Below, piece by piece: positions 1-64,000 of a stretch of DNA of 64,000 nucleotides; the first letter of the stretch is position 1, and every line of letters begins with the position of its first letter. The translations under genes and the position numbers were made by a program. Below the pieces are notes generated by a model. That model did no database searches, was not told where the DNA came from, and saw only the letters and a list, made by a program, of their open reading frames with translations. This DNA comes from Auricularia sp. M13. Lineage: Eukaryota; Basidiomycota; Agaricomycetes; Auriculariales; Auriculariaceae. The stretch spans positions 2,790,001 to 2,854,000 of the forward strand of contig CM073201.1 of assembly GCA_037042915.1 (NCBI GenBank), read 5' to 3'.

Positions 1-142
1 GCCATCGCCGGACCCGCCCCGCCCGAGGTCGACATGCTCGCCGAGGGCGGCCACATCTGGGACCCCATCTGGCCACGCGCCGGACGCGGGCATGCCCACC
101 ACGCGCACGCCCATCCCCGGTGACGGGGTTGACGACTCGTAG
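1..142 (+). CDS. Possible 3' end of an upstream coding region (frame uncertain)
   Basis: The first about 140 bases are very GC-rich and open in several frames. Frame 1 closes with TGA at 121-123 and frame 2 with TAG at 140-142; the opposite strand is also open. Base composition drops sharply after about 190, which suggests that a coding region ends here, but I cannot decide frame or strand and recognise no domain. Confidence 0.2.
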   Translation, partial: PSPDPPRPRSTCSPRAATSGTPSGHAPDAGMPTTRTPIPGDGVDDS

Positions 143-570
143 AAGTCCCGCGTGCGATGGTGGAAGCGCCCAGGTGCAGCTCGCCATTTTGGACCGGTTC
201 TCGTTTGACAGTACGGTACTTGTAGTCTCATTTATCAGTATATCAGTCTCCGGCTTGTCTCTAGCAGCGTATCTTCCTCTTTCTCCGAATCAAATTTTGT
301 GGATTGGTCCGGTTGACCGCGACGATGAGGGTGATCTGAGCTTCGCATTCCACCGAGGCGTTCATGTTTGTCCTTCAATGAGCTGCAATATGAACATTCA
401 ATTGGATGTTGTCTTTACGACAAAAATTTAGGATCTAGATGAATGATTTTTTATTTTATTTTTTGGTGGCAGGAGACGGTCACGTGCAGACGCGCTAAAC
501 ATCCGGCGGTCCCGCGGACTCTCGCCCGTCACTCTCCCTTCTTCCCCCACCACCGACGCCGCTATCACCG
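143..570. other. Intergenic, 5' flank of the RNase H-like gene
   Basis: AT-richer sequence with no supported gene. The last about 40 bases before the ATG at 571 are pyrimidine-rich (CTCCCTTCTTCCCCC), typical of fungal core promoters. Confidence 0.5.
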
Positions 571-2954
571 ATGCCCAAGGCAAAAAAGACAACAAAGAAG
601 ACGACTGCCAGGACAGCCCCGGCGCCGTCCAGGGCCTCCGCGCGCGTCGCTGCACAGTACGCTAAGCTCGTTATCGCTCTTGAAGGCGTTGCCACTGACA
701 CGCGTGAAGAGCGCAACCCACAGCGTCGACAAGCGCCCAGCCAGCACCAGCGCCAGCACCAGCACCAGCCCCGAACTATTATCCCCATGCAAATTACCCC
801 GCGCCCGCGTATGTCTATGTCTATCCAGCTTTTTTTCTCGATTTTTGACGCATTTCCAGGCCACCTCCAAATTACGCGTATTACCCGAACGCGGTCTACG
901 AGCCGCCGCCGCCAGCGCCAGGACCAGCTGCTGGCGCGCCGCTGGTGGTGATGCAGGGACCTGGCGGGCAGCCCATGTATCTCGACGCGCGCGCGTTCCA
1001 GCAGGCATACGCGCACTTCGCCGCCGCGCTCGCGCCGCCGCCGGGATACGCTATGCCACCCGGATACCCCCACGCTCCGCCTCACCCACAGCCTGGATAT
1101 GCTCTCCCGCCTGGTCATACCATGCCCCATGCTGCCCCGCCGCCCCAGACGGCCGCCCAGCAGGTCGTTGCGGCGCCCGCGGTGCGCGCTGCTATTGCTA
1201 AGGCCGCTAGGACTACTACTCGCGCTACTGCTGCGCCTGCTCCTGTTCCTTCTCCTGCGCCGCGTGCTTCGACTTCTGCTGCAGCTCCTGCTCGCGCTCC
1301 TGCTTCGACTCCTGTACCCGCACCGACGCCGACTCGTGCTGTGGCTCCACCTGCAGCGCCAACGCCGGCCCCTGCTCCTGCGCCAGCTCCAGCTCAAGTC
1401 TCACAGCCAACAGCTCCCCTATGGGGAGCTCCAGCACCCAAGTTAACCACTGCGCAGGCGCCCGGTGCCACCTCCTCGTCTACAGCGACCGTCTCGTCGT
1501 TCTGTCTGCCCCGCACGCCAGCAACGCCTGCCACACCGTCTGTGCCCTCCAGTCAGTCGTACGCTCCAGCTACACCTGCCAGCCAGTCGCACGCTCCGAC
1601 GACACCAGCCAGCCAGCCCGCCGCCAGCCAACCGCGCGCATCGGCCAGCCAGCCGACGCCTGCGGACGACTCGGGCTGGAACGTCGTTTACGCCGACTGG
1701 TACTTCCAGATGCAGACGCAGCAGCTCGCCCAGCCGTGTGCGAGCTGCGGCGTGTGGTTTGATAACGAGGCCATGTACGTCTTTTCCACTTTCCTCGCCT
1801 CAACACACAGACCCAGAGTTGATGCATCCCGCAGCGACCACGGCGAGCGCATCCCCGGCGTGCAGACGGGCCCGCGTGCGCAGCTTATTGTACGTCCTTC
1901 GTGTTGTCTTGTCTTTCTTCGTCCTTTGCTGATGCACGATGAAGGCTATCGCGCGCGCGCTTGAAATCGCGCACGTCAACGACGGCCCGCTGCGCATTAA
2001 GACGGGGAGCAAGTATGCCGTTCAAGGTTCGTACTGTCCATGTCCCTTTGTACTCAGTAGTTGTGTGCTGACGCGATACTGTATCGCTCTTCCCCAGCCA
2101 TCCGCGACTGGCTGCCAGGCTTCATCCGCAACGGCTGGCGCACGCAGGCGGGCGCGCCGGTGCAGAACCGGCCGCTGCTGGAGTACATCGGCGCGCTGCT
2201 CGACTTCCGCGGCGTCGTCGGGCAGCGGGTCGAGCTGGCGCTTGTGGATGGTGAGTTTATATTTTTTTCTTTTCCAGCTTTTCCAGGCGTGCAACTTGCC
2301 TCGCACTTGCCTTGCTGACTTCACTCCACAGGTCAACCGACGACGCCGGCCGACATCGAGGGCTTCCAGAACGCGCAGTACCTCGCGCAGGAGGCGTCCA
2401 CCGCGCGCCCCGCGTCGACCGAGCCGGACTGGGACGCGCTGCGCCGCGGCGTGGAGGCGCGCGGCAACGCCATCATGAAGGACGGCGCGGCCGTACCGCT
2501 GCGCGCGAAGAACGCCGTTGCCAGTGGGTCCGGGTCTGCATCTGGTACGCGTGCTTTCCACGCTTATTTGGACTTTGAGTGCTGATAATTTGCGGTGCCT
2601 GTAGCCTCGGAGCCCAAGAAGAGCACGAGCACGATCGTCTGGGCCAAGCCCAAAGTCGAGCCCGACGACAAGGAGAACGCGCTGGGCGCGCCGGCGCTCA
2701 AGCCCGGCAAGAAGAGCATGCTGGAGAGCGCGAACCGCGCGCTGGAACGGCGTACCGAGCCTGTGGATGTTATCGAAATTGTGCGTCATATGCACCGTTC
2801 TCCGTTCTTCCTTTGTCGCGCGCAGGTAGCTCATACTTGTGTTACGCGTGTAAAGGACGACGATAACGACGATTTCAACTTGACGGAGGACCAGCTCGCC
2901 GCGCTCGACCAGATCGAGGCGGTGTATAGCCAGTCGTCGCAGCCGCGTGCGTGA
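571..2954 (+). CDS. RNase H-like fold protein with degenerate catalytic site
   Basis: A spliced gene of about nine exons. The start MPKAKKTTKK is Lys-rich and is followed by a long Ala/Pro-rich disordered region with an NYYPHANYPAPA stretch. An RNase H type 1 domain follows: VVYADWYF (strand 1), CGVWFDNE, GERIPGVQTGPRAQLI, AIARALEIAHVNDGPLRIKT, WLPGFIRNGWRTQAGAPVQN and a final segment near ADIEGFQNAQYLAQEA. Exon joins at 1889/1945, 2026/2098, 2250/2332 and 2544/2605 keep this homology in frame. In active RNase H the acidic residues lie in YTDGS, RAEL, TDS and the final D-x-L-A motif. Here the first Asp is kept, but RAEL reads RAQL, TDS reads TGS and the last acidic position is not Asp. The tail is acidic and ends SQSSQPRA. 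I infer a non-catalytic RNA/DNA-binding or scaffold role. The first two small exons are the least certain. Confidence 0.75.
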
Positions 2955-3181
2955 GGAGTATGTAGGCGGGACGGTGGAAGATACATTACTTATGTTTGCT
3001 GATGAATTGAAGTGGTTTTGCTGTTGGATTCAGTTGCGCGACGCACAATTGAAAGGGGTCCAGTGCCCGTGGACAAAGCGACATTCAATCTAGAATATGA
3101 CAAGTACAATAGTAATATGGTTATGGTATTGTTCGTGATTATGAAAAGGCGCGCCTTCCACCATCCTCGAGCTCGGATAAC

Positions 3182-4570
3182 TCAGGCAATATACTCAACC
3201 AAAGCCCACCGTGCGATGAGCGCAGCGAGGATCCAGGACAGAGGCAGGCCAGCCAGCCCGCGCGCAGCTGAATTGCTTGCGACTGGCCCGGGCAGCGTGT
3301 TAAGGTTGCTCGAGGACCAGATTCGGATGTTGCGGAAGTAGGTGTGCTGCTCCTCCGGTGTTGCCCAGGACTCGTCGCTGCCTAGATTTGCGCGAGCATC
3401 AGTACCATACGTGCCTTACCAGAGCGCGACCCCTCACCTCCGAAGAATGTGCTATGAATCGTTGTAAGCTGCGTTAAAGGCGTGCGTGGTGAAGGATGCG
3501 TACGAGAACCAAAAGCCGCCTGGCGTGACGCTGCTCCCAGTACGGATTTGCAGTTGAGTCTGGTTCAGAACGAGTTGGTCGTTGTAACTATCTCGCTGTG
3601 GGTAAACCTAACGCATTCAACTGCAGCCTAGTCACGCACAACAGTGAGAGCATGCCGTTAGCGGTCTTGGTGGGACTGTTCATCCAGATCAGCATCGAAA
3701 TTCGCTGCCATCTAAACGACGAAAGCGCAACAGAAAGCATCAGGAGACACGCAGTAGTCGCAGCGAGGTCAAGGCTTACTGTCCGGATTTCAGTGTGAAA
3801 GAGCCGCGGTTTAAACTGTGGCCAAAGTCGTCTTTGCTGCATGTGACGTCTGCTCGCTCGCAGAGACCGTTGGAGTCAGGGGTGTATGCGTATACTAAAG
3901 GGAGGCTCAGATGCTGAACGGCCGGAAAGGAGGGTCGACGTAGAGGCTCACCTTCTCCCGCGCCGTTTGCTCGCCACATCAGACGGGCGCTGAAGCAGTT
4001 CCGGCCAGTCGATGGTTTACCGCCGTCGCATTGAACAGTGCTCGAGCCTATCACCCGTCAGGACAACGTTAACATATTCGTTCATGGCCATTTCTGAAGC
4101 TCGACGCAACGTGTGAACGCACCACCACGCAAACCTGGCAGCTTCCCGCCCTTGACAAAGTCAAAGTTCTGGTCGAATGCGATCTCATAGCTGAGGAGCA
4201 TAGCCTGCTGCGCCTGCGAGCCCGTGCCATTGAACAACGCGTAAAACTGCGCGCCACCGGTGCCATGGGAGTAGCTCTGCGCGGGGTACGTCGTTCTGAG
4301 CACCGACACGGACGCGTTGGGCGTCGGCGAGAAGGGGTCCGGGACGAATGCGAGGTTCTCGGGGTTCTGTTGCACGCGACCTTGCGACAGACCCCAATTC
4401 TGCACGAGGAACGCGCCTGCGTCCGAGGATGTTGAGGGAGTGGGGAAGGCGTAGGATGTGGACGCTGTTAAGGTATACTGCGCGGCCAGGGCTTCCGGTT
4501 GGATGGTCTGTGCTTCGGCGAGGCCAGCACCGAGCAGGATTATATGCCACGCGCGCAGAGAGTGTATCAT
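3182..4570 (-). CDS. Polysaccharide lyase family 14-like secreted protein
   Basis: The ATG at 4570 opens a signal peptide (MIHSLRAWHIILLGAGLAEA). The mature part carries family 14-type blocks: SYEIAFDQNFDFVKGGKLPG, LRGG, NCFSARLMWRANGAGE, VYAYTPDSNGLC, DFGHSLNRGSFTLKSG, QRISMLIWMNSP, LQIRTGSSVTPGG, then SWATPEEQHTYFRNIRIW. The blocks fall in several minus-strand exons, and introns can be placed between them. The reading frame closes at 3182-3184 after a small-residue linker (VASNSAARG) and a hydrophobic end, a GPI-anchor-like tail. PL14 enzymes cleave uronic-acid polymers by beta-elimination; the substrate of the fungal members is not clear to me. An open frame runs 54 codons further upstream (to 4732), but the 4570 start gives the signal peptide. 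Confidence 0.8.
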
Positions 4571-4869
4571 GGAGATGAGGGATAAGGAAATAGGATAGGA
4601 GAGGGGAAAGGAGCTGGCGGATGCTGCCGGCAAGGAGAGTTGCGGAGGAAGCGCCTCGCTAGGGCTCAGCAACCCGTCACGACTCGAGACGTTCTCAGCG
4701 TCTTGGGCGCGATCGCCAAGAAACAGTAGCATGGAACAGCTTGCGTCGGCCGGAAAGATTACTCCAAATTTCCTGTATGTATGAGCGGGCTATATGCAAC
4801 GTGCGATGACAGCAGATATGCGGCAGCAAAGCGTAGCAGAGGCACACACCGGTACCCTGCCAGATTTTA

Positions 4870-7194
4870 TCATTCCTCGTCGCTCTCGCTCTCGTCGTCC
4901 CACTCCTCCTCAGCCTCGTCGTCGACGAGACCGTTCGCTCGACGCGCGCCGGTGTCGCTGCCGCTCTCGTCGTCGTCCTCGTCGTCATCATCCTCTTCAT
5001 CTTCATCTTCCTCATCGTCATCGCCGCTGCCGGGAAGGTCATCGTCCTCATCATCGTCGTCACCGAGTTCGACAACCTCCTCGCTGCCGGCATCGCTGTC
5101 GTCCTCGTCTTCCTCAATGGGCTCCTCGTCGCTTTCGCCCTCGACATAGCGCGCCTCCGGCTTGTTCGGGTCGTCCTTTTTCGGCTTGGCGTTACCGGAC
5201 ACCGGTGCACCGCGGAGCGCAGCTTGGGCGAGAACGAGCTCAAGCCGGCCGCTGAGCGCGAGAAGACGGTCCTGCATGCTGGCGCGCGTCGTCAGCGTCG
5301 CGTGGAGCGCCGCGAGGCGAGCCACCAAGTCAGGCATCTACAATACACAATGCGCACAATCAGCGGCTCGATTCATCGACCAAAGCAATAACGCAAACGC
5401 ACCGTGAGCAAATGCGCGCCATGCACAACGAGCACAGCCCGAACCCAATTCAACAACGACAGCCCCCTCTGCGCGCTCGCAGCCGCCGCATCCGCCTTGC
5501 GTCTCGCCATGCGCTCCGTGACTGACGTCAAGAACGGCACGGCGAGCTGCGGGGGCAGGCGGCGCACGGTGGCCTGGACGATGCGGATGTCGCCGCCGTA
5601 CCGCAGGACGGTGTCGAGCAGCTGCGAGTCGCCGGCGTGCAGCGCCTGCACGAGCGTCCGCGCGAGCGAGCCAGACGCCTTGGGGATTTTGTGGGCGTGC
5701 AGCCGCCGGCCCTCGAGCGTGCGCTCCAGGCCTTCCTGCACGATGTCGTCCTCGTCCGCGTCGGCGTTCTTGTCCGAGAGACCCATGCGCTGGCCCAGAG
5801 ACAGCTCCGCAAGCTCGGCGTCGAGGTGCCCGTCAATAATTGCTGAGTCCGCCGCCGCGTCGGCACCGGGCGCGACACCGGACTGCACGGCCAGTGTTGT
5901 ATGTTCGCGGTAACGCTGATTTGCGTGCTGGTTGAAGGTCAGTAGTAGGACCGGTGAGAGTAGACGATAAAACGCACCATCGCAGAGTCTTGCGTCGTTG
6001 CCAGACCCACATCTGACTGCTTGACAGTGACTTCCGCAATGTACTCGCCTTCGTCAGTCATGTAACGCTAGAGTGATTCTGTCAGTTTCTGGATGAATGG
6101 AGTGGTGCATGTGGACATACGACTGTCTCGAAGACTGGCCGCACACCGCCAGAAATGCGGACGACACATATTCGACCAGGCTGTTCAGAGCGGAAGGCAG
6201 CAGCAGCAATGTTGCCCTCGCCAAGCCCCTTGACGGCAATGGATACTGTCGATTGCGGGTCTATCGATGCGGATTTTTTCTTAGACAATTTGGCGGGCAA
6301 CGGAGCGAGGTAGGCTTTGCCAGAGGCCGTGACAGCCAACAAGACCTGATCACTGGAAAGGCTGACGGCGAGCACGTCGGAGTCCAGTGGCATGGTCGCG
6401 AGTAACACGCCTTCGCCGGAATCTGGGATATCCCAGAGATGCACAACGCGGTCCCCATCGGCGCAGGTGACGAGACGCGTGCCGGGAGACGGGCCCCAGG
6501 CCACGTCCACGATGTCAGACGCGTGTCCGCTGATTCTACAGAGCTCCTCGGGGCCGTCGTCGTCGTCGAAGGCGACGAGTCGTGCGTCGTTGGCGCATTC
6601 GAGCAGCTCCTCGCCATCCGGCCGCACGCTGAGCTGACAAGACGGTCTTTGTCGTTTCCAGCTGCCCAACGCTTCTCCGGAGGCAGGATTCCACGACCGC
6701 AGCGTGCCGTCGCTGCTGGAGGCCCATATCGTGCCGTCTGCGGCGGTGACGGCTGTAATGGCCGACGAGCTCGTCGCCTGCGATAGCGTGCGCAATACGC
6801 GGCCGTGCGTGGCGGAAAAGAGGCACACCGCGCCCGAGGAGAGGCCCAGGGCAATGGCGAAGGCCGCGGGCGGGCTGAGCGTGCTGCTCTCGCTGTCCGC
6901 GTGTTTTTTGCGTTTCTTGGCCGGCGACGGCTCGTCGTCGTCGGGCAGCGACGCCCACGCGAGACACGTGACTCTGGCGTCGTCGAAGGTATGCTCCGCC
7001 AGTATACGCGACGTTGAGACGTCGAAGACGCGCAGCCGGTGCTTGTCGAGCGCGAGCGAGACGATGGCAAATTCATGGCCTCTGGGCGAAAATGCAGACA
7101 GGTGCCTATGCCTGGCCGCCCCCTCCGGCAGCGCCTTGTTAAACGTCGACTGCGGGCGCGATCTTGGTGGCTTGGGGGTCTTTTTGCTCGACAT
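4870..7194 (-). CDS. UTP5: UTP5/WDR43-type U3 snoRNP (t-UTP) protein
   Basis: The ATG at 7194 (MSSKKTPKPP) opens a long exon with WD40 blades: HRHLSAFSPRGHEFAIVSL, GLSSGAVCLFSATHGRVLRT, DGTIWASSSDGTLRSWNPAS, ISGHASDIVDVAWGPSPGTR, VVHLWDIPDSG. After two short exons comes a Utp12-type helical C-terminal domain (MGLSDKNADADEDDIVQEGL, SLARTLVQALHAGDSQLLDT, LLNWVRAVLVVHGAHLLT), and the last exon ends in a long Asp/Glu/Ser tail typical of nucleolar proteins. The family acts in early 90S pre-ribosome assembly, supporting rDNA transcription and 18S maturation. Introns lie near 6065-6120, 5925-5980 and 5338-5402. An in-frame ATG at 7260 would add 22 residues; I prefer 7194. The gene is co-directional with CCT6 upstream. 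Confidence 0.9.
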
Positions 7195-7496
7195 GGCTCG
7201 GGCGTCCGGGTTGGAGAAAAGCTGAAAGCAGCGGAGAAGTAACGCGTTAACTCCGTCCACACGATCTGTTCAGGATCGACGTGAAGTTTGCGTGCTCAAC
7301 CACAGCATTGTAAGTAGTGACCACACAGACAGTATTCTAACGAAGAAATCATGGACGCGAGAGCCCCTGCATGTGCACGCAACTGGACGGGGATATCAAC
7401 TTGCAGCCTCTACGCCTGGGTAGCTAGCTCAGAGTCGCTCGAGTTTATCCAATCAATGAGTGATATTAATGCGGGGAAATCGTAAGGAAGATCTAA
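7195..7496. other. Intergenic between UTP5 start and CCT6 end
   Basis: About 300 bases separate two co-directional minus-strand genes and must contain the CCT6 3' end and the UTP5 promoter. I see no TATA box or other clear motif. Confidence 0.4.
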
Positions 7497-9603
7497 TCAT
7501 TGGTCAGCGTCAGCCTTGAGCGAGCTGCGTCCCGCGCGAAGAATCTCATCCGTCGACAGAAGATTCATCGCGATAACCGAACTGCATGGAAGGAGTCAGT
7601 AAATGGCAGTACCCACAAGCGTATGACATACCAAGAATGGAGCATCTGCTGCTTGACGCGGAAGTTGTCCCATACACCCTCGACTGTCGGATCGCAGGGC
7701 TCGCCGCTTTGCAAGTCGAGCCCAACAGGCGTCTTGCCTTCGCTCTCGGAGAGTTCCTCTTGGAGCTTCAGGATGGTATCCTGCACATCAAGACCCGCGT
7801 TGGCCGCAAGCGTCTTGGGGATGACGAGGACGGCGTCCGCAAACGCCTGGACGCCGAGCTTGGTGCGGCCCTTGGCGATGTCGCGCACGGCCTTGGACGA
7901 CAGGTGGTGGTGGAGCGCGAGCTCGAACGCGCCGCCGCCGGGGATCAGCGCGCGGTCATCGAGCGCGTTCTTGACGGCGCGCAGGCCGTCGCGCAGCGCA
8001 TCGTGGATCTGCGTCGTCGTGTACGCGTTGGGGCCCTTGATGAGCAGCGTAACGGAGCGCGGGTCCTTCACGTCCTCGACGAACGTGAACTTGTCCTCGC
8101 CGAGCGTGTGCTCGTACACGAGCCCCGCCCAGCCCAGCACGTCCGGGGTGAGGTCGTCTACGGAGTTCTGCGCCGTGCCGCCCACCGCGAGCTGCAGGCG
8201 CTCCATGTTGCGCCGCTTCGCGCGCCGCAGCGCGAGGATGCCCGCCTTGGAGAGCATGTCGAGCGAGAGCGGGTCGATGCCCTTCTGGTTGATCACAACG
8301 AAGCCCTTCGGCTTCTCCTTCGCGTCGACGGCCTGGTCGCACACGAGCTGCTTGAGCTCGATGATCTTCTTTACCTTGGCGTCCGTGAAGCGGCGCTCGG
8401 ACTCGACGAGCTTCTCGCGCTGCTCCGCGCTCGAGTAGAAGAAGCCCGAGTTGATCTCCGTCTTCTCGTATTCCAGCGAGACGTTGAGCGTCAGGATGTA
8501 CGCGTTCTCTACGCGCTTCGGCATGTCGGGATGCCGCGCGCCATGGTCGAGCACCAGCCCGCGCACGAGCTGCGTCTCGCTCGCCACACGGTGCTGCATC
8601 TTCATGATCTCCACCATGTGCAGGTCGATCTGCTCGGGTTCCTCTCCGTCCTTTGCCCGCGGCGCGATGGCGAGCACAGCGTCGACGACGTCCGCCGCAA
8701 GCTTTTGGGCCAGCTGCTCATGCAGCTTCGTGGCGAGCGATGTGTGGGCAACCGAAATGAGTGTTGCGCGGTCCAGTTTTTGCTTCACTTTGTACGTTTC
8801 AAGGAACTGCAAAGGACGTGTGTCAGTAAGTGGGCATAATAAACAATGAGCGGAATTATGGCAAGACAACAGCCCTGTATGGGATGCCGAGACATATAGC
8901 AAGAGCGTGCCCGGACTCATAACCGCAGCAGGTCTCCAAGGTGGGGTCGAATGGACGCGTACCTTTAATGCTTCGTTTTTTGCGAGGTCAAACCCCTCTG
9001 CTACCACAGTCGGGTGCACGCCTTCAGAGATGTATCGATCCGCTTGCTTCAGCAGCTCGCCGACGAGTAACACCACAGACGTAGTGCCGTCGCCGACTTG
9101 GTCATCCTGGGCAACAGCCGTGCGTGCCACCATTGCCGCAGTTGGGTTCTGAATAGTCGTATATTGAGCGAGTTCTGGTCATTGCGGTTGATTCTGCCGA
9201 CTCACCTGGATCTGCATTTCCGACAAGAGCACTTTTCCATCCTAATGAGCATAGTACGTTTCTGCATGAGTTGAAATTCGTGGATCAGCAACGATGTGCT
9301 TGCCTTGGTCATCTTAATCTGGCCTGCGCCATCGACCAGCATTTTGAGTGTGCCGCGCGGTCCTGGGCATTGTTAGTAGCATATTAGGATGGTAATGTGC
9401 TACTATCATACCAAGATTCGAGCGCACGACATTGGCAAGGCCCAAAGCGCCAGTGGTATTGGCCTGGATAGCCCGTTAGAATGGTAACCAGATATTGCGA
9501 CGCGCGTCGATCGCGATAGCCGCAAGCTGCATAGACGCACCTGCAGGGCCTGCCCCCGGCGCACGCTCTCCGCCTTGGGATTGATGAGCTCGATACCTGA
9601 CAT
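7497..9603 (-). CDS. CCT6: T-complex protein 1 subunit zeta (CCT6)
   Basis: A group II chaperonin subunit, one of eight in the cytosolic TRiC/CCT ring that folds actin, tubulin and WD40 proteins. The start at 9603 reads [20 protein letters not shown], as in CCT6. Several small exons follow, then [18 protein letters not shown] (the nucleotide-binding loop), [34 protein letters not shown] (diagnostic for zeta), [36 protein letters not shown] and [16 protein letters not shown] last exon ends [21 protein letters not shown] at the stop at 7497-7499. The length of about 545 residues is normal for the family. Its 5' side (9698-9931) holds several TTCnnGAA motifs that fit a heat-shock element core. 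Confidence 0.95.
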
Positions 9604-9697
9604 TGCTCAGTCGTGATATTGGCGCGTTCAGCTGGAGCGGACTGGAGAAAATGCGAGCGCCGTCGGACTTGAAAACGCGCACCAGAGGCAACATTCC

Positions 9698-9931
9698 TAT
9701 TTCCGGCGGTAGATACAACTCCACTCATCAGGAGTGGCATCTAAGAGATACCCTCTCCGGATTCTGGCAACCGCTGGAAATCAGAGCTCCACACACATTG
9801 GGCGAAGTGAGGAGCAATCCCATTTCCAGAAACCATATACCGTTGCCAGAGTGCGCATCTGTGGGTGGAACTGTGCTGTATCGTTTCCAGAAATCTCAAC
9901 GGCCGCCATTTCCCAATTCACTTTCCAGAAA
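9698..9931. repeat. Cluster of TTTCCAGAAA palindromes (HSE-like)
   Basis: Perfect TTTCCAGAAA occurs at 9833-9842, 9894-9903 and 9922-9931, with weaker versions near 9698 (ATTTCCGGC), 9757 (ATTCTGGCAA) and 9843 (GTTGCCAGAG). TTCnnGAA is the tail-to-tail half of a heat-shock element, and the cluster lies 100-330 bp upstream of the CCT6 ATG. The same motif recurs in three other non-coding clusters of the window, so promoter function is not the only reading. Confidence 0.55.
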
Positions 9932-10176
9932 GCTGCCCGTTCTCAGCTCGACCTTAAATCAAGACTTGGTTGCATTCCGTTTTTCCCCAAGTCCCCATCC
10001 GCCTCCGCGTCGCTCATCGACGTGCGCCTCAAGACCCCGCCTCAAGACTCTCCATTCTCCGCCGCGCGCCCGCCATGGTGTTAACCCGAGCGCGTCTGCG
10101 TCGGCGTATGAGTCGACCGCGCACGCGCCAGCTTCGCGAGGAACTGAGCAGGCTCGGCATTCTCGGACCTCCGCCC

Positions 10177-10687
10177 ACAAGGGTCCCTCGTCGGCAAAAT
10201 CCGATATCACGAGGCTGGGGGGAGGGGGGTCCATTTGAGAGCTTATGAGAATTTTTTAAGGCAAGAATTTTGGTGAAAATCTGAGTGAATGCACTTGATC
10301 TTGGCTCAGAAATCCTGTTTTTGGGCACTAGACGCAGTCCTCAGGCCATTGCATCATTCATGAGCCATACAAGCCGAGAAGCACCTGAGGTTGGTGTTTG
10401 TGCGAGTGGGTGGTGCTCCGGAAGCATTTAGGCTCAGGATGCAGATTGGTTCCGGCTACTGGTAGTGGTATTAGTAGTAGTGGTGATGGACCTCTACAGA
10501 GCACAAATTGAGCAGTAACATACCATTCTGATGATTTTTCAATGAGAAATTTGCTTCCATATGGCTTTTGGCTTGGGATGACTAAGCACCGGAAGCAAAT
10601 AGGGGGGGGGGGGGGGGGGGGTCCATTTCAGGTCCTTATGAGAATTTTTGGCCCTGTGTTCCGAATTTTTTTTCGAGGGACCCTTGT
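10177..10687. mobile_element. MITE-like element with 14-bp terminal inverted repeats
   Basis: ACAAGGGTCCCTCG at 10177-10190 is mirrored perfectly by CGAGGGACCCTTGT at 10674-10687, with looser A-rich similarity further in. CCGCCC lies directly outside both ends (10171-10176 and 10688-10693), as a target site duplication would. There is no coding capacity. A G-run followed by GTCCATTT, then TTATGAGAATTTTT, occurs twice in the same orientation (10224-10257 and 10616-10649). Family unknown; size and structure fit a non-autonomous DNA transposon. Confidence 0.65.
10602..10621 (+). repeat. Run of 20 G
   Basis: An uninterrupted G homopolymer inside the MITE-like element, next to the second copy of its internal repeat. 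The first copy has a shorter, interrupted G-run (10217-10229). Its length may be unstable or affected by sequencing error. Confidence 0.95.
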
Positions 10688-10918
10688 CCGCCCAACCAGT
10701 GGAATCGATTTCTGCAGGCGTGGCTCGTTCATCACCGCCGCCGCATTCACAGTACGCATCCCGGAAATGTTGAAACCAATCGCTCACTGAATTGCGTGCT
10801 AGAAACTCCTCGTGACGTCTTTCTCGCGGCGACCACGGACTATCGCGCGCTCTGCCGCTGGATGACGCCGGGCCATCTGGAGACTTATGTGACGACGCTA
10901 TATAGCTCACTGCCGTAG

Positions 10919-11755
10919 TATTTTGTAGCCGCTCAGTGTCAACTACGGAATTGCGTGCCCTCGTCATGGAATGAAGTGTTTGCGTCGTGGATGTTAGAGG
11001 TACACCCGCACGCGCCGGTCAGCCTGATACTGTAGCGGCGGCGGTGGCGGTGGGAGCACGCGCTGGTCTTGCTGTCCCACCGCAGGATGGTCCTTGAATC
11101 CTATTACATCAATGATATTCGAGGAACAAGCGTTGGACATTACGAACGGTACTTACGTTGTCACAGAATTCCACAACGGCACCAGCGATGCATGGGCGCG
11201 ACAGTGCCGGCGGCCGCCGTCAGAGCACGCTGAACAGGCGAGTGGTGCGGGTTTCGCGATACGGCGATGCGCAGCGCGGCGGCAGCAGCAGCGGGCGCAA
11301 TCAAGATGGCGAAGAGCGATGCGGCGGCGACGGAGTGTCATGCTGCAACGCCGCGCAACAGGAAATAAAAAGACTTCAGCAATCAACGTCAACTTTCGCA
11401 TACGCCCGAGATAACACGGTCTTTTTCCTTTTTGGCATCAACACGGTATGTCGTCATTGCATTTGACGCCGGCGCCAGCTCTCTGGGTACAGGTGGTTTA
11501 CAAACAGGCCAACATTCATTGACGTTCCGTATTATCAACTATCATCACCTCCGCGCTCACCACTAGTGGGCAATGACCGCCGCGTGGTCGCCAAACCTTG
11601 GGCCTGCACGCGGCGCCAACGCTGGTCACCACGATGAGCGGTCACGACCCACGAACGGTAAGCGGGACAGATCGATATACTCAAGAGTAGAGGCCGAGGT
11701 ATTTATTGCTGTACAAACCACCCACGTGATTCGGCGCACCAACACTAGCTACGGG
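10919..11755. other. Non-coding, no supported gene
   Basis: Frames of up to 106 codons exist on both strands around 11100-11410, but they overlap one another, are Arg/Ser-rich and lack splice-consistent extensions. A short GGC/AGC-rich patch lies at 11255-11300. I see no RNA gene or repeat with clear ends. Confidence 0.4.
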
Positions 11756-12430
11756 TTTCCAGAAACATGCACATTTGAGCGGCCACATGCCTGCTCGAGC
11801 TCCCACTTTCCTGAAAACCCCAGCAATATGGCCCCACAGCTAAGTGCAGCTTTCCAGAAACAGCGAGTGCAACAGCACCGCGTCCAGCTCCTACATTCCA
11901 GAAATCAACCGCACGACTGTTCATCATGCTCGCTCGCGCGGCCGCTTTCCAGAAACACACTCGGCATCCTGGCTCAGCTTTCTAGAAATATCTACTACCA
12001 CGGCATCCTCCAAACGTTTACGATCAGTACTTTCCCATCTTTCCGGGATGGAACTGACGCGAACGCATGGCTTTCCCCGATTGCCAGTACTTCCCTCATG
12101 CACGATGTCCTGGATTTCCAGAATGCAGTTTGTCACTGTCGTGCACTCACAGGGCTTTCTCGCCTTGCTAGAACCCACCGCCGATTGCCCCTGTACCAAA
12201 CGGTTTGCTATGAACGATCTTTCTGCAAACCGATGCCGCGTTTACCGGTAAAATGCAGGCTGTCTTTGGCCAATAGAAAGCAGTATGGTGCAGTTTCCCG
12301 CCTTGCTCGATTGCTCATCGTTCTTTCTATTCCTTCCGGACTTATGCTTCTGAGTTTTGCCGCTCCGCTCCCTGCTCATCTTCTCCCCACGCTTTCCCCG
12401 CCACCTCTCGCACACCAATTATTCCAGTGT
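11756..12430. repeat. Quasi-periodic TTTCCAGAAA array
   Basis: TTTCCAGAAA or close variants occur at 11756, 11807 (TTTCCTGAAA), 11851, 11895 (ATTCCAGAAA), 11946, 11979 (TTTCTAGAAA) and 12114, with weaker forms near 12040 and from about 12150 to 12421. Spacing in the first part is about 51, 44, 44, 51 and 33 bp, while the sequence between is not conserved by eye. It could be a decayed minisatellite with a conserved palindromic core or a protein-binding array. It ends just before gene A. Confidence 0.55.
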
Positions 12431-12436
12431 AGCGTA

Positions 12437-13036
12437 ATGCCACCTACCTCGACGCCGACACCCACCATCTTCTTCATGATGCGTCACTTCTGGTGTCGAC
12501 TGAATGAGATAACCCCATCTGGTGCGCAGCTTCGTGGTCTTCCGGCTGCTCTGACCTTCTCCTTGTCTTAGATGATCGTTATTCCTATATCCATCGCGCG
12601 AGGGACTCCTGCTATCGTCCCTTTATGGTACACTTGCGCGAATGCGAGAAGCGCCGAAAAGCTCTGCGCGACGTGTATATGGCAGTGGTCGCAGAAGGTG
12701 ACGAGAACAGTGACATTCGTTCCTGGCCGCGTGGATCTCCCTGGCCGAGTCGGTATCTGCGGCAAACAATGTCCCGCCCAGCTGACGGCGCTGGCCTCCG
12801 TCGACTCTATGTGTACTTGTGGCTGGTTGTGCACCCGCCTCACGATCAAGGTATTCCGTACTGCTGTCTGCATCTCAGCATTCTCACATCTTTCCCTCCC
12901 AGAGTCCGCCGAATCTCACCGCCACCGCGCCTCCAGAATGTACGCCCATGTTTCGGCACGATTGGATCACGCAGGAAAGGTCTCTCTCCACGAAAGCTTG
13001 CGCGTCATGTATGATATTTTGGGTCTATGGGTTTAG
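12437..13036 (+). CDS. Orphan protein, paralogue A of the gene at 28527
   Basis: A three-exon gene. Exon 1 (from MPPTSTPTPT) ends in RHFWCRLNEITPS. Exon 2 carries RKALRDVYMAVVAEGDEN and LRRLYVYLWLVVHPP. Exon 3, after an intron starting GTATTC, carries RASRMYAHVSARLDHA and ends LRVMYDILGLWV at TAG 13034-13036. The gene at 28527-29153 has the same exon order, intron phases and motifs (FWFRL, ALRDVYVTVVLLGEEN, LLYMYLWLLLHPP, SLVYVYDMLPIWH), so each supports the other. No signal peptide or known domain is visible; the protein looks helical, cytosolic and about 165 residues long. Function unknown. The two copies flank the KDZ block. Confidence 0.7.
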
Positions 13037-13149
13037 AGGCGCTTGGCAATGACAGACCTTTCTTGCTATACGCTTGCTGATGCCACATCTGAGTCCAAGA
13101 TTGCCAGTATTTTATGCGCATATCCAGAAACTGTGGAACATGTCCCCGC

Positions 13150-13575
13150 CTATGGGTCGGTGACCTCTATGTTGCTGGCCTCGATTAGAAATGCTGTGTA
13201 CATCCGCAGCAAGTTAAGTTCGGCGTCGCCAGGTGTGAACGACGACCAGAACGCCTGAAACGCTTGCAATGCGCGCATAGTGTACTCGTCCGTACTCTCT
13301 ACGTGAAACGGCATTGTGTTGGTTGGTACCTCTTGTACTACGATGCAGACGCACCTTGGGCCCTCCGTGGGTTCTGCCGGCTCCAGAACCATGCGAACAG
13401 TTTGTAGCGACTCGGTGGTCGTATGAGAGGTATGATCAGCCCATTTCCTAGAACTAAGGACATTTGGAGAACGAGGACAGCGACCAACTGACGATAGAGT
13501 GCGTGTTTGGCAGGTTTGCAGGGTGGGTTTTCCCAGATATGCAGCATTCTTGGCGTCTTCCATTCTGAAAAGCAA
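13150..13575 (-). CDS. Hypothetical protein or gene fragment
   Basis: An open minus-strand frame ends ELNLLRMYTAFLIEASNIEV-TDP at a stop at 13150-13152. Its downstream two thirds (from MVLEPAEPTEGPRC) looks coding and includes VVQEVPTNTMPFHVES and ALQAFQAFWSSFTPGDAE. The upstream part has poor composition and may be intron or non-coding, so the true start is unclear; an ATG giving about 78 residues is a candidate. It lies between gene A (convergent, about 115 bp away) and the 3' end of the KDZ transposase. No family recognised. Confidence 0.4.
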   Translation of the reverse strand: MLFRMEDAKNAAYLGKPTLQTCQTRTLSSVGRCPRSPNVLSSRKWADHTSHTTTESLQTVRMVLEPAEPTEGPRCVCIVVQEVPTNTMPFHVESTDEYTMRALQAFQAFWSSFTPGDAELNLLRMYTAFLIEASNIEVTDP

Positions 13576-13920
13576 TGCGAGTTCAAACCTGCTTACTGGA
13601 AACTATACCACCCATTGCGCTTTTTACAGTGCTCGCCTTCTGGAAACGCCAACCGATCACCACTCTCGGCATCGCGACCTTTCCGGAAACACGAGCGAGT
13701 TGAGCACTACCCAAGGCATCGTCCGTCAGGCTTTCCGAAAATCTCTGCAACCTGCCGACGAGCTGAGATGCAATCTTTCTGGAAACGCACGCCTGTCACC
13801 ACTCGTGACAGCGCGAAATTTCAGCAAAGATGAGCAATCCCAGCGCTGCAGCACCATCTCATTCATCTGCAAGGGCTTTCCGGGAAGGTCTGCTACCATC
13901 GACACGCCACTTTCTGGTAA
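13560..13920. repeat. Second quasi-periodic TTTCYRGAAA array
   Basis: Variants occur near 13561 (ATTCTGAAA), 13607 (ACTGGAAAC), 13637 (CTTCTGGAAA), 13680 (TTTCCGGAAA), 13731 (TTTCCGAAA), 13776 (TTTCTGGAAA), 13876 (TTTCCGGGAA) and 13911 (TTTCTGGTAA). Steps are about 45, 32, 43, 51 and 45 bp, the same rhythm as in 11756-12430. It abuts the 3' end of the KDZ transposase. Confidence 0.5.
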
Positions 13921-14034
13921 CATCCTGTGTCCATCCAATCCAAGCACGATCTTGCCCATCTTGCTAGTTTTGGGATTGAAAACCTGTATATTCTGGCGAC
14001 CTAGTGCTCATCTAATTACAAGGCGTTTCCGGTA

Positions 14035-17000
14035 TCACTCGCTATCTTCAATTTCAATAGCCTCCTGCAGCTGAGCCGCCGTCAGCGGCGCCGGCGTGCG
14101 ACGCTTCAGCGGTGGCAATGCGCGCATCGCGGTCGTCATTTTCGCACGCACATCCCTCATATCCTCTTGCCGCAGGTCACTTGGATGGTCCGACGTCAGA
14201 AGACTCACGAAGTCGGCCGCCACAAATGGCCCGCAGTCATACATGTTCGTCTGACGAACGCCGCGCTACTCGAAAATGAGCTCAATATCCTATCGCGAGA
14301 ATGACAATCCACGGACCTTCTCACCAATCCATTTCCATGTGGGTATCGCCAAATCCTGCTCGTAGAGCTGCTGACAGAGGTCCAGCAGCGCGAACATGCG
14401 CGCCTTGATCACAATGTCGTAGCGGTTGCGGGCGGCCAGGCTGTCGTAAAATTTCAGCTGACGCAGTCGCCAGCTTACCTCAACCAGGGTCCAGTGTTCC
14501 GGAGCCTCGATATGTGCAATGACCAACCACTTCTTTGCCTGGGTTGGCGCAGGTAGCTAGTGAAACAATCAGTACCTCGGAGCATTGCACGCTGCCAGAG
14601 TATGGCTCACCGCCCTGATCGTCGCCCAAACGTAGCCTCGGCAAGTCTGCATTTTGTCCTCGTCGCCGACGGTTAGTGCGCCCATGTAGTCGCGGACATC
14701 CACGAGGAGCGTCGAGGGACAGTGCCCTATAGCCGGGTTGCCCGCCGCAATCACCTGCGATTCGGCATACACAGCAAGCCCCGACCCGCTGAGCCACGCC
14801 TCTCGAGAAGCCATACGTCCCACGTCTTCGCCTGCGCAGGTGAAGCGGCCGCAGGTCCTCCCTTCCTCGCGTGGACTGCGCTGGGCCACATTCAGATGTT
14901 GCTCGTCGTCGCTCGAAATGACGATGGGTTCGTCATTTGCGCGAAAGCGCGCTGTCGGCACGGCGCCGCTGTGCTCCCCCGCAACGGGCTGCACTTGGGT
15001 AGAGACCTCCGATGGGTTGCCTGAGGACGCCAACAAGTCGGCGATCTCGCCAGTGCCGTCGTCGTCGGCGTCACCGTCGTCCGCGCGCTCCGGAGGGACA
15101 AGGTCGTCGATAGCTCTGTCGAGCAGATACGCATCCTCCTCTTCCTCAGCAACATCTGTATCGTCACTGCCCGACATGTAGAACGAGCCCTCCGAGCCGG
15201 ATTCCTCTGCCAGTGTATCGGAATCGTCGCATGGCGCAGCGAAAGCGCGTGCTGTTGTCTGCGGGTGTGTGGCCTCGTTCCCGTCACCCGCGGCCTCCGC
15301 ACCAAACGGAAATGCAACGCCGATATCTGTGCGGGCGAGGGCGTCGTTCCAAATGCTTGCAAAGTAGATGAGCCGCCTATGTAGTACGGCCGACTCGAGT
15401 TTCAGCAGTTCATTCGCTGCATGGTTCGCCCGAGTTAGCAATCGCGCATACCCAACGATATGATCACTCACCACCCATGGAGGTAGCAATGCTCTGCACG
15501 ACGCGACACTCCTCCAACCACCACGACAGCAGCGCCTTGGCTTCGCCGCGCAGACGTTCGCGTTCCTCGCGGCAGCGCGACGCGTCCAACATGAACCGGA
15601 TCCCGTTCCGCACATTCTCGTCGACCTGCCAGCGCGGCAGGTCGCCTTCATCCTGCGGTCCGAGACCCGGGTCCTCCTGCCAGATGTCGTCGTCCACGTC
15701 CAATCGAAAAAGCTTCTTTGCGTCCAGCTTTCGCGGGACGACTGTCCTGCGCTTCGGGGCCTTGTGATTGCGAATGAGGACAGCGATATGAGTGACCTGG
15801 GCATTATACTTCTTCACGAGCGCAGTGATCTTGGTCTGTCTCGAGTGAACGGCGTCCTTCGTCTGAGCATGATCTTTGTTCTCTGCAGTAGATCAGCAGT
15901 ATACCAAAGACGCACTGTCTGAACATACGCATTATCTGCCGTCTGTAATTGCGCTCCAGCTTCTCCCGTTCGAATTTATGCGCCTGGACAGCCATACGTA
16001 TGTTCACCCGCAGAGCGCGCGCATTCACACGCGCGCGCACATAGGCATCGCCCTTCAGCTTGTCGAACTTCTGGAGCGCCCCCGTTCCCAGCTGCGACTG
16101 AGCGAGCGAAATCCGCGCGCGGGTGGACTTGACGTCGCGCTTCAGCTGGTCAATGCGATTGGTGACTTCTTGCACCTCCCGTGCTGGCAGTTGATGAGCG
16201 GAGCGCTTCAACTTTGCGCGTTCGTCGACGAGCTCCTGCTTCAGATCGTCGACAAGAGCGAGCTCAAGCAAAATCTTGTCGATCTCCTTGTTGCCGGCGT
16301 ACTTGGACTGACCTGTTCACCGATTGTCAATAATGAAAGCTTGGCGAGCGACCTGACAACTCACGCGGCCCTGTAGCCACCTGAGCGGTAACCTGCTCGT
16401 TCCATAGCCTGCGCAGGACATCCTCGTCGACGCCACAGAGCCGCAGCTGGCGCTCGGCTTCGCGCAACCTTTGCTCTACATCGGTCCAGCGTTTGGACAG
16501 CCAGCGTCCAACTTTGTACAGATTCTGCTCGTCGAGAAATTGTATCTGTCTGTCCAGGACAAACATTCGACGGTGAAACTGCTTCAGAGTAAGCCGATGC
16601 AGCTGGAGCGCTCATTGCAAGACTCACACCGGAGACTCGCAAGCACGCAATGAGATGCCGAATGGAACTCCAAAACCGCTCACACCCCTCCCCGTCAGAT
16701 AAACCGAAGCCGTCCCGCTTGCGCGGATGGAAGACGAGTTGACACGCCCATTGGTGGCCATAAGCATGGAACACGGAGACGGCGAAGACCATGCGATCAG
16801 CGTACTGCTCGAGGAAACCATGCTGCAAATATTGAGCTACGATTGCCGCTGCAAGAAACGAGAACTACATACCTTCTCAATGCTCCTGGACAGCTGGCAG
16901 GCGATATCGTACAGGACGCCAATGTTCCAGTCAGCCGGGAGCCCTTCGAAGAGCTTTCGCAGCAATACCAGTGCGTAGTGTTGCCGCTCGCCAGGCGTAG

Positions 17001-18925
17001 TCAGATTCGCCAGATAAAGTACGCGATCGTGTCTGCACAGAAGCGCCATTAAGCCAGTATCGGCGTAATAGTTCTTCGACGCCTTCGTGACCTTCTCCTG
17101 GGCCGCGAGAAACGACGATTCGCACTCATCCAGCACATCATCTTCGAGCGTCGCTGATGTACCTTTTGTGCGACGCTTCGTGGGTCGTTTGCGCTTCGCG
17201 TCGACCTCGCGCTCCATCGCGGCCACCTCCTCTGCAGATACAAACCGTCCACCAGCGAATGTAAGCGGCGGGTCGGTTGCCTTAGACTTTCGCCTTTTCT
17301 GCGCGAAGTTCGCGTCAAGACAGACGATGGCATGGGCCCTAGAGTACGCGCGAGGCGAGCAGGTCAGCCGACGAAGATGAGCGAGAGCAAAAATCACGCA
17401 CGAAGTCTCTTCGAACTCAGGCCGTTCGCCTCCAAAGCACAGCGGGCAGCGCGCCCGTAGATAGTCGGTCGGGCGGCTGATGGGCGCATCGGACTACAAT
17501 GTTATCAGCACACTAAATCCTATTCTTGCGGCGCAGCCTATACACACCGCAGCATTCGGCAGCGGGTCCTCTGGTTCAGGACCGTCCTCCGGCTCTTCGG
17601 GCTCCACGCGAGCGCGCTTAGCCTGACGCGCTCCGCCCCTGCCTGGCTGGCTGTCGTTCGCGTGCTTTCGGACGATCAGCACATTGTATCCTTTTACTGC
17701 GGGACCACCTATACGATACGCACCACAGCATTCGGCAGCGGGTCCTCTGGTTCAGGACCGTCCTCTGGCTCTTCGGGCTCCACGCGAGAGCGCTTAGCCT
17801 GACGCGCTCCGTCCGGGCCTGCCTGGCTGTTGTTCGCGCGCTTCCTAGAAAGCGACGTTCGGACAGCTGCTTGCAGAGTCAAATTCAACCCTTTCTTCGG
17901 TCCAACTCACGCACCGTCGACTGAAGACCGAACATGACCATCCTTGACGTTCACAAGGACTTGATACCAGTGAACCGCGTTACTGAGTCGTTTGCGGAAA
18001 GCGCGCTGTTGGCAAGACTCTTAGACCTCGTGGACACGCATTGTCATATCCTGCATGCTTACAGATTCGCCGATGAGGAAACCGCGCCGGGCCCAGAACG
18101 CTTCGAGCGTTGTCGCCCAGGCAGTGCAGTTCGGAGCGACTTGCAGCGAATGCAATGAGATGAATTCGAGCAGCCGAAGGCTGAACGCCATGGACGGCCG
18201 CTTCGGTGCGCACGGGAAATATCCCAGCTGTACAAGCTGGGTCGCTGTAGGAGCACATTGGCATATGAAGAATCTGCGCTGGCTTGTAGCTGTATCCACG
18301 TTAGTCGATATTACAGGAAAGTACGTGCGCAGAGCTTACCTTCCCAGTCGGCCAACGTGATGGTAATAGGTCGCGCCCCCCTGCAAGAGCAGGATTCCGG
18401 CAGTGTCGGATGACATTCTCCTTCGTGAATGTACCGCAAGAAGGGTTCGACGAGGGCCGGGATGACCGTGTCACGCCATGTCGCGTGCTGCACTGCACGC
18501 CGCACCTGGTGCCGTGTCGACGCAGCCGTGCCCAGATTAACGCCTGCGTCCTCAGGGTCAAAGGGCGCGGGCGCCATAAACTCGTGCATGTCGTCGTCGA
18601 GCTCGATATCGCCCGGTGCTGTGCCCGGTGCGGCCAGAAAGGTTGCCAGAGCAGAAGCGCCAGGTACCACCGACTGGGGTAGATTTTCCTGTTGCGAAAA
18701 TTGATGCGTTGGCCCTGCGCTGAGCACCGTTGCCTCGTTGAGAGCCTTGGGCAGCCGTTCTGTCCCGGGCTTACGGCGACTTTTCACAGTCGTGTCCAGT
18801 TCATGAAAAGCGAAGTCGTCCAGTGTTGGGCCCGGAACAGGCTCGCCGTTAATGCGCGCGGTTGCCGCTGCGTGGGCAGCATAATTCCTCCTGTGCGTAC
18901 GACGACGCGATACACGGTGGGACAT
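14035..18925 (-). CDS. KDZ-type DNA transposase with C-terminal Ulp1-like peptidase domain
   Basis: A minus-strand gene of many exons starting MSHRVSRRRTHRR at 18925. The family signature appears in order: LVQLGYFPCAPKRPSMAFSL and RLLEFISLHSLQVAPNCTAW (18289-18063); FRKRLSNAVHWYQVLVN; a CPLCFGG zinc-type knuckle; IVCLDANFAQKRRK; TGLMALLCRHDRVLYLANL; IGVLYDIACQL; FHAYGHQWACQLVFHPRKRD; FGLSDGEGCERFWSSIRHLI. The Asp of LDANF, the Asp of YDIACQ and the Glu of GEGCERFW match the D-D-E of the KDZ RNase H fold, and all three are present. A coiled coil follows (15804-16270), then an acidic linker. The last exons encode an Ulp1/C48-like fold: HWTLVEVSWRLRQLKFYDSL with His and Asp, then TNMYDCGPFVAADFVSLL with Cys. 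All exon joins I checked keep frame, so the gene looks intact. Confidence 0.85.
17551..17847. repeat. Tandem duplication, offset 176 bp, inside the KDZ gene
   Basis: AGCATTCGGCAGCGGGTCCT begins at 17551 and again at 17727, and about 115 bp after each start are nearly identical. On the minus strand both copies encode the same segment (RVEPEEPEDGPEPEDPLPNA, preceded by ARQAKR and a Lys/Arg-rich lead) and both end at a GT donor. This looks like a duplicated exon with its intron; both copies stay open. Confidence 0.8.
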
Positions 18926-19936
18926 CGGCGACGGAAGGAAAGGGACGGCGACGGAGTTCATTTGCCTCCGCAGACTGCATGTTTCTCCCTGCGCACCGCT
19001 CAATACATTACATTGTGAATCTTGTCTTGGTACTCAGACAAGCTATTGAATAACGGTTATATGATACAGAAAGGCATTGCGAGATCTGTGAACTACCCCT
19101 CGAGGCAGCTGGTGTTCACTGCACTGTCCGCCATGAACAAAGACGGATCCTTCAACACTTACAGTCCCACGAAGCGTATTTAGTCCTCCAATGTGGTCTA
19201 AAGTCCAGTGATCCAACGTACATAGAATATATAAGAAAAATCTACGCACTTTCGCAACGAACAGTGCGCACTGGACCCGCGACTTTCGTCCCGAAGTCGT
19301 GTAGGATCGACCATAGAGCATTTTGGGGCCATTCAAAACGTCTCACAACCATGATAGCGGTGTATTCTCCTTGTAATTAGGCTAATATGTTCTTTTTCTG
19401 GCATTGCTCTGCTCGGTCGGCGCGATTCAACAGCAAATGTCTTCTGAGTGCGCATTGTGCACTTTGCACAACATACAATATACGACCCAAAGTTCAGTAT
19501 TGTTACAAAATCACTACATTGGAGTACACGGGAGTCATTGAATGCCATTTATATGCTTGTTTGTACGTATCTTTGGTCGTTTCCGCTTGATAAACGACCT
19601 CAGGCGCATTGGGATGAGTCCACAGTTCCGCAAAACCCGTCGATTTCTCATTCACCGGTAGTAAATTACTCTGGAAATGGCTCAAAAGCTTAGATTATCT
19701 ACTTGAGCTAGTATTCCGAGGAGAAAGAGTACAGGGATAGGGAGCAAGAACGACTCGCTGGCTGTAGTGAAGAGTCCAAGGAGTTAGCGGAGTTCACACC
19801 GACGGATTGTCGGTGCTTCTTGCCCTCATACCACACCGGCAATCTGAGACTTTCCGCTCATGAGGGGTCGACCGCGCATCCACTCAGACTCGCGTGCGCG
19901 AAAACGAGCGTATTACCAACGGTAAGAGGTTACAGT
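18926..19936. other. Divergent intergenic region, no supported gene
   Basis: About 1 kb of AT-richer sequence lies between the starts of the transposase (-) and the coil protein (+). Only short unsupported frames exist. It should contain both promoters. Confidence 0.45.
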
Positions 19937-20586
19937 ATGATGTACGAATCTGTTGTCACAATTTTGCATCATAGAAACCTCGAGAAGGAGAGGGAGAAGG
20001 CGCGAGACCGGTGGCACGCGCGGAAAGAGCATAAACATTCTCTTCGCGATGAGAAAGACGAGGAGCGTGCTCTGCTCGTCGCAAGTCTGCCCCACACAGC
20101 GAAGGCAAGTCACTTCCTCGAGACCATTTGCTCAACATCTAACGTCTATCTCAGCTTCTTGGTAGCAGCATGCAAATTACCGCCCGGACGCAGCTTCAGC
20201 AACTGCATGACCGCTTGGCGCTCGACTTGCAGGGCTGGCGCACCCGAGCGACTGATACTGCAGAGTTCGCAGCCATCACAGCCACGGCACTCGACCTTCT
20301 CAGCAGCCAGTCTGCAGAGTCAGATTTGGACGTTGTCCTGGAGCGTGGAAACGCCGTGTGCCACGCGGTATCCACGCTAGCTGGCCTCGGTGAGAGGTTC
20401 GCGTGGAAGCTCTGTCCGGAACACGCAGTGCAGGAGGATTCTGTCTGGAACGCGCTATGTTCGCTGGAGAAACACGCTCAAACTCTTGCATTTGCGCTTG
20501 ATGAGATTGCCATTCTTTTTCGGGAGGCACCTGATGCACTTAGGGAGAACGCGGAGAGCCGCAGTCTCACCTGGCACACCATGTAG
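19937..20586 (+). CDS. Orphan coiled protein with a GC-AG intron
   Basis: Two exons. Exon 1 (ATG at 19937 or 19940, MMYESVVTILHHRNLEKERE) is a charged helix with heptad-like Glu/Lys/Arg and ends TAK at 20104. The junction reads AAG|GCAAGT, a strong 5' site for the rare GC-AG class, with CTAAC as branch site and TCTCAG at 20149-20154. Exon 2 resumes in phase 0 (LLGSSMQITARTQLQQLHDR) and runs to the stop at 20584-20586 through SLEKHAQTLAFALDEIAILF. GT donors nearby break the frame. The product has about 199 residues and is all-helical by appearance, with no recognised domain. Its position between KDZ genes suggests cargo, but function is unknown. Confidence 0.55.
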
Positions 20587-20718
20587 ACGACCTCGTAGTA
20601 ATAAACCCCGCATGGCACTCTTTGATAGCACCGAGGTTTTTGTCTCAATTTGTGGAGCATAAATTTGCGGCACTGCACGAGAAGGGGAAGCGCAAACGAG
20701 GTTTATTGCAAAAGGCTA

Positions 20719-22183
20719 TCATGACCAACCCTCCCAGATGCGAGCGCGGGCCTCCGAGTCCGCAGGCGTGTTGAGCCCGCGGCGAAGGACGTTCACGACC
20801 GTCTCGGCGTCTGGGACGTTTGCCTCGACGTCCCGGAGCCGTTCCTCGACGCGTGACATGGCTGCCTCGGCAGCTTCCACGCGCGGAAGAGCGCGACGCG
20901 CGCGACGCTCGACGTGGCGGAGCCGGCGCTCAAGGCGCTGCTGCGGATTGAGCGTATACGGGCGCTCGTCCTCGGAGCCCTCGCGCGATGAGCCGGTCAT
21001 CCCCCCGTCGTCGTTCCCCCAGATGCTCGTGTCGACGCGCGACAGCATGTTGGGAAACATGCGGAAGAGCCGGGACTCGCCCTCGCCGTCCAACGTGCGA
21101 CCATACACCGGGCGCACGCGCGGGTCGATGCTGGGAATATGAGACACGAGCCAATGTGCAAGAGTACAGCGCTCTCACCTGTGCAGCAGCACGCGGAAGT
21201 CGGTCAACGGCTCGGCGTGCATGGCGGCGACGAGCAAGTTGACCTCCTGCTCGTTGAAGAGCTCCAGGCGGCGCACGATGTCGGCACAGCGGGCCTCCGA
21301 ACGCGAATGGCGCTGCCAGACCATGTCGACCCAGCTGTGGAGGAGGGTGACCTCGAGCGAGGTCAGAGTCTTGCCGCGGAGTACGTCGTCAAGCGTGCTG
21401 TGGACGACGGGCGGCGCGATGTCTCCCCTCTGGTTGTAGCCAAAGGGGTTGGCCTCGTGCTGGTCCGGGCGGTGCCATCGCAGGTCGAGCCAGGGAACGG
21501 TGCCATTCACCGTGTCTTGATGACGGTACTGCGCAAAAGATGCAAAAAATAAGCATCGTGAGTGTCAATGAATGCGATGAGCTTACGACTGCCCCCAGCA
21601 TAAGAGCTGCACCGTGCCCCTCGGCGCTGGCGTCCCAGCCGCTGTGGTCGGGATGCGCGTCGTACGTCCAGCGTGAGGGAACGGACGCCGCCCAGTTGCC
21701 GTCCCAGTCGTCCCATCCAGAGGTGCGGGGGGTGGCCCTGGCCGGGGACGCAGGGCGCGCACTTTGCGCATTTTGAGGTGCTTGGGCGGGCGGGACCGGA
21801 GAGGGAGCCCGCGGGAGATGCGCATTTTGAGCTGCCTCGGCCGAGACAGGCCAAGGGGCGCGGGGAGGGATGGCTTGTGCAGCCCGCCAGCGCGCGGCCG
21901 CAGCAGTGAGTTCGCTGACAACCTGCCTCGCGTCCACACCCCGATTGTTCACCCAGTTCGTAACGAACCGGGCGCGAAGGGCTGCGCGGCGCCTGGCCTC
22001 ATCAGGGTCGCCGTCGGCGGGCGGGTCAATTAACGGGGGGGGCTGGTCGGGATCCTCGTCTGGAGCAGGCGAGGGCATGGCGGTTGTGGGGGGGTTGGAG
22101 GCTGGCGCGGTGGCAGGCGGGATGGCAGGCGGGGAACGCGAGTCTTCCTTGGCCCAGACGAGGGACCAAAGGAGTCGGCCCAT
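20719..22183 (-). CDS. Orphan protein in the KDZ block
   Basis: The ATG at 22183 (MGRLLWSLVWAKEDSR) opens a Pro-rich, acidic first exon with DEARRRAALRARFVTNWVNN, several PxAP segments and SGWDDWDGNWAASVPSRW. A second exon after GTAAGC carries VPWLDLRWHRPDQHEANPFG and SLEVTLLHSWVDMVWQRHSR. The last exon is helical and Arg/Glu-rich (QQRLERRLRHVERRARRALP) and ends ARIWEGWS. The total is about 440 residues. I recognise no domain, signal peptide or membrane segment. The clean frame over three exons argues for a functional gene. It is divergent from the HMG-like gene, with a shared about 700-bp upstream region. Confidence 0.6.
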
Positions 22184-22901
22184 TTGACCGTCGGGGAAGG
22201 AGGAGGAAACGGGAAAGCCGGAGAATGAAAACACGCAGGTCAGTGATGGTGATGCAAAGCTCGCCTGCGGGCAATCCAATGCATAGTTTCTGGCCTTCGG
22301 CAAGAACAACAGTAACAAGGTGCGGCAAAAGTTTAATTTAAGAGCAACTGTTGACTGCAGACGTAAGATTCGTCGAGACTCCGAGGACATCGACGAGCGT
22401 GGTAAGATTTGAATGAGCAGGACGAGACGCGGTGAGAAACGGGAAAGACGGGAAACGAGGGTGCCATCAAGCAGACCACACGCATCTCGGGCCAGATTTC
22501 TGGAAAGCATTGACCCCAAGTTTTGCAGTCCGTCCACAGTCTGATGAAGTCCAATGACGATAGCATTGATTGTGAAGCCCTTCCCCACAGAATGACTTGC
22601 GATGGCGAAATTCCGTTATGCAGCTGTGGTGAGTCCGCGCGGCATGGCGCGTTTCCAGAAATCGGAGCGTGCGAAGGGGGTGACCAATTTCCGTCCATCA
22701 AAGCGGACGCTGCGGGAGATGGCGACGATCAGATATCCACGAGCTCACAGGGAAAGTCAGAGGGTGATTTCCAGAAATGCTCAGTGCAACAGCAGCGCGG
22801 CAAAGGCAGATTGCTAGAATTCTTAAACGCCACGCTCCAGAGATCTCGGGATTTCCGAAACGACTCCCCACTTCCAGCCTCTCTCACGTCGCGTTTCCAG
22901 C
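22184..22901. promoter_or_regulatory. Divergent upstream region with TTTCYRGAAA motifs
   Basis: Between the divergent starts of the orphan (-) and HMG-like (+) genes, TTTCTGGAAA occurs at 22497-22506, TTTCCAGAAA at 22652-22661 and 22768-22777, and weaker forms near 22851 (ATTTCCGAAA) and 22891 (GTTTCCAGC). These are the same words as in the 9.8, 11.8 and 13.6 kb clusters. TTCnnGAA fits a heat-shock factor core; a transposase or HMG-protein site is equally possible. Confidence 0.45.
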
Positions 22902-25900
22902 ATGTCGGCCCCGGAGGAGAGCTCGTCGATACGTACGACGCGCAGCCGCGCAAAGCCCAACGAGCCGCTAGCGCAGCTAGACCAGTCATCAAAGCCGGTA
23001 AAGGTTCCCAGGTCCACCAGGGCGGTCGACGGGCATGCAGGACTCAAGCAGCAGCAACAACATGACGCCGTATTGGAGCACGAGGGCGTAAGCTATAGTG
23101 GTGTTGTGAACGGGACGCGCAGTCTAATGACGTTGGCTCGACAGGCAACTCAGATGGGACCGACGACGCAGCAGGTGTCAGATGTTGGAAAACCAAAGCA
23201 AACGACGGCCAAGAAGGTGAGTTGACGAGTATTCCTGAACTTGGTACTGAAAGGAGAACAGTCAGGTGGTCGACAGCGAAGGATTTTGCCCGCGCAAGAA
23301 ACAGTGGAAAAGACGCCAGCGGGCGACACGGTAAGTTTGGTGCCTGGAATTATGGTCTGCGCGGCTCGCTCAACACTTGAGATACTTAGAAAACTGTTGA
23401 CGCCGTCGGTCAGGGGTCGGAGCCGGCCGACGCGTCACTTGCCGCAGACGGCCGTGATCTGCAGCATGGCGGCACCATCCTCGGTCCTGATGGCAAAGCC
23501 AAGTCCGAAGTAGCACCGTCCGGGGCGCCTGGGTCAGCAGCGCGCAAGCCAGGAGTGACCAGGTCGAAGACAACCAGATCCGCGCCAGTGCCCAAGATTG
23601 CGGCGCCACAGCCGAACCAACCGCAGCCTGCGCCACTGCCCGCTCACACTGGTGCACCGGGCCCCTCTCGCAAACAGTTCCCGCCGTCTGGCCTGCCTCT
23701 GCCGTCTGGCCCACCTCCGCCGTCTGACCCGCCGCCGACGTCTGACCCGGAGCTGCCGTCTGGGCCGTCGCAGCCTTCTCGCGCACTGTTTGGTCCGCCG
23801 CCGACGTCTCGTGCATCATCACCGACCGCACCGCCGCCCCCGCACGGTGCGCCGTCCGCGCACGCTTCTCCGTCCCAATCTCGCGCGCCGTCCCGCGCAC
23901 CGTCTCCATCTCGCGCACCGTCCCGCGCGCCGTCCCCATCTCGCGCACCGTCTCGCGCGCCGTCCCCATCTCGCGCGCCACCATCTCGCGCGCCGTCTCG
24001 CGCGCCGTCCCCATCTCGCGCGCCGTCTCGCGCGCCGTCCCCATCTCGCGCGCCGTCTCGCGCGCCACCATCTCGCGCGCCGTCTCGCGCGCCATCACCG
24101 TCTCGCGCGTCGGACGCGCCAGACGCGCCAGACGGCAGACATTTGGAAAAACAACCTCTTTTCCTGCCATCGCCCGGGGACAAGGAAGAGGAGCAGGCAG
24201 GCCCACAACCAAAGGACCCGAACGATCTCGACATACTCCTCGCCCGAGACGACTTGCCCGTGGATGATAGCCGCCCGGTGTTCCACGAGGAGCTCATGGA
24301 GGACTTTCTGAACGACGAGGATGTCGACGAAGACGGTGCCCCTATCGACGCGGACGACGCGGGCGGCACGAGTCGTGGGCCTTACGCGAAAGGTCCCATC
24401 CCCAAGTCGGAGAAGGAGCTTATCTGGAGCATCACCAACGAATACCAGGACAGGCTCAAGGCAGTCGCCGACCGGCTCAACCGCCCGCTGTCCAGCATCT
24501 TCCGCGTCGCGACTATTGTCATGAAGGACACTCGGCAGCCTAACCTCTATAACCTGTTTGTGAAGTGGTGGTGTCTCGAAAACCCACAGGCCGGTCGTAA
24601 GCATTATCATCTGCTGACGCTGGCGATGACTGACATTGTTGTGCTCGTAGGCAGCCTCGAAGAGATGCGCAGCAAGTTCCGTGAAGCGTACCACAAGGAA
24701 GTTGACCACCTATCCGTCGAAGGGAAGGAGGCATACAAGAAGAAGCTCATCGCGTGGAACGAGTCGTATGACAAGGAGAATGCGAAGGCAGTCCAGGAGG
24801 CTGGGGATCTCTACAAGGTTATTCTGCAGGCGCGCCTCGAGTTCGAGGAGCTCGTGAGTTTATCATATCTCGCGGGAGCACGCACCCATTGACGTTGCAT
24901 GTAGGCCCGCTACTACTATCGGTTCTACGACATCGTCGTCGTCGGCTGGGTCGTTTCTGTGCGTGCAGGGGACGACAACGCTAGTCGCGCGACAGGCGCT
25001 TTCACCAGCACGAAGGGCATGGCGAACATCCTGCAGAAGCGGGGTGCCAACTTCAAGGCCCTCGGCGATCAGCTGGCGGCTCTCGGCAAGTGCGTATCCG
25101 TGATTAATCTCAGGCTGCATACTAATTATTCGTTCAGGGTTGGGGAGATGACAAAGGTCGAGCCCACGGACTTTTCGCAAACTGGGCAGTCGTGGTACAT
25201 GAAGCATGCCAAACATGACCAGGTCAAGGAGCGGATTACACCCTGGCTTATCGAGGCTCAGAGTGAGTACATAGCGCATACTGTAACGCACGCGATGCTG
25301 ACTAAGAACGAAATAGACCAGGCTTCAAACCGTTCGCGCACAAAGATCAAATGGACAAACCATTTTATCGAGCTCGCCTGGGCAGGCTTTCGTTTTGTGG
25401 GCTGGCCTCATCGTGTCCCAGTCCCGCGGAGCGGCAAGACGCTCTGGGACAGCATCGACGACATGCGCAAGCTCATCACCGCTATTTACGAGACAGGACG
25501 CGGGGAGCGCGAAGAGGGCAGGGCTCTGCGTGTTGAGCGCATCAGCGACGGTATGTGAGAACTCACTCTGGCGTGTGTGCGTGCGAAGAGCGGCTACTGA
25601 TGTCAGGATGCAGAAGAGCTGGCATATCAGGATGACCCCAAGAAGTTAGCGAACTGGCGCGCGGTGCCGCTCTACATCGACGAAACCGGCCTCGCGATCG
25701 TCACCGTGGGCGAGGCGTTGGACGAGCACAAGTCGCGCAAGAGGGGTGGCAGCGGCAGTGCGAACGTCGAGCCGGCGAGCGACGCTGAAGATCAGACTGC
25801 CACGAAAGCCCGCAGCGAGGAAGATGAAGAGATGGACGTCGACGCGCCGCGGGCGAAGACGCGCGCGACCAGCGTCAAGAAGGCCGCGCAGAAGCAGGCG

Positions 25901-27741
25901 AAGACTGGCACGGCGAGGACGATGAAGCCGAAGCCGACACCCGAAGAGCGCGCCGCTGCTCGGCGGCGCAAGAAGCTTCTCACCACGTCGTATGTCCCGC
26001 CGCCGCGAGCCCCATCGAACAAGCCCCCGCCATCGTGGATTCCTGTCGAAGACGACAACGACAACGACAGCGACGAGAACGACGACGACGTCCAGGCCAA
26101 CAGGAGCAGCAACAAGTGGGCCGCCACAACCTCGCGCAACAGGAAGGGCAAGGGCAATTCGGCGCGCCTCAGGACGTTGTCCGAAGAGCCCGACGCCGAT
26201 CTCCAGGTTGAAGATGCCGCAGACAAAGGTGGCAAGCGACGCGCTGCCTCAAACAACGACGCGCGCAAACGGCGTTCTGTTATGAGTGAGAGCGAGGACG
26301 GGGAGTCGGACTCGGAGGAGCCCGCCACAGCGTTTCGCGGCGCCTCACGCGCTAGGGGCAGCAAACAGTCTCGGGCGCGTCAAGACAGCGCATGGGAGGA
26401 GGAGGACGAGGATGATGCAGCGTCGACATGGCGAAGCAAGGGCAAGGGACGCGCCAACGAAGCGCCGTCATCGCGCGTCGAGGGTAAGGGTGCCGAAACA
26501 CGGACGAAGAGGGCAGTCGCGAGCAGCAGCAAGTCGCAAATTGGCGGTGGACATGGTGAGCGAGCGGAGTCAGCAGTATCGCTGCCAGGTGCTGATGTCT
26601 TGCTGTAGGTTGGGGCGTTGTAGATGCCTCGGGCGCGCCCTCCGCAGGCAGCAGCTCGACACTTGGTGGTCTGCCCCCGCTGGATGTGCAGGTGGACCAG
26701 CTGCCACTCCCAGGAGATGCCGACTTCAACATGCTTCTTGGCGAGGAACTCAATTTCGACGACCCTGCCTTTAACCAAATGTTTTTGGACTTCGTCGCCG
26801 GTACCGGCGAAGACCTTTCCGGGATCACGCAATGGGATGGGGCAGGCGACGCCAACACGGCCAGCTCGTCACACTCTGCGCCCGGGCCAACTGTCGACGC
26901 TGGCAGCGCGTCCGGGCAGCATTCGCAGGTCGCGACCATGTCCACCGCCGACACTGGGAGCGTGTACGCGCAGCAGTCACCAGTCGTGACAGTGTCCGCC
27001 GCGCAGTCGACTGTGACCACCGCCGACGCTGGGAGCGCGTACGGGACGCAGTCGCAGGTCGCGACCATGTCCACCGCCCACGCTGGGAGCGCGTACGCGC
27101 AGCAGCCGCAGGTCGCAACCATGCCCACTGCCGACGGGAGCGCGTACGGGCAGCAAGGGGCGGGCTATCAGTCTTCGCAGACGGCCATGGGTGTTCCGCA
27201 GATGCAGACACTGAGCATGCCCGGCGCGATGGGAGGCACTGGGGCGACGAACGTTGGCGCGATGAATATGGGCGCGATGCATGGCGGGATGATGGCGCCT
27301 AACATGATGCAGGGCGGCATGGGCGGCGTAATGCACGACGGCGGCATGATGCAGGGGGGCGGACTGGTGCACGGCGGGATGGGCGGACTGGTGCACGGCG
27401 GGATGGGCGGGATGATGGGTGGGATGGGCGGGATGATGGGCGGGATGGGCGGGATGATGGGCGGGATGATGAACGGGATGGGCGGGATGATGAACGGGAT
27501 GGGCGGGATGATGAACGGGATGGGCACGATGAACGGCATGGGCGCAATGAATGGCATGGGCATGCAGGGCGCGATGGGCATGCACGGGGGGGTCATGCAC
27601 GGAGGGATGATCGCGGCGAACCAGCTCGTGCAGAACTATCCTGCGCAGTACGGTGCGCAGCTCGCGCAGCAAGGTCAGCCGCATCAGCACGCCCAAGGCG
27701 GACAAGTGGACACAAGCGTCTTGGGTGTGCAGCAGCAGTAG
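22902..27741 (+). CDS. Large low-complexity protein with divergent HMG-box-like segment (KDZ companion)
   Basis: The start MSAPEESSSIRTTRSRAKPN is followed by small phase-compatible exons, a Pro/Ser region with tandem SRAP repeats and an acidic patch. The key segment is QPNLYNLFVKWWCLENPQAG, then SLEEMRSKFREAYHKEVDHL, then LSVEGKEAYKKKLIAWNESY. Spliced across a 60-nt intron (about 24596-24655, GTAAGC...GTAG) it has HMG-box length and pattern: Pro-rich start, paired Trp, closing helix with EAYKKK. A second conserved-looking part runs 24905-25560 (YYYRFYDIVVVGWVV, FIELAWAGFRFVGWPHRVPV). A basic/acidic NLS-rich region follows, then VDQLPLPGDADFNMLLGEEL, Ala/Gln repeats and a Met/Gly-rich tail. 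I infer a nuclear chromatin-type partner of the KDZ element. Well over 1,300 residues. Confidence 0.7.
23877..24112 (+). repeat. Tandem SRAP/SRAPSP coding repeat
   Basis: A 12-bp core (TCTCGCGCGCCG and variants) repeats in frame about 18 times and encodes alternating SRAP and SRAPSP units within the HMG-like protein. Ser/Arg periodicity gives an RS-like disordered tract. Confidence 0.9.
26895..27160 (+). repeat. Degenerate coding repeats (VATMSTADAGSAY type)
   Basis: Units of roughly 20 residues with the core QVATMSTAxAGSAYxxQ occur about four times in the C-terminal region of the HMG-like protein, just before the Met/Gly-rich tract. Confidence 0.75.
27225..27600 (+). repeat. Met/Gly-rich coding repeats
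   Basis: Short GGGATGATG/GGCGGGATG-type units encode GGM, GGMM and NGMGGMM repeats for more than 100 residues near the C terminus of the HMG-like protein. The composition resembles prion-like or phase-separating tails; that is inference. Confidence 0.85.
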
Positions 27742-27986
27742 ACACGCAGAATGTAGACTTGTACTTCTATCGTAATACCTTTTTCTTACCGCAATGCATT
27801 GCTAATGGTTACTTCGTACTAAGAGATGCACAAGAGACTTGTTGGGGGGCATTTCATCATGAGTAGTCAGCATTATCGCGCGTGGATCAAATCCTTATCA
27901 TGGCGGTGTACGAGGTCAGCATGTATGCGGCATCGGGCATAGCTACACGTCAAGACGGTTTCCTAGCGTAAGACCTCCAATATGCC

Positions 27987-28458
27987 TCAATTCCCGCAGG
28001 TGCACTCGCCCTTCTCAAACCTCTCCCGGATGCCAGCAGCGTCCGGCTGGGCAAGCCTGATTTGGAGCGCGTGCTCGGCCTGGCGAAATCGCCGGACCGC
28101 CGGATCCTCGCGCAAGGCGTGCTTGGCCACGTCACGCTCGAGTCGGATGAGCTCGCGTTTGAGCTGGTTTCGCGAGAGCCGGAGCCGCAACCCGTGGAAC
28201 TCGTCGCGGAGCCGCGTGACGAGCTCCAGCTGCGATTCTTTCGACAACGTGAGCATATCGCATAAAGGAGAGGAAAGCCACACCTCCTGGGATATCGGGG
28301 TGGCAGCGGTTATGCTCCACGCGTGCAGAGAGGTAGCGACTGTAGAGCGAGCGCTTGCGACCGAATAGCGCGCTACGAATGAAGCGGAACGGCCGTAGCA
28401 AGTTGTAGCGCAGACGGACAAACGCGCCCTGGATCGAGCAGAAAGCCGTGTGTGCCAT
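27987..28458 (-). CDS. Hypothetical small protein divergent from paralogue B
   Basis: The ATG at 28458 (MAHTAFCSIQGAFVRLRYNL) opens a basic exon that reaches RSLYSRYLSAR. The downstream part, in another frame, is clearly helical (MLTLSKESQLELVTRLRDEF, LKRELIRLERDVAKHALRED, HALQIRLAQPDAAGIRERFE) and ends ECTCGN at 27987. Joining them in phase needs a very short (34 nt) GTG...CAG intron; a longer intron I tried breaks the frame. About 145 residues, coiled-coil-prone, with no known domain. It starts 69 bp from paralogue B and shares its promoter region. Confidence 0.5.
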
Positions 28459-28526
28459 GTGAGCGGGGGAGGGAGAGCAGGGAAGGAGGAGATTGAAATT
28501 GTGATGGGAACAGTTCCTCTTTGACG

Positions 28527-29153
28527 ATGCCCAGATACCCAACGTCCGAAGAGGATGAGGGCGCGCCCGGCCCCCGCTACATGATGGGATACTTCTGGTT
28601 TCGACTCGTACCATACGTGAGCGGAGGTAATGTGAGAGACAGCGTCTATGGCTTGTCTCACCTGCATCTACAGTGGAACCGCTCTTAGGATACATTACCC
28701 GCCTGAACGATGAGGCACCGGCGGCCTTCTTCAGAAAAACGCCAGAAGAACGAGAGGTCGCTGTTCAGGCCTTGCGCGATGTCTATGTGACCGTTGTGCT
28801 GTTGGGCGAGGAAAACGCGGGCAAGCCGTGGATACTTCCTACAGCGAGCCCCCTGGCCGCAAGCTATCTTCAGGAGACGATGGAGACTCCGGATAGAACA
28901 AGCAGTGCGCGCCTGCTCTACATGTACCTCTGGCTCCTGCTCCATCCTCCTCAGGAAAACGGTGTGTATCTTGTGCTTTACTGCGCGGGGAATCAGAAAT
29001 GACTTACAACCCGACTCAGAGCATCCTTCCACGCATCGCAGGAGGGCATCCCGGGAATACTCCCGCATGGAGACTGAGATCTCGGCGGAGAGGCGAGGTC
29101 GTTTGCGGGACTCCCTCGTCTACGTGTATGATATGCTGCCCATCTGGCACTAG
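28527..29153 (+). CDS. Orphan protein, paralogue B of the gene at 12437
   Basis: Three exons: MPRYPTSEEDEGAPGPRYMM with FWFRLVPYVSG; after GTAATG...CTACAG, EPLLGYITRLNDEAPAAFFR with ALRDVYVTVVLLGEEN and LLYMYLWLLLHPPQEN; after GTGTGT...ACTCAG, RASREYSRMETEISAERR ending SLVYVYDMLPIWH at TAG 29151-29153. Intron phases (1 and 1) equal those of paralogue A. The product has about 165 residues, without signal peptide or known domain. Divergence from A is large, so the duplication is old relative to the apparently intact KDZ gene between them. Confidence 0.75.
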
Positions 29154-29787
29154 GGAATGACATTGTCATCTGTCTATGTGAACACATGTAGACTGCAGTA
29201 AACCATTCAGATTAAGAGAGAGGGAATGCAGAGCTAGAGTCGAATGGTGTTGTGCGGGCAACCCGGGGAAGATGAGCATCGCGTTCTCTGGCGACGTAGT
29301 TTGACTCAGAGCATGGAGACTGCGCGAGAAGAAATGGGAAATGTGGGAAATCCGTCTAAAAACCAGAAACTCTGTAGACTGCGCGAGAAGAAACAAGAAA
29401 GACAGGAAATGCATAGGCTCCTGCGGATGTTATCTACTTTGGGTGGGCAATCCGCCAATTTCTAGAAACACCCAGCGTAAAAAGACTGTCACTTACTAGG
29501 GACAACTGGAAACGACATATCCAGCCTCTAGGTGTATCACATGGATGATAGGAATGGATCTACTACTTGTATTATATATAACAGCCTGAGGTGAAACGCG
29601 TGTCTCCTTGCTTTCTCCAAGTCTAGTCTGAACCCTCCAACGGTCTGGAATGGAATCCGGGATTTTGATGATTGGCTACGATGTTTCAGACTGGCTTGAG
29701 ATGGTCTCAGACTGGACTTGAATGTCTTACACGGGCCGCTGCTGGGCCAAACCGCAACATTTTCAGTCGGGCTGGTCATGCTGGCCG
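29154..29787. other. Intergenic, no supported gene
   Basis: Holds GGGAAATGTGGGAAAT-type short repeats (29336-29410), one TTTCTAGAAA palindrome at 29459-29468 and AT-rich stretches. No frame with coding character. Confidence 0.45.
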
Positions 29788-29795
29788 TATATAAA
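29788..29795 (+). promoter_or_regulatory. TATA box (TATATAAA)
   Basis: A perfect TATATAAA lies 80 bp before the ATG at 29875, at a fitting distance for the start of the membrane-protein gene. Confidence 0.65.
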
Positions 29796-29874
29796 CCTGG
29801 GCCATCTGAACCGATGTCTGCATCCAGTTCTCAACAGCTCTTAGCTCTCCCACCAGCACTCTCCAGACTCAGCA

Positions 29875-31230
29875 ATGCTCTTCATACTCACCGTCCTCCC
29901 TTCGGTCGCACTCTCGGCGCTGGGCGCTGCAGCGCAACCCGAGCTCCTTTTCGGCCCAGGCGGCCAGATGGAGCTCGAAGGCGTGCCGGAATACATTCTC
30001 GCCGCTCTCAGCGACTACGTTCCTGACGCACCCTCGATGTCTTTGGTCACTCCGACTACAACCATTTCCGCTTCGGAGGAACCGACCGCCGGCTGGGTGA
30101 TCCCCGCCGCTGACGGCGTCGACGAACCTGCGTATACCATCATTCCGAACCTTGAACAAGGACGCCTCGCAATGGCCCAGCCTCAGCCGGAGCTCATCAC
30201 CGACTCCAACCAGATCACCACCAGCGAAATCGACAACGTTGTGTCTAGCACAGTCTTGGATGTCGCCTCTGCCTCTACCTCCTCTTCCGATGCCACGAGC
30301 GTGGAGGTGACAGCGTCCCCAACTGATTCATTCAGCACGGATGTCCCGTCATCGGAGGCGACGCTGGCTACGACGGTGCTTGACTCGGTATCAGACACGC
30401 TGCCTGTGGACCCAGCCAGCGCGACGACGGTCCTCGATGTTGGCAGTGCTGCATCGACGGTCGTTGACTCTGAGCGCACCTCCAGCACGCCCACCCCGGT
30501 CGCCACTACTGCCACGCACAAGAAGCATACCACGGCGCCCGTCACGAACCAATCCATCGTCCGCCCGAGCGGCCCCACGCGCATCTTCGGCCCCGCCGGC
30601 ACGACTATCATCCTGACGAAGACGACGTCGAGCCCGTCCTCCTCGCCGACGGTCGCCCTCGACGCCGCGGCGCCGCAGCAACAGGCCAAGCAGCGCACGA
30701 TCCTCGCCGTCCTGATCATTCTCGCCATCTTCTTCGCATTCCTGCTCACCACCTTCTTCATCATGCGCAAGCGTCTTTGCTGCTGCCGCGCGCGCGACGA
30801 CGAGGAGGACGACATGTGGGTCGCGCCGCCACGCATGGCGCAGACGGCTTCTGGCCGCGATAAGGAGTGCGCCAGCGTCCACGTGCAGCAGCTCGCGAGC
30901 TGCACGCCGCAGTTGACCAGCATCCCGCGCGTCAACTACGAGCGCCACGGCGGCGCCGCTCAGCGCGTGCACCTCCCCACCCCGCAGCCGCAGTACTTAA
31001 ACTCGCCCGCCGCTGCTGGCCCGCGGCCCACGCCATACGCGGGCGCGCGCCTCACGCCGGTCGAGTATTCGCCTATGTGCCCGCCGCGCTTCAGGGAGGA
31101 GCAACCGTCCCCGATGCCGGTCGGCGCCACCGCCCCCGCTCCGCGCAGGCTGTACGGTCTTGGCTTCACCAATATCGGCCTGGACGTCGGCGAGGTGTGG
31201 CAGGGCCAGTACGCGACTCGCAACTATTGA
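29875..31230 (+). CDS. Mucin-like single-pass membrane protein
   Basis: A single exon of 451 residues. The signal peptide is MLFILTVLPSVALSALGAAA. The ectodomain is Ser/Thr/Val-rich (repeats of STVLDVAS/TTVLD type) to about residue 275. One strong membrane helix follows (TILAVLIILAIFFAFLLTTF) with the stop-transfer sequence MRKRLCCCRARDDEEDD. The cytosolic tail of about 150 residues is Pro-rich and ends in WQGQYATRNY. This layout matches fungal wall-stress sensor-like or SKG6/Mid2-like proteins, but there is no WSC or other named domain. Cys clustering after the helix suggests palmitoylation. The absence of introns is unusual for this window. Confidence 0.75.
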   Translation: MLFILTVLPSVALSALGAAAQPELLFGPGGQMELEGVPEYILAALSDYVPDAPSMSLVTPTTTISASEEPTAGWVIPAADGVDEPAYTIIPNLEQGRLAMAQPQPELITDSNQITTSEIDNVVSSTVLDVASASTSSSDATSVEVTASPTDSFSTDVPSSEATLATTVLDSVSDTLPVDPASATTVLDVGSAASTVVDSERTSSTPTPVATTATHKKHTTAPVTNQSIVRPSGPTRIFGPAGTTIILTKTTSSPSSSPTVALDAAAPQQQAKQRTILAVLIILAIFFAFLLTTFFIMRKRLCCCRARDDEEDDMWVAPPRMAQTASGRDKECASVHVQQLASCTPQLTSIPRVNYERHGGAAQRVHLPTPQPQYLNSPAAAGPRPTPYAGARLTPVEYSPMCPPRFREEQPSPMPVGATAPAPRRLYGLGFTNIGLDVGEVWQGQYATRNY

Positions 31231-31569
31231 TTTGTCCATTTTCGTTCCGTCATGCTGTATCGTTAGCCGTGCTGAGCACTACATAGAGCTGTATTTGTAC
31301 CGTATACGCACTGCGATTGGGTCTATAATCTAATCGTGCATTTCAGTCACTGTCATCCGCCCGACTGGGTGCGGATCGGGATCCTCATGGTCACATTGGC
31401 TGGGGCGGCACCGCAACGAAGAACGCCTTTTGCAACACCTGACGCGGTCCACACGTGAAGCCTATCGCTTCGAGAAATCACTCGTCCGAGCCACGGCAAA
31501 GGCACAGTTAAATACCACCAGTCTCGCTGGCAAGTCTGCATTCTTTTTCTCTCACAGACCTTCGTTACC
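31231..31569. other. Intergenic, 5' flank of the GH93-like gene
   Basis: No gene. A weak TATA-like TTAAATA lies at 31508-31514, about 60 bp before the ATG at 31570. Confidence 0.45.
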
Positions 31570-32778
31570 ATGAAGTTCATCTCTCTTCTCCAGCTTGCTA
31601 TGTGCATCCCCTTCGTCCTTGCTGGCAATGTCCAGCTTGTTGCTCGCGCCGGAGTGACGCCCTCGCTCACCGGCGGGGCGTCAGTCTTCGGCGCAGGCAC
31701 GTACCCGCGCGCGACGCGCCTGGCGGACGGCAGCCTGCTAGGCGCGTACACCGCGAAGGACGGTGACGCGAACGTCATCCGCACCGTCATCTCGCACGAC
31801 GACGGCGCGTCGTGGTCCGCTCTCGGCGAGGTCACACGCGGCGTGGGCGATATCGACAACCCCTTCGTGCTGCAACTCCCATCTGGTGCGCGCATGGATT
31901 CTCAGGCCCCTGATGATGACGCAACTGATCTTGGATCTACGCGAATCGTTACTCAGGGAGGGTGCTCGCAGCGTTCCGCAACCACTCGAAGGACGCAAAC
32001 GGCAACATCACCTTCTTCCGCATTACGATCTGCTTCTCGGACGACGGGGGCAAGAGCTGGCAGTTCCTCAGCCAGCCGGCGTCCGACCCTGCGGGTCCGA
32101 ATGGTATGTCGAAAGCAAACGACGTCGGATTGCAGTCATGATCACTCACTGGATGCACCGACAGGCAACTGGGAGCCTTTCCTCCGTCTCTCGAGCCGCG
32201 ACTCCAACGTCATCCAACTGTACTACAGCCGGGAGAATGCCGCGAACGACCAGGACTCGCTGATGCGCACCTCGTCGGACGGCGGCGCGAACTGGTCGAC
32301 GGCGTCGATCATCTCGGGCCAGAACGTCACCGCGCGCGACGGGATGCTGGGCGTGACGCCGTGCGGCGGGAGCAGCTCGCGGCTCATCGCGGTGTTCGAG
32401 AGCGTCGCGCCCGGCGGAACGTTCAGCGTGTGGAGCGTGACGAGCGACGACGACGGCGCGACGTGGGGCAACCGCCGCCAGGTCTTCGTGCCGTCTGGCA
32501 ACAGCAACAACGCGGGCGCGCCGCAGGTCGTGTGTGTCGGCGGCACGACGCTCGTCGCGAGCTTCATGACGGACGAGGACACCGGTGCGCACCAGTGGCC
32601 CGGCCAGGCAGCCATGAAGGTCGTCACGAGCACCGACTTCGGCGCCTCCTGGGGACACAAGACCACCATCTTCTCCGCGGCGGCGTTCTGGCCCGGCTTG
32701 ACCACGCTCAACGGCACGACATTCCTTGCCCTCGCGGACAAGGGCGGGTCCAAAGCTCAGAGGGTCGTCTTGCTCTAA
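31570..32778 (+). CDS. Sialidase-fold (BNR/Asp-box) secreted glycosidase, GH93-like
   Basis: The signal peptide MKFISLLQLAMCIPFVLAG is followed by a six-bladed propeller pattern: SHDDGASW, CFSDDGGKSW, TSSDGGANW, TSDDDGATW and STDFGASW are five Asp boxes. GTYPRATRLADGSLLGAYTA matches the start of the sialidase superfamily. Two introns, 1887-1957 (PSG|RVLAAFRNHSK) and 2114-2164 relative to base 30000 (GPN|GNWEPF), both keep frame. The length of about 360 residues fits GH93 exo-arabinanases; these release arabinobiose from arabinan. Sialidase activity is unlikely without the Arg triad, which I did not find. No GPI tail. Confidence 0.7.
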   Translation: MKFISLLQLAMCIPFVLAGNVQLVARAGVTPSLTGGASVFGAGTYPRATRLADGSLLGAYTAKDGDANVIRTVISHDDGASWSALGEVTRGVGDIDNPFVLQLPSGARMDSQAPDDDATDLGSTRIVTQGGCSQRSATTRRTQTATSPSSALRSASRTTGARAGSSSASRRPTLRVRMVCRKQTTSDCSHDHSLDAPTGNWEPFLRLSSRDSNVIQLYYSRENAANDQDSLMRTSSDGGANWSTASIISGQNVTARDGMLGVTPCGGSSSRLIAVFESVAPGGTFSVWSVTSDDDGATWGNRRQVFVPSGNSNNAGAPQVVCVGGTTLVASFMTDEDTGAHQWPGQAAMKVVTSTDFGASWGHKTTIFSAAAFWPGLTTLNGTTFLALADKGGSKAQRVVLL

Positions 32779-33215
32779 TTTGGGCAGTCCACCGCGTGCC
32801 TGTAGCAACCTTCTGCGAACTTCTATTTATAATGGCGAAGGCCGTGACGAACCAGTGAATCCGAACAACTGAGAGTGATATTTCGCCCTTGAGAGAGAGA
32901 GAGAGAATTGTGCCAACGGTACTGATCGAAGTCGTATAGAAAATACGCCAATGGCATGTTCCCTAGTGGCCACGTGCTAGCCTGCGCAAGTTCTTCTGCA
33001 GGCGTACGGAGAAATAGAGTTCTCCTGAGGGATTGTCGTTGCGGTGCCACTGCGCGCTGAGGCGGTGGACTTCAGACTGCGCAGTACGCGGATGAGCGGC
33101 GATCGGATACACGGGAATGTAAGGTCCGACGGCACAGGTTCACTCCACTCTTTCTCTCCTTCCACCCCGTACTACTCACGACCCAGCTCCGTTGCTGTTA
33201 GACATACTCGCTATA
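32779..33215. other. Intergenic with a short (GA)n run
   Basis: Contains a GA dinucleotide run near 32890-32907 and no gene. The part next to 33216 should hold the promoter of the secreted protein. Confidence 0.45.
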
Positions 33216-34212
33216 ATGCAGAACAAGAACACTCTCGTCGTCCTCTCTCTCGGTGCGCTGGCCGCAGCACAGGGCTTGGGCTCGTGAGTTTCATATTTCT
33301 AAAGTAAGACCTCGTTGCTAACCGAGCCGGGCAGCCTGTCGCAGTGTGTTTCACCTCTAGCTTAACGCAGTGGACAATGGTTCTCATTATTTTCCCAGGA
33401 CGTGCCAAAATGGAATTACGGCTGTCACGCAAGACGCCCAAGCGAACGACTGTCTGGATGTCTCCGGTCTTCTGAACATCGTTGTTGCCGACTCCAAGAC
33501 GTCGCTCATCACGCCCATCAACAACTGGTTGACCTCGTTCTGCGGTGCACCGGACTGCTCGGCCGATGTCATCTCCGCTGTGGTTGCCAACGTCTCGCAG
33601 GCGTGCAGCACCGACCTCGACAAGACTGGCTTCACCACCGACCAGGTCTCGCAGATCATTCCCTACGTCCAGCAGTACTTTGGTACCGCCAAGGAAATTC
33701 TCTGCCTTGCTGAGTGCGTGAAATAAGCTATTCTTGTCCGTGCTGTGTACTCACGCGGTGGCGCAACAACAGCAAGAACCAGGACCAGTTCTGCGCGACG
33801 GAATACGCCACGAGCTTGCAAGACGCGCTCGGCCAGCCGTTGACTATTGAATCCGTCACGGGCTCGCTGGACTCGCTCGAGAGCAAGGTCCCGAAGAACG
33901 CCACCTGCGTCGACTGCACCCAGGCCATCCTCGTCAAGCTCCAGAGCACCGAGCTGAACGGGCTTGTCGACCTCAAGACGCCCGTCGCTGACCAGTGCGG
34001 TGCTGACTTTGCCGGTACGCACACTATTGCATTCCTAGGAGCCAAAAACTGACGAATATGCAGCTGTCACCGCCTTGCCCACTAGCGTTGTTGTCGGCAC
34101 CGGCAGCAACGTCCCCAAGGGCAACAAGCCTGACGGCGCCGCGCTCTCCCTCTCTACCGCCGGCTCGCTGTCGGCCGTGGCCGGCGTCATCCTCGCTGCG
34201 CTCTTGGCATAA
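33216..34212 (+). CDS. Secreted GPI-type cysteine protein (DUF7729-like)
   Basis: Four exons. MQNKNTLVVLSLGALAAAQG is a signal peptide. The body has spaced cysteines (STCQNGITAV, NDCLDVSGLLNIVV, FCGAPDCSADVISAVV, ILCLAE, QFCATEYATSLQDALG, ATCVDCTQAILVKL, DQCGADFA) and a repeated two-half layout, as in a family of agaricomycete secreted proteins. The C terminus is a Ser/Ala/Gly-rich omega-like site followed by a hydrophobic tail (AGSLSAVAGVILAALLA), consistent with GPI anchoring. Intron joins (33284/33400, after LAE, after DFA) keep phase. Function unknown; the wall or plasma membrane surface is likely. Confidence 0.8.
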
Positions 34213-35044
34213 GCGTCACGACCGTTCTACCTCACAACACAACGGACGCTTGGATCTATATCCTTTTCTTTCATGACTTGCCCCCCATTTCAATGGACAA
34301 TTATCCCCCGTTACCCCCACGCCTTACAATACAAGCTTAGTTGACTGGTTCGACGGGCAGCTTCGTCCGAGCCTTGGCGTGCCTCGATTTGCGCGCTCAC
34401 CTGGGCAGTGCACAACTGCTGCTGCGCGGAAGACTGAAAGTGTGGCCCGGACGTGGACTGCGCAGTCTGCAGTTTCTCCGGGCGCGCACAAGTCCCGCCT
34501 AGGCAAAATTAGCTGGTGGACTCCAACTTCTACCACGTCAAGTTGTGTGCTTTCTGCCCTCGTCGCGTGCGATGACGTGGAAAGCCAAGCAAAGCCACAA
34601 AGAATTCAATGAAGCATGGTGACAGGTCATGTGACCTGTCGATGCACGGTAGATATCATTTTGCAAATGTGCGATTGTGTGGGCGAGCATACCTGCGACT
34701 GGCGGCATGCATGTAACAGGATGGTGGACGTCTAGCCAGCGACAGGATGTGAGGGCTACTCGGGCAGGAGCGCATGGGCTAGGCCACCGGAAATGCACAG
34801 TCCATGCGCCGGCCTGTGCTCTAGTAGGTTCTTTTCAGCTCACCTGAAGCGTGCGCGGCAGACGCTGAACGACGCCGGACAACAGGCTGGGCGTAGATTG
34901 CGCGCCGCGTTGGCGCAGGCGGTCAAATGCGGCAGTAAGTACGCGCAGCGGACTCGGTAGGTAGGTAGGTATGTACGCGTCAAGTCCGCGGCACGGGCGG
35001 GTTTCCCCGACGCGCTAAGCGTCTCTTGGCTTCCACCCACCCGC
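34213..35044. other. Intergenic with a (GTAG)n tract
   Basis: About 830 bp without a supported gene. A short GTAG tetranucleotide repeat lies at 34956-34971. The sequence before 35045 should hold the promoter of the next gene. Confidence 0.45.
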
Positions 35045-36245
35045 ATGGATACCGAAACGGCTGTATATCAAAGCGCACAGGTTCAGGCTGTGCGGGTCGA
35101 CGCTCTCGCAGCGGCGCTTGCTGGACGCCTCGGAGCTCTTGGCCGTAGTCCGCGAGTAGGAAGAGTTCATCCGCCTCTCACGCACGACAACGATACCGAG
35201 CCATCCATCGAATTCAGATTGGTCAGATCGTGCGGCCTTCGTTTGACCGAATCGCAAAGCCCACTGGACGTGCCAGTGGCACACTCGCAGCTCGTTTGGC
35301 TGCAGCGCTCGCGCAGCTTTCCATCTCCGTTGACGCTTCCGAGCTCTTGGTCGAGCTTCAGTGCGCGAGGAACGCAGAAGACAGCTTCTGGAGGAAGACA
35401 GGTGGTTGATGGGAGTTGCAAGGCCGCCCGCCTCCGACGTTCCCCGAGCCACCTCGACCGACCCTCGGCGCACAGATCCCGTGCCTGTGAGAGAAACGCA
35501 GAAAGATGATAAAGGATTTCATGACGCATTGCGGCGGTACTGTGCCCGACCATTATCGTCTGAAGCGTCTCTGAATGCGACAGCCGAGATACGTATTCCA
35601 CTGATGTCCGCGGACATGTAAAAACGAGGTTCCCCGATGTCCTCAACCAGCAGCGCTCCGCGAACAGGAGCAGCTCATACGTCCGCCTCCGGACGAGAAC
35701 GATTCAGACTTGGGAGTCTGGCGGCGGTTCAACGTTGCGTTTATGGAGCTCCTCAACGAGGGTATTGCCTCTGCCCCCGCCGAGTCTGGCATGAGCCGTC
35801 TGGACGACATTGTCCTGATTCGCTTCGTATCGGATAAAGTCTTAGCTGGGCCGGGGCTCGAAGACGTGTCATATGCCTATCAGCTGTCCATAGACCAGGA
35901 TCCAGATGAGGAGAACGACGAGGACGAGGAGGACGCGGAGGGATGGCCTGACGGAGCGGAGCCGGGAATGACGCCAAGCATGTGTCTCATGGTGGACGAC
36001 CGTGGTGGACAGGACGCCAGGCTCTACACCGTATGTGAAAGCCATCGACGCCTCTCTCCATCGACAGTAGGACGGAACGATGCCGTACTCGGGCATCTTC
36101 CAAAGTGGCCGTCACGTCTCTGATCACCAAGTTCTACGCGGCGCTGTTGCTGTACGATCCTGCCGACGTCGCTGCAACTGTGGGGGTCGATGGCGTCTGG
36201 ACGGACATCGGTCCTTTCGAGCCTGATAATAGTTCAGAAAGATAG
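35045..36245 (+). CDS. Orphan multi-exon protein
   Basis: Exon 1 (35045-35155) reads MDTETAVYQSAQVQAVRVDA. Exon 2 from 35218 has GTLAARLAAALAQLSISVDA and ELLVELQCARNAEDSFWRKT. Exon 3 has KDDKGFHDALRRYCARPLSS. Exon 4, after a GTATTC intron at 35590, has RRFNVAFMELLNEGIASAPA and LDDIVLIRFVSDKVLAGPGL and an Asp/Glu-rich run. A last segment SLITKFYAALLLYDPADVAA ends NSSER at 36245. The first three joins keep phase. The join to the last segment does not fit the obvious GTATGT donor at 36031, so the 3' end is uncertain; an unspliced reading would stop at 36123. No known domain. Confidence 0.55.
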
Positions 36246-36803
36246 AAAAGTTGGCCGCCGCCAGATGATTTGCTTTACTCACTTCGAGTTTACCTGGAAT
36301 TCATTCCATCGCTGTTTGTTTCCATATACATCCCCGTAGCGGGCCCATGTGACGTTGTCTTGTCCACACGAGTCGCACAGCTGGTTGGCTTCTCATGTAA
36401 CGCACCAGAGTGACTAGACATTAGCTGTGGTTTGCACACGGGACCAAGCCGTTCAAAGAATTTAATCTGAGCAGCAACCACCGTGGCAGCTACCCAGCGG
36501 CACTTCGCAACAGGCCAAGTGCTTTCGTATGACTGGCAACATGGAACTGCACTGGGCTCGACGAATATTCGCCTCAAAGCACTGTGTGCAGTTGAGCAAA
36601 CACAGGAACATTTGGGATGCAATACATAACCGCCGATTTCAAGCTGATTCCTTCACGCCGTGTACACGATCTCGCATAGTATGGTGATCTCGAAGTCCAA
36701 GGTCAAGAGGAGGTCGGCCTCGGAGCTGGGTCCGAAGTCCCGGTGACTTGCTTTCGCTTGCACTCAGTGCGGCTCGCCCGCCAAGATCAGTGAGTGAGCG
36801 ACA
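36246..36803. other. Intergenic, no supported gene
   Basis: About 560 bp between two co-directional genes. A 110-codon minus-strand frame exists (36290-36622), but it is Cys/Ser-rich, without splice partners, and I do not support it. The RPC1 promoter must be here. Confidence 0.4.
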
Positions 36804-39800
36804 ATGAAGGAGGTCGTGTCGCACGCGGCGCCCAAAGTTGTGTACGGTGATTCAACTGGATGCTTGAAAGTTTCAGCTAACTTCCCGTGGCAGCTCGAAG
36901 ATTCAGTTCAGCCTGCTGAACCCGCAACAAATCGTCCAGCTTTCAGAATTTGAAGTCACGCATAGGGATCTGTACATCCCTGAGGACCGTGTACCAGCTA
37001 AAAACGGGCCCTTGGACCGGCGTCTTGTGCGTATGAACGGTTTCGCGCGTAAAACGCGGTGCTTACTCCGACCAGGGCACGGTTGAGAAGAATACGACAT
37101 GCGAAACATGCGGACACCCGACCCAGGATTGCGTGGGCCATTATGCCTATATCAAGCTCATGCTGCCCGTCTTCCACGTTGGTTACTTCCGGCACACTAT
37201 CAATATATTGCAGCAGATATGCAAGGTACGCGTTTCCTGACCCTGCGTTTGCACACGTTGATACTTTACAGACATGTGCTCGCGTGATGCTCAGCGAAAG
37301 CGAACGGAGGATGTATCTCGCGCGTTTTCGACGGCCAGGCCTCGAAAACCTGCAGCGCCTAACGCTCTGCAAAGCCGTCAACACGCTCTGCCGCAAGGTC
37401 ATTGTGTGCCCGTACTGCGCCTCGATCAACGGCACCGTGAAGAAGGGTGGCACGCTCAAGATCGTGCATGACAAGTACCGCGCGAAGAAGACGGCGGACG
37501 AGATGGAAAAGTTCAAGTCGACCTTCAAGAGCGCTGTCGAGTTCCAGAAGGACCTCGGGATATACCTCAACAAGGCTGTCATCGAGGAGCTGAACCCGCT
37601 CAAGGTCCTCGACTTGTTCCAGCGTATATCAGACGAGGACTGCGAGCTGCTGGGTATGAACCCCGTCCATGGTCGCCCCGAGCATTATCTCTGGCAGTAC
37701 ATCTCCGTTCCACCCGTCTGTATCCGGCCGTCCGTCGCACAGGATGGTGGTAGCAACGAGGACGATCTGACTATAAAGCTGGCCGAAATCGTGTTCACCA
37801 ATACCTTGATCAAGCAAGGTATCCAGAAGGGTGCTCCTATCCAACAGCTCATGGTATAGCCCACTGTTCCATCAGGCTTTCATGACTGCTGACGACGTCG
37901 CAGGAACAATGGGAGTTTCTCCAGACGTCCGTCGCCATCTATATCAACAGCGAAATGCCCGGCTTGCAAAACCAACCTGTAAGTGTGAGCTCCAGACGCG
38001 TGCTTCTAGCCCTGCTCATCACGTCGAGAAGAACCAACGACCCATCCGTGGCTTCTGCCAGCGGCTCAAGGGCAAGCAAGGTCGCTTCCGCGGCAACCTC
38101 TCCGGCAAGCGCGTGGACTTCTCCGGGCGTACGGTCATCTCGCCAGACCCGAACCTGCGCATTGACGAGGTCGCGGTGCCACAGCGCGTGGCCAAGATTC
38201 TCACGTACCCCGAACGCGTCACGTCCGGCAACATCGAGAAGCTGCGCCAGGCCGTGCGTAACGGGCCGGACGTGCACCCCGGAGCGAACTACTGGGTGGG
38301 CGCAAACCAGGGCTTCAAGAAGTACTTGAAGTTTGGCAACCGCGACGAGATTGCGGACAAGATGCGTATCGGCGACACCGTCGAGCGACACGTTGTCGAT
38401 GGAGAGTAAGTGGGCGGATCTCTGCTTCGGGCAAGCGCTGACCCTCCAACAGCATCATTCTATTCAACCGGCAGCCCAGTTTGCACAAACTCTCGATTAT
38501 GTGCCATAGAGTGAGCCGCAGCATTTAGTTGCGTCGTATCATTTGCTGACACGGTCAAGGCCAAAATTCGGCCATGGCGGACGTTTCGTCTGAACGAGTG
38601 TGTCTGCACACCATACAACGCGGACTTTGACGGCGACGAAATGAACTTGCGTACGCCTCAATACACTATATGCATGCTCTCACAGGCTGACCCGCAGCAG
38701 ACGTCCCGCAGACCGAAGAAGCGCGCGCAGAAGCATCGCAGCTGATGTGGGTGGTCAACAACCTGGTGACGCCGCGCAACGGCGAGCCCGTCATCGCGGC
38801 CATCCAGGACTTCATCACGGCGTCGTACCTGCTCTGCTGCAAGGACCGGTTCTACACGCGCGCGCAGTTCACGCAGATCTGCGGCTACTTCGGCGACGCG
38901 CTCGTCCACATCGACCTCCCGCCGCCCGTCATCCTCAAGCCCGCGCGCCTCTGGACCGGCAAGCAGATCTTCAGCTGCCTGCTCCACCCGAACAAGAAGA
39001 GCAACGTGCTCGTCAACGTCGAGACCAAGTGCAACCAGTTTGAGAAGCCCGACCCGAAGCACTTTCCCGCATGGATGACGCCCGAGAACGATATGAGCCC
39101 CAATGACGGCTGGCTGGTTATTGTCAACAGCGAGATCATGAGCGGGACTCTGGACAAGGCTACCATTGGCAGCGGCAAGAAGAAGTCTGTCTTCGGCGCG
39201 ATCATGAAGGATTATGGGCCACAGGAAGCCGCATTGGCAATGGGCCGTCTCGCGAAGCTCTGTGCGCGATTTTTGGGTGCGTTGTTTCCGTTTTTAGGTT
39301 TCTTGCGCTCATATGCGGCAGCCAACTTTGGCTTTTCCATTGGCATCAACGACGTCACGCCTGGCCCGCTCCTCACTGCCGAAAAGCAGCGCCTCGTCAC
39401 GGAGGCGTACGAGAAGTGCCAAAAGCTCATTGAACAGGCAAAGCGCGGCCAGCTGCAGAACAAGCCGGGTTGCAACACTGACCAAACGCTGGAAGCATTG
39501 ATTTCCGACATCTTGTCCGATGTTCGTGGGCAGGTCGGCAAGATATGCATGAAGGAGCTCAGCAGACACAATGCGCCGTGGACTATGGCTATCTGCGGAT
39601 CTAAAGGTGTGTGCATGCTTGTACTACCGCATGTGCCTCACTCGGCTCAATGTGCTTGACCTTTGCAGGTTCCGTCGATAACGTCGCGCAGATGGTCGCC
39701 TGTGTGGGGCAACAAATCATCGGTGGTCGTCGCGTGCCCGATGGTTTCCAGGACCGCTCGCTGCCGCATTTCGAGAAGAAGTCGAAGGACCCGGCGTCCA

Positions 39801-41995
39801 AGGGGTTCGTGAGCAACAGCTTCTACACTGGCCTTACCGCCACCGAATTCCTCCTGCACGCCATCTCGGGCCGCGAGGGCCTGGTCGACACGGCCGTCAA
39901 GACGGCCGAGACGGGATACATGCAACGCCGGCTGATGAAGGCACTCGAGGACCTGACGACGCAGTATGACTTGTCCGTGCGCAACTCCGTCGGAGGCGTC
40001 GTGCAGTTTTACTACGGGAATGATGGACTGGACCCTGCATGCATGGAGGCGGAGGACTACCCCGTCGAATTCGTGCGCGCCTGGAAGCACGCTGCTGTGA
40101 GCCGCCCTCCAGTCCCACTGTGCGTAATCCTGATGACAATGTCCCGCTCAGGCTATCGCGCCGCACGACGGTCCTGGTCTTCTACCTTACGAGATCGAAG
40201 ACTTGGCACAGACGACCATCAGCAGCTTTGGCGCGCTCGCGGACGCCGAAGAAGACTATCTGAACACGGTCGAAGAGTTTGTGCGCGTCAACCTTGTGGA
40301 GAAATTGGCAGGCGTTCGCAGGCGGTACAAACTGATGGACGGACGGACGAAGCCTGGACCACAGACCAAGGAGCGGGACTGGAACGCGGGCGCGTCAGGT
40401 ATGTCTGGGTGCTGCTCGTTTAGTCTGTCTGACGTTACACGACGCGAATGCAGACGACGTGATCAACGCGGTCAATAACACGCTCAAAGTGACGCAGCCG
40501 CAGCTGCAGCTCTTCCTCCAGAACTGCTGGTCGCGCTATGTGCAGTCCAAGATTGAGCCGGGGTCGAACGTGGGCGCCATCGGCGCGCAGTCGATTGGCG
40601 AACCGGGCACGCAGATGACGCTCAAGTCGTTCCATTTCGCCGGCCTGGCGTCGATGAACGTCACGCTCGGTGTGCCGCGCATCAAGGAGATCATCAACGC
40701 CGCGAAGACCATCGCCACGCCCATCATCAGCTGCATGCTCGTCGACCGCCAGAGCGAGCAGAGCGCGCGCAGCGTCAAGGGGCGGCTCGAGAAGACCCGT
40801 CTGGGCGACGTGCGCCTTCACCTTTCGCGAGATTTTGTGATGGTGTTGATATGGTGTGCAGATCGCGTCGGTCATCGAGGAGGCTTGGGCGCCGGATTAT
40901 ACTTACATAGGCATCATCGTGGATGTCCTTGCCATCCACAGGCTTCAGGTATGAAACGCTTCGCTATGGTTTTCTATGTTGACATATGCTTTGTGCGACA
41001 GTTGGAACTCTCCCTCGATGACATCAAATGGGCAATTGTGAGGGCTAAGAAACTCAAGATTAAGGAAGGGGTGCGCGTTTTGTCATGTGAACGTGGGACT
41101 TTGCGTAACTTTGCTCACCTGCATTGCAGACGGTCAGCGTTCTGCCAAGCAAAAACCGTATTCGCATTTATGTGGACGGCGAGACGAGTTATTTCCGGTT
41201 ACGTGAGCTGCGACGCGCCTTGCCAGATGTCATCGTCAAGGTATGTCCGGCGTTTGGGGAAATACATGTCGCATTGTTTACTGATTTTGCATGCAGGGCG
41301 TACCGTCTGTCCAGCGTGCAGTCATTGTTAAGAAGGATAAAGATGACAAGCGCGGCAAGAAAGGGGAGAAGGAGCTTATCGTTGAAGGTTACGGCCTGCA
41401 GGAAGTTATGATCACGGATGGTTCGTACGCATTAAGCCCAGTTGTGTCTGCTGACGCTCGTTAGGCATCGTTGGAACTCATACCACATCCAATCATATCA
41501 TCGAGGTTGCGAAAGTCCTCGGTATTGAGGCTGCTCGTGCCACCATCGTCGACCAGATCGGATACACGATGAGGGAGCATGGTTTGACCGTCGACGCACG
41601 GCACATCATGTTGCTGGGGGACTGTATGACATCTAAGGTCTGTCGCGTTCAACACCTGACGTGCCCAGTTCGTGACTTTTTCTAGGGAGAGGTTCTGGGT
41701 ATCACACGTTTCGGCGTCGCAAAAATGAAGGATAGCGTCATGATGCTCGCCTCGTTCGAAAAGACTACGGACCATCTATTCGACGCCGCGGCCGTAGGCA
41801 AAAACGATAGCCTTACTGGCGTCTCCGAGGCCATCATCATGGGCAACCCGTCAGCCAAGTTCGGCACGTCCTTGTGAGTGGTTGTCGTTCTTCGCAAATG
41901 ACCGTATGAGGCTGATAATCGCTAGGCCCGCGCTTGTGATGCCCGCGCCGACGCTTGCTGCGCCGCGGCCGTTGTTGTTCGAGTCGGCCTTATAG
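36804..41995 (+). CDS. RPC1: RNA polymerase III largest subunit (RPC1/POLR3A)
   Basis: An intron-rich gene starting [13 protein letters not shown] at 36804. Seen in order: clamp zinc site [20 protein letters not shown], a second CPYC knuckle, [20 protein letters not shown] (Pol III type rather than Pol I or II), [20 protein letters not shown], the switch and lid region [20 protein letters not shown], and the catalytic [10 protein letters not shown] with its three Asp. Then come funnel and bridge-helix parts ([39 protein letters not shown]), [12 protein letters not shown]-type trigger-loop flank and [20 protein letters not shown], ending [16 protein letters not shown]. There is no CTD heptad repeat, as expected. 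The polymerase makes tRNAs, 5S rRNA and U6. No break seen. Confidence 0.95.
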
Positions 41996-42216
41996 CACAC
42001 TGACAGGTATCCTTTGGGCTGTTGACCTAACTTATTTCATTCACTGCTGTATCCTCTGTGTATGCTAGAATAGAACCCAATGGTGCGACTGCTCCTCCTT
42101 TTGTGCGACGATCTGGAGGCGCTGAATTATAACCAAACAGCCCCCAATTCCATGCTTTTAGGCGGCGGGTGGCACCGTCCAATTGTCATCGTATCCGCTC
42201 TCCCTTCCCCAGCACC

Positions 42217-44005
42217 ATGCTGCAGTCGCGCGTCGTGGACGTGAGCAAGGCCGGCGTGCGGCAGAGCGCGGGGGAGGCGCTCGCGATGTGCAGCCAGTTC
42301 GGCGTTGTGCGCGCGGCGCACCCCTGGCGCGCGCGGGACGGGCAGCACCACGTGTTCGTCGAGTTCCAGTACAAGGTCTCGACCGCGTTCCGCGACAGGC
42401 TCGCGGAGCGCACGGGCTTTGCGGTCGTGCGCGTCGGCGACTCGGACGCGCTCGTCGGGCGTTTCAACGAGTACAATAAATACGCCCAGCGGCACACGGT
42501 GTCTGCCAGCGATCGGCCGGGCGGCCACTGCGCGAAGCGCAAGGTCAAGAAGGCCAAGGACGACGGCAAGAGCAAGGGCAGGGCCAAGTCTGCGCCGCGC
42601 CCGGTGACCCCGGCCGCCGTCGCGGCCTTGCTCGCGCCCATGGCAGAGATTCCAGAGAAGGCTGCCAGTCCGCGTGCTTCCCCGTCTTTACTGGATTACG
42701 GAAGCCCGCCTGCCTCCACAGTGCCAGGCGACGCTCGTCCTCTATCCTCGCCGCTGGTACTTGCAGCGTCTCATGCGCACAGCGACTTGGAATTCAAATC
42801 TGCTGGTTCTTTGCATTCTGAAGCGCCCGTGCTTCCTGAAGTCCGCCACCCTCTGCTCGATATCCATAATGCTGCTCCGATTTCATCGCCTCCTATCTCT
42901 CGCAAAGTTAACGTACCCTCCGCTGCATGTATGCCTCCTGCCCCTCCGCCGCGGCCGCCATCCTCTTCCGACGCACCCGCGCCCGCAACGCCAGCCTCCC
43001 GCCAGCCTCTGCTTGACATCCGCAACGTCGCGCCAAGCACCGAGCAGTCGCTGACGCCAAAAGAGCCGCGGCGCGTCCTCGCCGACCTGCTCGTCAAGAA
43101 CGTCACGGTGCAGTCGTTCCTCACGATCGCGACGTGGTACCGCGACCGCAACATGCTCAAGCAGGCCGCCGAAATCGCCAAGGCTGCGCTCGAGGGTACG
43201 TAATACGCGCCTGTTGACGGTTTTCTTTCTTTCTTTCTTTCTTTCCTTGCATTGCAATCGCCACGCATGCTGAACGGATGTTGTAGAGAAGCGCCGCCGT
43301 GGAGAACTGCAACGCTGCGATGCGATGGCGCTCAACCTCTTCTTGTCGACTGTGTCCACTGCCTATGCGCGGGCATGCCAGCCCAAAGGTATATATTATC
43401 TTTGGCACTGGCAGGGTTTCTGCGTAGCCTTCGTTCGCTGACGCGTGTTTCTTCCGTCCAGAGTCGCAGAAGTACATGCTCGAGGCGGCGCGATATATCA
43501 ACCTGGCATGGGCGGAGGAGCCGGTCCACGACGCTGGCATCATGGCGGCGACGCCGAGCCCTCAGAATGACCAAAGTGACGGCGCGTCATGCTCTACTCC
43601 TCGTTCCGCTGCTCCTGGTATGCTCTTGGTTTTGTGGTGTCGCTTTATCAGAGTCTTTGCTGAATATTATGCATAGAACCTGCAGCCGTGCCTGCCAAAC
43701 ACCAAGATACCTCGAGCAGATCAAAGGACGCTGCGGGGGCTGGGAACCTGGTCCACCAACCAGTGCCGGAATATCTCCAGCTTCACAAGGCCGATACTTT
43801 GGTGCCCATCGTGGCCCGCGTCGTCCAACGTCAAGATAGTCACAGTCGCGCATCCCCCGCCTCCTCGCAGTCAGATTCGGGGTCGGAGCGCACCATTGTA
43901 CTGCCGATGGAGGAGGTCAACGTGAGACAGATGACTCTGGCGGAAATACTCGACATGGCCGGCACGCTGCTCAAGCAGGCTGCACGGCTCGCCACTGACC
44001 ACTGA
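42217..44005 (+). CDS. Orphan protein with RRM-like N-terminus
   Basis: The ATG at 42217 (ACCATGC; MLQSRVVDVSKAGVRQSAGE) opens a compact domain (ALAMCSQFGVVRAAHPWRAR, HHVFVEFQYKVSTAFRDRLA, FAVVRVGD) with the strand-helix-strand look of an RNA-recognition fold; this is a guess. A basic segment and a long Pro/Ala/Ser linker follow, in which HPLLDIHNAAP and QPLLDIRNVAP form a repeat pair. Then VTVQSFLTIATWYRDRNMLK, a TPR-like helical run over small exons (QKYMLEAARYINLAWAEEPV) and a helical end (MTLAEILDMAGTLLKQAARL). Stop at 44003-44005. About 540 residues, function unknown. An upstream in-frame ATG at 42169 would add 16 residues. Confidence 0.7.
43221..43245 (+). repeat. (TTTC)n microsatellite in an intron
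   Basis: Five to six TTTC units form the 5' part of an intron of the 42217 gene, between EIAKAALEG and the next exon KRRRGELQRCDAMALNLF. Confidence 0.9.
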
Positions 44006-44407
44006 CTGATTGCTTGCTGTCTTTTTTTCCCTAGTACTATACGGTTGCTTTATTGCTCTCGCTGACGTTGCTGTTCATGCTCTACGCTCTATTTCTCTGA
44101 CATGTTCTACTTATCGTTCGTCCGCTCTGCTTGACACTTGCTGTCCGTCCTCATTGTACTAGCTAGCCCTCACGCAATTTCATTACTGCTTATAGCCTCA
44201 CTCTTTTGCCGCATCCTAAGTATTTCAGATGCTCGAGCACTGTAGATGAGATGAAATAAGTCGTTCCTCGTCGCCGTTCGCCTTATCGATATCATCTGTA
44301 CGATGGGAGCGCTAGCGCCGAGAAAGCCTTCTTGGGTAGGTTGTACCCCGGTCCAGAATGCTCGAGACGTGTCGAGGAGAGGGTGATCCGTCTGCGAAGG
44401 TCTAGAG
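44006..44407. other. Intergenic, no supported gene
   Basis: Pyrimidine-rich 3' flank of the upstream gene followed by neutral sequence. No frame or motif of note. Confidence 0.45.
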
Positions 44408-44438
44408 TGACGTCACGCGGGCGACGAGTGCATATAAG
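44408..44438 (+). promoter_or_regulatory. CRE palindrome and TATA box of the stefin-like gene
   Basis: A perfect TGACGTCA (44408-44415), the site of ATF/CREB-type bZIP factors, lies 17 bp before a TATAAG box (44433-44438). The start codon is at 44500. This spacing is that of an inducible TATA promoter, and stress or nutrient control is plausible. Confidence 0.6.
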
Positions 44439-44499
44439 GGCATAGCGGCATCATCCCCTCTCCAGCGACTGTAAACTCTCTGATTCTCTGTCTGAAACC

Positions 44500-45013
44500 A
44501 TGGTGCGTCTTGCGTTGCATCGATAACAAAAGATGTCGCGCTGACCACGATCGCGGCGAGCAGTCTGCAACCGTTGCACCCGTATTGAGCCCAACGCACC
44601 AGGCCGACGAGAAGGCCACCGAGATCTTCAACAGCGTCAAGCACGACATCCTGCGCAAAGTGCGTACTGTACTGTAATCTACATCCCAAGGAAGAAACGC
44701 ATAGCTGACCCTCCGGTGTCTGCTGCAGGTGTGGGAGCTGCACAAGGAGGACAAGGTGCACCACCTGAACCAGGCGCGCGAGATCGAGCACCTCAAGTTC
44801 TTCCGGCTGGTGCAGTACCGCGTGGAGGAGGTGCCGTTCGGCGTGAACTACTTTGGCAAGATCGCGGTCGACGACCGCGGGCACTGCATCCACGTCCGCG
44901 TGTTCAAGGGCCACGAGGGCCCGGCCAAGTTCCACTCCCTGCACACGCGCCCGACCGTCGATGGCGGCGCCGTGTTTGACATCAACTCTGAGATCGAGTA
45001 CTTTGAGTATTGA
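44500..45013 (+). CDS. Stefin/cystatin-like protein with a 3-nt first coding exon
   Basis: The ATG (44500-44502) is followed at once by GTGCGT, and reading on gives a stop after eight codons, so coding exon 1 is the ATG alone. A branch site CTGAC (44541) and an acceptor at 44560 or 44563 lead to QSATVAPVLSPTHQADEKAT and EIFNSVKHDILRK. After a second intron come VWELHKEDKVHHLNQAREIE, then LKFFRLVQYRVEEVPFGVNY, FGKIAVDDRGHCIHVRVFKG and a Phe/Tyr-rich end. The helix then EEVPFGVNYF (compare QVVAGxNYF), then HVRVFK is the stefin pattern. Stefins block papain-type proteases. There is no signal peptide, so it is likely cytosolic. The insert between helix and strand is unusual. Confidence 0.65.
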
Positions 45014-45123
45014 AGGGCGCCGTCGTTGGTTGATTGAGGATTTGTATATTGTACAGTACTGTACCGATGATGTGATATGGAATGCGATGGACATTTGTAC
45101 GTGGTAGCTTGGATATGGATGCT

Positions 45124-45881
45124 TTAGACCAGCTCGGCGTCGCCGCTGCGCAGTGCGCCCTCAACCGACGCATACTGTATGAGCTTGAACTCGCCCTTGC
45201 GCCAGTTCTGCGTGGTGTCGCTACTGCGCGTATTCAGTCAGTCTGCATTCCATAATTCAGAAACAAAGGACACACTTGGGCAGCCGGATGTCTCTGCACG
45301 ACGCGCGCGCGTGCACGAAGACGGCGGCGGTGGTGTCGGGCGGCGAGATGATGGAGGGCATGTAGGGCGCGTTGTCCGTCAGGCCGCGCATGCTCTCCGG
45401 CAAGTGCGCGAGCACGGCGGCGTGGAACTGCGCGGCGATGAGGTCGCCGTACTTGGCGGCGTGCGCGAGCTCCATCGCCGACAGCCGCGGCTGCACCTGG
45501 GGCGTCGAGAGGATGTACGGCGCGTGCTTTTCGATCTGCAATTTATTTATTATTTTATCTATTTTATTTATTCGTTAAAGGAGCCTGAGGGCGCGCCTTG
45601 TAGAGCCTGGTGCGCAGATACGACCGGATGACGAACTTGGTGCGCTCCATCTCGGTCTGGACGAGCATCATCTTGAAGTGCTCCTCCTCGCTCGTGTCGT
45701 CGCGCGTCTGCAGCCGCAGCACGAGCTCGCCCTGCTCGCCCAGGAGCTGCAGCGCCCGCTCGACGATGGCGCCTTGGAACGGCAGCAGGTCGGGCGCGTG
45801 CCGCTCGTCCTGCCAGTGCCGCATCAGGCGCACGACAATGTTGCGGTCGTCGTCCGCGAGCTCCAGCTCGAAGTCGGCCAT
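45124..45881 (-). CDS. SLD5: DNA replication complex GINS subunit SLD5
   Basis: Three exons, start 45881. The A domain has IVVRLMRHWQDERHAPDLLP, IVERALQLLGEQGELVLRLQ and KMMLVQTEMERTKFVIRSYL; then RTRLYKIEKHAPYILSTP and LSAMELAHAAKYGDLIAAQF. The small C-terminal B domain (NWRKGEFKLIQYASVEGALR) ends DAELV at 45124. The length of about 218 residues is normal. SLD5 binds PSF1-3 in GINS, which with CDC45 and MCM2-7 forms the replicative helicase. Its first intron is unusually AT-rich (TTTA/TTATT repeats at 45541-45575). It is convergent with the stefin-like gene, 110 bp apart. Confidence 0.92.
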
Positions 45882-46634
45882 CGCGATTGCGAGAGGAAAC
45901 GCGCTTTCGTACTCCGCTCGTCCTCGTCAACCCGGACACGAGCTTGGTCTTGGTTCGTGCTTTGATCCACGCGCTCCAAATTTTCAGACTGATAGAGTCT
46001 AGATCCGTTGTCTACGAGTAGCAGAGCCATCGAGGCAATATGAAGCCATGCCTATCGAGTATACAGTATGATGAATTTGCCTCCATCTTCTTCGGGAGCC
46101 GCAGTGTTCACTTATAGCGCATTGACTCAGGCGTCATACATTGAGTTCACCCCTCCCCCACCCTCTGAAACGCATTTTTCACCCTTCTTCGGACAACCGG
46201 CGACCTCAGCAGCGGGAGCTCGCGCAGTTGGCTGACAGGCGAAACATCAACATAACCCTGCAAGAACGTTCACGGCGCCAGTGGGCTGTTGTAAACTGTA
46301 AGTCCCTTCCAGCAGGTGCATGCGAACTAAGTGCGTTATGATGAAACAGTACGAGTAATTCGGACCATGCGATGCCCAGTGACAGCCATGCTGCATGCCC
46401 TTGTGTCCTACGGCCTGTCATTGTGAATACTTCCTTGCCCGTGCTCACCGCCAAATCATGCCTGTCATCGTCATTGCGATGATATTAGACCAACAACGCG
46501 GACAAGTATGGCCGTGAGGCGGTGCGCGCGCCCGACGCGGACGGCTATAATAATGCGCCTCCCAAGCCCTAGGCGCGGCCTGTCTCATTCTCCCCCGTCC
46601 GCTTTTGTTTATTTTCCATTTTTCACCATTGAAG
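45882..46634. promoter_or_regulatory. Divergent region of SLD5 and AA14 gene 1, with TATA box
   Basis: About 750 bp with no supported gene. TATAATAA at 46546-46553 lies 82 bp before the AA14 start and is its likely TATA box. No clear element is seen for SLD5. Confidence 0.5.
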
Positions 46635-48464
46635 ATGTTCGTTACCGCACGCTCCCTCGCTTTGGTCGCACTCGCTGGCGTCGCCCGCGCCCACATCGGC
46701 CCTTTCGGACCCGGTATGCACCTTTTGAGCATGATTTGTATGGATTCTCAATTGTATTATTCGCTGATTGCAGGCATGTTCTGTCGCAACGGGTTGAGGT
46801 AAGGGGTGGTCTTTCGCGGTCATCGCATCGAAGGATTCAGACTCATGATCACGACGAACTTGAAGCAATGAGCAGCAAGACAACACGAACGAGGTCGCCA
46901 ACCCGCTGTACCAGAAGAACCTGACAGAATTCATGTTCCACGGCGAGGTATGCGTGTTCGGTTCACTGCTAATGCAAGCTGCGAATTCACCTTCGCTCCA
47001 TCGCAGTGTCGTAACTTCCCACCGCCGCAGGGAGAGTTTCTGCAACTGTGAGCACGGCACCATTTATCACTAAGTCTCATTTGCTCAAACTCATCAAGGC
47101 CCGCGGGAGGTGCAGTGAAGCTTGAACTCGCTGGTGCGTGTCTATCTTCCTCGACTCGCGCAGATTATTTTTTTCTGACCCGAGAGCGCAGGCAACAAGG
47201 GCCAGACCACGCTCAGCTTCGGTGAGTATACTCTATATACCACCGTTAGCATAGTCTCACGAAGACAAGATGGCAAATTTACGAGTGAATGGCCTGGTAA
47301 GCACTATTAGGAGACCGTATCCCGCGACGATTGTTAACGACCCGCCATTGAACAGACGGCGGTGGTGAGTGCTTGATGATTCTGTTAGAGCGGCATCGAT
47401 TGCTGAACATCCGTATAGAGCACCCCGAGTACGAGGATCCGTCCTGGAATCAGTGGTAAGTCAGTCCGAGTTGTATATCCGATTGGACGCTCACTCTCCG
47501 TCAAAGTATCACAACGCCCAATCTGGTTTGTTTTTTTCAGATAGATTCCGTTTTATCCGTCTCACCGCTCGATGCAGCACGCGAAGAACTATGCGGATGC
47601 TGCAGGGACCGTCTTGGGTGCGTCTGTGTCCTTTGAAGTTCGTTTCCCGCTCGTCCGACTCACCCACTTTCAGCGATCGCATACAAGTCGGACATCAACG
47701 CGGTTGGCATCGAAGATCTGACGGTCATAAGCGTGCTCCCGAACTCGCCGTGGAAGCGTGAGGTCGAGTACGAGATCCCCGCCGACCTGCCTGGCTGCGA
47801 CGACTGCGTGTGCGCATGGGGCTGGGTGCCCAACAACTGCGGTCCGTTTGCCGCTCACTCTCTGCGCCGTTCGCCCGATCTCACACGACTGCTCTAGGTA
47901 TCCCGAACATGTACATGACTGGGTGCGCCGCGGCACTTGCAGCTCCCCCGCGTTTCTCACCCGCGGCATCCGCAGCTTCAAATGCCAGGTGACCAACGCC
48001 CGCCCGGACGCGCCCGCCCTCGCCCCGCCGCAGACTCCCGTCTGGTGCGAGGACGACGAGTCGAAATGCGTCAAGGGCGCCAAGCGCATGGTCATCTGGC
48101 ACCAGGACCCGTCGATCAACAACATCGAGACCGACGGCCTGTCGCAAAAGGACGGCCAGGCGCGCAGCCCCGGTACGTGCAATCATACTGTATATACTGT
48201 ACCTCGCCCCGAGGCTCCAAGGCGCTGATCCGCAACGGTCATGCAGGCTATAACATGAAGCTGGGCTTCCACCCTGGTGCCCAAAACGACATCTTCGTCC
48301 CGGCCTCCGAGTCGCCCGCGCCCTCTCAGACTGAGCCTGCGCCCGCGCAGCCGTCGGAGACGTGCAACACCCTCCCGAGGAGAGAGCATCGCCAGCATCA
48401 GCGCCGCCTCTTCACGCTTGGCCCGTTCCGCCTCGATTATGTGTCCAACGGTGACGCCGCGTAA
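46635..48464 (+). CDS. AA14-type lytic polysaccharide monooxygenase 1
   Basis: The signal peptide MFVTARSLALVALAGVARA is cut before HIGPFGPGMFC, giving the N-terminal copper-brace His. Later blocks: EVANPLYQKNLTEFMFHGE, CRNFPPPQGEFLQLPAGGAV, CITTPNLHAKNYADAAGT (second brace His), VISVLPNSPWKREVEYEIPA, CVCAWGWVPNNCGIPNMYM, PVWCEDDESKCVKGAKRMVI, GYNMKLGFHPGAQNDIFV. It has about 14 exons, including one of 9 nt (47356-47364, DGG) and one of 19 nt (47507-47525). After the domain a Ser/Pro linker and a basic end (REHRQHQRRLFTLGPFRL) follow that AA14 gene 2 lacks. AA14 enzymes are copper oxidases reported to act on xylan-covered cellulose in white-rot fungi. Confidence 0.85.
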
Positions 48465-48714
48465 GGGTTACGCGGGCTTGGCGTCGACCTCGGTTTATTA
48501 TTTTTTATGTTCCAACGCTTCGCGTTTCGCGTTGCTCGTTGCTAATGTTCTTAAATCCTGGTAATTTATGACTCAGGCCGCTGCGAAGATGAGTTGCGTT
48601 GCGAACCACCTCCGGATGGGCGAATGAGATGCGAATGAAGGATATGCGATCAGCAGTCCCGCATCTATGTACAAAATCCGGAATCATCATTCATCTCAGG
48701 AAAGTCCCAAGCAA

Positions 48715-49620
48715 TCAACCTCCCAGCCTCGTCCATCTGCCCGCGCGGACGTCCTCGCGAATGTGTTTCTCCGTCCCGGGCGTGACGCAGCCCATGCGGT
48801 TGAGATTGGCGAGGAACCGCTTCTCATCCTCCGTATCCTCCCGCCCAAGTGCGCCGTTGTAGAAAGGCACGCGGCCGAAATGGCGAAGAGTGGGGTAATG
48901 CGCATCGTAGAGCAGGAACATCCAGTACGCGTAGTCTTGCAGCAGGACGTCGTCGCCCTTGGGCGGGCCGTAGTCGCCCACCCTGACAAACGAGGTCGGG
49001 TCGCTGAGGATCTCGTCACGGATCGACGCGTATGGGTCCTCCGCCCCGGTGTGCTCCTGGACCGCCGCGCGCATGTCGGCGAGCAGGAGCAGCATCGTTT
49101 CGCGGTCGGATATCTCCTCCGTATGCGCGAAGACGGCGAGGAACCAGAGGTTCGCGACGAGCCAGTGCCCGAAGGTGTAGCCCATTGATTGCCAGCGCTG
49201 AACGGAGTCGGGACGCAGAGAGGCGGGGAGCTGGACGAGGCACCTAGCCACCTTCGCCGCGAGCGGGTCGAAGAAACCGAGCAGCCAGCGCTCGTCGATC
49301 CCCTCCAGCAGCATACGCGGCGCCTGGTCGAGCAGGATGAGAAGGCCGTAGGCTTGCACAGGGAACGAGGCGTCCTCGGGCGCCGGGAGGTACTGCATGA
49401 GGTCGGGCATCTCGTCCATCGGGATCTCGCTGAGCTCCTGGAGCGCGGCGTAGCAGACGGCGCGGAAGGCTGCCACGTCGAACTCGCCGAGCAGGTACCA
49501 GTGGACGACCGCGGCGAAGTCCAGGTCGCGCTGCTTTGGCCATGGGATGCGCGCTTCGAAGGCTTCTTGCAGAAGCCGCGGAGTTAGGATAGCTGCCAAA
49601 CGTTGGGCGTGATCGGTCAT
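48715..49620 (-). CDS. DUF924-like protein, copy 1
   Basis: A single exon of 301 residues, MTDHAQRLAAILTPRLLQEA to GRWTRLGG. The central part FPVQAYGLLILLDQAPRMLL, EGIDERWLLGFFDPLAAKVA resembles the LxLLLDQxPR core of DUF924, an all-helical TPR-like family of unknown function. GYTFGHWLVANLWFLAVFAH and HFGRVPFYNGALGREDTEDE are further family marks shared with copies 2 and 3. No signal peptide. It is convergent with AA14 gene 1, 250 bp away. Confidence 0.75.
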   Translation of the reverse strand: MTDHAQRLAAILTPRLLQEAFEARIPWPKQRDLDFAAVVHWYLLGEFDVAAFRAVCYAALQELSEIPMDEMPDLMQYLPAPEDASFPVQAYGLLILLDQAPRMLLEGIDERWLLGFFDPLAAKVARCLVQLPASLRPDSVQRWQSMGYTFGHWLVANLWFLAVFAHTEEISDRETMLLLLADMRAAVQEHTGAEDPYASIRDEILSDPTSFVRVGDYGPPKGDDVLLQDYAYWMFLLYDAHYPTLRHFGRVPFYNGALGREDTEDEKRFLANLNRMGCVTPGTEKHIREDVRAGRWTRLGG

Positions 49621-50429
49621 TGAGATGGTGGCGGAGTCAGCAAGCAGCTCCTGTCGGAGATTTTCGAACCCCTAAACACTAACCCCTAAAACTCTATATC
49701 CCCCATTACAGCCTATCGGCTAAATCAGTCATGGTCGTACGCGGGCAAACATGTCAAACGTGTCAAAAACATATCCTGTCTACATTGGGATGTAGTGATC
49801 CCGAGCTCGAGGGCAGAAGTACGGTACAATTTCTTCATAGCGCCACAAAAATACCACGAGTGATTATCCCAAGGCTTTCAAAAACTCGCAAGATCTACCG
49901 TCGTATGCCAGAGTTGATATACCAATTGAGTCATTCCTTTCTTACATCTTCCGAATCACGACGGCTTTCAAAGCCTGTGCGGTCATGCACATGCGTCACA
50001 GCACGATCACGATTCGAGGGCATCCAATCCTACTGTACTTCAAGTTATCGGCCACTTTCATCGACGAAATCCTTGGACCTTCACCAAGGTCGCAGTGCCA
50101 CTGCGACAAGTTGGTATAGTGTGGAGGGTGGCCACCACTGCCAGCAAGCTTAACATTTCTGCGATCCACATGTATGGCAGCACGTCTATCGGAAAGACAG
50201 GCTATCTTGCAAGGCGTATGCTCCATGGCAGCTTCTCGCGACGTGTCACGTGCAGCACGTGAGAAAGGATCTGCCAGCGCCACCCGTTTAGGACTCTTAC
50301 CTTCCCTTTACAACCGGCGCGCCCAAACGCAGTAGAATGCCGCTCCCGAGGCGCCAAGACCAGCTCGCACAGTCCTGCAAGCAGCGGCGCGTAGAGTCGC
50401 AGGTTGACGAGTGAAAGTGCGGGCGGAGT
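49621..50429. other. Intergenic, no supported gene
   Basis: About 800 bp, AT-richer, with short overlapping frames only. It includes the promoter of the DUF924-like copy 1. Confidence 0.45.
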
Positions 50430-50436
50430 TATATAG
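50430..50436 (+). promoter_or_regulatory. TATA box (TATATAG)
   Basis: TATATAG lies 78 bp before the ATG at 50508, at a distance fitting a TATA promoter. Confidence 0.55.
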
Positions 50437-50507
50437 GAAAGGGGCAGACGACTTTACACCTAACCCACCACCCACTAGCCACCACACACACGCAGCGGCC
50501 CCCAGCC

Positions 50508-51398
50508 ATGGCGCCCCAGGCGATATCCGACAGCCAGACGAGCACGGGCGCGGACAAGGGCAGCATCATCCTCATCTGCGTGCTCTGCGCGGCCATCATG
50601 GGCGCGATAGGCGGCGGCGCCGTCGTGCGCAAGCTGCGCGAGCGCCGGCTGCGCGAGGAGCACATCCGGCGCGAGCGCGAGAAGGCGGAGCGCGAGAAGG
50701 CGCACGGGGGCGAGACGAGCCGGTTCGTCATCATCGGGCGCGGGGACTCGATGGCGTCGCTGGGCTCGGTGTCCGAGAAGGACTCAGGGGACGCGTCGGA
50801 CGGCGACGGCGACGACGTGCCGCTCGGCCTGCTGCGCAAGACGTCCGACGCGAGCAGCACGCTGGTGCACGTGCCGCTCGACGGCGGCGGCAAGAAGTCC
50901 AGAAGCAAGTCCTCCAAGCCGTTCAAGTCCCAGTCCGTCGCGCGGGATCTCAAGAGCGGCGAGCGCAAGAACAATATCCCGCTCGTGCACTCTGTCGCGT
51001 CGATGGTCTCGTGGACGGGCGTGGGCCGGACGCTGCTCGAGCCGTCGCCGACCAGGTCGACGGTGGGGATGATGTCGCCGCACGCGTCGCCACGCTCCCA
51101 GCGCCTCTCGGCCGTCATGACACCCAGCTCGCCCGACGCCATGCTGGCGCGCTCGACGCTGCCGCCTCCCGCGATCACAATATCGATACCAACAAGCGAA
51201 AGCCTCGGCGCGCAGGCCCGGGCGGAGTGGGCGATGGAGATGCAGCTGCAAGGAGAGTCTTACGAGCAGTATGTCGCGTGGGGGACGCATGAGACGGGCA
51301 CTTCGGACGAGCACGAGGAGGAGGGAACGCCGGTTGTGGAGGAGGCCGACGTGGTCGAGGACATGCAATCTGGGCTGCATCCGCACACACGTTTCTGA
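50508..51398 (+). CDS. Small single-pass membrane protein with basic tail
   Basis: A single exon of 296 residues. After a short polar N-terminus (MAPQAISDSQTSTGADKG) one membrane helix follows (SIILICVLCAAIMGAIGGGA), then a strongly basic helix (RKLRERRLREEHIRREREKA). The rest is Ser/Lys/Pro-rich and disordered with an acidic end (HEEEGTPVVEEADVVEDMQS). The positive-inside rule puts the long tail in the cytosol. No cleavable signal or domain recognised. It resembles the layout of agaricomycete orphan membrane proteins, such as the larger one at 29875. Confidence 0.7.
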   Translation: MAPQAISDSQTSTGADKGSIILICVLCAAIMGAIGGGAVVRKLRERRLREEHIRREREKAEREKAHGGETSRFVIIGRGDSMASLGSVSEKDSGDASDGDGDDVPLGLLRKTSDASSTLVHVPLDGGGKKSRSKSSKPFKSQSVARDLKSGERKNNIPLVHSVASMVSWTGVGRTLLEPSPTRSTVGMMSPHASPRSQRLSAVMTPSSPDAMLARSTLPPPAITISIPTSESLGAQARAEWAMEMQLQGESYEQYVAWGTHETGTSDEHEEEGTPVVEEADVVEDMQSGLHPHTRF

Positions 51399-51705
51399 AA
51401 ACGCATACCCACATTCTTTATTTTCCGTCTAGATTTGCTGAGGACTGTATCGTTACTGCTCGTTACCTGTCTCCGTATGATTTGTGCCCATGTACCTGCA
51501 ATATCCATTAGACGCTGTTCGCCTGCAGCGAGCCCGACAACACGCACTGGACAACTACCCTTGCCAGCTTATTTACTACCAGACGTGTAGCAACGGCCGC
51601 CTCAGAGCTCTGAGGGTGCACGCGGCAGCAGCGTGAGCGAGGCAAACAAACACAAGCTCTCGGCCACAGCGGCATTGTCACTGCGCGTGAGAGCGGCCCA
51701 GCTCA
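51399..51705. other. Intergenic, 5' flank of the DUF4045 gene
   Basis: About 300 bp with no gene or clear TATA box. Confidence 0.4.
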
Positions 51706-54700
51706 ATGTCGTCTCCAACGGTGACCAGCTCGTCTGCTCGTCGGCGCACGTTTGGAGGCGGAACAGATCCCGCGCTATCTGAGTGGTCGTCGAGAATTCG
51801 GCAGCTGCAGCAGGACGTGGATGACGACGTCGAGCAAGAGCAGAAGCGCCTGGCCGACGTGAGTGCGCCGTTGACCTACGCTTTGCTGGCTTATAACGCG
51901 CTCTTGGTGGCAGGAAATAGCAGCATCCAGGCTGGAGCGCACCAGGCGGAGAGGCACAGGCACCTATGTCCTCTGTGAGCCACCCAGCGACTATTCACGG
52001 TTCGGGGATTATAATCTGACGCTATTTGCTAGCACCAGAAATTGCCCAGGACCTGGCGTCTGACGGGGACGACATGCGCGCTATAGTCGACAGGCAGCAG
52101 CACCAGTCGGACGCCTTCAGGAAGCTCGTGGCGGGCAGCGCCAGCGGCGACGCGAGCTCGACTGCCTCGCGCTCGCCGCCGCCCAGCGACACGGGCAGCA
52201 GCAGGACAGCGCCCATATCGCTTGCCCAATTCATGGGCGGTCGCGCGACGGGACCCAGGCTGAATAAACCGGCGCCGCAGCCAGAGGCGGCTGATTACAC
52301 GAGCTACCAGCGACCGCAGAGCTCGCATCCTGTCTTCGGCGCCCGTGCCCTCAGCCCCACTAGCAGCGACGGCTTCTCTGTTTCTCAGCGGGCACGTCAG
52401 CGTAGCGAGCCGGCTGCTGTTGCCTTGCCAGGGCTTTCGAACCCGCGCTCGACCACGCCGTCGTCGCGAGCATTCACGCCTGAGCCCCCGAGGGCAACCA
52501 CGCCGCATACTGCAGACTCGCTGTCCCGCGCTCGCAGCCCGGAGACCCCTGCTCGCGTTGCGAGCCCGCCCGTCTCTCGGACGCCGGAGCCCGTGCACTC
52601 CTTTGCTCGAAGCAGCACACCGACTTCCAGACGCTTCACCGAGATTCCACCCAAGTCGCACACGCCTGAACCTGCAGCGCGAGCCATCAGCCCACCAGTT
52701 TCTCGTACGCCGGAGAGGAGCCACACGCCCACGTCGCGTCGCTTTTCGGAATTCCCGCCGCCGAAGTCGCACACTCCTGAACCCGCCGCCCGCGCCATTA
52801 GCCCTCAGGCTTCCCGTACCCCAGAGCCCGGCCGCAGCGGTACTCCAGGTGGTCAGCGCTCTGCTAGCCCGTACAAGACCAAAGCCCACGATGCCCCTCG
52901 TTCTCCTTCGCCGCGTGGCAAGAGCCCGGTTTCGCAGCATTTTACCGGACCCAAGAGCAGGCCGACTACGCCTCATTCATCGGCTTCTCGTGAGTTCAAC
53001 GTTGATATTAATTGAGCATATTCATAAATTTCTTCCCAGGTGCGAAGTCTAAGTCCCCGCCGCCGGCTCGGCCATTCACGCCCAAGAGTCCAACGGCTCC
53101 CGCCTACATCACCGCAACGTCGACGGGCAACAACCAGTTCCGTTCCAGCGCGACCTCGCGACCACTGCCAACCCCGAGCGCCAGCACTACACCGTCTCGC
53201 AGCGCGGGCTCAACGCCGAGCATCAACGTGACCACGCCCCTCCGCACACCCGTATCGGCATCGACAACGCCCAAGTCCTCCCCGCAGCCCGCGGCGACGC
53301 CGTCCTTCCTCGCGCGGCCGCTCCCGCCGCGCAACCCGCCCGCGAAGCAGATCATCCCGTCCACGACGGCGGTCTCGCAGGCGTTCCTCAAGCCGCCCAA
53401 GGAGAAGGACCTCACGCCGTCGCTCAGCAGGCTCCAAGGGCGCGGCTTCGTCGAGCAGCGCGTCAAGGCCGCGCGCCAGCTCAACGACGCGGTGTTCTTG
53501 CCCAAGTCGCCGCCGGCCGTCGGCGAGCTCGGCGAGCGACGGAAGAGCAGTCTTGTGGACATGTGGGTGCGCAAGGAGGAGGAGGTCGCCAGTCCTACCA
53601 GCCCACAAGCGCCCGCTACGCCGCCGCCGCCCAAGTTGGTGGGAAAGCTGGCGACGCCGTTTGCAAAAGCGCAGGCGTTGGTACAGGCGCAGTCGCCCGT
53701 CGCGACGCCGTCGAAGCCGGCCCCGCCGCCCGTGGCTGCGAAGCCCATCCAGGTGCTGCCCGTTAAGTCGACGCCGCCGCCCGTCGCGGCTAAGCCTGTT
53801 GGATTGGAACCGTCCGCGCCCAAGACTCCGAGTCCTGCATCTGCGCCTGAGCAGCCGCTTGGATCGACCCATACGACCATCTCGTTCGTCAAGGCTGAGC
53901 CCGGCGCTACCGAACGAGAGATCGTGGAGAAGGTGTTCGTGCGCCCGAAGACGCCCAATGGGAACGCGCACGCGCCACGACCCGTTTCCCGTGGTGCTCA
54001 AGACGAGGTGAAGGAATCGGCGAGCAAGCCTTCGGCGTCTGCGCTGGAGAGGCAGCCATCTGATTCTACACCTTTGACCCATGTCAGTTCTTCAGCTGTC
54101 GCACTACTTTTCTTTCCGCTAACATTCGTCATAGTTAACCAAAGGCCGGCCCAAGAAACGCAAAGGCGGCTCGTCCGCCCCTACATCGTCTGCGCCAGCG
54201 CCAGCGCCTGCGGCCGAGGTGCCGCAGCTGGTCGTGCCCACCGCGGATAGTAGTGCGAGCGACTTCGACTCGGTGCGCGTGCGGAGCGAGCTGATCAAGC
54301 AGTTCCCGTCGCCGCCGGGGATGGACATGATGGACGAGCATGGGCGCATGCAGGCTTTTCGCGAGGCCCCGCCGGAGGGGGAGGTGCTGCCGGGCGGGGC
54401 AACTACAGCAGCGACGCAACAATCCGACGACGCTAGCGCGGCGTCTCCATCACCGTCCGTCTCCATCTACGCTGCCGGCGTCGAGGCGTGGGCGGACCGC
54501 GCGCCGATTGGCGTCGCCCCGGTGCTGAAGAAGAGCAGCGCGGACGGCGTGCCGATGGTCGTCGGCCCCGGCCGCGGGCGCGCGCTGCCCGGGCTCGCGG
54601 CCATGGGCGGGGCGTCGCCCTTCTCGTCTGGCGGATCGTCCGGTGTGTCTGGGGCTGAGGACGGAGCTACTGAGCGCCCGGTTGGGAAACATCCACGCAT

Positions 54701-57106
54701 TCCGAGCACCGGCGCGCGCGCTACGGTCATGGATGTTGCCCAGGCGCTCCAGGAGCAGCATGCGCGCGAGAGCTCGGCGACGTCTGAGCCTGATGCTCCG
54801 GAGCCCGAAGCTGCCCCGCCATCGCAAGAGCCGCAGGCGGTCCAGGAGCCGGAGGAGGAAGAGGCGCCGCGTATTGGCGTGCGGGCTGCCGCTGCGATGT
54901 GGGAGAAGCAGAGTCTCACGTCGTCCGACTCTGAGACAGAGCGCCGCCCTGCGCCTGTGCCGCTCCCGACGAATGGACGGGGAGTCTCGCCGCACCTGCC
55001 GCCGCTGCCGAAGAGTCCGCCTCCCCCGGTGCCGGAGCCCGTCGAGGCGCCGCCTCTCACGTTCTCTCCGTCTCCTGTGGCATTCTCTCCGCCGCCTGTC
55101 GCGTTTTCGCCGCCACCCGTCGCGTTCTCCCCGCCGCCGGAGGCCCAGCCGCACACGGTGCCCATTCCTCGCGCCCGTCCGCCTGCTATGGCGGAGCGGC
55201 GGCGGTCGACGTACGAGAAGTATTCGAGCATAATTCTCCCGCCGTTGAAGGAAGAGGTCACCCCAGCCAACTCGCCCCAGGCGTCGTTGAGCAAGGCGTA
55301 TACGAACGGCACCAGCCCGGTTCCTGCGGAGGTTGAGCCGCAGCCGGAGGAGCAGACCACCGTTGTACAGGAAGTGATCAACCAACTCACGTCGGCGCCT
55401 GTTGAAGCGCTTGCCGAGGACGTCACGGTCACAGTTGAGCCTGATGTGCATGAGGAACACCACGCGCACGACAAACCAGAGCGTCACGAGCCTGCTCTTG
55501 AGGAGCAGGAACAGGCGCTTGAGGAGGAGGAGCCTGTCATTGAGCTCGGTATGTCGCATCGTCGCCCTTGTCGACGACTGCTGATTTTTGTTGCAGAGCA
55601 TGATGACGGGCTTCTTCCGCCGTTCAACCTGAACTCCATTCACGCACCCGCGGCGAGCTACACTCCGGATGAATCTGTTCAGACGCTTTCTGTTGAGGTA
55701 TTCATCATCTCCGGCTCGACGTCCACCCCCGCCCGCAAGCCTCAACACGTCTTCTACGAGACGGAAACAGTCGCAGTGGTGTATCGTGCCAAGGACCAGA
55801 AGTCCGGCCTTGTCAACTCCAAGGTCTGGGCATGGAGAGGTCGCGATGCAAATGCTGGAGAGCGTGAAGAGCAGAAGCTCACGGACCTCGCCAAACGGTT
55901 CGGGACAACTCTGGTGAGTCTGATGGCATTGTGCCCACGTCAGAGCATTGACATCCAATGGCCAGATTGAGTGTCCTCAGGGGAGCGAGCCATTTGAGCT
56001 CGTCCATATTCTGGGCGGCGTGTTGGTCACCAGACAGGTACGTCGCACCCTGAAAATTTCCCATGGGCAAGGGTACTAATGGCTCCCAGGGACCCCGCGC
56101 ACACTGGAGCGCTGACAACACTGCGATGCATCGTGTGCGCTTCATCGGCAATGTCATGTTTATCGACCAACAGGATCTTGTGAGGCTGCCCGGTGTATTG
56201 TGGCGTAATTCGCCGGCTGACACGGATATTCTGAAGGACATTTCGAACCTTTGTTCCGGGTCCAGCTTCTGCCTGTCCTTGCTCGGCTCGTTCTATGTCT
56301 GGCACGGTCGGGGCTCGCTCGAGGTCGAGCGCCAGGAAGCGCTGTCGTACGCCAAGAAGATGCTGGCGACGGAAGGTACTGAAGTCATCGAGCTGAACGA
56401 GGGCGCCGAGGACGAGATGTTCTGGGCGATGTTGGGCGACGCACCCTATGCCAATGCCGAGTACTGGCAGTGGCGTATTGACTTGCCCCACGCCGGCCCG
56501 CGACTGTTCAGGATCGACTCCGGCAAAGGCAAGGATGCCGTGAAGCACATCTCCAACTTTTCTGCTCGCGAGATGACCCCTACCGGCGTATATGTCATTG
56601 ACGGCGTCTTCGAATTGTTTGTGGTCGTCGGCACCCAGGCCCGCGGGAAGAGGACTGACATTCGTTTGGCGTTATACATTGCCGAGGTGGGCAGCGCCCT
56701 ATCTCTGGAGGATTTCCACTTGTTGACATGTTTCAGAACATTTCTATGGCGGTGGCACGGCAGCGGCCATTCGACCCTGTGATTCATGTTCTCGTGTTAC
56801 CGTCCTTGACACCGTAAGCATCTCAATCGACGCTGGGGTTCGCGACAATCTTACAGGATCGGCAGGCTTGATCTGAAAGCATTGTTCCGCGATTTCGACG
56901 AGCGGGCTCTGAACGACGGCCACGAACCTACGCATATGAATGTCATTACCTACGAAGAAGCACATGACCATGTATGTCGTTGCAGCCACTCTGCCAAATG
57001 TGCTAATCTGTTCCGCGCGCAGATGGGACGACGCTCCTGGTCGGTTTCGGAAGTGTCGGACCTTGACTTTTTGCCTTTGGGGGTCTCTCCAGATATGTTG
57101 TCTTAA
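51706..57106 (+). CDS. DUF4045/gelsolin-like actin-associated protein
   Basis: The start MSSPTVTSSSARRRTFGGGT is followed by a coiled segment (SEWSSRIRQLQQDVDDDVEQ). A disordered Ser/Pro middle of over 1,000 residues carries repeats (KSHTPEPAARAISPPVSRTP-type units, FSPPPVA three times) and the DUF4045-like LVDMWVRKEEEVASPTSP. The C-terminal part has gelsolin-repeat features: YETETVAVVYRAKDQKSG, VNSKVWAWRGRDANAGEREE, ELVHILGGVLVTRQG, MLGDAPYANAEYWQWRIDL, RLFRIDSGKGKDAVKHISNF and TGVYVIDGVFELFVVVGTQA. It ends SDLDFLPLGVSPDMLS. Fungal proteins of this layout are thought to bind or sever actin filaments; here that is inferred from the repeats. Over 1,500 residues with at least nine exons. Confidence 0.8.
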
Positions 57107-57300
57107 TCATTTCTTTTCCAGCTTGGATACTGTTCGGATGTACATGTTTCTCTTGCATTGCTATCGAAGCTCTCATCATAGGTTACATTCTGCGCACGAT
57201 CTGATACAAGCCGACTCCATTCCCAGCTACGTGAATGTGGGGTAAAACGAAACGAAGAAAAAGCGTTGAAGGCGTCCACAAAAAACAGAATGGACCTTCT

Positions 57301-58933
57301 CTATGCCGACACGAAGATGTCATTCTGCGCGCCAGGCCTAAAGCCCATCTTCATGTTATAACCTGCGAGGCTTGAGTCTATACGGTCCGAAATTTCAACG
57401 AAAGTAGATGGCACCTGGACTGGCCCAGTTCCCGTCTTTCTGTTGGAGCAGGCCGTCGGTGATCAAGTTGTCAGGAATGGAAGGATCTTGGTTGAAGATC
57501 ACCAAGCGCTTGGCCCCTTGAACGCAGTTGTGGCCATTGTCTTCGCACCACTTGGGCGTCTGTGGGGGCGCTATCCGAGGCGCATCTGGGCGAGCATTTG
57601 TGACTTTGCACTTGAAACTGCGTATCCTCGGCGATGAGTCGCGCAGCTGGAGGCCACACCGGCTTACCCGTTCATGTACATGCTATCGAACAGAGATTAT
57701 CATTACTCTGCTCTCAATGCGAATCATTTACTCACTTGGGTTGGCCGCAGTGATCGGGGATCCAGCTCCAGGCACATATGCAGCCGTCTGCAGAAGGCCA
57801 GCCAGTTAAGTCAACACCATTTCGTCAGAAGGTGCGAGAAGACGCACCTTGAGGGCACGCAGGCATGTTCGCAGGAATGAGATACGAGGTGCGACGGTAC
57901 CATGGGCTATTCGGCGCCACGCTGAACACAGTCATGTCTGCGATGCCAACTTGATTTATGTTCGACTTGTAGGCGATCGCTGCAGGCGAAGAGATGAGAC
58001 TTGATGCATCGTACTTGCGCGGCGCCGTCGTCGCTCACCTAGAGCCGTCCCCGCAGCGTTTCCAAAGCCTTTAGTGTGGATGTTTGGAGACGTGATACTG
58101 AGGATGATGAGCACCCCACTGGAAATACGGGAAAGCTCTCTAACCATGTGTTGTTGTTCCAATTCTCGAGCTCCGGATGTTCTGAGCACCGGGGACCGCG
58201 TGAGAATTAATACTCCGGCTTTTGACGGCCTACGTTTGCCATCTGGAGGGGAGGCGCTTAGTATCGGTGCACTCCGCCGAACGAAGGATACGCACCAGTC
58301 CACTTGCTCGTGATGTTGCCCCCTGTGCATATGTTAGGAAACGCGGCCGCGACGTGATGTCTGAGGAGAAATTACCATAACTGAGCGTCGTATGCCCGCG
58401 GCAGTCTAACATCGGGTGAGTGAATCGGCGTGTCGGGGAGGTGACAACGCTTACCTGCCAGCTCAAGCGTTATCCATCCACCGGCAGGGCTGGCGCATGT
58501 CAGAAACCATACGGAATGTGTAGATGGATGTGCGCGGACAGTTCCATGTATTCTCCCTCGGGTGGAGGATAATTACGGCACTGCGGGCGTCCGTAAGCAA
58601 TTGAGAAGGATCGACTCGGTCATAGCGAGCGACCTGTCCGCGGAACCAGAGGGCGTCCCAAGATTTGTTGTACATCGGCATCGCGACTTCTCTGGCGATC
58701 GGATTGTCTACATTGCTGCCAATGGAGTAAGCTCCGTCGTGAGAAAATTGACGGTTATATGTGCCGTACCTGAGATCATTGCGGCAAAACATTCCTGGGA
58801 TTATGATGCATGATCAATATTTCTGAAGACGGAGGTTGACTGAGTACTTGCCGCGGCCCCAAGCGCCAATGTGGGCGTACGACTCGCCAACGAGCTGTGC
58901 AACGACGAGGACGACTGATGCCAAGGGCGTCAT
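57301..58933 (-). CDS. AA14-type lytic polysaccharide monooxygenase 2
   Basis: A minus-strand paralogue of the gene at 46635. MTPLASVVLVVAQLVGESYA is followed by HIGAWGRG, then GMFCRND on the next exon, so the N-terminal brace His is kept. Further blocks: DNPIAREVAMPMYNKSWDAL, CRNYPPPEGEYMEL, WITLELAG, CITSPNIHTKGFGNAAGTAL (second His), FSVAPNSPWYRRTSYLIPAN, DGCICAWSWIPDHCGQPN, FKCKVTNARPDAPRIAPP, CVQGAKRLVIFNQDPSIPDN, GYNMKMGFRPGAQNDIFVSA, then stop at 57301-57303. It shares the 9-nt microexon (58234-58242) in the same phase but lacks the intron before the second His and the C-terminal extension. All blocks are open, so it looks functional. Confidence 0.82.
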
Positions 58934-58982
58934 TGTAAACGAAGAAGGGATGAGTGTTGTGAGTTGCACAGAATCCGGCGGT

Positions 58983-58990
58983 CTTTATAG
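58983..58990 (-). promoter_or_regulatory. TATA box of AA14 gene 2
   Basis: On the minus strand CTATAAAG lies 50 bp before the ATG at 58933. Confidence 0.5.
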
Positions 58991-59954
58991 TACTTGCGCT
59001 GTTCTAGTCACAGCTCATTACGTCCCAATGTTTCCTTGACTAGGGTAGGGCAGAATCGCAGGTGAGGACGTGGACACACACATGCAGAGCCAGGACCTGT
59101 CACGATGTGCAGATAGAAGGTACCTCGACTCTCCTTCAACCAAATTCTAGAAGTCCACTTTTGTTGCGCATGGGCTCGCACCACATGACGTTGAGTCCAG
59201 AGCAGCAGAAGTGCCTGATTCGTGTGGGACTGTGGCGTATGCAGATACCCACAACAGCAGCGTTGGGTCCGTCAAGCGTGAAGAGAAGAATACCACTGAT
59301 CGTCGCACAACGCCGTTGACCGTCATTTTTGAGGGCAACCCCGGACGCTGTCCAGCTGAAGTGCCTAGAAACTCGCAGATCGCGGTCATTCACAAGAGGC
59401 GTCGAAGCAGGAGACAAGGCTCCCTCAGGCAGCTGTTCCATAAGTATGCCGTAACGTCGAGCCGGCCTAGTATAGAGTAGTACGTACCGGCGCACATTCA
59501 GGGATTTGCGGCACCAGGATTCGGACCACAGAGCACGCAAGTTCTGACAGGTAGCAGCCCGGAAATGCGCAAGTGCTCCGGCAGTCGGGGCGATGCCAGA
59601 GTTTGCATCAGCGCGGGATCATTCCACAACGAGAATGCGAATGTTAAATTTTGTCATGAGTCTCAAGGCAACAGTAAGAGCACAGGTGCTCCAGGTGGGC
59701 CAGCCAGAGGCGAGGAGGTCACCATGTGCAAGATTGCTGAACCCACCTGCAAAGTGCCTCGATTTAAAATTAGAAGTCATCGCCTCAGTATGCAGTATCG
59801 TATTTGACCCTGTAAGCGGTGCTACCGATGTGCCTTGCCGTGTCGTGGCCAGATTGCGTCGCTCGCACGATGGGCAGGAATTGGGACCAGAAAGAGCGAT
59901 TGAGTTTGGAATCCCGGGCAGCTCCGACAACGCGGCTTCGCTACCGCCACAACC
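58991..59954. other. Intergenic, no supported gene
   Basis: Frames of 60-134 codons occur on both strands (for example 59136-59540 minus) but overlap, have no family look and no splice continuation. The region must carry the promoter of the DUF924-like copy 2. Confidence 0.4.
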
Positions 59955-60857
59955 ATGTCCGATCAACAGCAGCGTTTGGCAGCAGCGTTGACTCCGCGAT
60001 TCCTCCAAGATGTCTTCGAAACCCGGATTCCGTTCGCAAAGGAGCGCGAATTGGATTTTGGCGTCATCGTCGAAGTGTATTTGCAGGGCGGGTTCGACCT
60101 TGACGCGTTCCGCGATGTCTGCTTCCCCACACTTGAATTGCTCAGCACCATTCCAATGAGCGAGATGCCGGACCTATTGCAATTCCTCCCTCCCCCAGAG
60201 GACCCCGCCTATCCTATGTATTGCTTTGGCCTCCTATATCTCCTTGACCAGAGCCGACTGCTCCTCGAAGGGATGGACGAGCGCTGGCTTCTCGGCTTCT
60301 TTGACCCCCTTGCCATCGGACTCGCGCGACGCGTCGTGGCGCTCCCCGAAAACCTACGGCCCAACGCTCTCCAGCGTTGGCGCGCCATGGGCTACACGTT
60401 CGGCCACTGGGTAATAGCCAACTTCTGGTTCATCGCGGTCTTTGGCCATTCCGAGCAGCTAGCCGACCACGAGATCATGCAGCGCCTCGTCGAGGAGGTG
60501 CGCGAGGCCGTCCAACAGGAGACCAATACCACAGACCCGTTCCTGCCTCTTCGCGAGAAGACTCTCAGCGACCCGGGATCGTTCCTCCGCGCCGGCGACT
60601 ACGGCCCGCCTAAGGGGGACGATATCACAATGGAGGCCTACGCGTACTGGATGATGATGCTCTACGAGGCGCATGTCCCTATAATTCGCACGTTTGGACG
60701 CATGCCCTTCTACAACGGCGCTCTCGGCCGTGCCGACACGGAGGAGGAGAAGGAGTACCTCGGCGCGATCAACAGGCTGGGGTGCGTGACGCCGGAGACC
60801 GAGAAGCGCATCAGAGAGGACGTTTTAGCGGGGCGATGGACGAGGTTGGGAGGCTGA
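59955..60857 (+). CDS. DUF924-like protein, copy 2
   Basis: A single exon of 300 residues from MSDQQQRLAAALTPRFLQDV to GRWTRLGG. It is closely similar to copy 1 throughout (DERWLLGFFDPLAIGLARRV, GYTFGHWVIANFWFIAVFGH, YNGALGRADTEEEKEYLGAI). In the core, LLDQAPR of copy 1 reads LLDQSR, a one-codon loss that removes the Pro. It starts about 1 kb from AA14 gene 2 and runs in the opposite direction. Confidence 0.75.
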   Translation: MSDQQQRLAAALTPRFLQDVFETRIPFAKERELDFGVIVEVYLQGGFDLDAFRDVCFPTLELLSTIPMSEMPDLLQFLPPPEDPAYPMYCFGLLYLLDQSRLLLEGMDERWLLGFFDPLAIGLARRVVALPENLRPNALQRWRAMGYTFGHWVIANFWFIAVFGHSEQLADHEIMQRLVEEVREAVQQETNTTDPFLPLREKTLSDPGSFLRAGDYGPPKGDDITMEAYAYWMMMLYEAHVPIIRTFGRMPFYNGALGRADTEEEKEYLGAINRLGCVTPETEKRIREDVLAGRWTRLGG

Positions 60858-61145
60858 ATGATCCACGCTCGGCTACCAAAATGTTCGCTTGTAAGTTAGC
60901 AGATGGGAGTGCTTTCGCTGTGATACTCGGGGCTCTGTCGGTGTATGCAGTAGCTACGAAGGGTTAATTTTAGGGCGAAATGGCTTGGTTACGCTATTAC
61001 GATAGCCAGAAGAGTTGGTGAGACGGTGTGAGACCCTGGTTTTGCACGCGCAGCAGGCACGAGCGATCGTTCCGGTCAGAGTGGATGCACCAGTGGCTAT
61101 GCTATGATGCGACCTTCTATCGCTTCTTGTCCTGGAACAGTCACG

Positions 61146-62155
61146 ATGGCACAAAGCGAAGATCCATTGCGCTCAATCCTCACTCTCGACCTCTTCGATA
61201 AAGTCGTTCACCATCACATCCCATGGCTAAAGAAATCGGAGGTTGACTACTCCGATGTCGCGGGCTGGTACTTTCGTGGCCGATACGACGGGAATGGTCT
61301 TCACAAGATATGCTACCCGGCACTCAAGCGACTCAGTGAGGTCGGTGTAGACAATATACCTGACCTCATGCGTTATCTCCCACCGCCGGAGGACGCTACT
61401 TTCCCCTTCGCGCTCTGGGACTGCAGATTCTGGTCGATCAAGGGCCGCGCATGCTCTTTAGGGGCGTAGACCAACGCTGGGTCAAGGGCTACTTTGACAT
61501 TTTCTCCAACAAACTTGCTCGACGTCTTCTGGGCCTGGCTAATCAGTTGCGTCCCGACGCGCTACAACGCTGGCTTGACGCCGGGTACACCTTCGAGCAC
61601 TGGGTCGTCTCGCGCTTCTGGTTTATAGCGCCCATTGCGCATTCCGAGGACATCAAAGACCACGAGCTCATGCTGGAGGTCGTAGACGAGCTACGCGTTG
61701 CAGTCGAACAGCACAGTCATACAGCGGACCCGTACCGGAGCATACGAGACCGCGAGACGCTCGCTGACCCAACACTGTTTTCCCGGCGCGCCCTCGAGGG
61801 CCCGCCCAAGGACGACCCTCTCACCATGCCCGCCTTTGCGTATTGGTTTATGATGCTCTTCGATACGCATTACCCGATCATCCGCACGTATGGCCGGTAC
61901 CCCTACAGGAACGGTTCACTAGGCCGCGTGTCAACGGAACAGGAGGAGAGCTTCCTCGTCCAGACCAATGGCTTTGGATGCGTCAATCCGGAGACGGAGG
62001 AGAAGATTCGACAGGACGTCCTTGCTGGGAGGTGGACGCCGCTCGGCGGAGGCGAGGAGCAGGACCTTCCGCGCCTCATGAGCGATCTCAAGCAGCCACT
62101 GGCTCATGGTTCGGTAGCTCCACCCCTCTCCGGAGCTTCACTGCCCAAGGAATGA
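61146..62155 (+). pseudogene. DUF924-like protein, copy 3, with one frameshift
   Basis: The start MAQSEDPLRSILTLDLFDKV is followed by a good match to copies 1 and 2 up to LPPPEDATFPFAL near 61420. There the frame shifts by one base (a base appears lost in GCTCTGGGACTG). The rest continues in the next frame as LQILVDQGPRMLFRGVDQRW, GYTFEHWVVSRFWFIAPIAH, YPYRNGSLGRVSTEQEESFL, RWTPLGG and an extra 28-residue tail to 62155. Only this break is seen, so either the copy was lost recently or the base is a sequence error. It is more divergent from copies 1 and 2 than they are from each other. Confidence 0.7.
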
Positions 62156-62536
62156 CACTGCTGTCCGTTAGCAGGTTCCATCGCTGATTGTAACTAGTGC
62201 GCAAAGTCGCCGAGGTCTGTACCACAATTAGGTCAAGTTATCCTAACATAGAACACGATCTGCGTGGGTCTCGTATTGGCTGAATGGGTCTCCAATTCTG
62301 TCCCTACATACCTTGAAAGTGCGACCGTGAGCGGTGGCCGGAACGATGACAAAGCGCCACTCGAAGCGCTTGCAAAGTTGGAGTCATTATTTGACCTTGT
62401 GGTGCGCAGCCTTGATGGTCATCGCATCCTCCAGGCTCCAGCACCTCAATTCAGGATACTCAGATTCAGCGCCCTCGTCGTGAGCAGTGGCCATCGTGCC
62501 TTCAAGCTTGCCCAGTACTTCCGAACGCGTTCAACC
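62156..62536. other. Intergenic, 5' flank of the glycosylase gene
   Basis: About 380 bp; an in-frame upstream ATG at 62264 exists, but the sequence after it lacks coding character. Confidence 0.4.
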
Positions 62537-64000
62537 ATGCCAACTTTGCGCTCTGCCTCGTCCAAAGCTTCAGGTCAAGATACGCCGAAGAAACGTTCCA
62601 AAGCTCAAGCAATTTCGAAAGACGAGGATGTTAGCTCTGAGCTCGTGGCGCCAACGCCGAAGCGCTCTCCGAGGAAAAAAGCTCGCGTGGAAGACAGTGC
62701 AGAGCAAGAACTTGAAGCGGTACCGGAGACGGTGCCAGCGACCCCCAAGCGCAAGCCTCGTAGCACGGCAGCTTCGCCCAAAAAAACGCCCTCAGCCAGT
62801 GCCGGAGAGCTTGTCACGATCACCGTGCCCCGTGGACCCGAGCCAGAGCTTGTGCCGGCCCAACTTGCGTTCGACCTGGATGCTGCCTACGCACATCTCA
62901 TCAAAGCTGACTCTCGCTTTGCCGAACTCTTCCAGCGCAGGCCATGCAAGCCTTTCGTGCTCCTGAATACAGTGGACCCGTTCAGAACGCTCTGCACCAG
63001 TATACTGTAAGTGCTAGAATCTACTGCTCATACAGATTCATGCTGACGTGTAATCTTCCCAGGTCACAGCAAATTAGTACCCTGGCTGCAAGGTCAATTA
63101 GCCATAGGTTTTGCCGCATGTATGACCCATCGCTGCCCGAGAAATATGAGTGCGTACGCCGCCGACTTCCTGTCTATCACGAATTGACACCCGTGTCCTC
63201 GTCATGTAGAAACGGACAGAATTGGGACCTGTTTCCGACCGCACAGCAGGTGGCCGCAACGCCGCTGCCGGCTCTGCGCGCCGCGGGGCTGTCGACGCGC
63301 AAGGCAGAGTACCTGCACGACCTCGCGGCGCACTTCGCCGACGGGCGCATCACGACGCACAAGCTGCGCGAGGCAACCGACGAGCAGCTCAGCGAGATGC
63401 TCACGGCCGTGCGCGGAATCGGGCCGTGGACGGTGCACATGTTCGCGCTCTTCTCGCTGCGCCATCCCGACATCCTTCCCGTGGGCGACCTCGGCGTGCA
63501 GAAGGGCCTGGCGCGCTGGATTCTCGGCGCACACTCTCCCAAGGACGCTGTGACTCTACCCGTCGAAGAGACCGAGGGCGGAGAGGAGGAGAATGCTCAG
63601 GCCGACGAGCCTGCGCCCCGCGCGACGACTGCGGAGCCTGATGCAGCGTCCGAGCTGCCCGCGCCCATGTTGCCTCCTGGCACGCCCAAGAGGAAGAGTG
63701 TCGAGCTTGGCGATGCGTCCGGCAATGCCGAGCCACTGCTCCCTCCTCCCTTCACGCCATCGCTCAACCGCGTGCTCAATGCTCAAAGTGAGGCCCCTCC
63801 CATCCCGTTACCCGATGGAATATCTGTTGCGCTCTTGCGCTCACGCTTGGCCGGTAAGACGAAAGTCAAGTACGTGTGGCTGCTGCCTTGCTTACAGGAT
63901 AACTTACATGCACATGCAGAGGTGCCATCCTTACGCCAACAGAAATGGAGCAACTTACAAATGCCTGGAGACCTTATCGGTCGATTGGTGCGAACTCTTT
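62537..64000 (+). CDS. MAG1: DNA-3-methyladenine glycosylase (MAG1/AlkA family), 3' end outside the window
   Basis: MPTLRSASSKASGQDTPKKR opens a basic nuclear-localisation-rich N-terminus. The HhH-GPD core follows: CKPFVLLNTVDPFRTLCTSI, SQQISTLAARSISHRFCRM, LSTRKAEYLHDLAAHFADG, and the helix-hairpin-helix plus catalytic region MLTAVRGIGPWTVHMFALFS with LPVGDLGVQKGLARWI, where the Asp of VGDLGV is the catalytic residue. An acidic/Pro insert of about 100 residues precedes AILTPTEMEQLTNAWRPYRS at the window edge. Introns at 63007, 63143 and 63870 keep frame. The enzyme removes alkylated bases in base excision repair. The C terminus is missing only because the window ends. Confidence 0.92.

Follow-up and report, generated by a model that had tools for sequence, protein, structure and literature searches.

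We report here a predicted gene of Auricularia sp. M13 in which one intact reading frame joins a KDZ transposase to a C48 peptidase whose catalytic residues are all present. The gene lies in a stretch of 64,000 nucleotides (the window), and we consider it to be, probably, the transposase of a low-copy, multi-gene lineage of KDZ DNA transposons that carries a SUMO-deconjugating protease, where both SUMO as the substrate and any part played in transposition are inferred from sequence. The fusion suggests that the lineage brings along an enzyme of its own that takes tags such as SUMO off proteins.

The exon limits of the fusion gene (Table 1) were set by hand from an alignment with the nearest sister copy, where similarity is good across the exons and poor across the introns. 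Read on the minus strand from an ATG at 18925, which is aligned with an ATG of that sister copy (C7), to a stop that ends at 14035, the 14 predicted exons give one 1400-aa frame without an internal stop, and all 13 introns are of the GT...AG type and 46–63 nt long. The single minus-strand gene with exons joining in frame that the initial annotation had described is thereby borne out. A splice-aware aligner, when given the model protein, returned the identical protein from the window, a result that is not independent of the hand-made model. Exon 5 belongs to a 128-nt tandem duplication whose copies are 92% identical, and the frame survives skipping of this exon.

Table 1. Predicted features in and around the fusion gene (window positions)
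Feature	Position	Strand	Basis or remark
CxC1-KDZ-C48 fusion gene, 14 exons, 1400 aa	14035..18925	-	Alignment with sister copy, Pfam matches
Exons 1-2: N-terminal part, CxC1 cysteine cluster (aa 176-241)	18063..18925	-	PF18802, 42.2 bits
Exons 4-5: basic/acidic linker with tandem duplication, fast-evolving	17548..17866	-	Linker pN/pS 0.68 vs C7
KDZ transposase core, aa 422-655 (exons 7, 8 and start of 9)	16531..17331	-	PF18758, 209.5 bits; candidate acids D427, D563, E619
Exon 12: acidic linker, in which PIVISSDDE (aa 1139) resembles a SUMO-interacting motif; N-terminal part of peptidase region	14611..15416	-	
Exons 13-14: C48 catalytic part; C-terminal tail ends AIEIEDSE	14035..14556	-	
Catalytic codons	H1265 from 14496; D1282 from 14445; Q1329 from 14253; C1335 from 14235	-	
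Companion gene D	12586..12852	+	Convergent with fusion gene; recurrence beside family copies
Companion gene A1 (limits approximate)	19830..20586	+	Conservation with C7 sister
Companion gene A2	20719..22183	-	C-terminal half coiled-coil-like by eye
Companion gene B (overall span)	23390..25558	+	Recurrence beside family copies
Left clusters of TTTCCNGAAA motifs	9823..13785	.	
Right cluster of TTTCCNGAAA motifs	22497..22777	.	

The spliced protein was compared with Pfam at cut-offs of 26.6 bits for PF18758 (KDZ), 20.7 bits for PF02902 (Peptidase_C48) and 26.9 bits for PF18802 (CxC1). The KDZ profile matches at 209.5 bits over its whole length (positions 3–217 of 217) and the CxC1 profile, for a cysteine cluster of the CxC kind associated with KDZ transposons, at 42.2 bits; CxC2 scores just under its cut-off. 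The motifs LDANF, YDIACQ and GEGCERFW start at residues 426, 562 and 618 and hold D427, D563 and E619, candidates that we, like the initial annotation, take to be the KDZ catalytic acids; with the full-length profile match and all three motifs in place, the transposase can be called intact, as had been proposed. The motifs are also well kept in the family: the first reads [LVI]DANF in 11 of the 11 rows covering that position, the second is intact in 11 of 12 rows (the exception, C3_3562, being a frameshift), and the third retains its first Glu in all 12, with GEGCERLW in C4_369 and GEGCKRFW in C11_1713.

Toward the C-terminus, the PF02902 profile matches at 45.1 bits over its positions 89–208 of 217; since the match begins only at position 89, the N-terminal portion of this domain is divergent. 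The motifs HWTLVE (residue 1265), FYDSL (1280) and RQTNMYDCGPF (1328) supply H1265, D1282 and C1335, the His, Asp and Cys that the initial annotation had already recognized. Its remark that the oxyanion Gln was not obvious does not hold: Q1329, six residues ahead of C1335, completes a His-Asp-Gln-Cys tetrad, and its column is invariant across 10 aligned copies. A profile built from these 10 copies matches SENP1 (best E 2.8e-12), SENP2, SENP3, SENP5 and a Ulp1-like protease, and in the two alignments inspected His, Asp, Gln and Cys line up; the order of the four residues and the distances between them agree with SENP1. A fold model computed without an alignment from window positions 14038–14850 gave an uninformative pLDDT of 37, for an intron-containing read-through (two introns, TAG/TGA read as Ser).

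Short motifs resembling SUMO-interacting ones lend some, if weak, support to SUMO as a putative ligand of the fusion protein. One such motif lies shortly ahead of the protease in the window copy and in its nearest sister. A short hydrophobic-acidic C-terminus of this kind is found in 11 of 12 copies by eye and in 9 of 12 by search pattern, the looser pattern having been composed after the sequences had been inspected; the closest copy, C7_403, has none at its C-terminus. A strict pattern gave 8 matches in 20 proteins against 2.3 expected, where the members of near-identical pairs count separately and the match in C1_4986 sits at another position, and it is absent from the other 12 proteins, 4 of which end before the protease.

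SUMO is linked to transposon silencing and to DNA-break repair. We envisage a mechanism in which DNA or chromatin would be bound by the CxC1 part and the element cut and joined by the KDZ core, and in which the Ulp1/SENP-type protease at the C-terminus would act at the transposition complex or on the surrounding chromatin, stripping SUMO from proteins there, with the SUMO-interacting-like motif or motifs beside it holding the protease at its site of action. The likely benefit during transposition would be that SUMO-dependent silencing is relieved or that the complex is shielded from SUMO-triggered ubiquitination. The initial annotation, of which the domain assignments are supported, had also suggested that the element modifies host control at its target, an effect that is hypothetical. 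But what exactly would the peptidase cut? Its substrate may be the transposase itself rather than host proteins, and the peptidase might then process the 1400-aa polyprotein, freeing the KDZ core or the C48 part. The protease is tied to the transposase via fast-evolving linkers, C48 enzymes cut after Gly-Gly, and self-processing gains weight because one conserved Gly-Gly was found just ahead of the KDZ match (residues 409–410, in CFGGERP), where it is kept in 11 of the 11 family rows covering it. However, this Gly-Gly is within a Cys-containing transposase motif and may be structural, the two others are kept in 0 of 10 rows (residue 359) and 7 of 11 rows (residue 448), and a scan of the fusion protein located none between KDZ and C48; we regard self-processing as unlikely.

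The reading that we prefer, a protease carried by a transposon lineage, draws on the rest of the genome as well. A C48 match lies 1.85–2.29 kb downstream on the same strand at 20 of the 95 KDZ loci found in the genome, where 0.2 would be expected, and a same-strand KDZ partner at fixed spacing accompanies 20 of the 37 C48 loci. In a KDZ tree of 33 rows, the 10 that are linked to C48 are all contained in one 15-row clade (support 100/99), and the CxC1-KDZ-C48 order is common to a family of copies, several of which have frameshifts or stops. A set of predicted companion genes also recurs beside the fusion gene: gene D occupies five genomic places, four of them some 1 kb beyond the 3' end of the fusion gene, one for each of the four closest copies, and the fifth a second copy in the window; gene A2 has 10 genomic places, and in 10 of 10 a KDZ gene follows on its 3' side with A2 at most 13 kb away on the 5' side of that gene; and gene B, searched as a 188-aa protein, has matches near the four closest copies only. 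The frames tested for A1, A2, B and D match no Pfam family above cut-off, and a 217-aa frame of gene B, compared with solved structures up to an E value of 0.1, matches none of them.

KDZ transposons have target-site duplications of 7–8 bp. None was seen for the window element, whose ends were not located in 9.2–30.5 kb of the window; this interval holds 37 inverted pairs, the 25 longest of which include no long terminal inverted repeat and none that looks like an element end, and a comparison of the flanks (9.2–14.0 vs 22.2–30.5 kb) yielded 33 matches, all short (best E 0.004), and again no such repeat. One of the three best flank-to-flank matches is the iterated TTTCCNGAAA motif, close pairs of which occur in two neighbourhoods only in the whole genome. 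For the related copies on C11 and C1, identity ends, at one end, at C11:2280587 and C1:4991068, and these presumed multi-gene elements would be about 15 kb long. A bolder idea, which we offer tentatively, is that such elements could be a self-contained escape from SUMO-based silencing, with a SUMO-deconjugating transposase, built-in SUMO-binding tails, private iterated binding sites and a companion block repeatedly inverted relative to the transposase gene.

Might the window copy instead be a domesticated host gene, or belong to a cluster of host genes that goes back to a KDZ transposon? It has no near-identical copy in the genome (best other match 72%), so that mobility of the window copy itself is not demonstrated, and synonymous sites between it and its nearest relative are near saturation with constraint still kept. 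However, the same architecture and neighbours occur elsewhere in the genome, where two copies of the lineage are 99.5% identical, which shows a recent duplication, and active KDZ elements of Cryptococcus are likewise low-copy, with 1–5 full-length copies (PMC12810828). Domestication is, in our judgment, rather improbable.

Constraint bears on the peptidase in its own right. Between the window and C7 copies, pN/pS is 0.11 for KDZ, 0.31 for C48 and 0.68 for the linker, values that point to purifying selection on both transposase and protease. The faster evolution of the protease region relative to the KDZ core would fit an inactive or binding-only passenger; however, the His, Asp, Gln and Cys are kept in 14 of the 15 other copies examined (13 of 14 aligned rows reaching C48, plus C7_403), the tetrad being absent or not alignable in C1_8653, which makes a passenger very unlikely. 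That transposase and protease are two separate genes with no fused protein is just as hard to credit, given a frame unbroken through short GT-AG introns, nearly full-length aligned proteins without stops from C7_403 and C11_2275, and a KDZ-C48 spacing fixed in 20 loci.

How does the fusion gene compare with known systems? A search of the open PMC library for KDZ transposases paired with Ulp1, or KDZ with Peptidase_C48, returned no paper, which does not imply absence from print. Protein databases may list the CxC1-KDZ-C48 architecture. Among basidiomycetes, KDZ1, KDZ2 and KDZ3 of Cryptococcus neoformans (about 9–11 kb) resemble the window element in their CxC1 and KDZ transposase and their few full-length copies, but they have terminal inverted repeats of 139–241 bp and target duplications of 4–8 bp, neither of which was found for the window element, and the main text describing them mentions no Ulp1 or peptidase, whereas the window element has C48 (PMC12810828). 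Kyakuja, Dileera and Zisupton elements with TET/JBP genes, fungal members of the KDZ superfamily, likewise combine a KDZ transposase with an added enzyme; in them that enzyme is a dioxygenase, and peptidase, protease, Ulp1 and SUMO go unmentioned in the main text, which describes two Kyakuja families without terminal inverted repeats (PMC12730594). Further accounts, as far as their accessible text goes, cover fungal KDZ elements with no mention of Ulp1 (PMC7641404, PMC7473861), a Zisupton zinc cluster in fish F-box proteins with no mention of Peptidase_C48 (PMC12062965) and Dileera in a single mention (PMC9674265).

The window C48 resembles the SENP1/Ulp1 SUMO proteases in its profile match and aligned His, Asp, Gln and Cys, but the match spans part of the catalytic domain and the domain sits within a transposase. 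Similar in layout is Ginger1, some families of which have a C-terminal Ulp1 (PF02902) joined to the transposase, with a role in transposition suggested by the authors, although the Ginger1 transposase is unrelated and Gypsy-integrase-like (PMC2836005). Ulp1/C48 domains also occur in Mutator, CACTA and Crypton elements, whose transposases or recombinases belong to families other than KDZ; C48 lies in a second reading frame in CACTA elements and in an additional protein in CryptonS, whereas in the window gene it is fused to the transposase (PMC2836005, PMC8978399, PMC3212892). Ulp1 domains are thus already known in other transposon superfamilies, and the KDZ-C48 fusion is a further case of that kind. 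A constrained, tetrad-complete C48 on KDZ transposases would add another superfamily to Mutator, Ginger, CACTA and Crypton, and its presence in yet another superfamily would suggest a repeated advantage.

The window (C9:2790001-2854000, in a genome of 52.1 Mb and 14 contigs) contains one predicted gene of 14 exons and 1400 codons, the exon limits of which were drawn from alignment to the closest sister copy, C7_403 (C7:400-406 kb); between the two copies, exons match well and introns poorly. With the spliced protein as query, a splice-aware aligner recovers the identical protein from the window and, from the C7 copy, a nearly full-length protein without stops and with one frameshift, which is located in a fast-evolving linker and is interpreted as an artefact of alignment close to an intron border. 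The initial annotation described an apparently intact KDZ transposase fused to an Ulp1-like peptidase, and this domain composition is borne out: CxC1, KDZ and Peptidase_C48 each score above the Pfam cut-off in the spliced protein. A 128-nt tandem duplication covers portions of exons 4 and 5, and the C7 copy has, by eye, its own repeat within the equivalent linker.

What of the catalytic residues? All of the catalytic motifs that had been named are found in the spliced protein, and the oxyanion Gln, previously reported as not obvious, is present as Q1329 within RQTNMYDCGPF, alongside H1265, D1282 and C1335. These four columns are invariant in an alignment of 10 copies, and a profile built from that alignment matches 19 distinct PDB sequences at E <= 0.01, the best being SENP1 (E 2.8e-12), whose His, Asp, Gln and Cys are paired with the profile residues in the two alignments inspected. 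Apart from the window copy, 20 linked copies were identified (C7_403 and 19 others), of which 15 were examined for this tetrad, the remainder being those at C10:1080, C11:1733, C11:2473, C7:2082 and C7:3302 kb; it is intact in 14 of the 15, near-identical pairs being counted apart, and in C1_8653 it is absent or the C48 region fails to align. Several copies have frameshifts or stops, and four further KDZ copies are represented by partial sequence that stops short of the peptidase.

Selection maintains the protease, less tightly than the transposase core. Between the window and C7 copies, synonymous sites are almost saturated (dS ~2 overall), and pN/pS is lowest in KDZ (0.11), intermediate in the coil region (0.25), the N-terminal part (0.27) and C48 (0.31), and highest in the acidic region (0.47) and the linker (0.68); against more distant copies, the C48 value reaches 0.47 and 0.56. 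Short sequences around the protease are suggestive of SUMO-interacting-like motifs in C48-linked copies. For example, PIVISSDDE (window) and VIVISSDSE (C7) lie N-terminal to the protease, and a short hydrophobic-acidic C-terminal end, such as AIEIEDSE (window), PDIIIDD or TIVISSDSDE, follows the variable tail in 11 of 12 copies by eye and in 9 of 12 by a loose pattern composed after inspection of the sequences; in C10 and C7_1740 the motif is recognised by eye but not by the pattern, and C7_403 is without it. Under a strict pattern, 20 proteins yield 8 matches, versus 2.3 expected from local shuffling; members of near-identical pairs count separately here, and one of the matches lies at another position.

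The association of the two domains recurs across the genome. The KDZ search returned at least 149 matches (E <= 0.001) at 95 loci, a lower bound because 150 of 163 candidates were scored, and the C48 search returned 47 matches (E <= 0.1) at 37 loci, 20 of which follow a same-strand KDZ locus at a distance of 1.85-2.29 kb, versus a chance expectation of 0.2 within 6 kb. The C7 copy was not detected by this C48 search although its tetrad is intact. One related KDZ-C48 copy occurs at two sites, C9:76-85 kb and C6:264-273 kb, with 99% identity across >9 kb. On a tree of 33 KDZ rows out of the 95 loci (L029 and L030 omitted by choice), all 10 rows with linked C48 fall inside one 15-row clade (support 100/99); no C48 is listed for the remaining five rows, and none occurs in the 18 rows outside. 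The C48 label requires four changes (shuffled mean 8.7; 1 of 500 shuffles equally low), and therefore losses, missed domains and several gains are all possible. Absent from the tree is a second, divergent set with C48 adjoining KDZ (C1_2702, C1_2671 and C2_5057).

Companion genes point to a larger element. The A2 search gave 17 matches, which fall into 10 places. Each of these lies 5' of a KDZ gene and no more than 13 kb from it; under uniform placement, all 10 would come this close to a KDZ locus with a chance of ~1e-13, the distance having been picked afterwards. Eight of these KDZ genes have linked C48, and the other two are unlisted in the C48 search. A2 lies either on the KDZ strand 3.1-3.4 kb away (five copies) or on the opposite strand 8.0-12.4 kb away (five copies), with 2 of the 10 copies absent from the tree and intervening sequence covered for a minority. 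The two layouts are found together within a well-supported group of four copies, and two further pairs on the tree also combine them; at least two inversions are therefore needed by hand count, and this interleaving suggests that the companion block inverted repeatedly. Protein searching places B beside the four closest copies and nowhere else, the C7 version being split into two pieces separated by 11 kb, and a DNA search adds short matches at other sites. D lies ~1 kb past the fusion-gene 3' end in those four copies, and a second, diverged D (43% identity to the first) lies on the far side of B in the window. The C11 and C1 copies, 99.5% identical over two compared stretches (5.1 and 3.2 kb), each span ~15 kb from A2 to D. 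Element ends were not found for the window copy, either between its two flanks or among the 25 longest of 37 inverted pairs in 9.2-30.5 kb; the flanking genes look ordinary, the right one scoring slightly below the Pfam cut-off.

The motif TTTCCNGAAA has 13 matches at 12 places in the window (one scored on both strands) versus 0.28 expected, all inside 9.8-13.8 and 22.5-22.8 kb. Pairs 25-55 nt apart number six genome-wide, four in the window left flank and two in the C7 sister left flank, and the reversed motif gives none genome-wide. At least one single copy occurs in 10 of 78 loci, some outside the window's element group, and the 9.5 kb covered of the C11 copy holds one exact match and no cluster. 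TTTCCNGAAA may be a binding site of an element protein; it also contains TTCnnGAA, which resembles a heat-shock element. Additionally, a perfect 14-bp inverted repeat, ACAAGGGTCCCTCG, surrounds a 483-bp segment containing two 40-nt direct repeats, and looks like a small non-autonomous insertion.

Coordinates of features (window positions unless a contig is named)
Feature	Position	Strand
TCP-1 chaperonin gene, left flank	7568-9178	
TTTCCNGAAA cluster	9823-13785	
ACAAGGGTCCCTCG inverted repeat	10177-10687	
D	12586-12852	+
Fusion gene	18925-14035	-
Tandem duplication	17540-17843	
A2	20719-22183	-
TTTCCNGAAA cluster	22497-22777	
B	23390-25558	+
Second D	28682-28963	
Putative BNR-repeat protein gene, right flank	31459-32775	
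TTTCCNGAAA cluster, sister copy	C7:397873-397987	

How does this arrangement compare with known elements? KDZ joined to Ulp1 or Peptidase_C48 was not found in the open-access literature, a search that the founding KDZ paper lay outside. Cryptococcus neoformans has mobile KDZ elements that include CxC1 (PMC12810828), a 2025 paper reports fungal KDZ elements that carry TET/JBP genes (PMC12730594), and Ulp1/C48 domains are reported in Ginger1 and Mutator elements (PMC2836005), in CACTA elements (PMC8978399) and in Crypton elements (PMC3212892).
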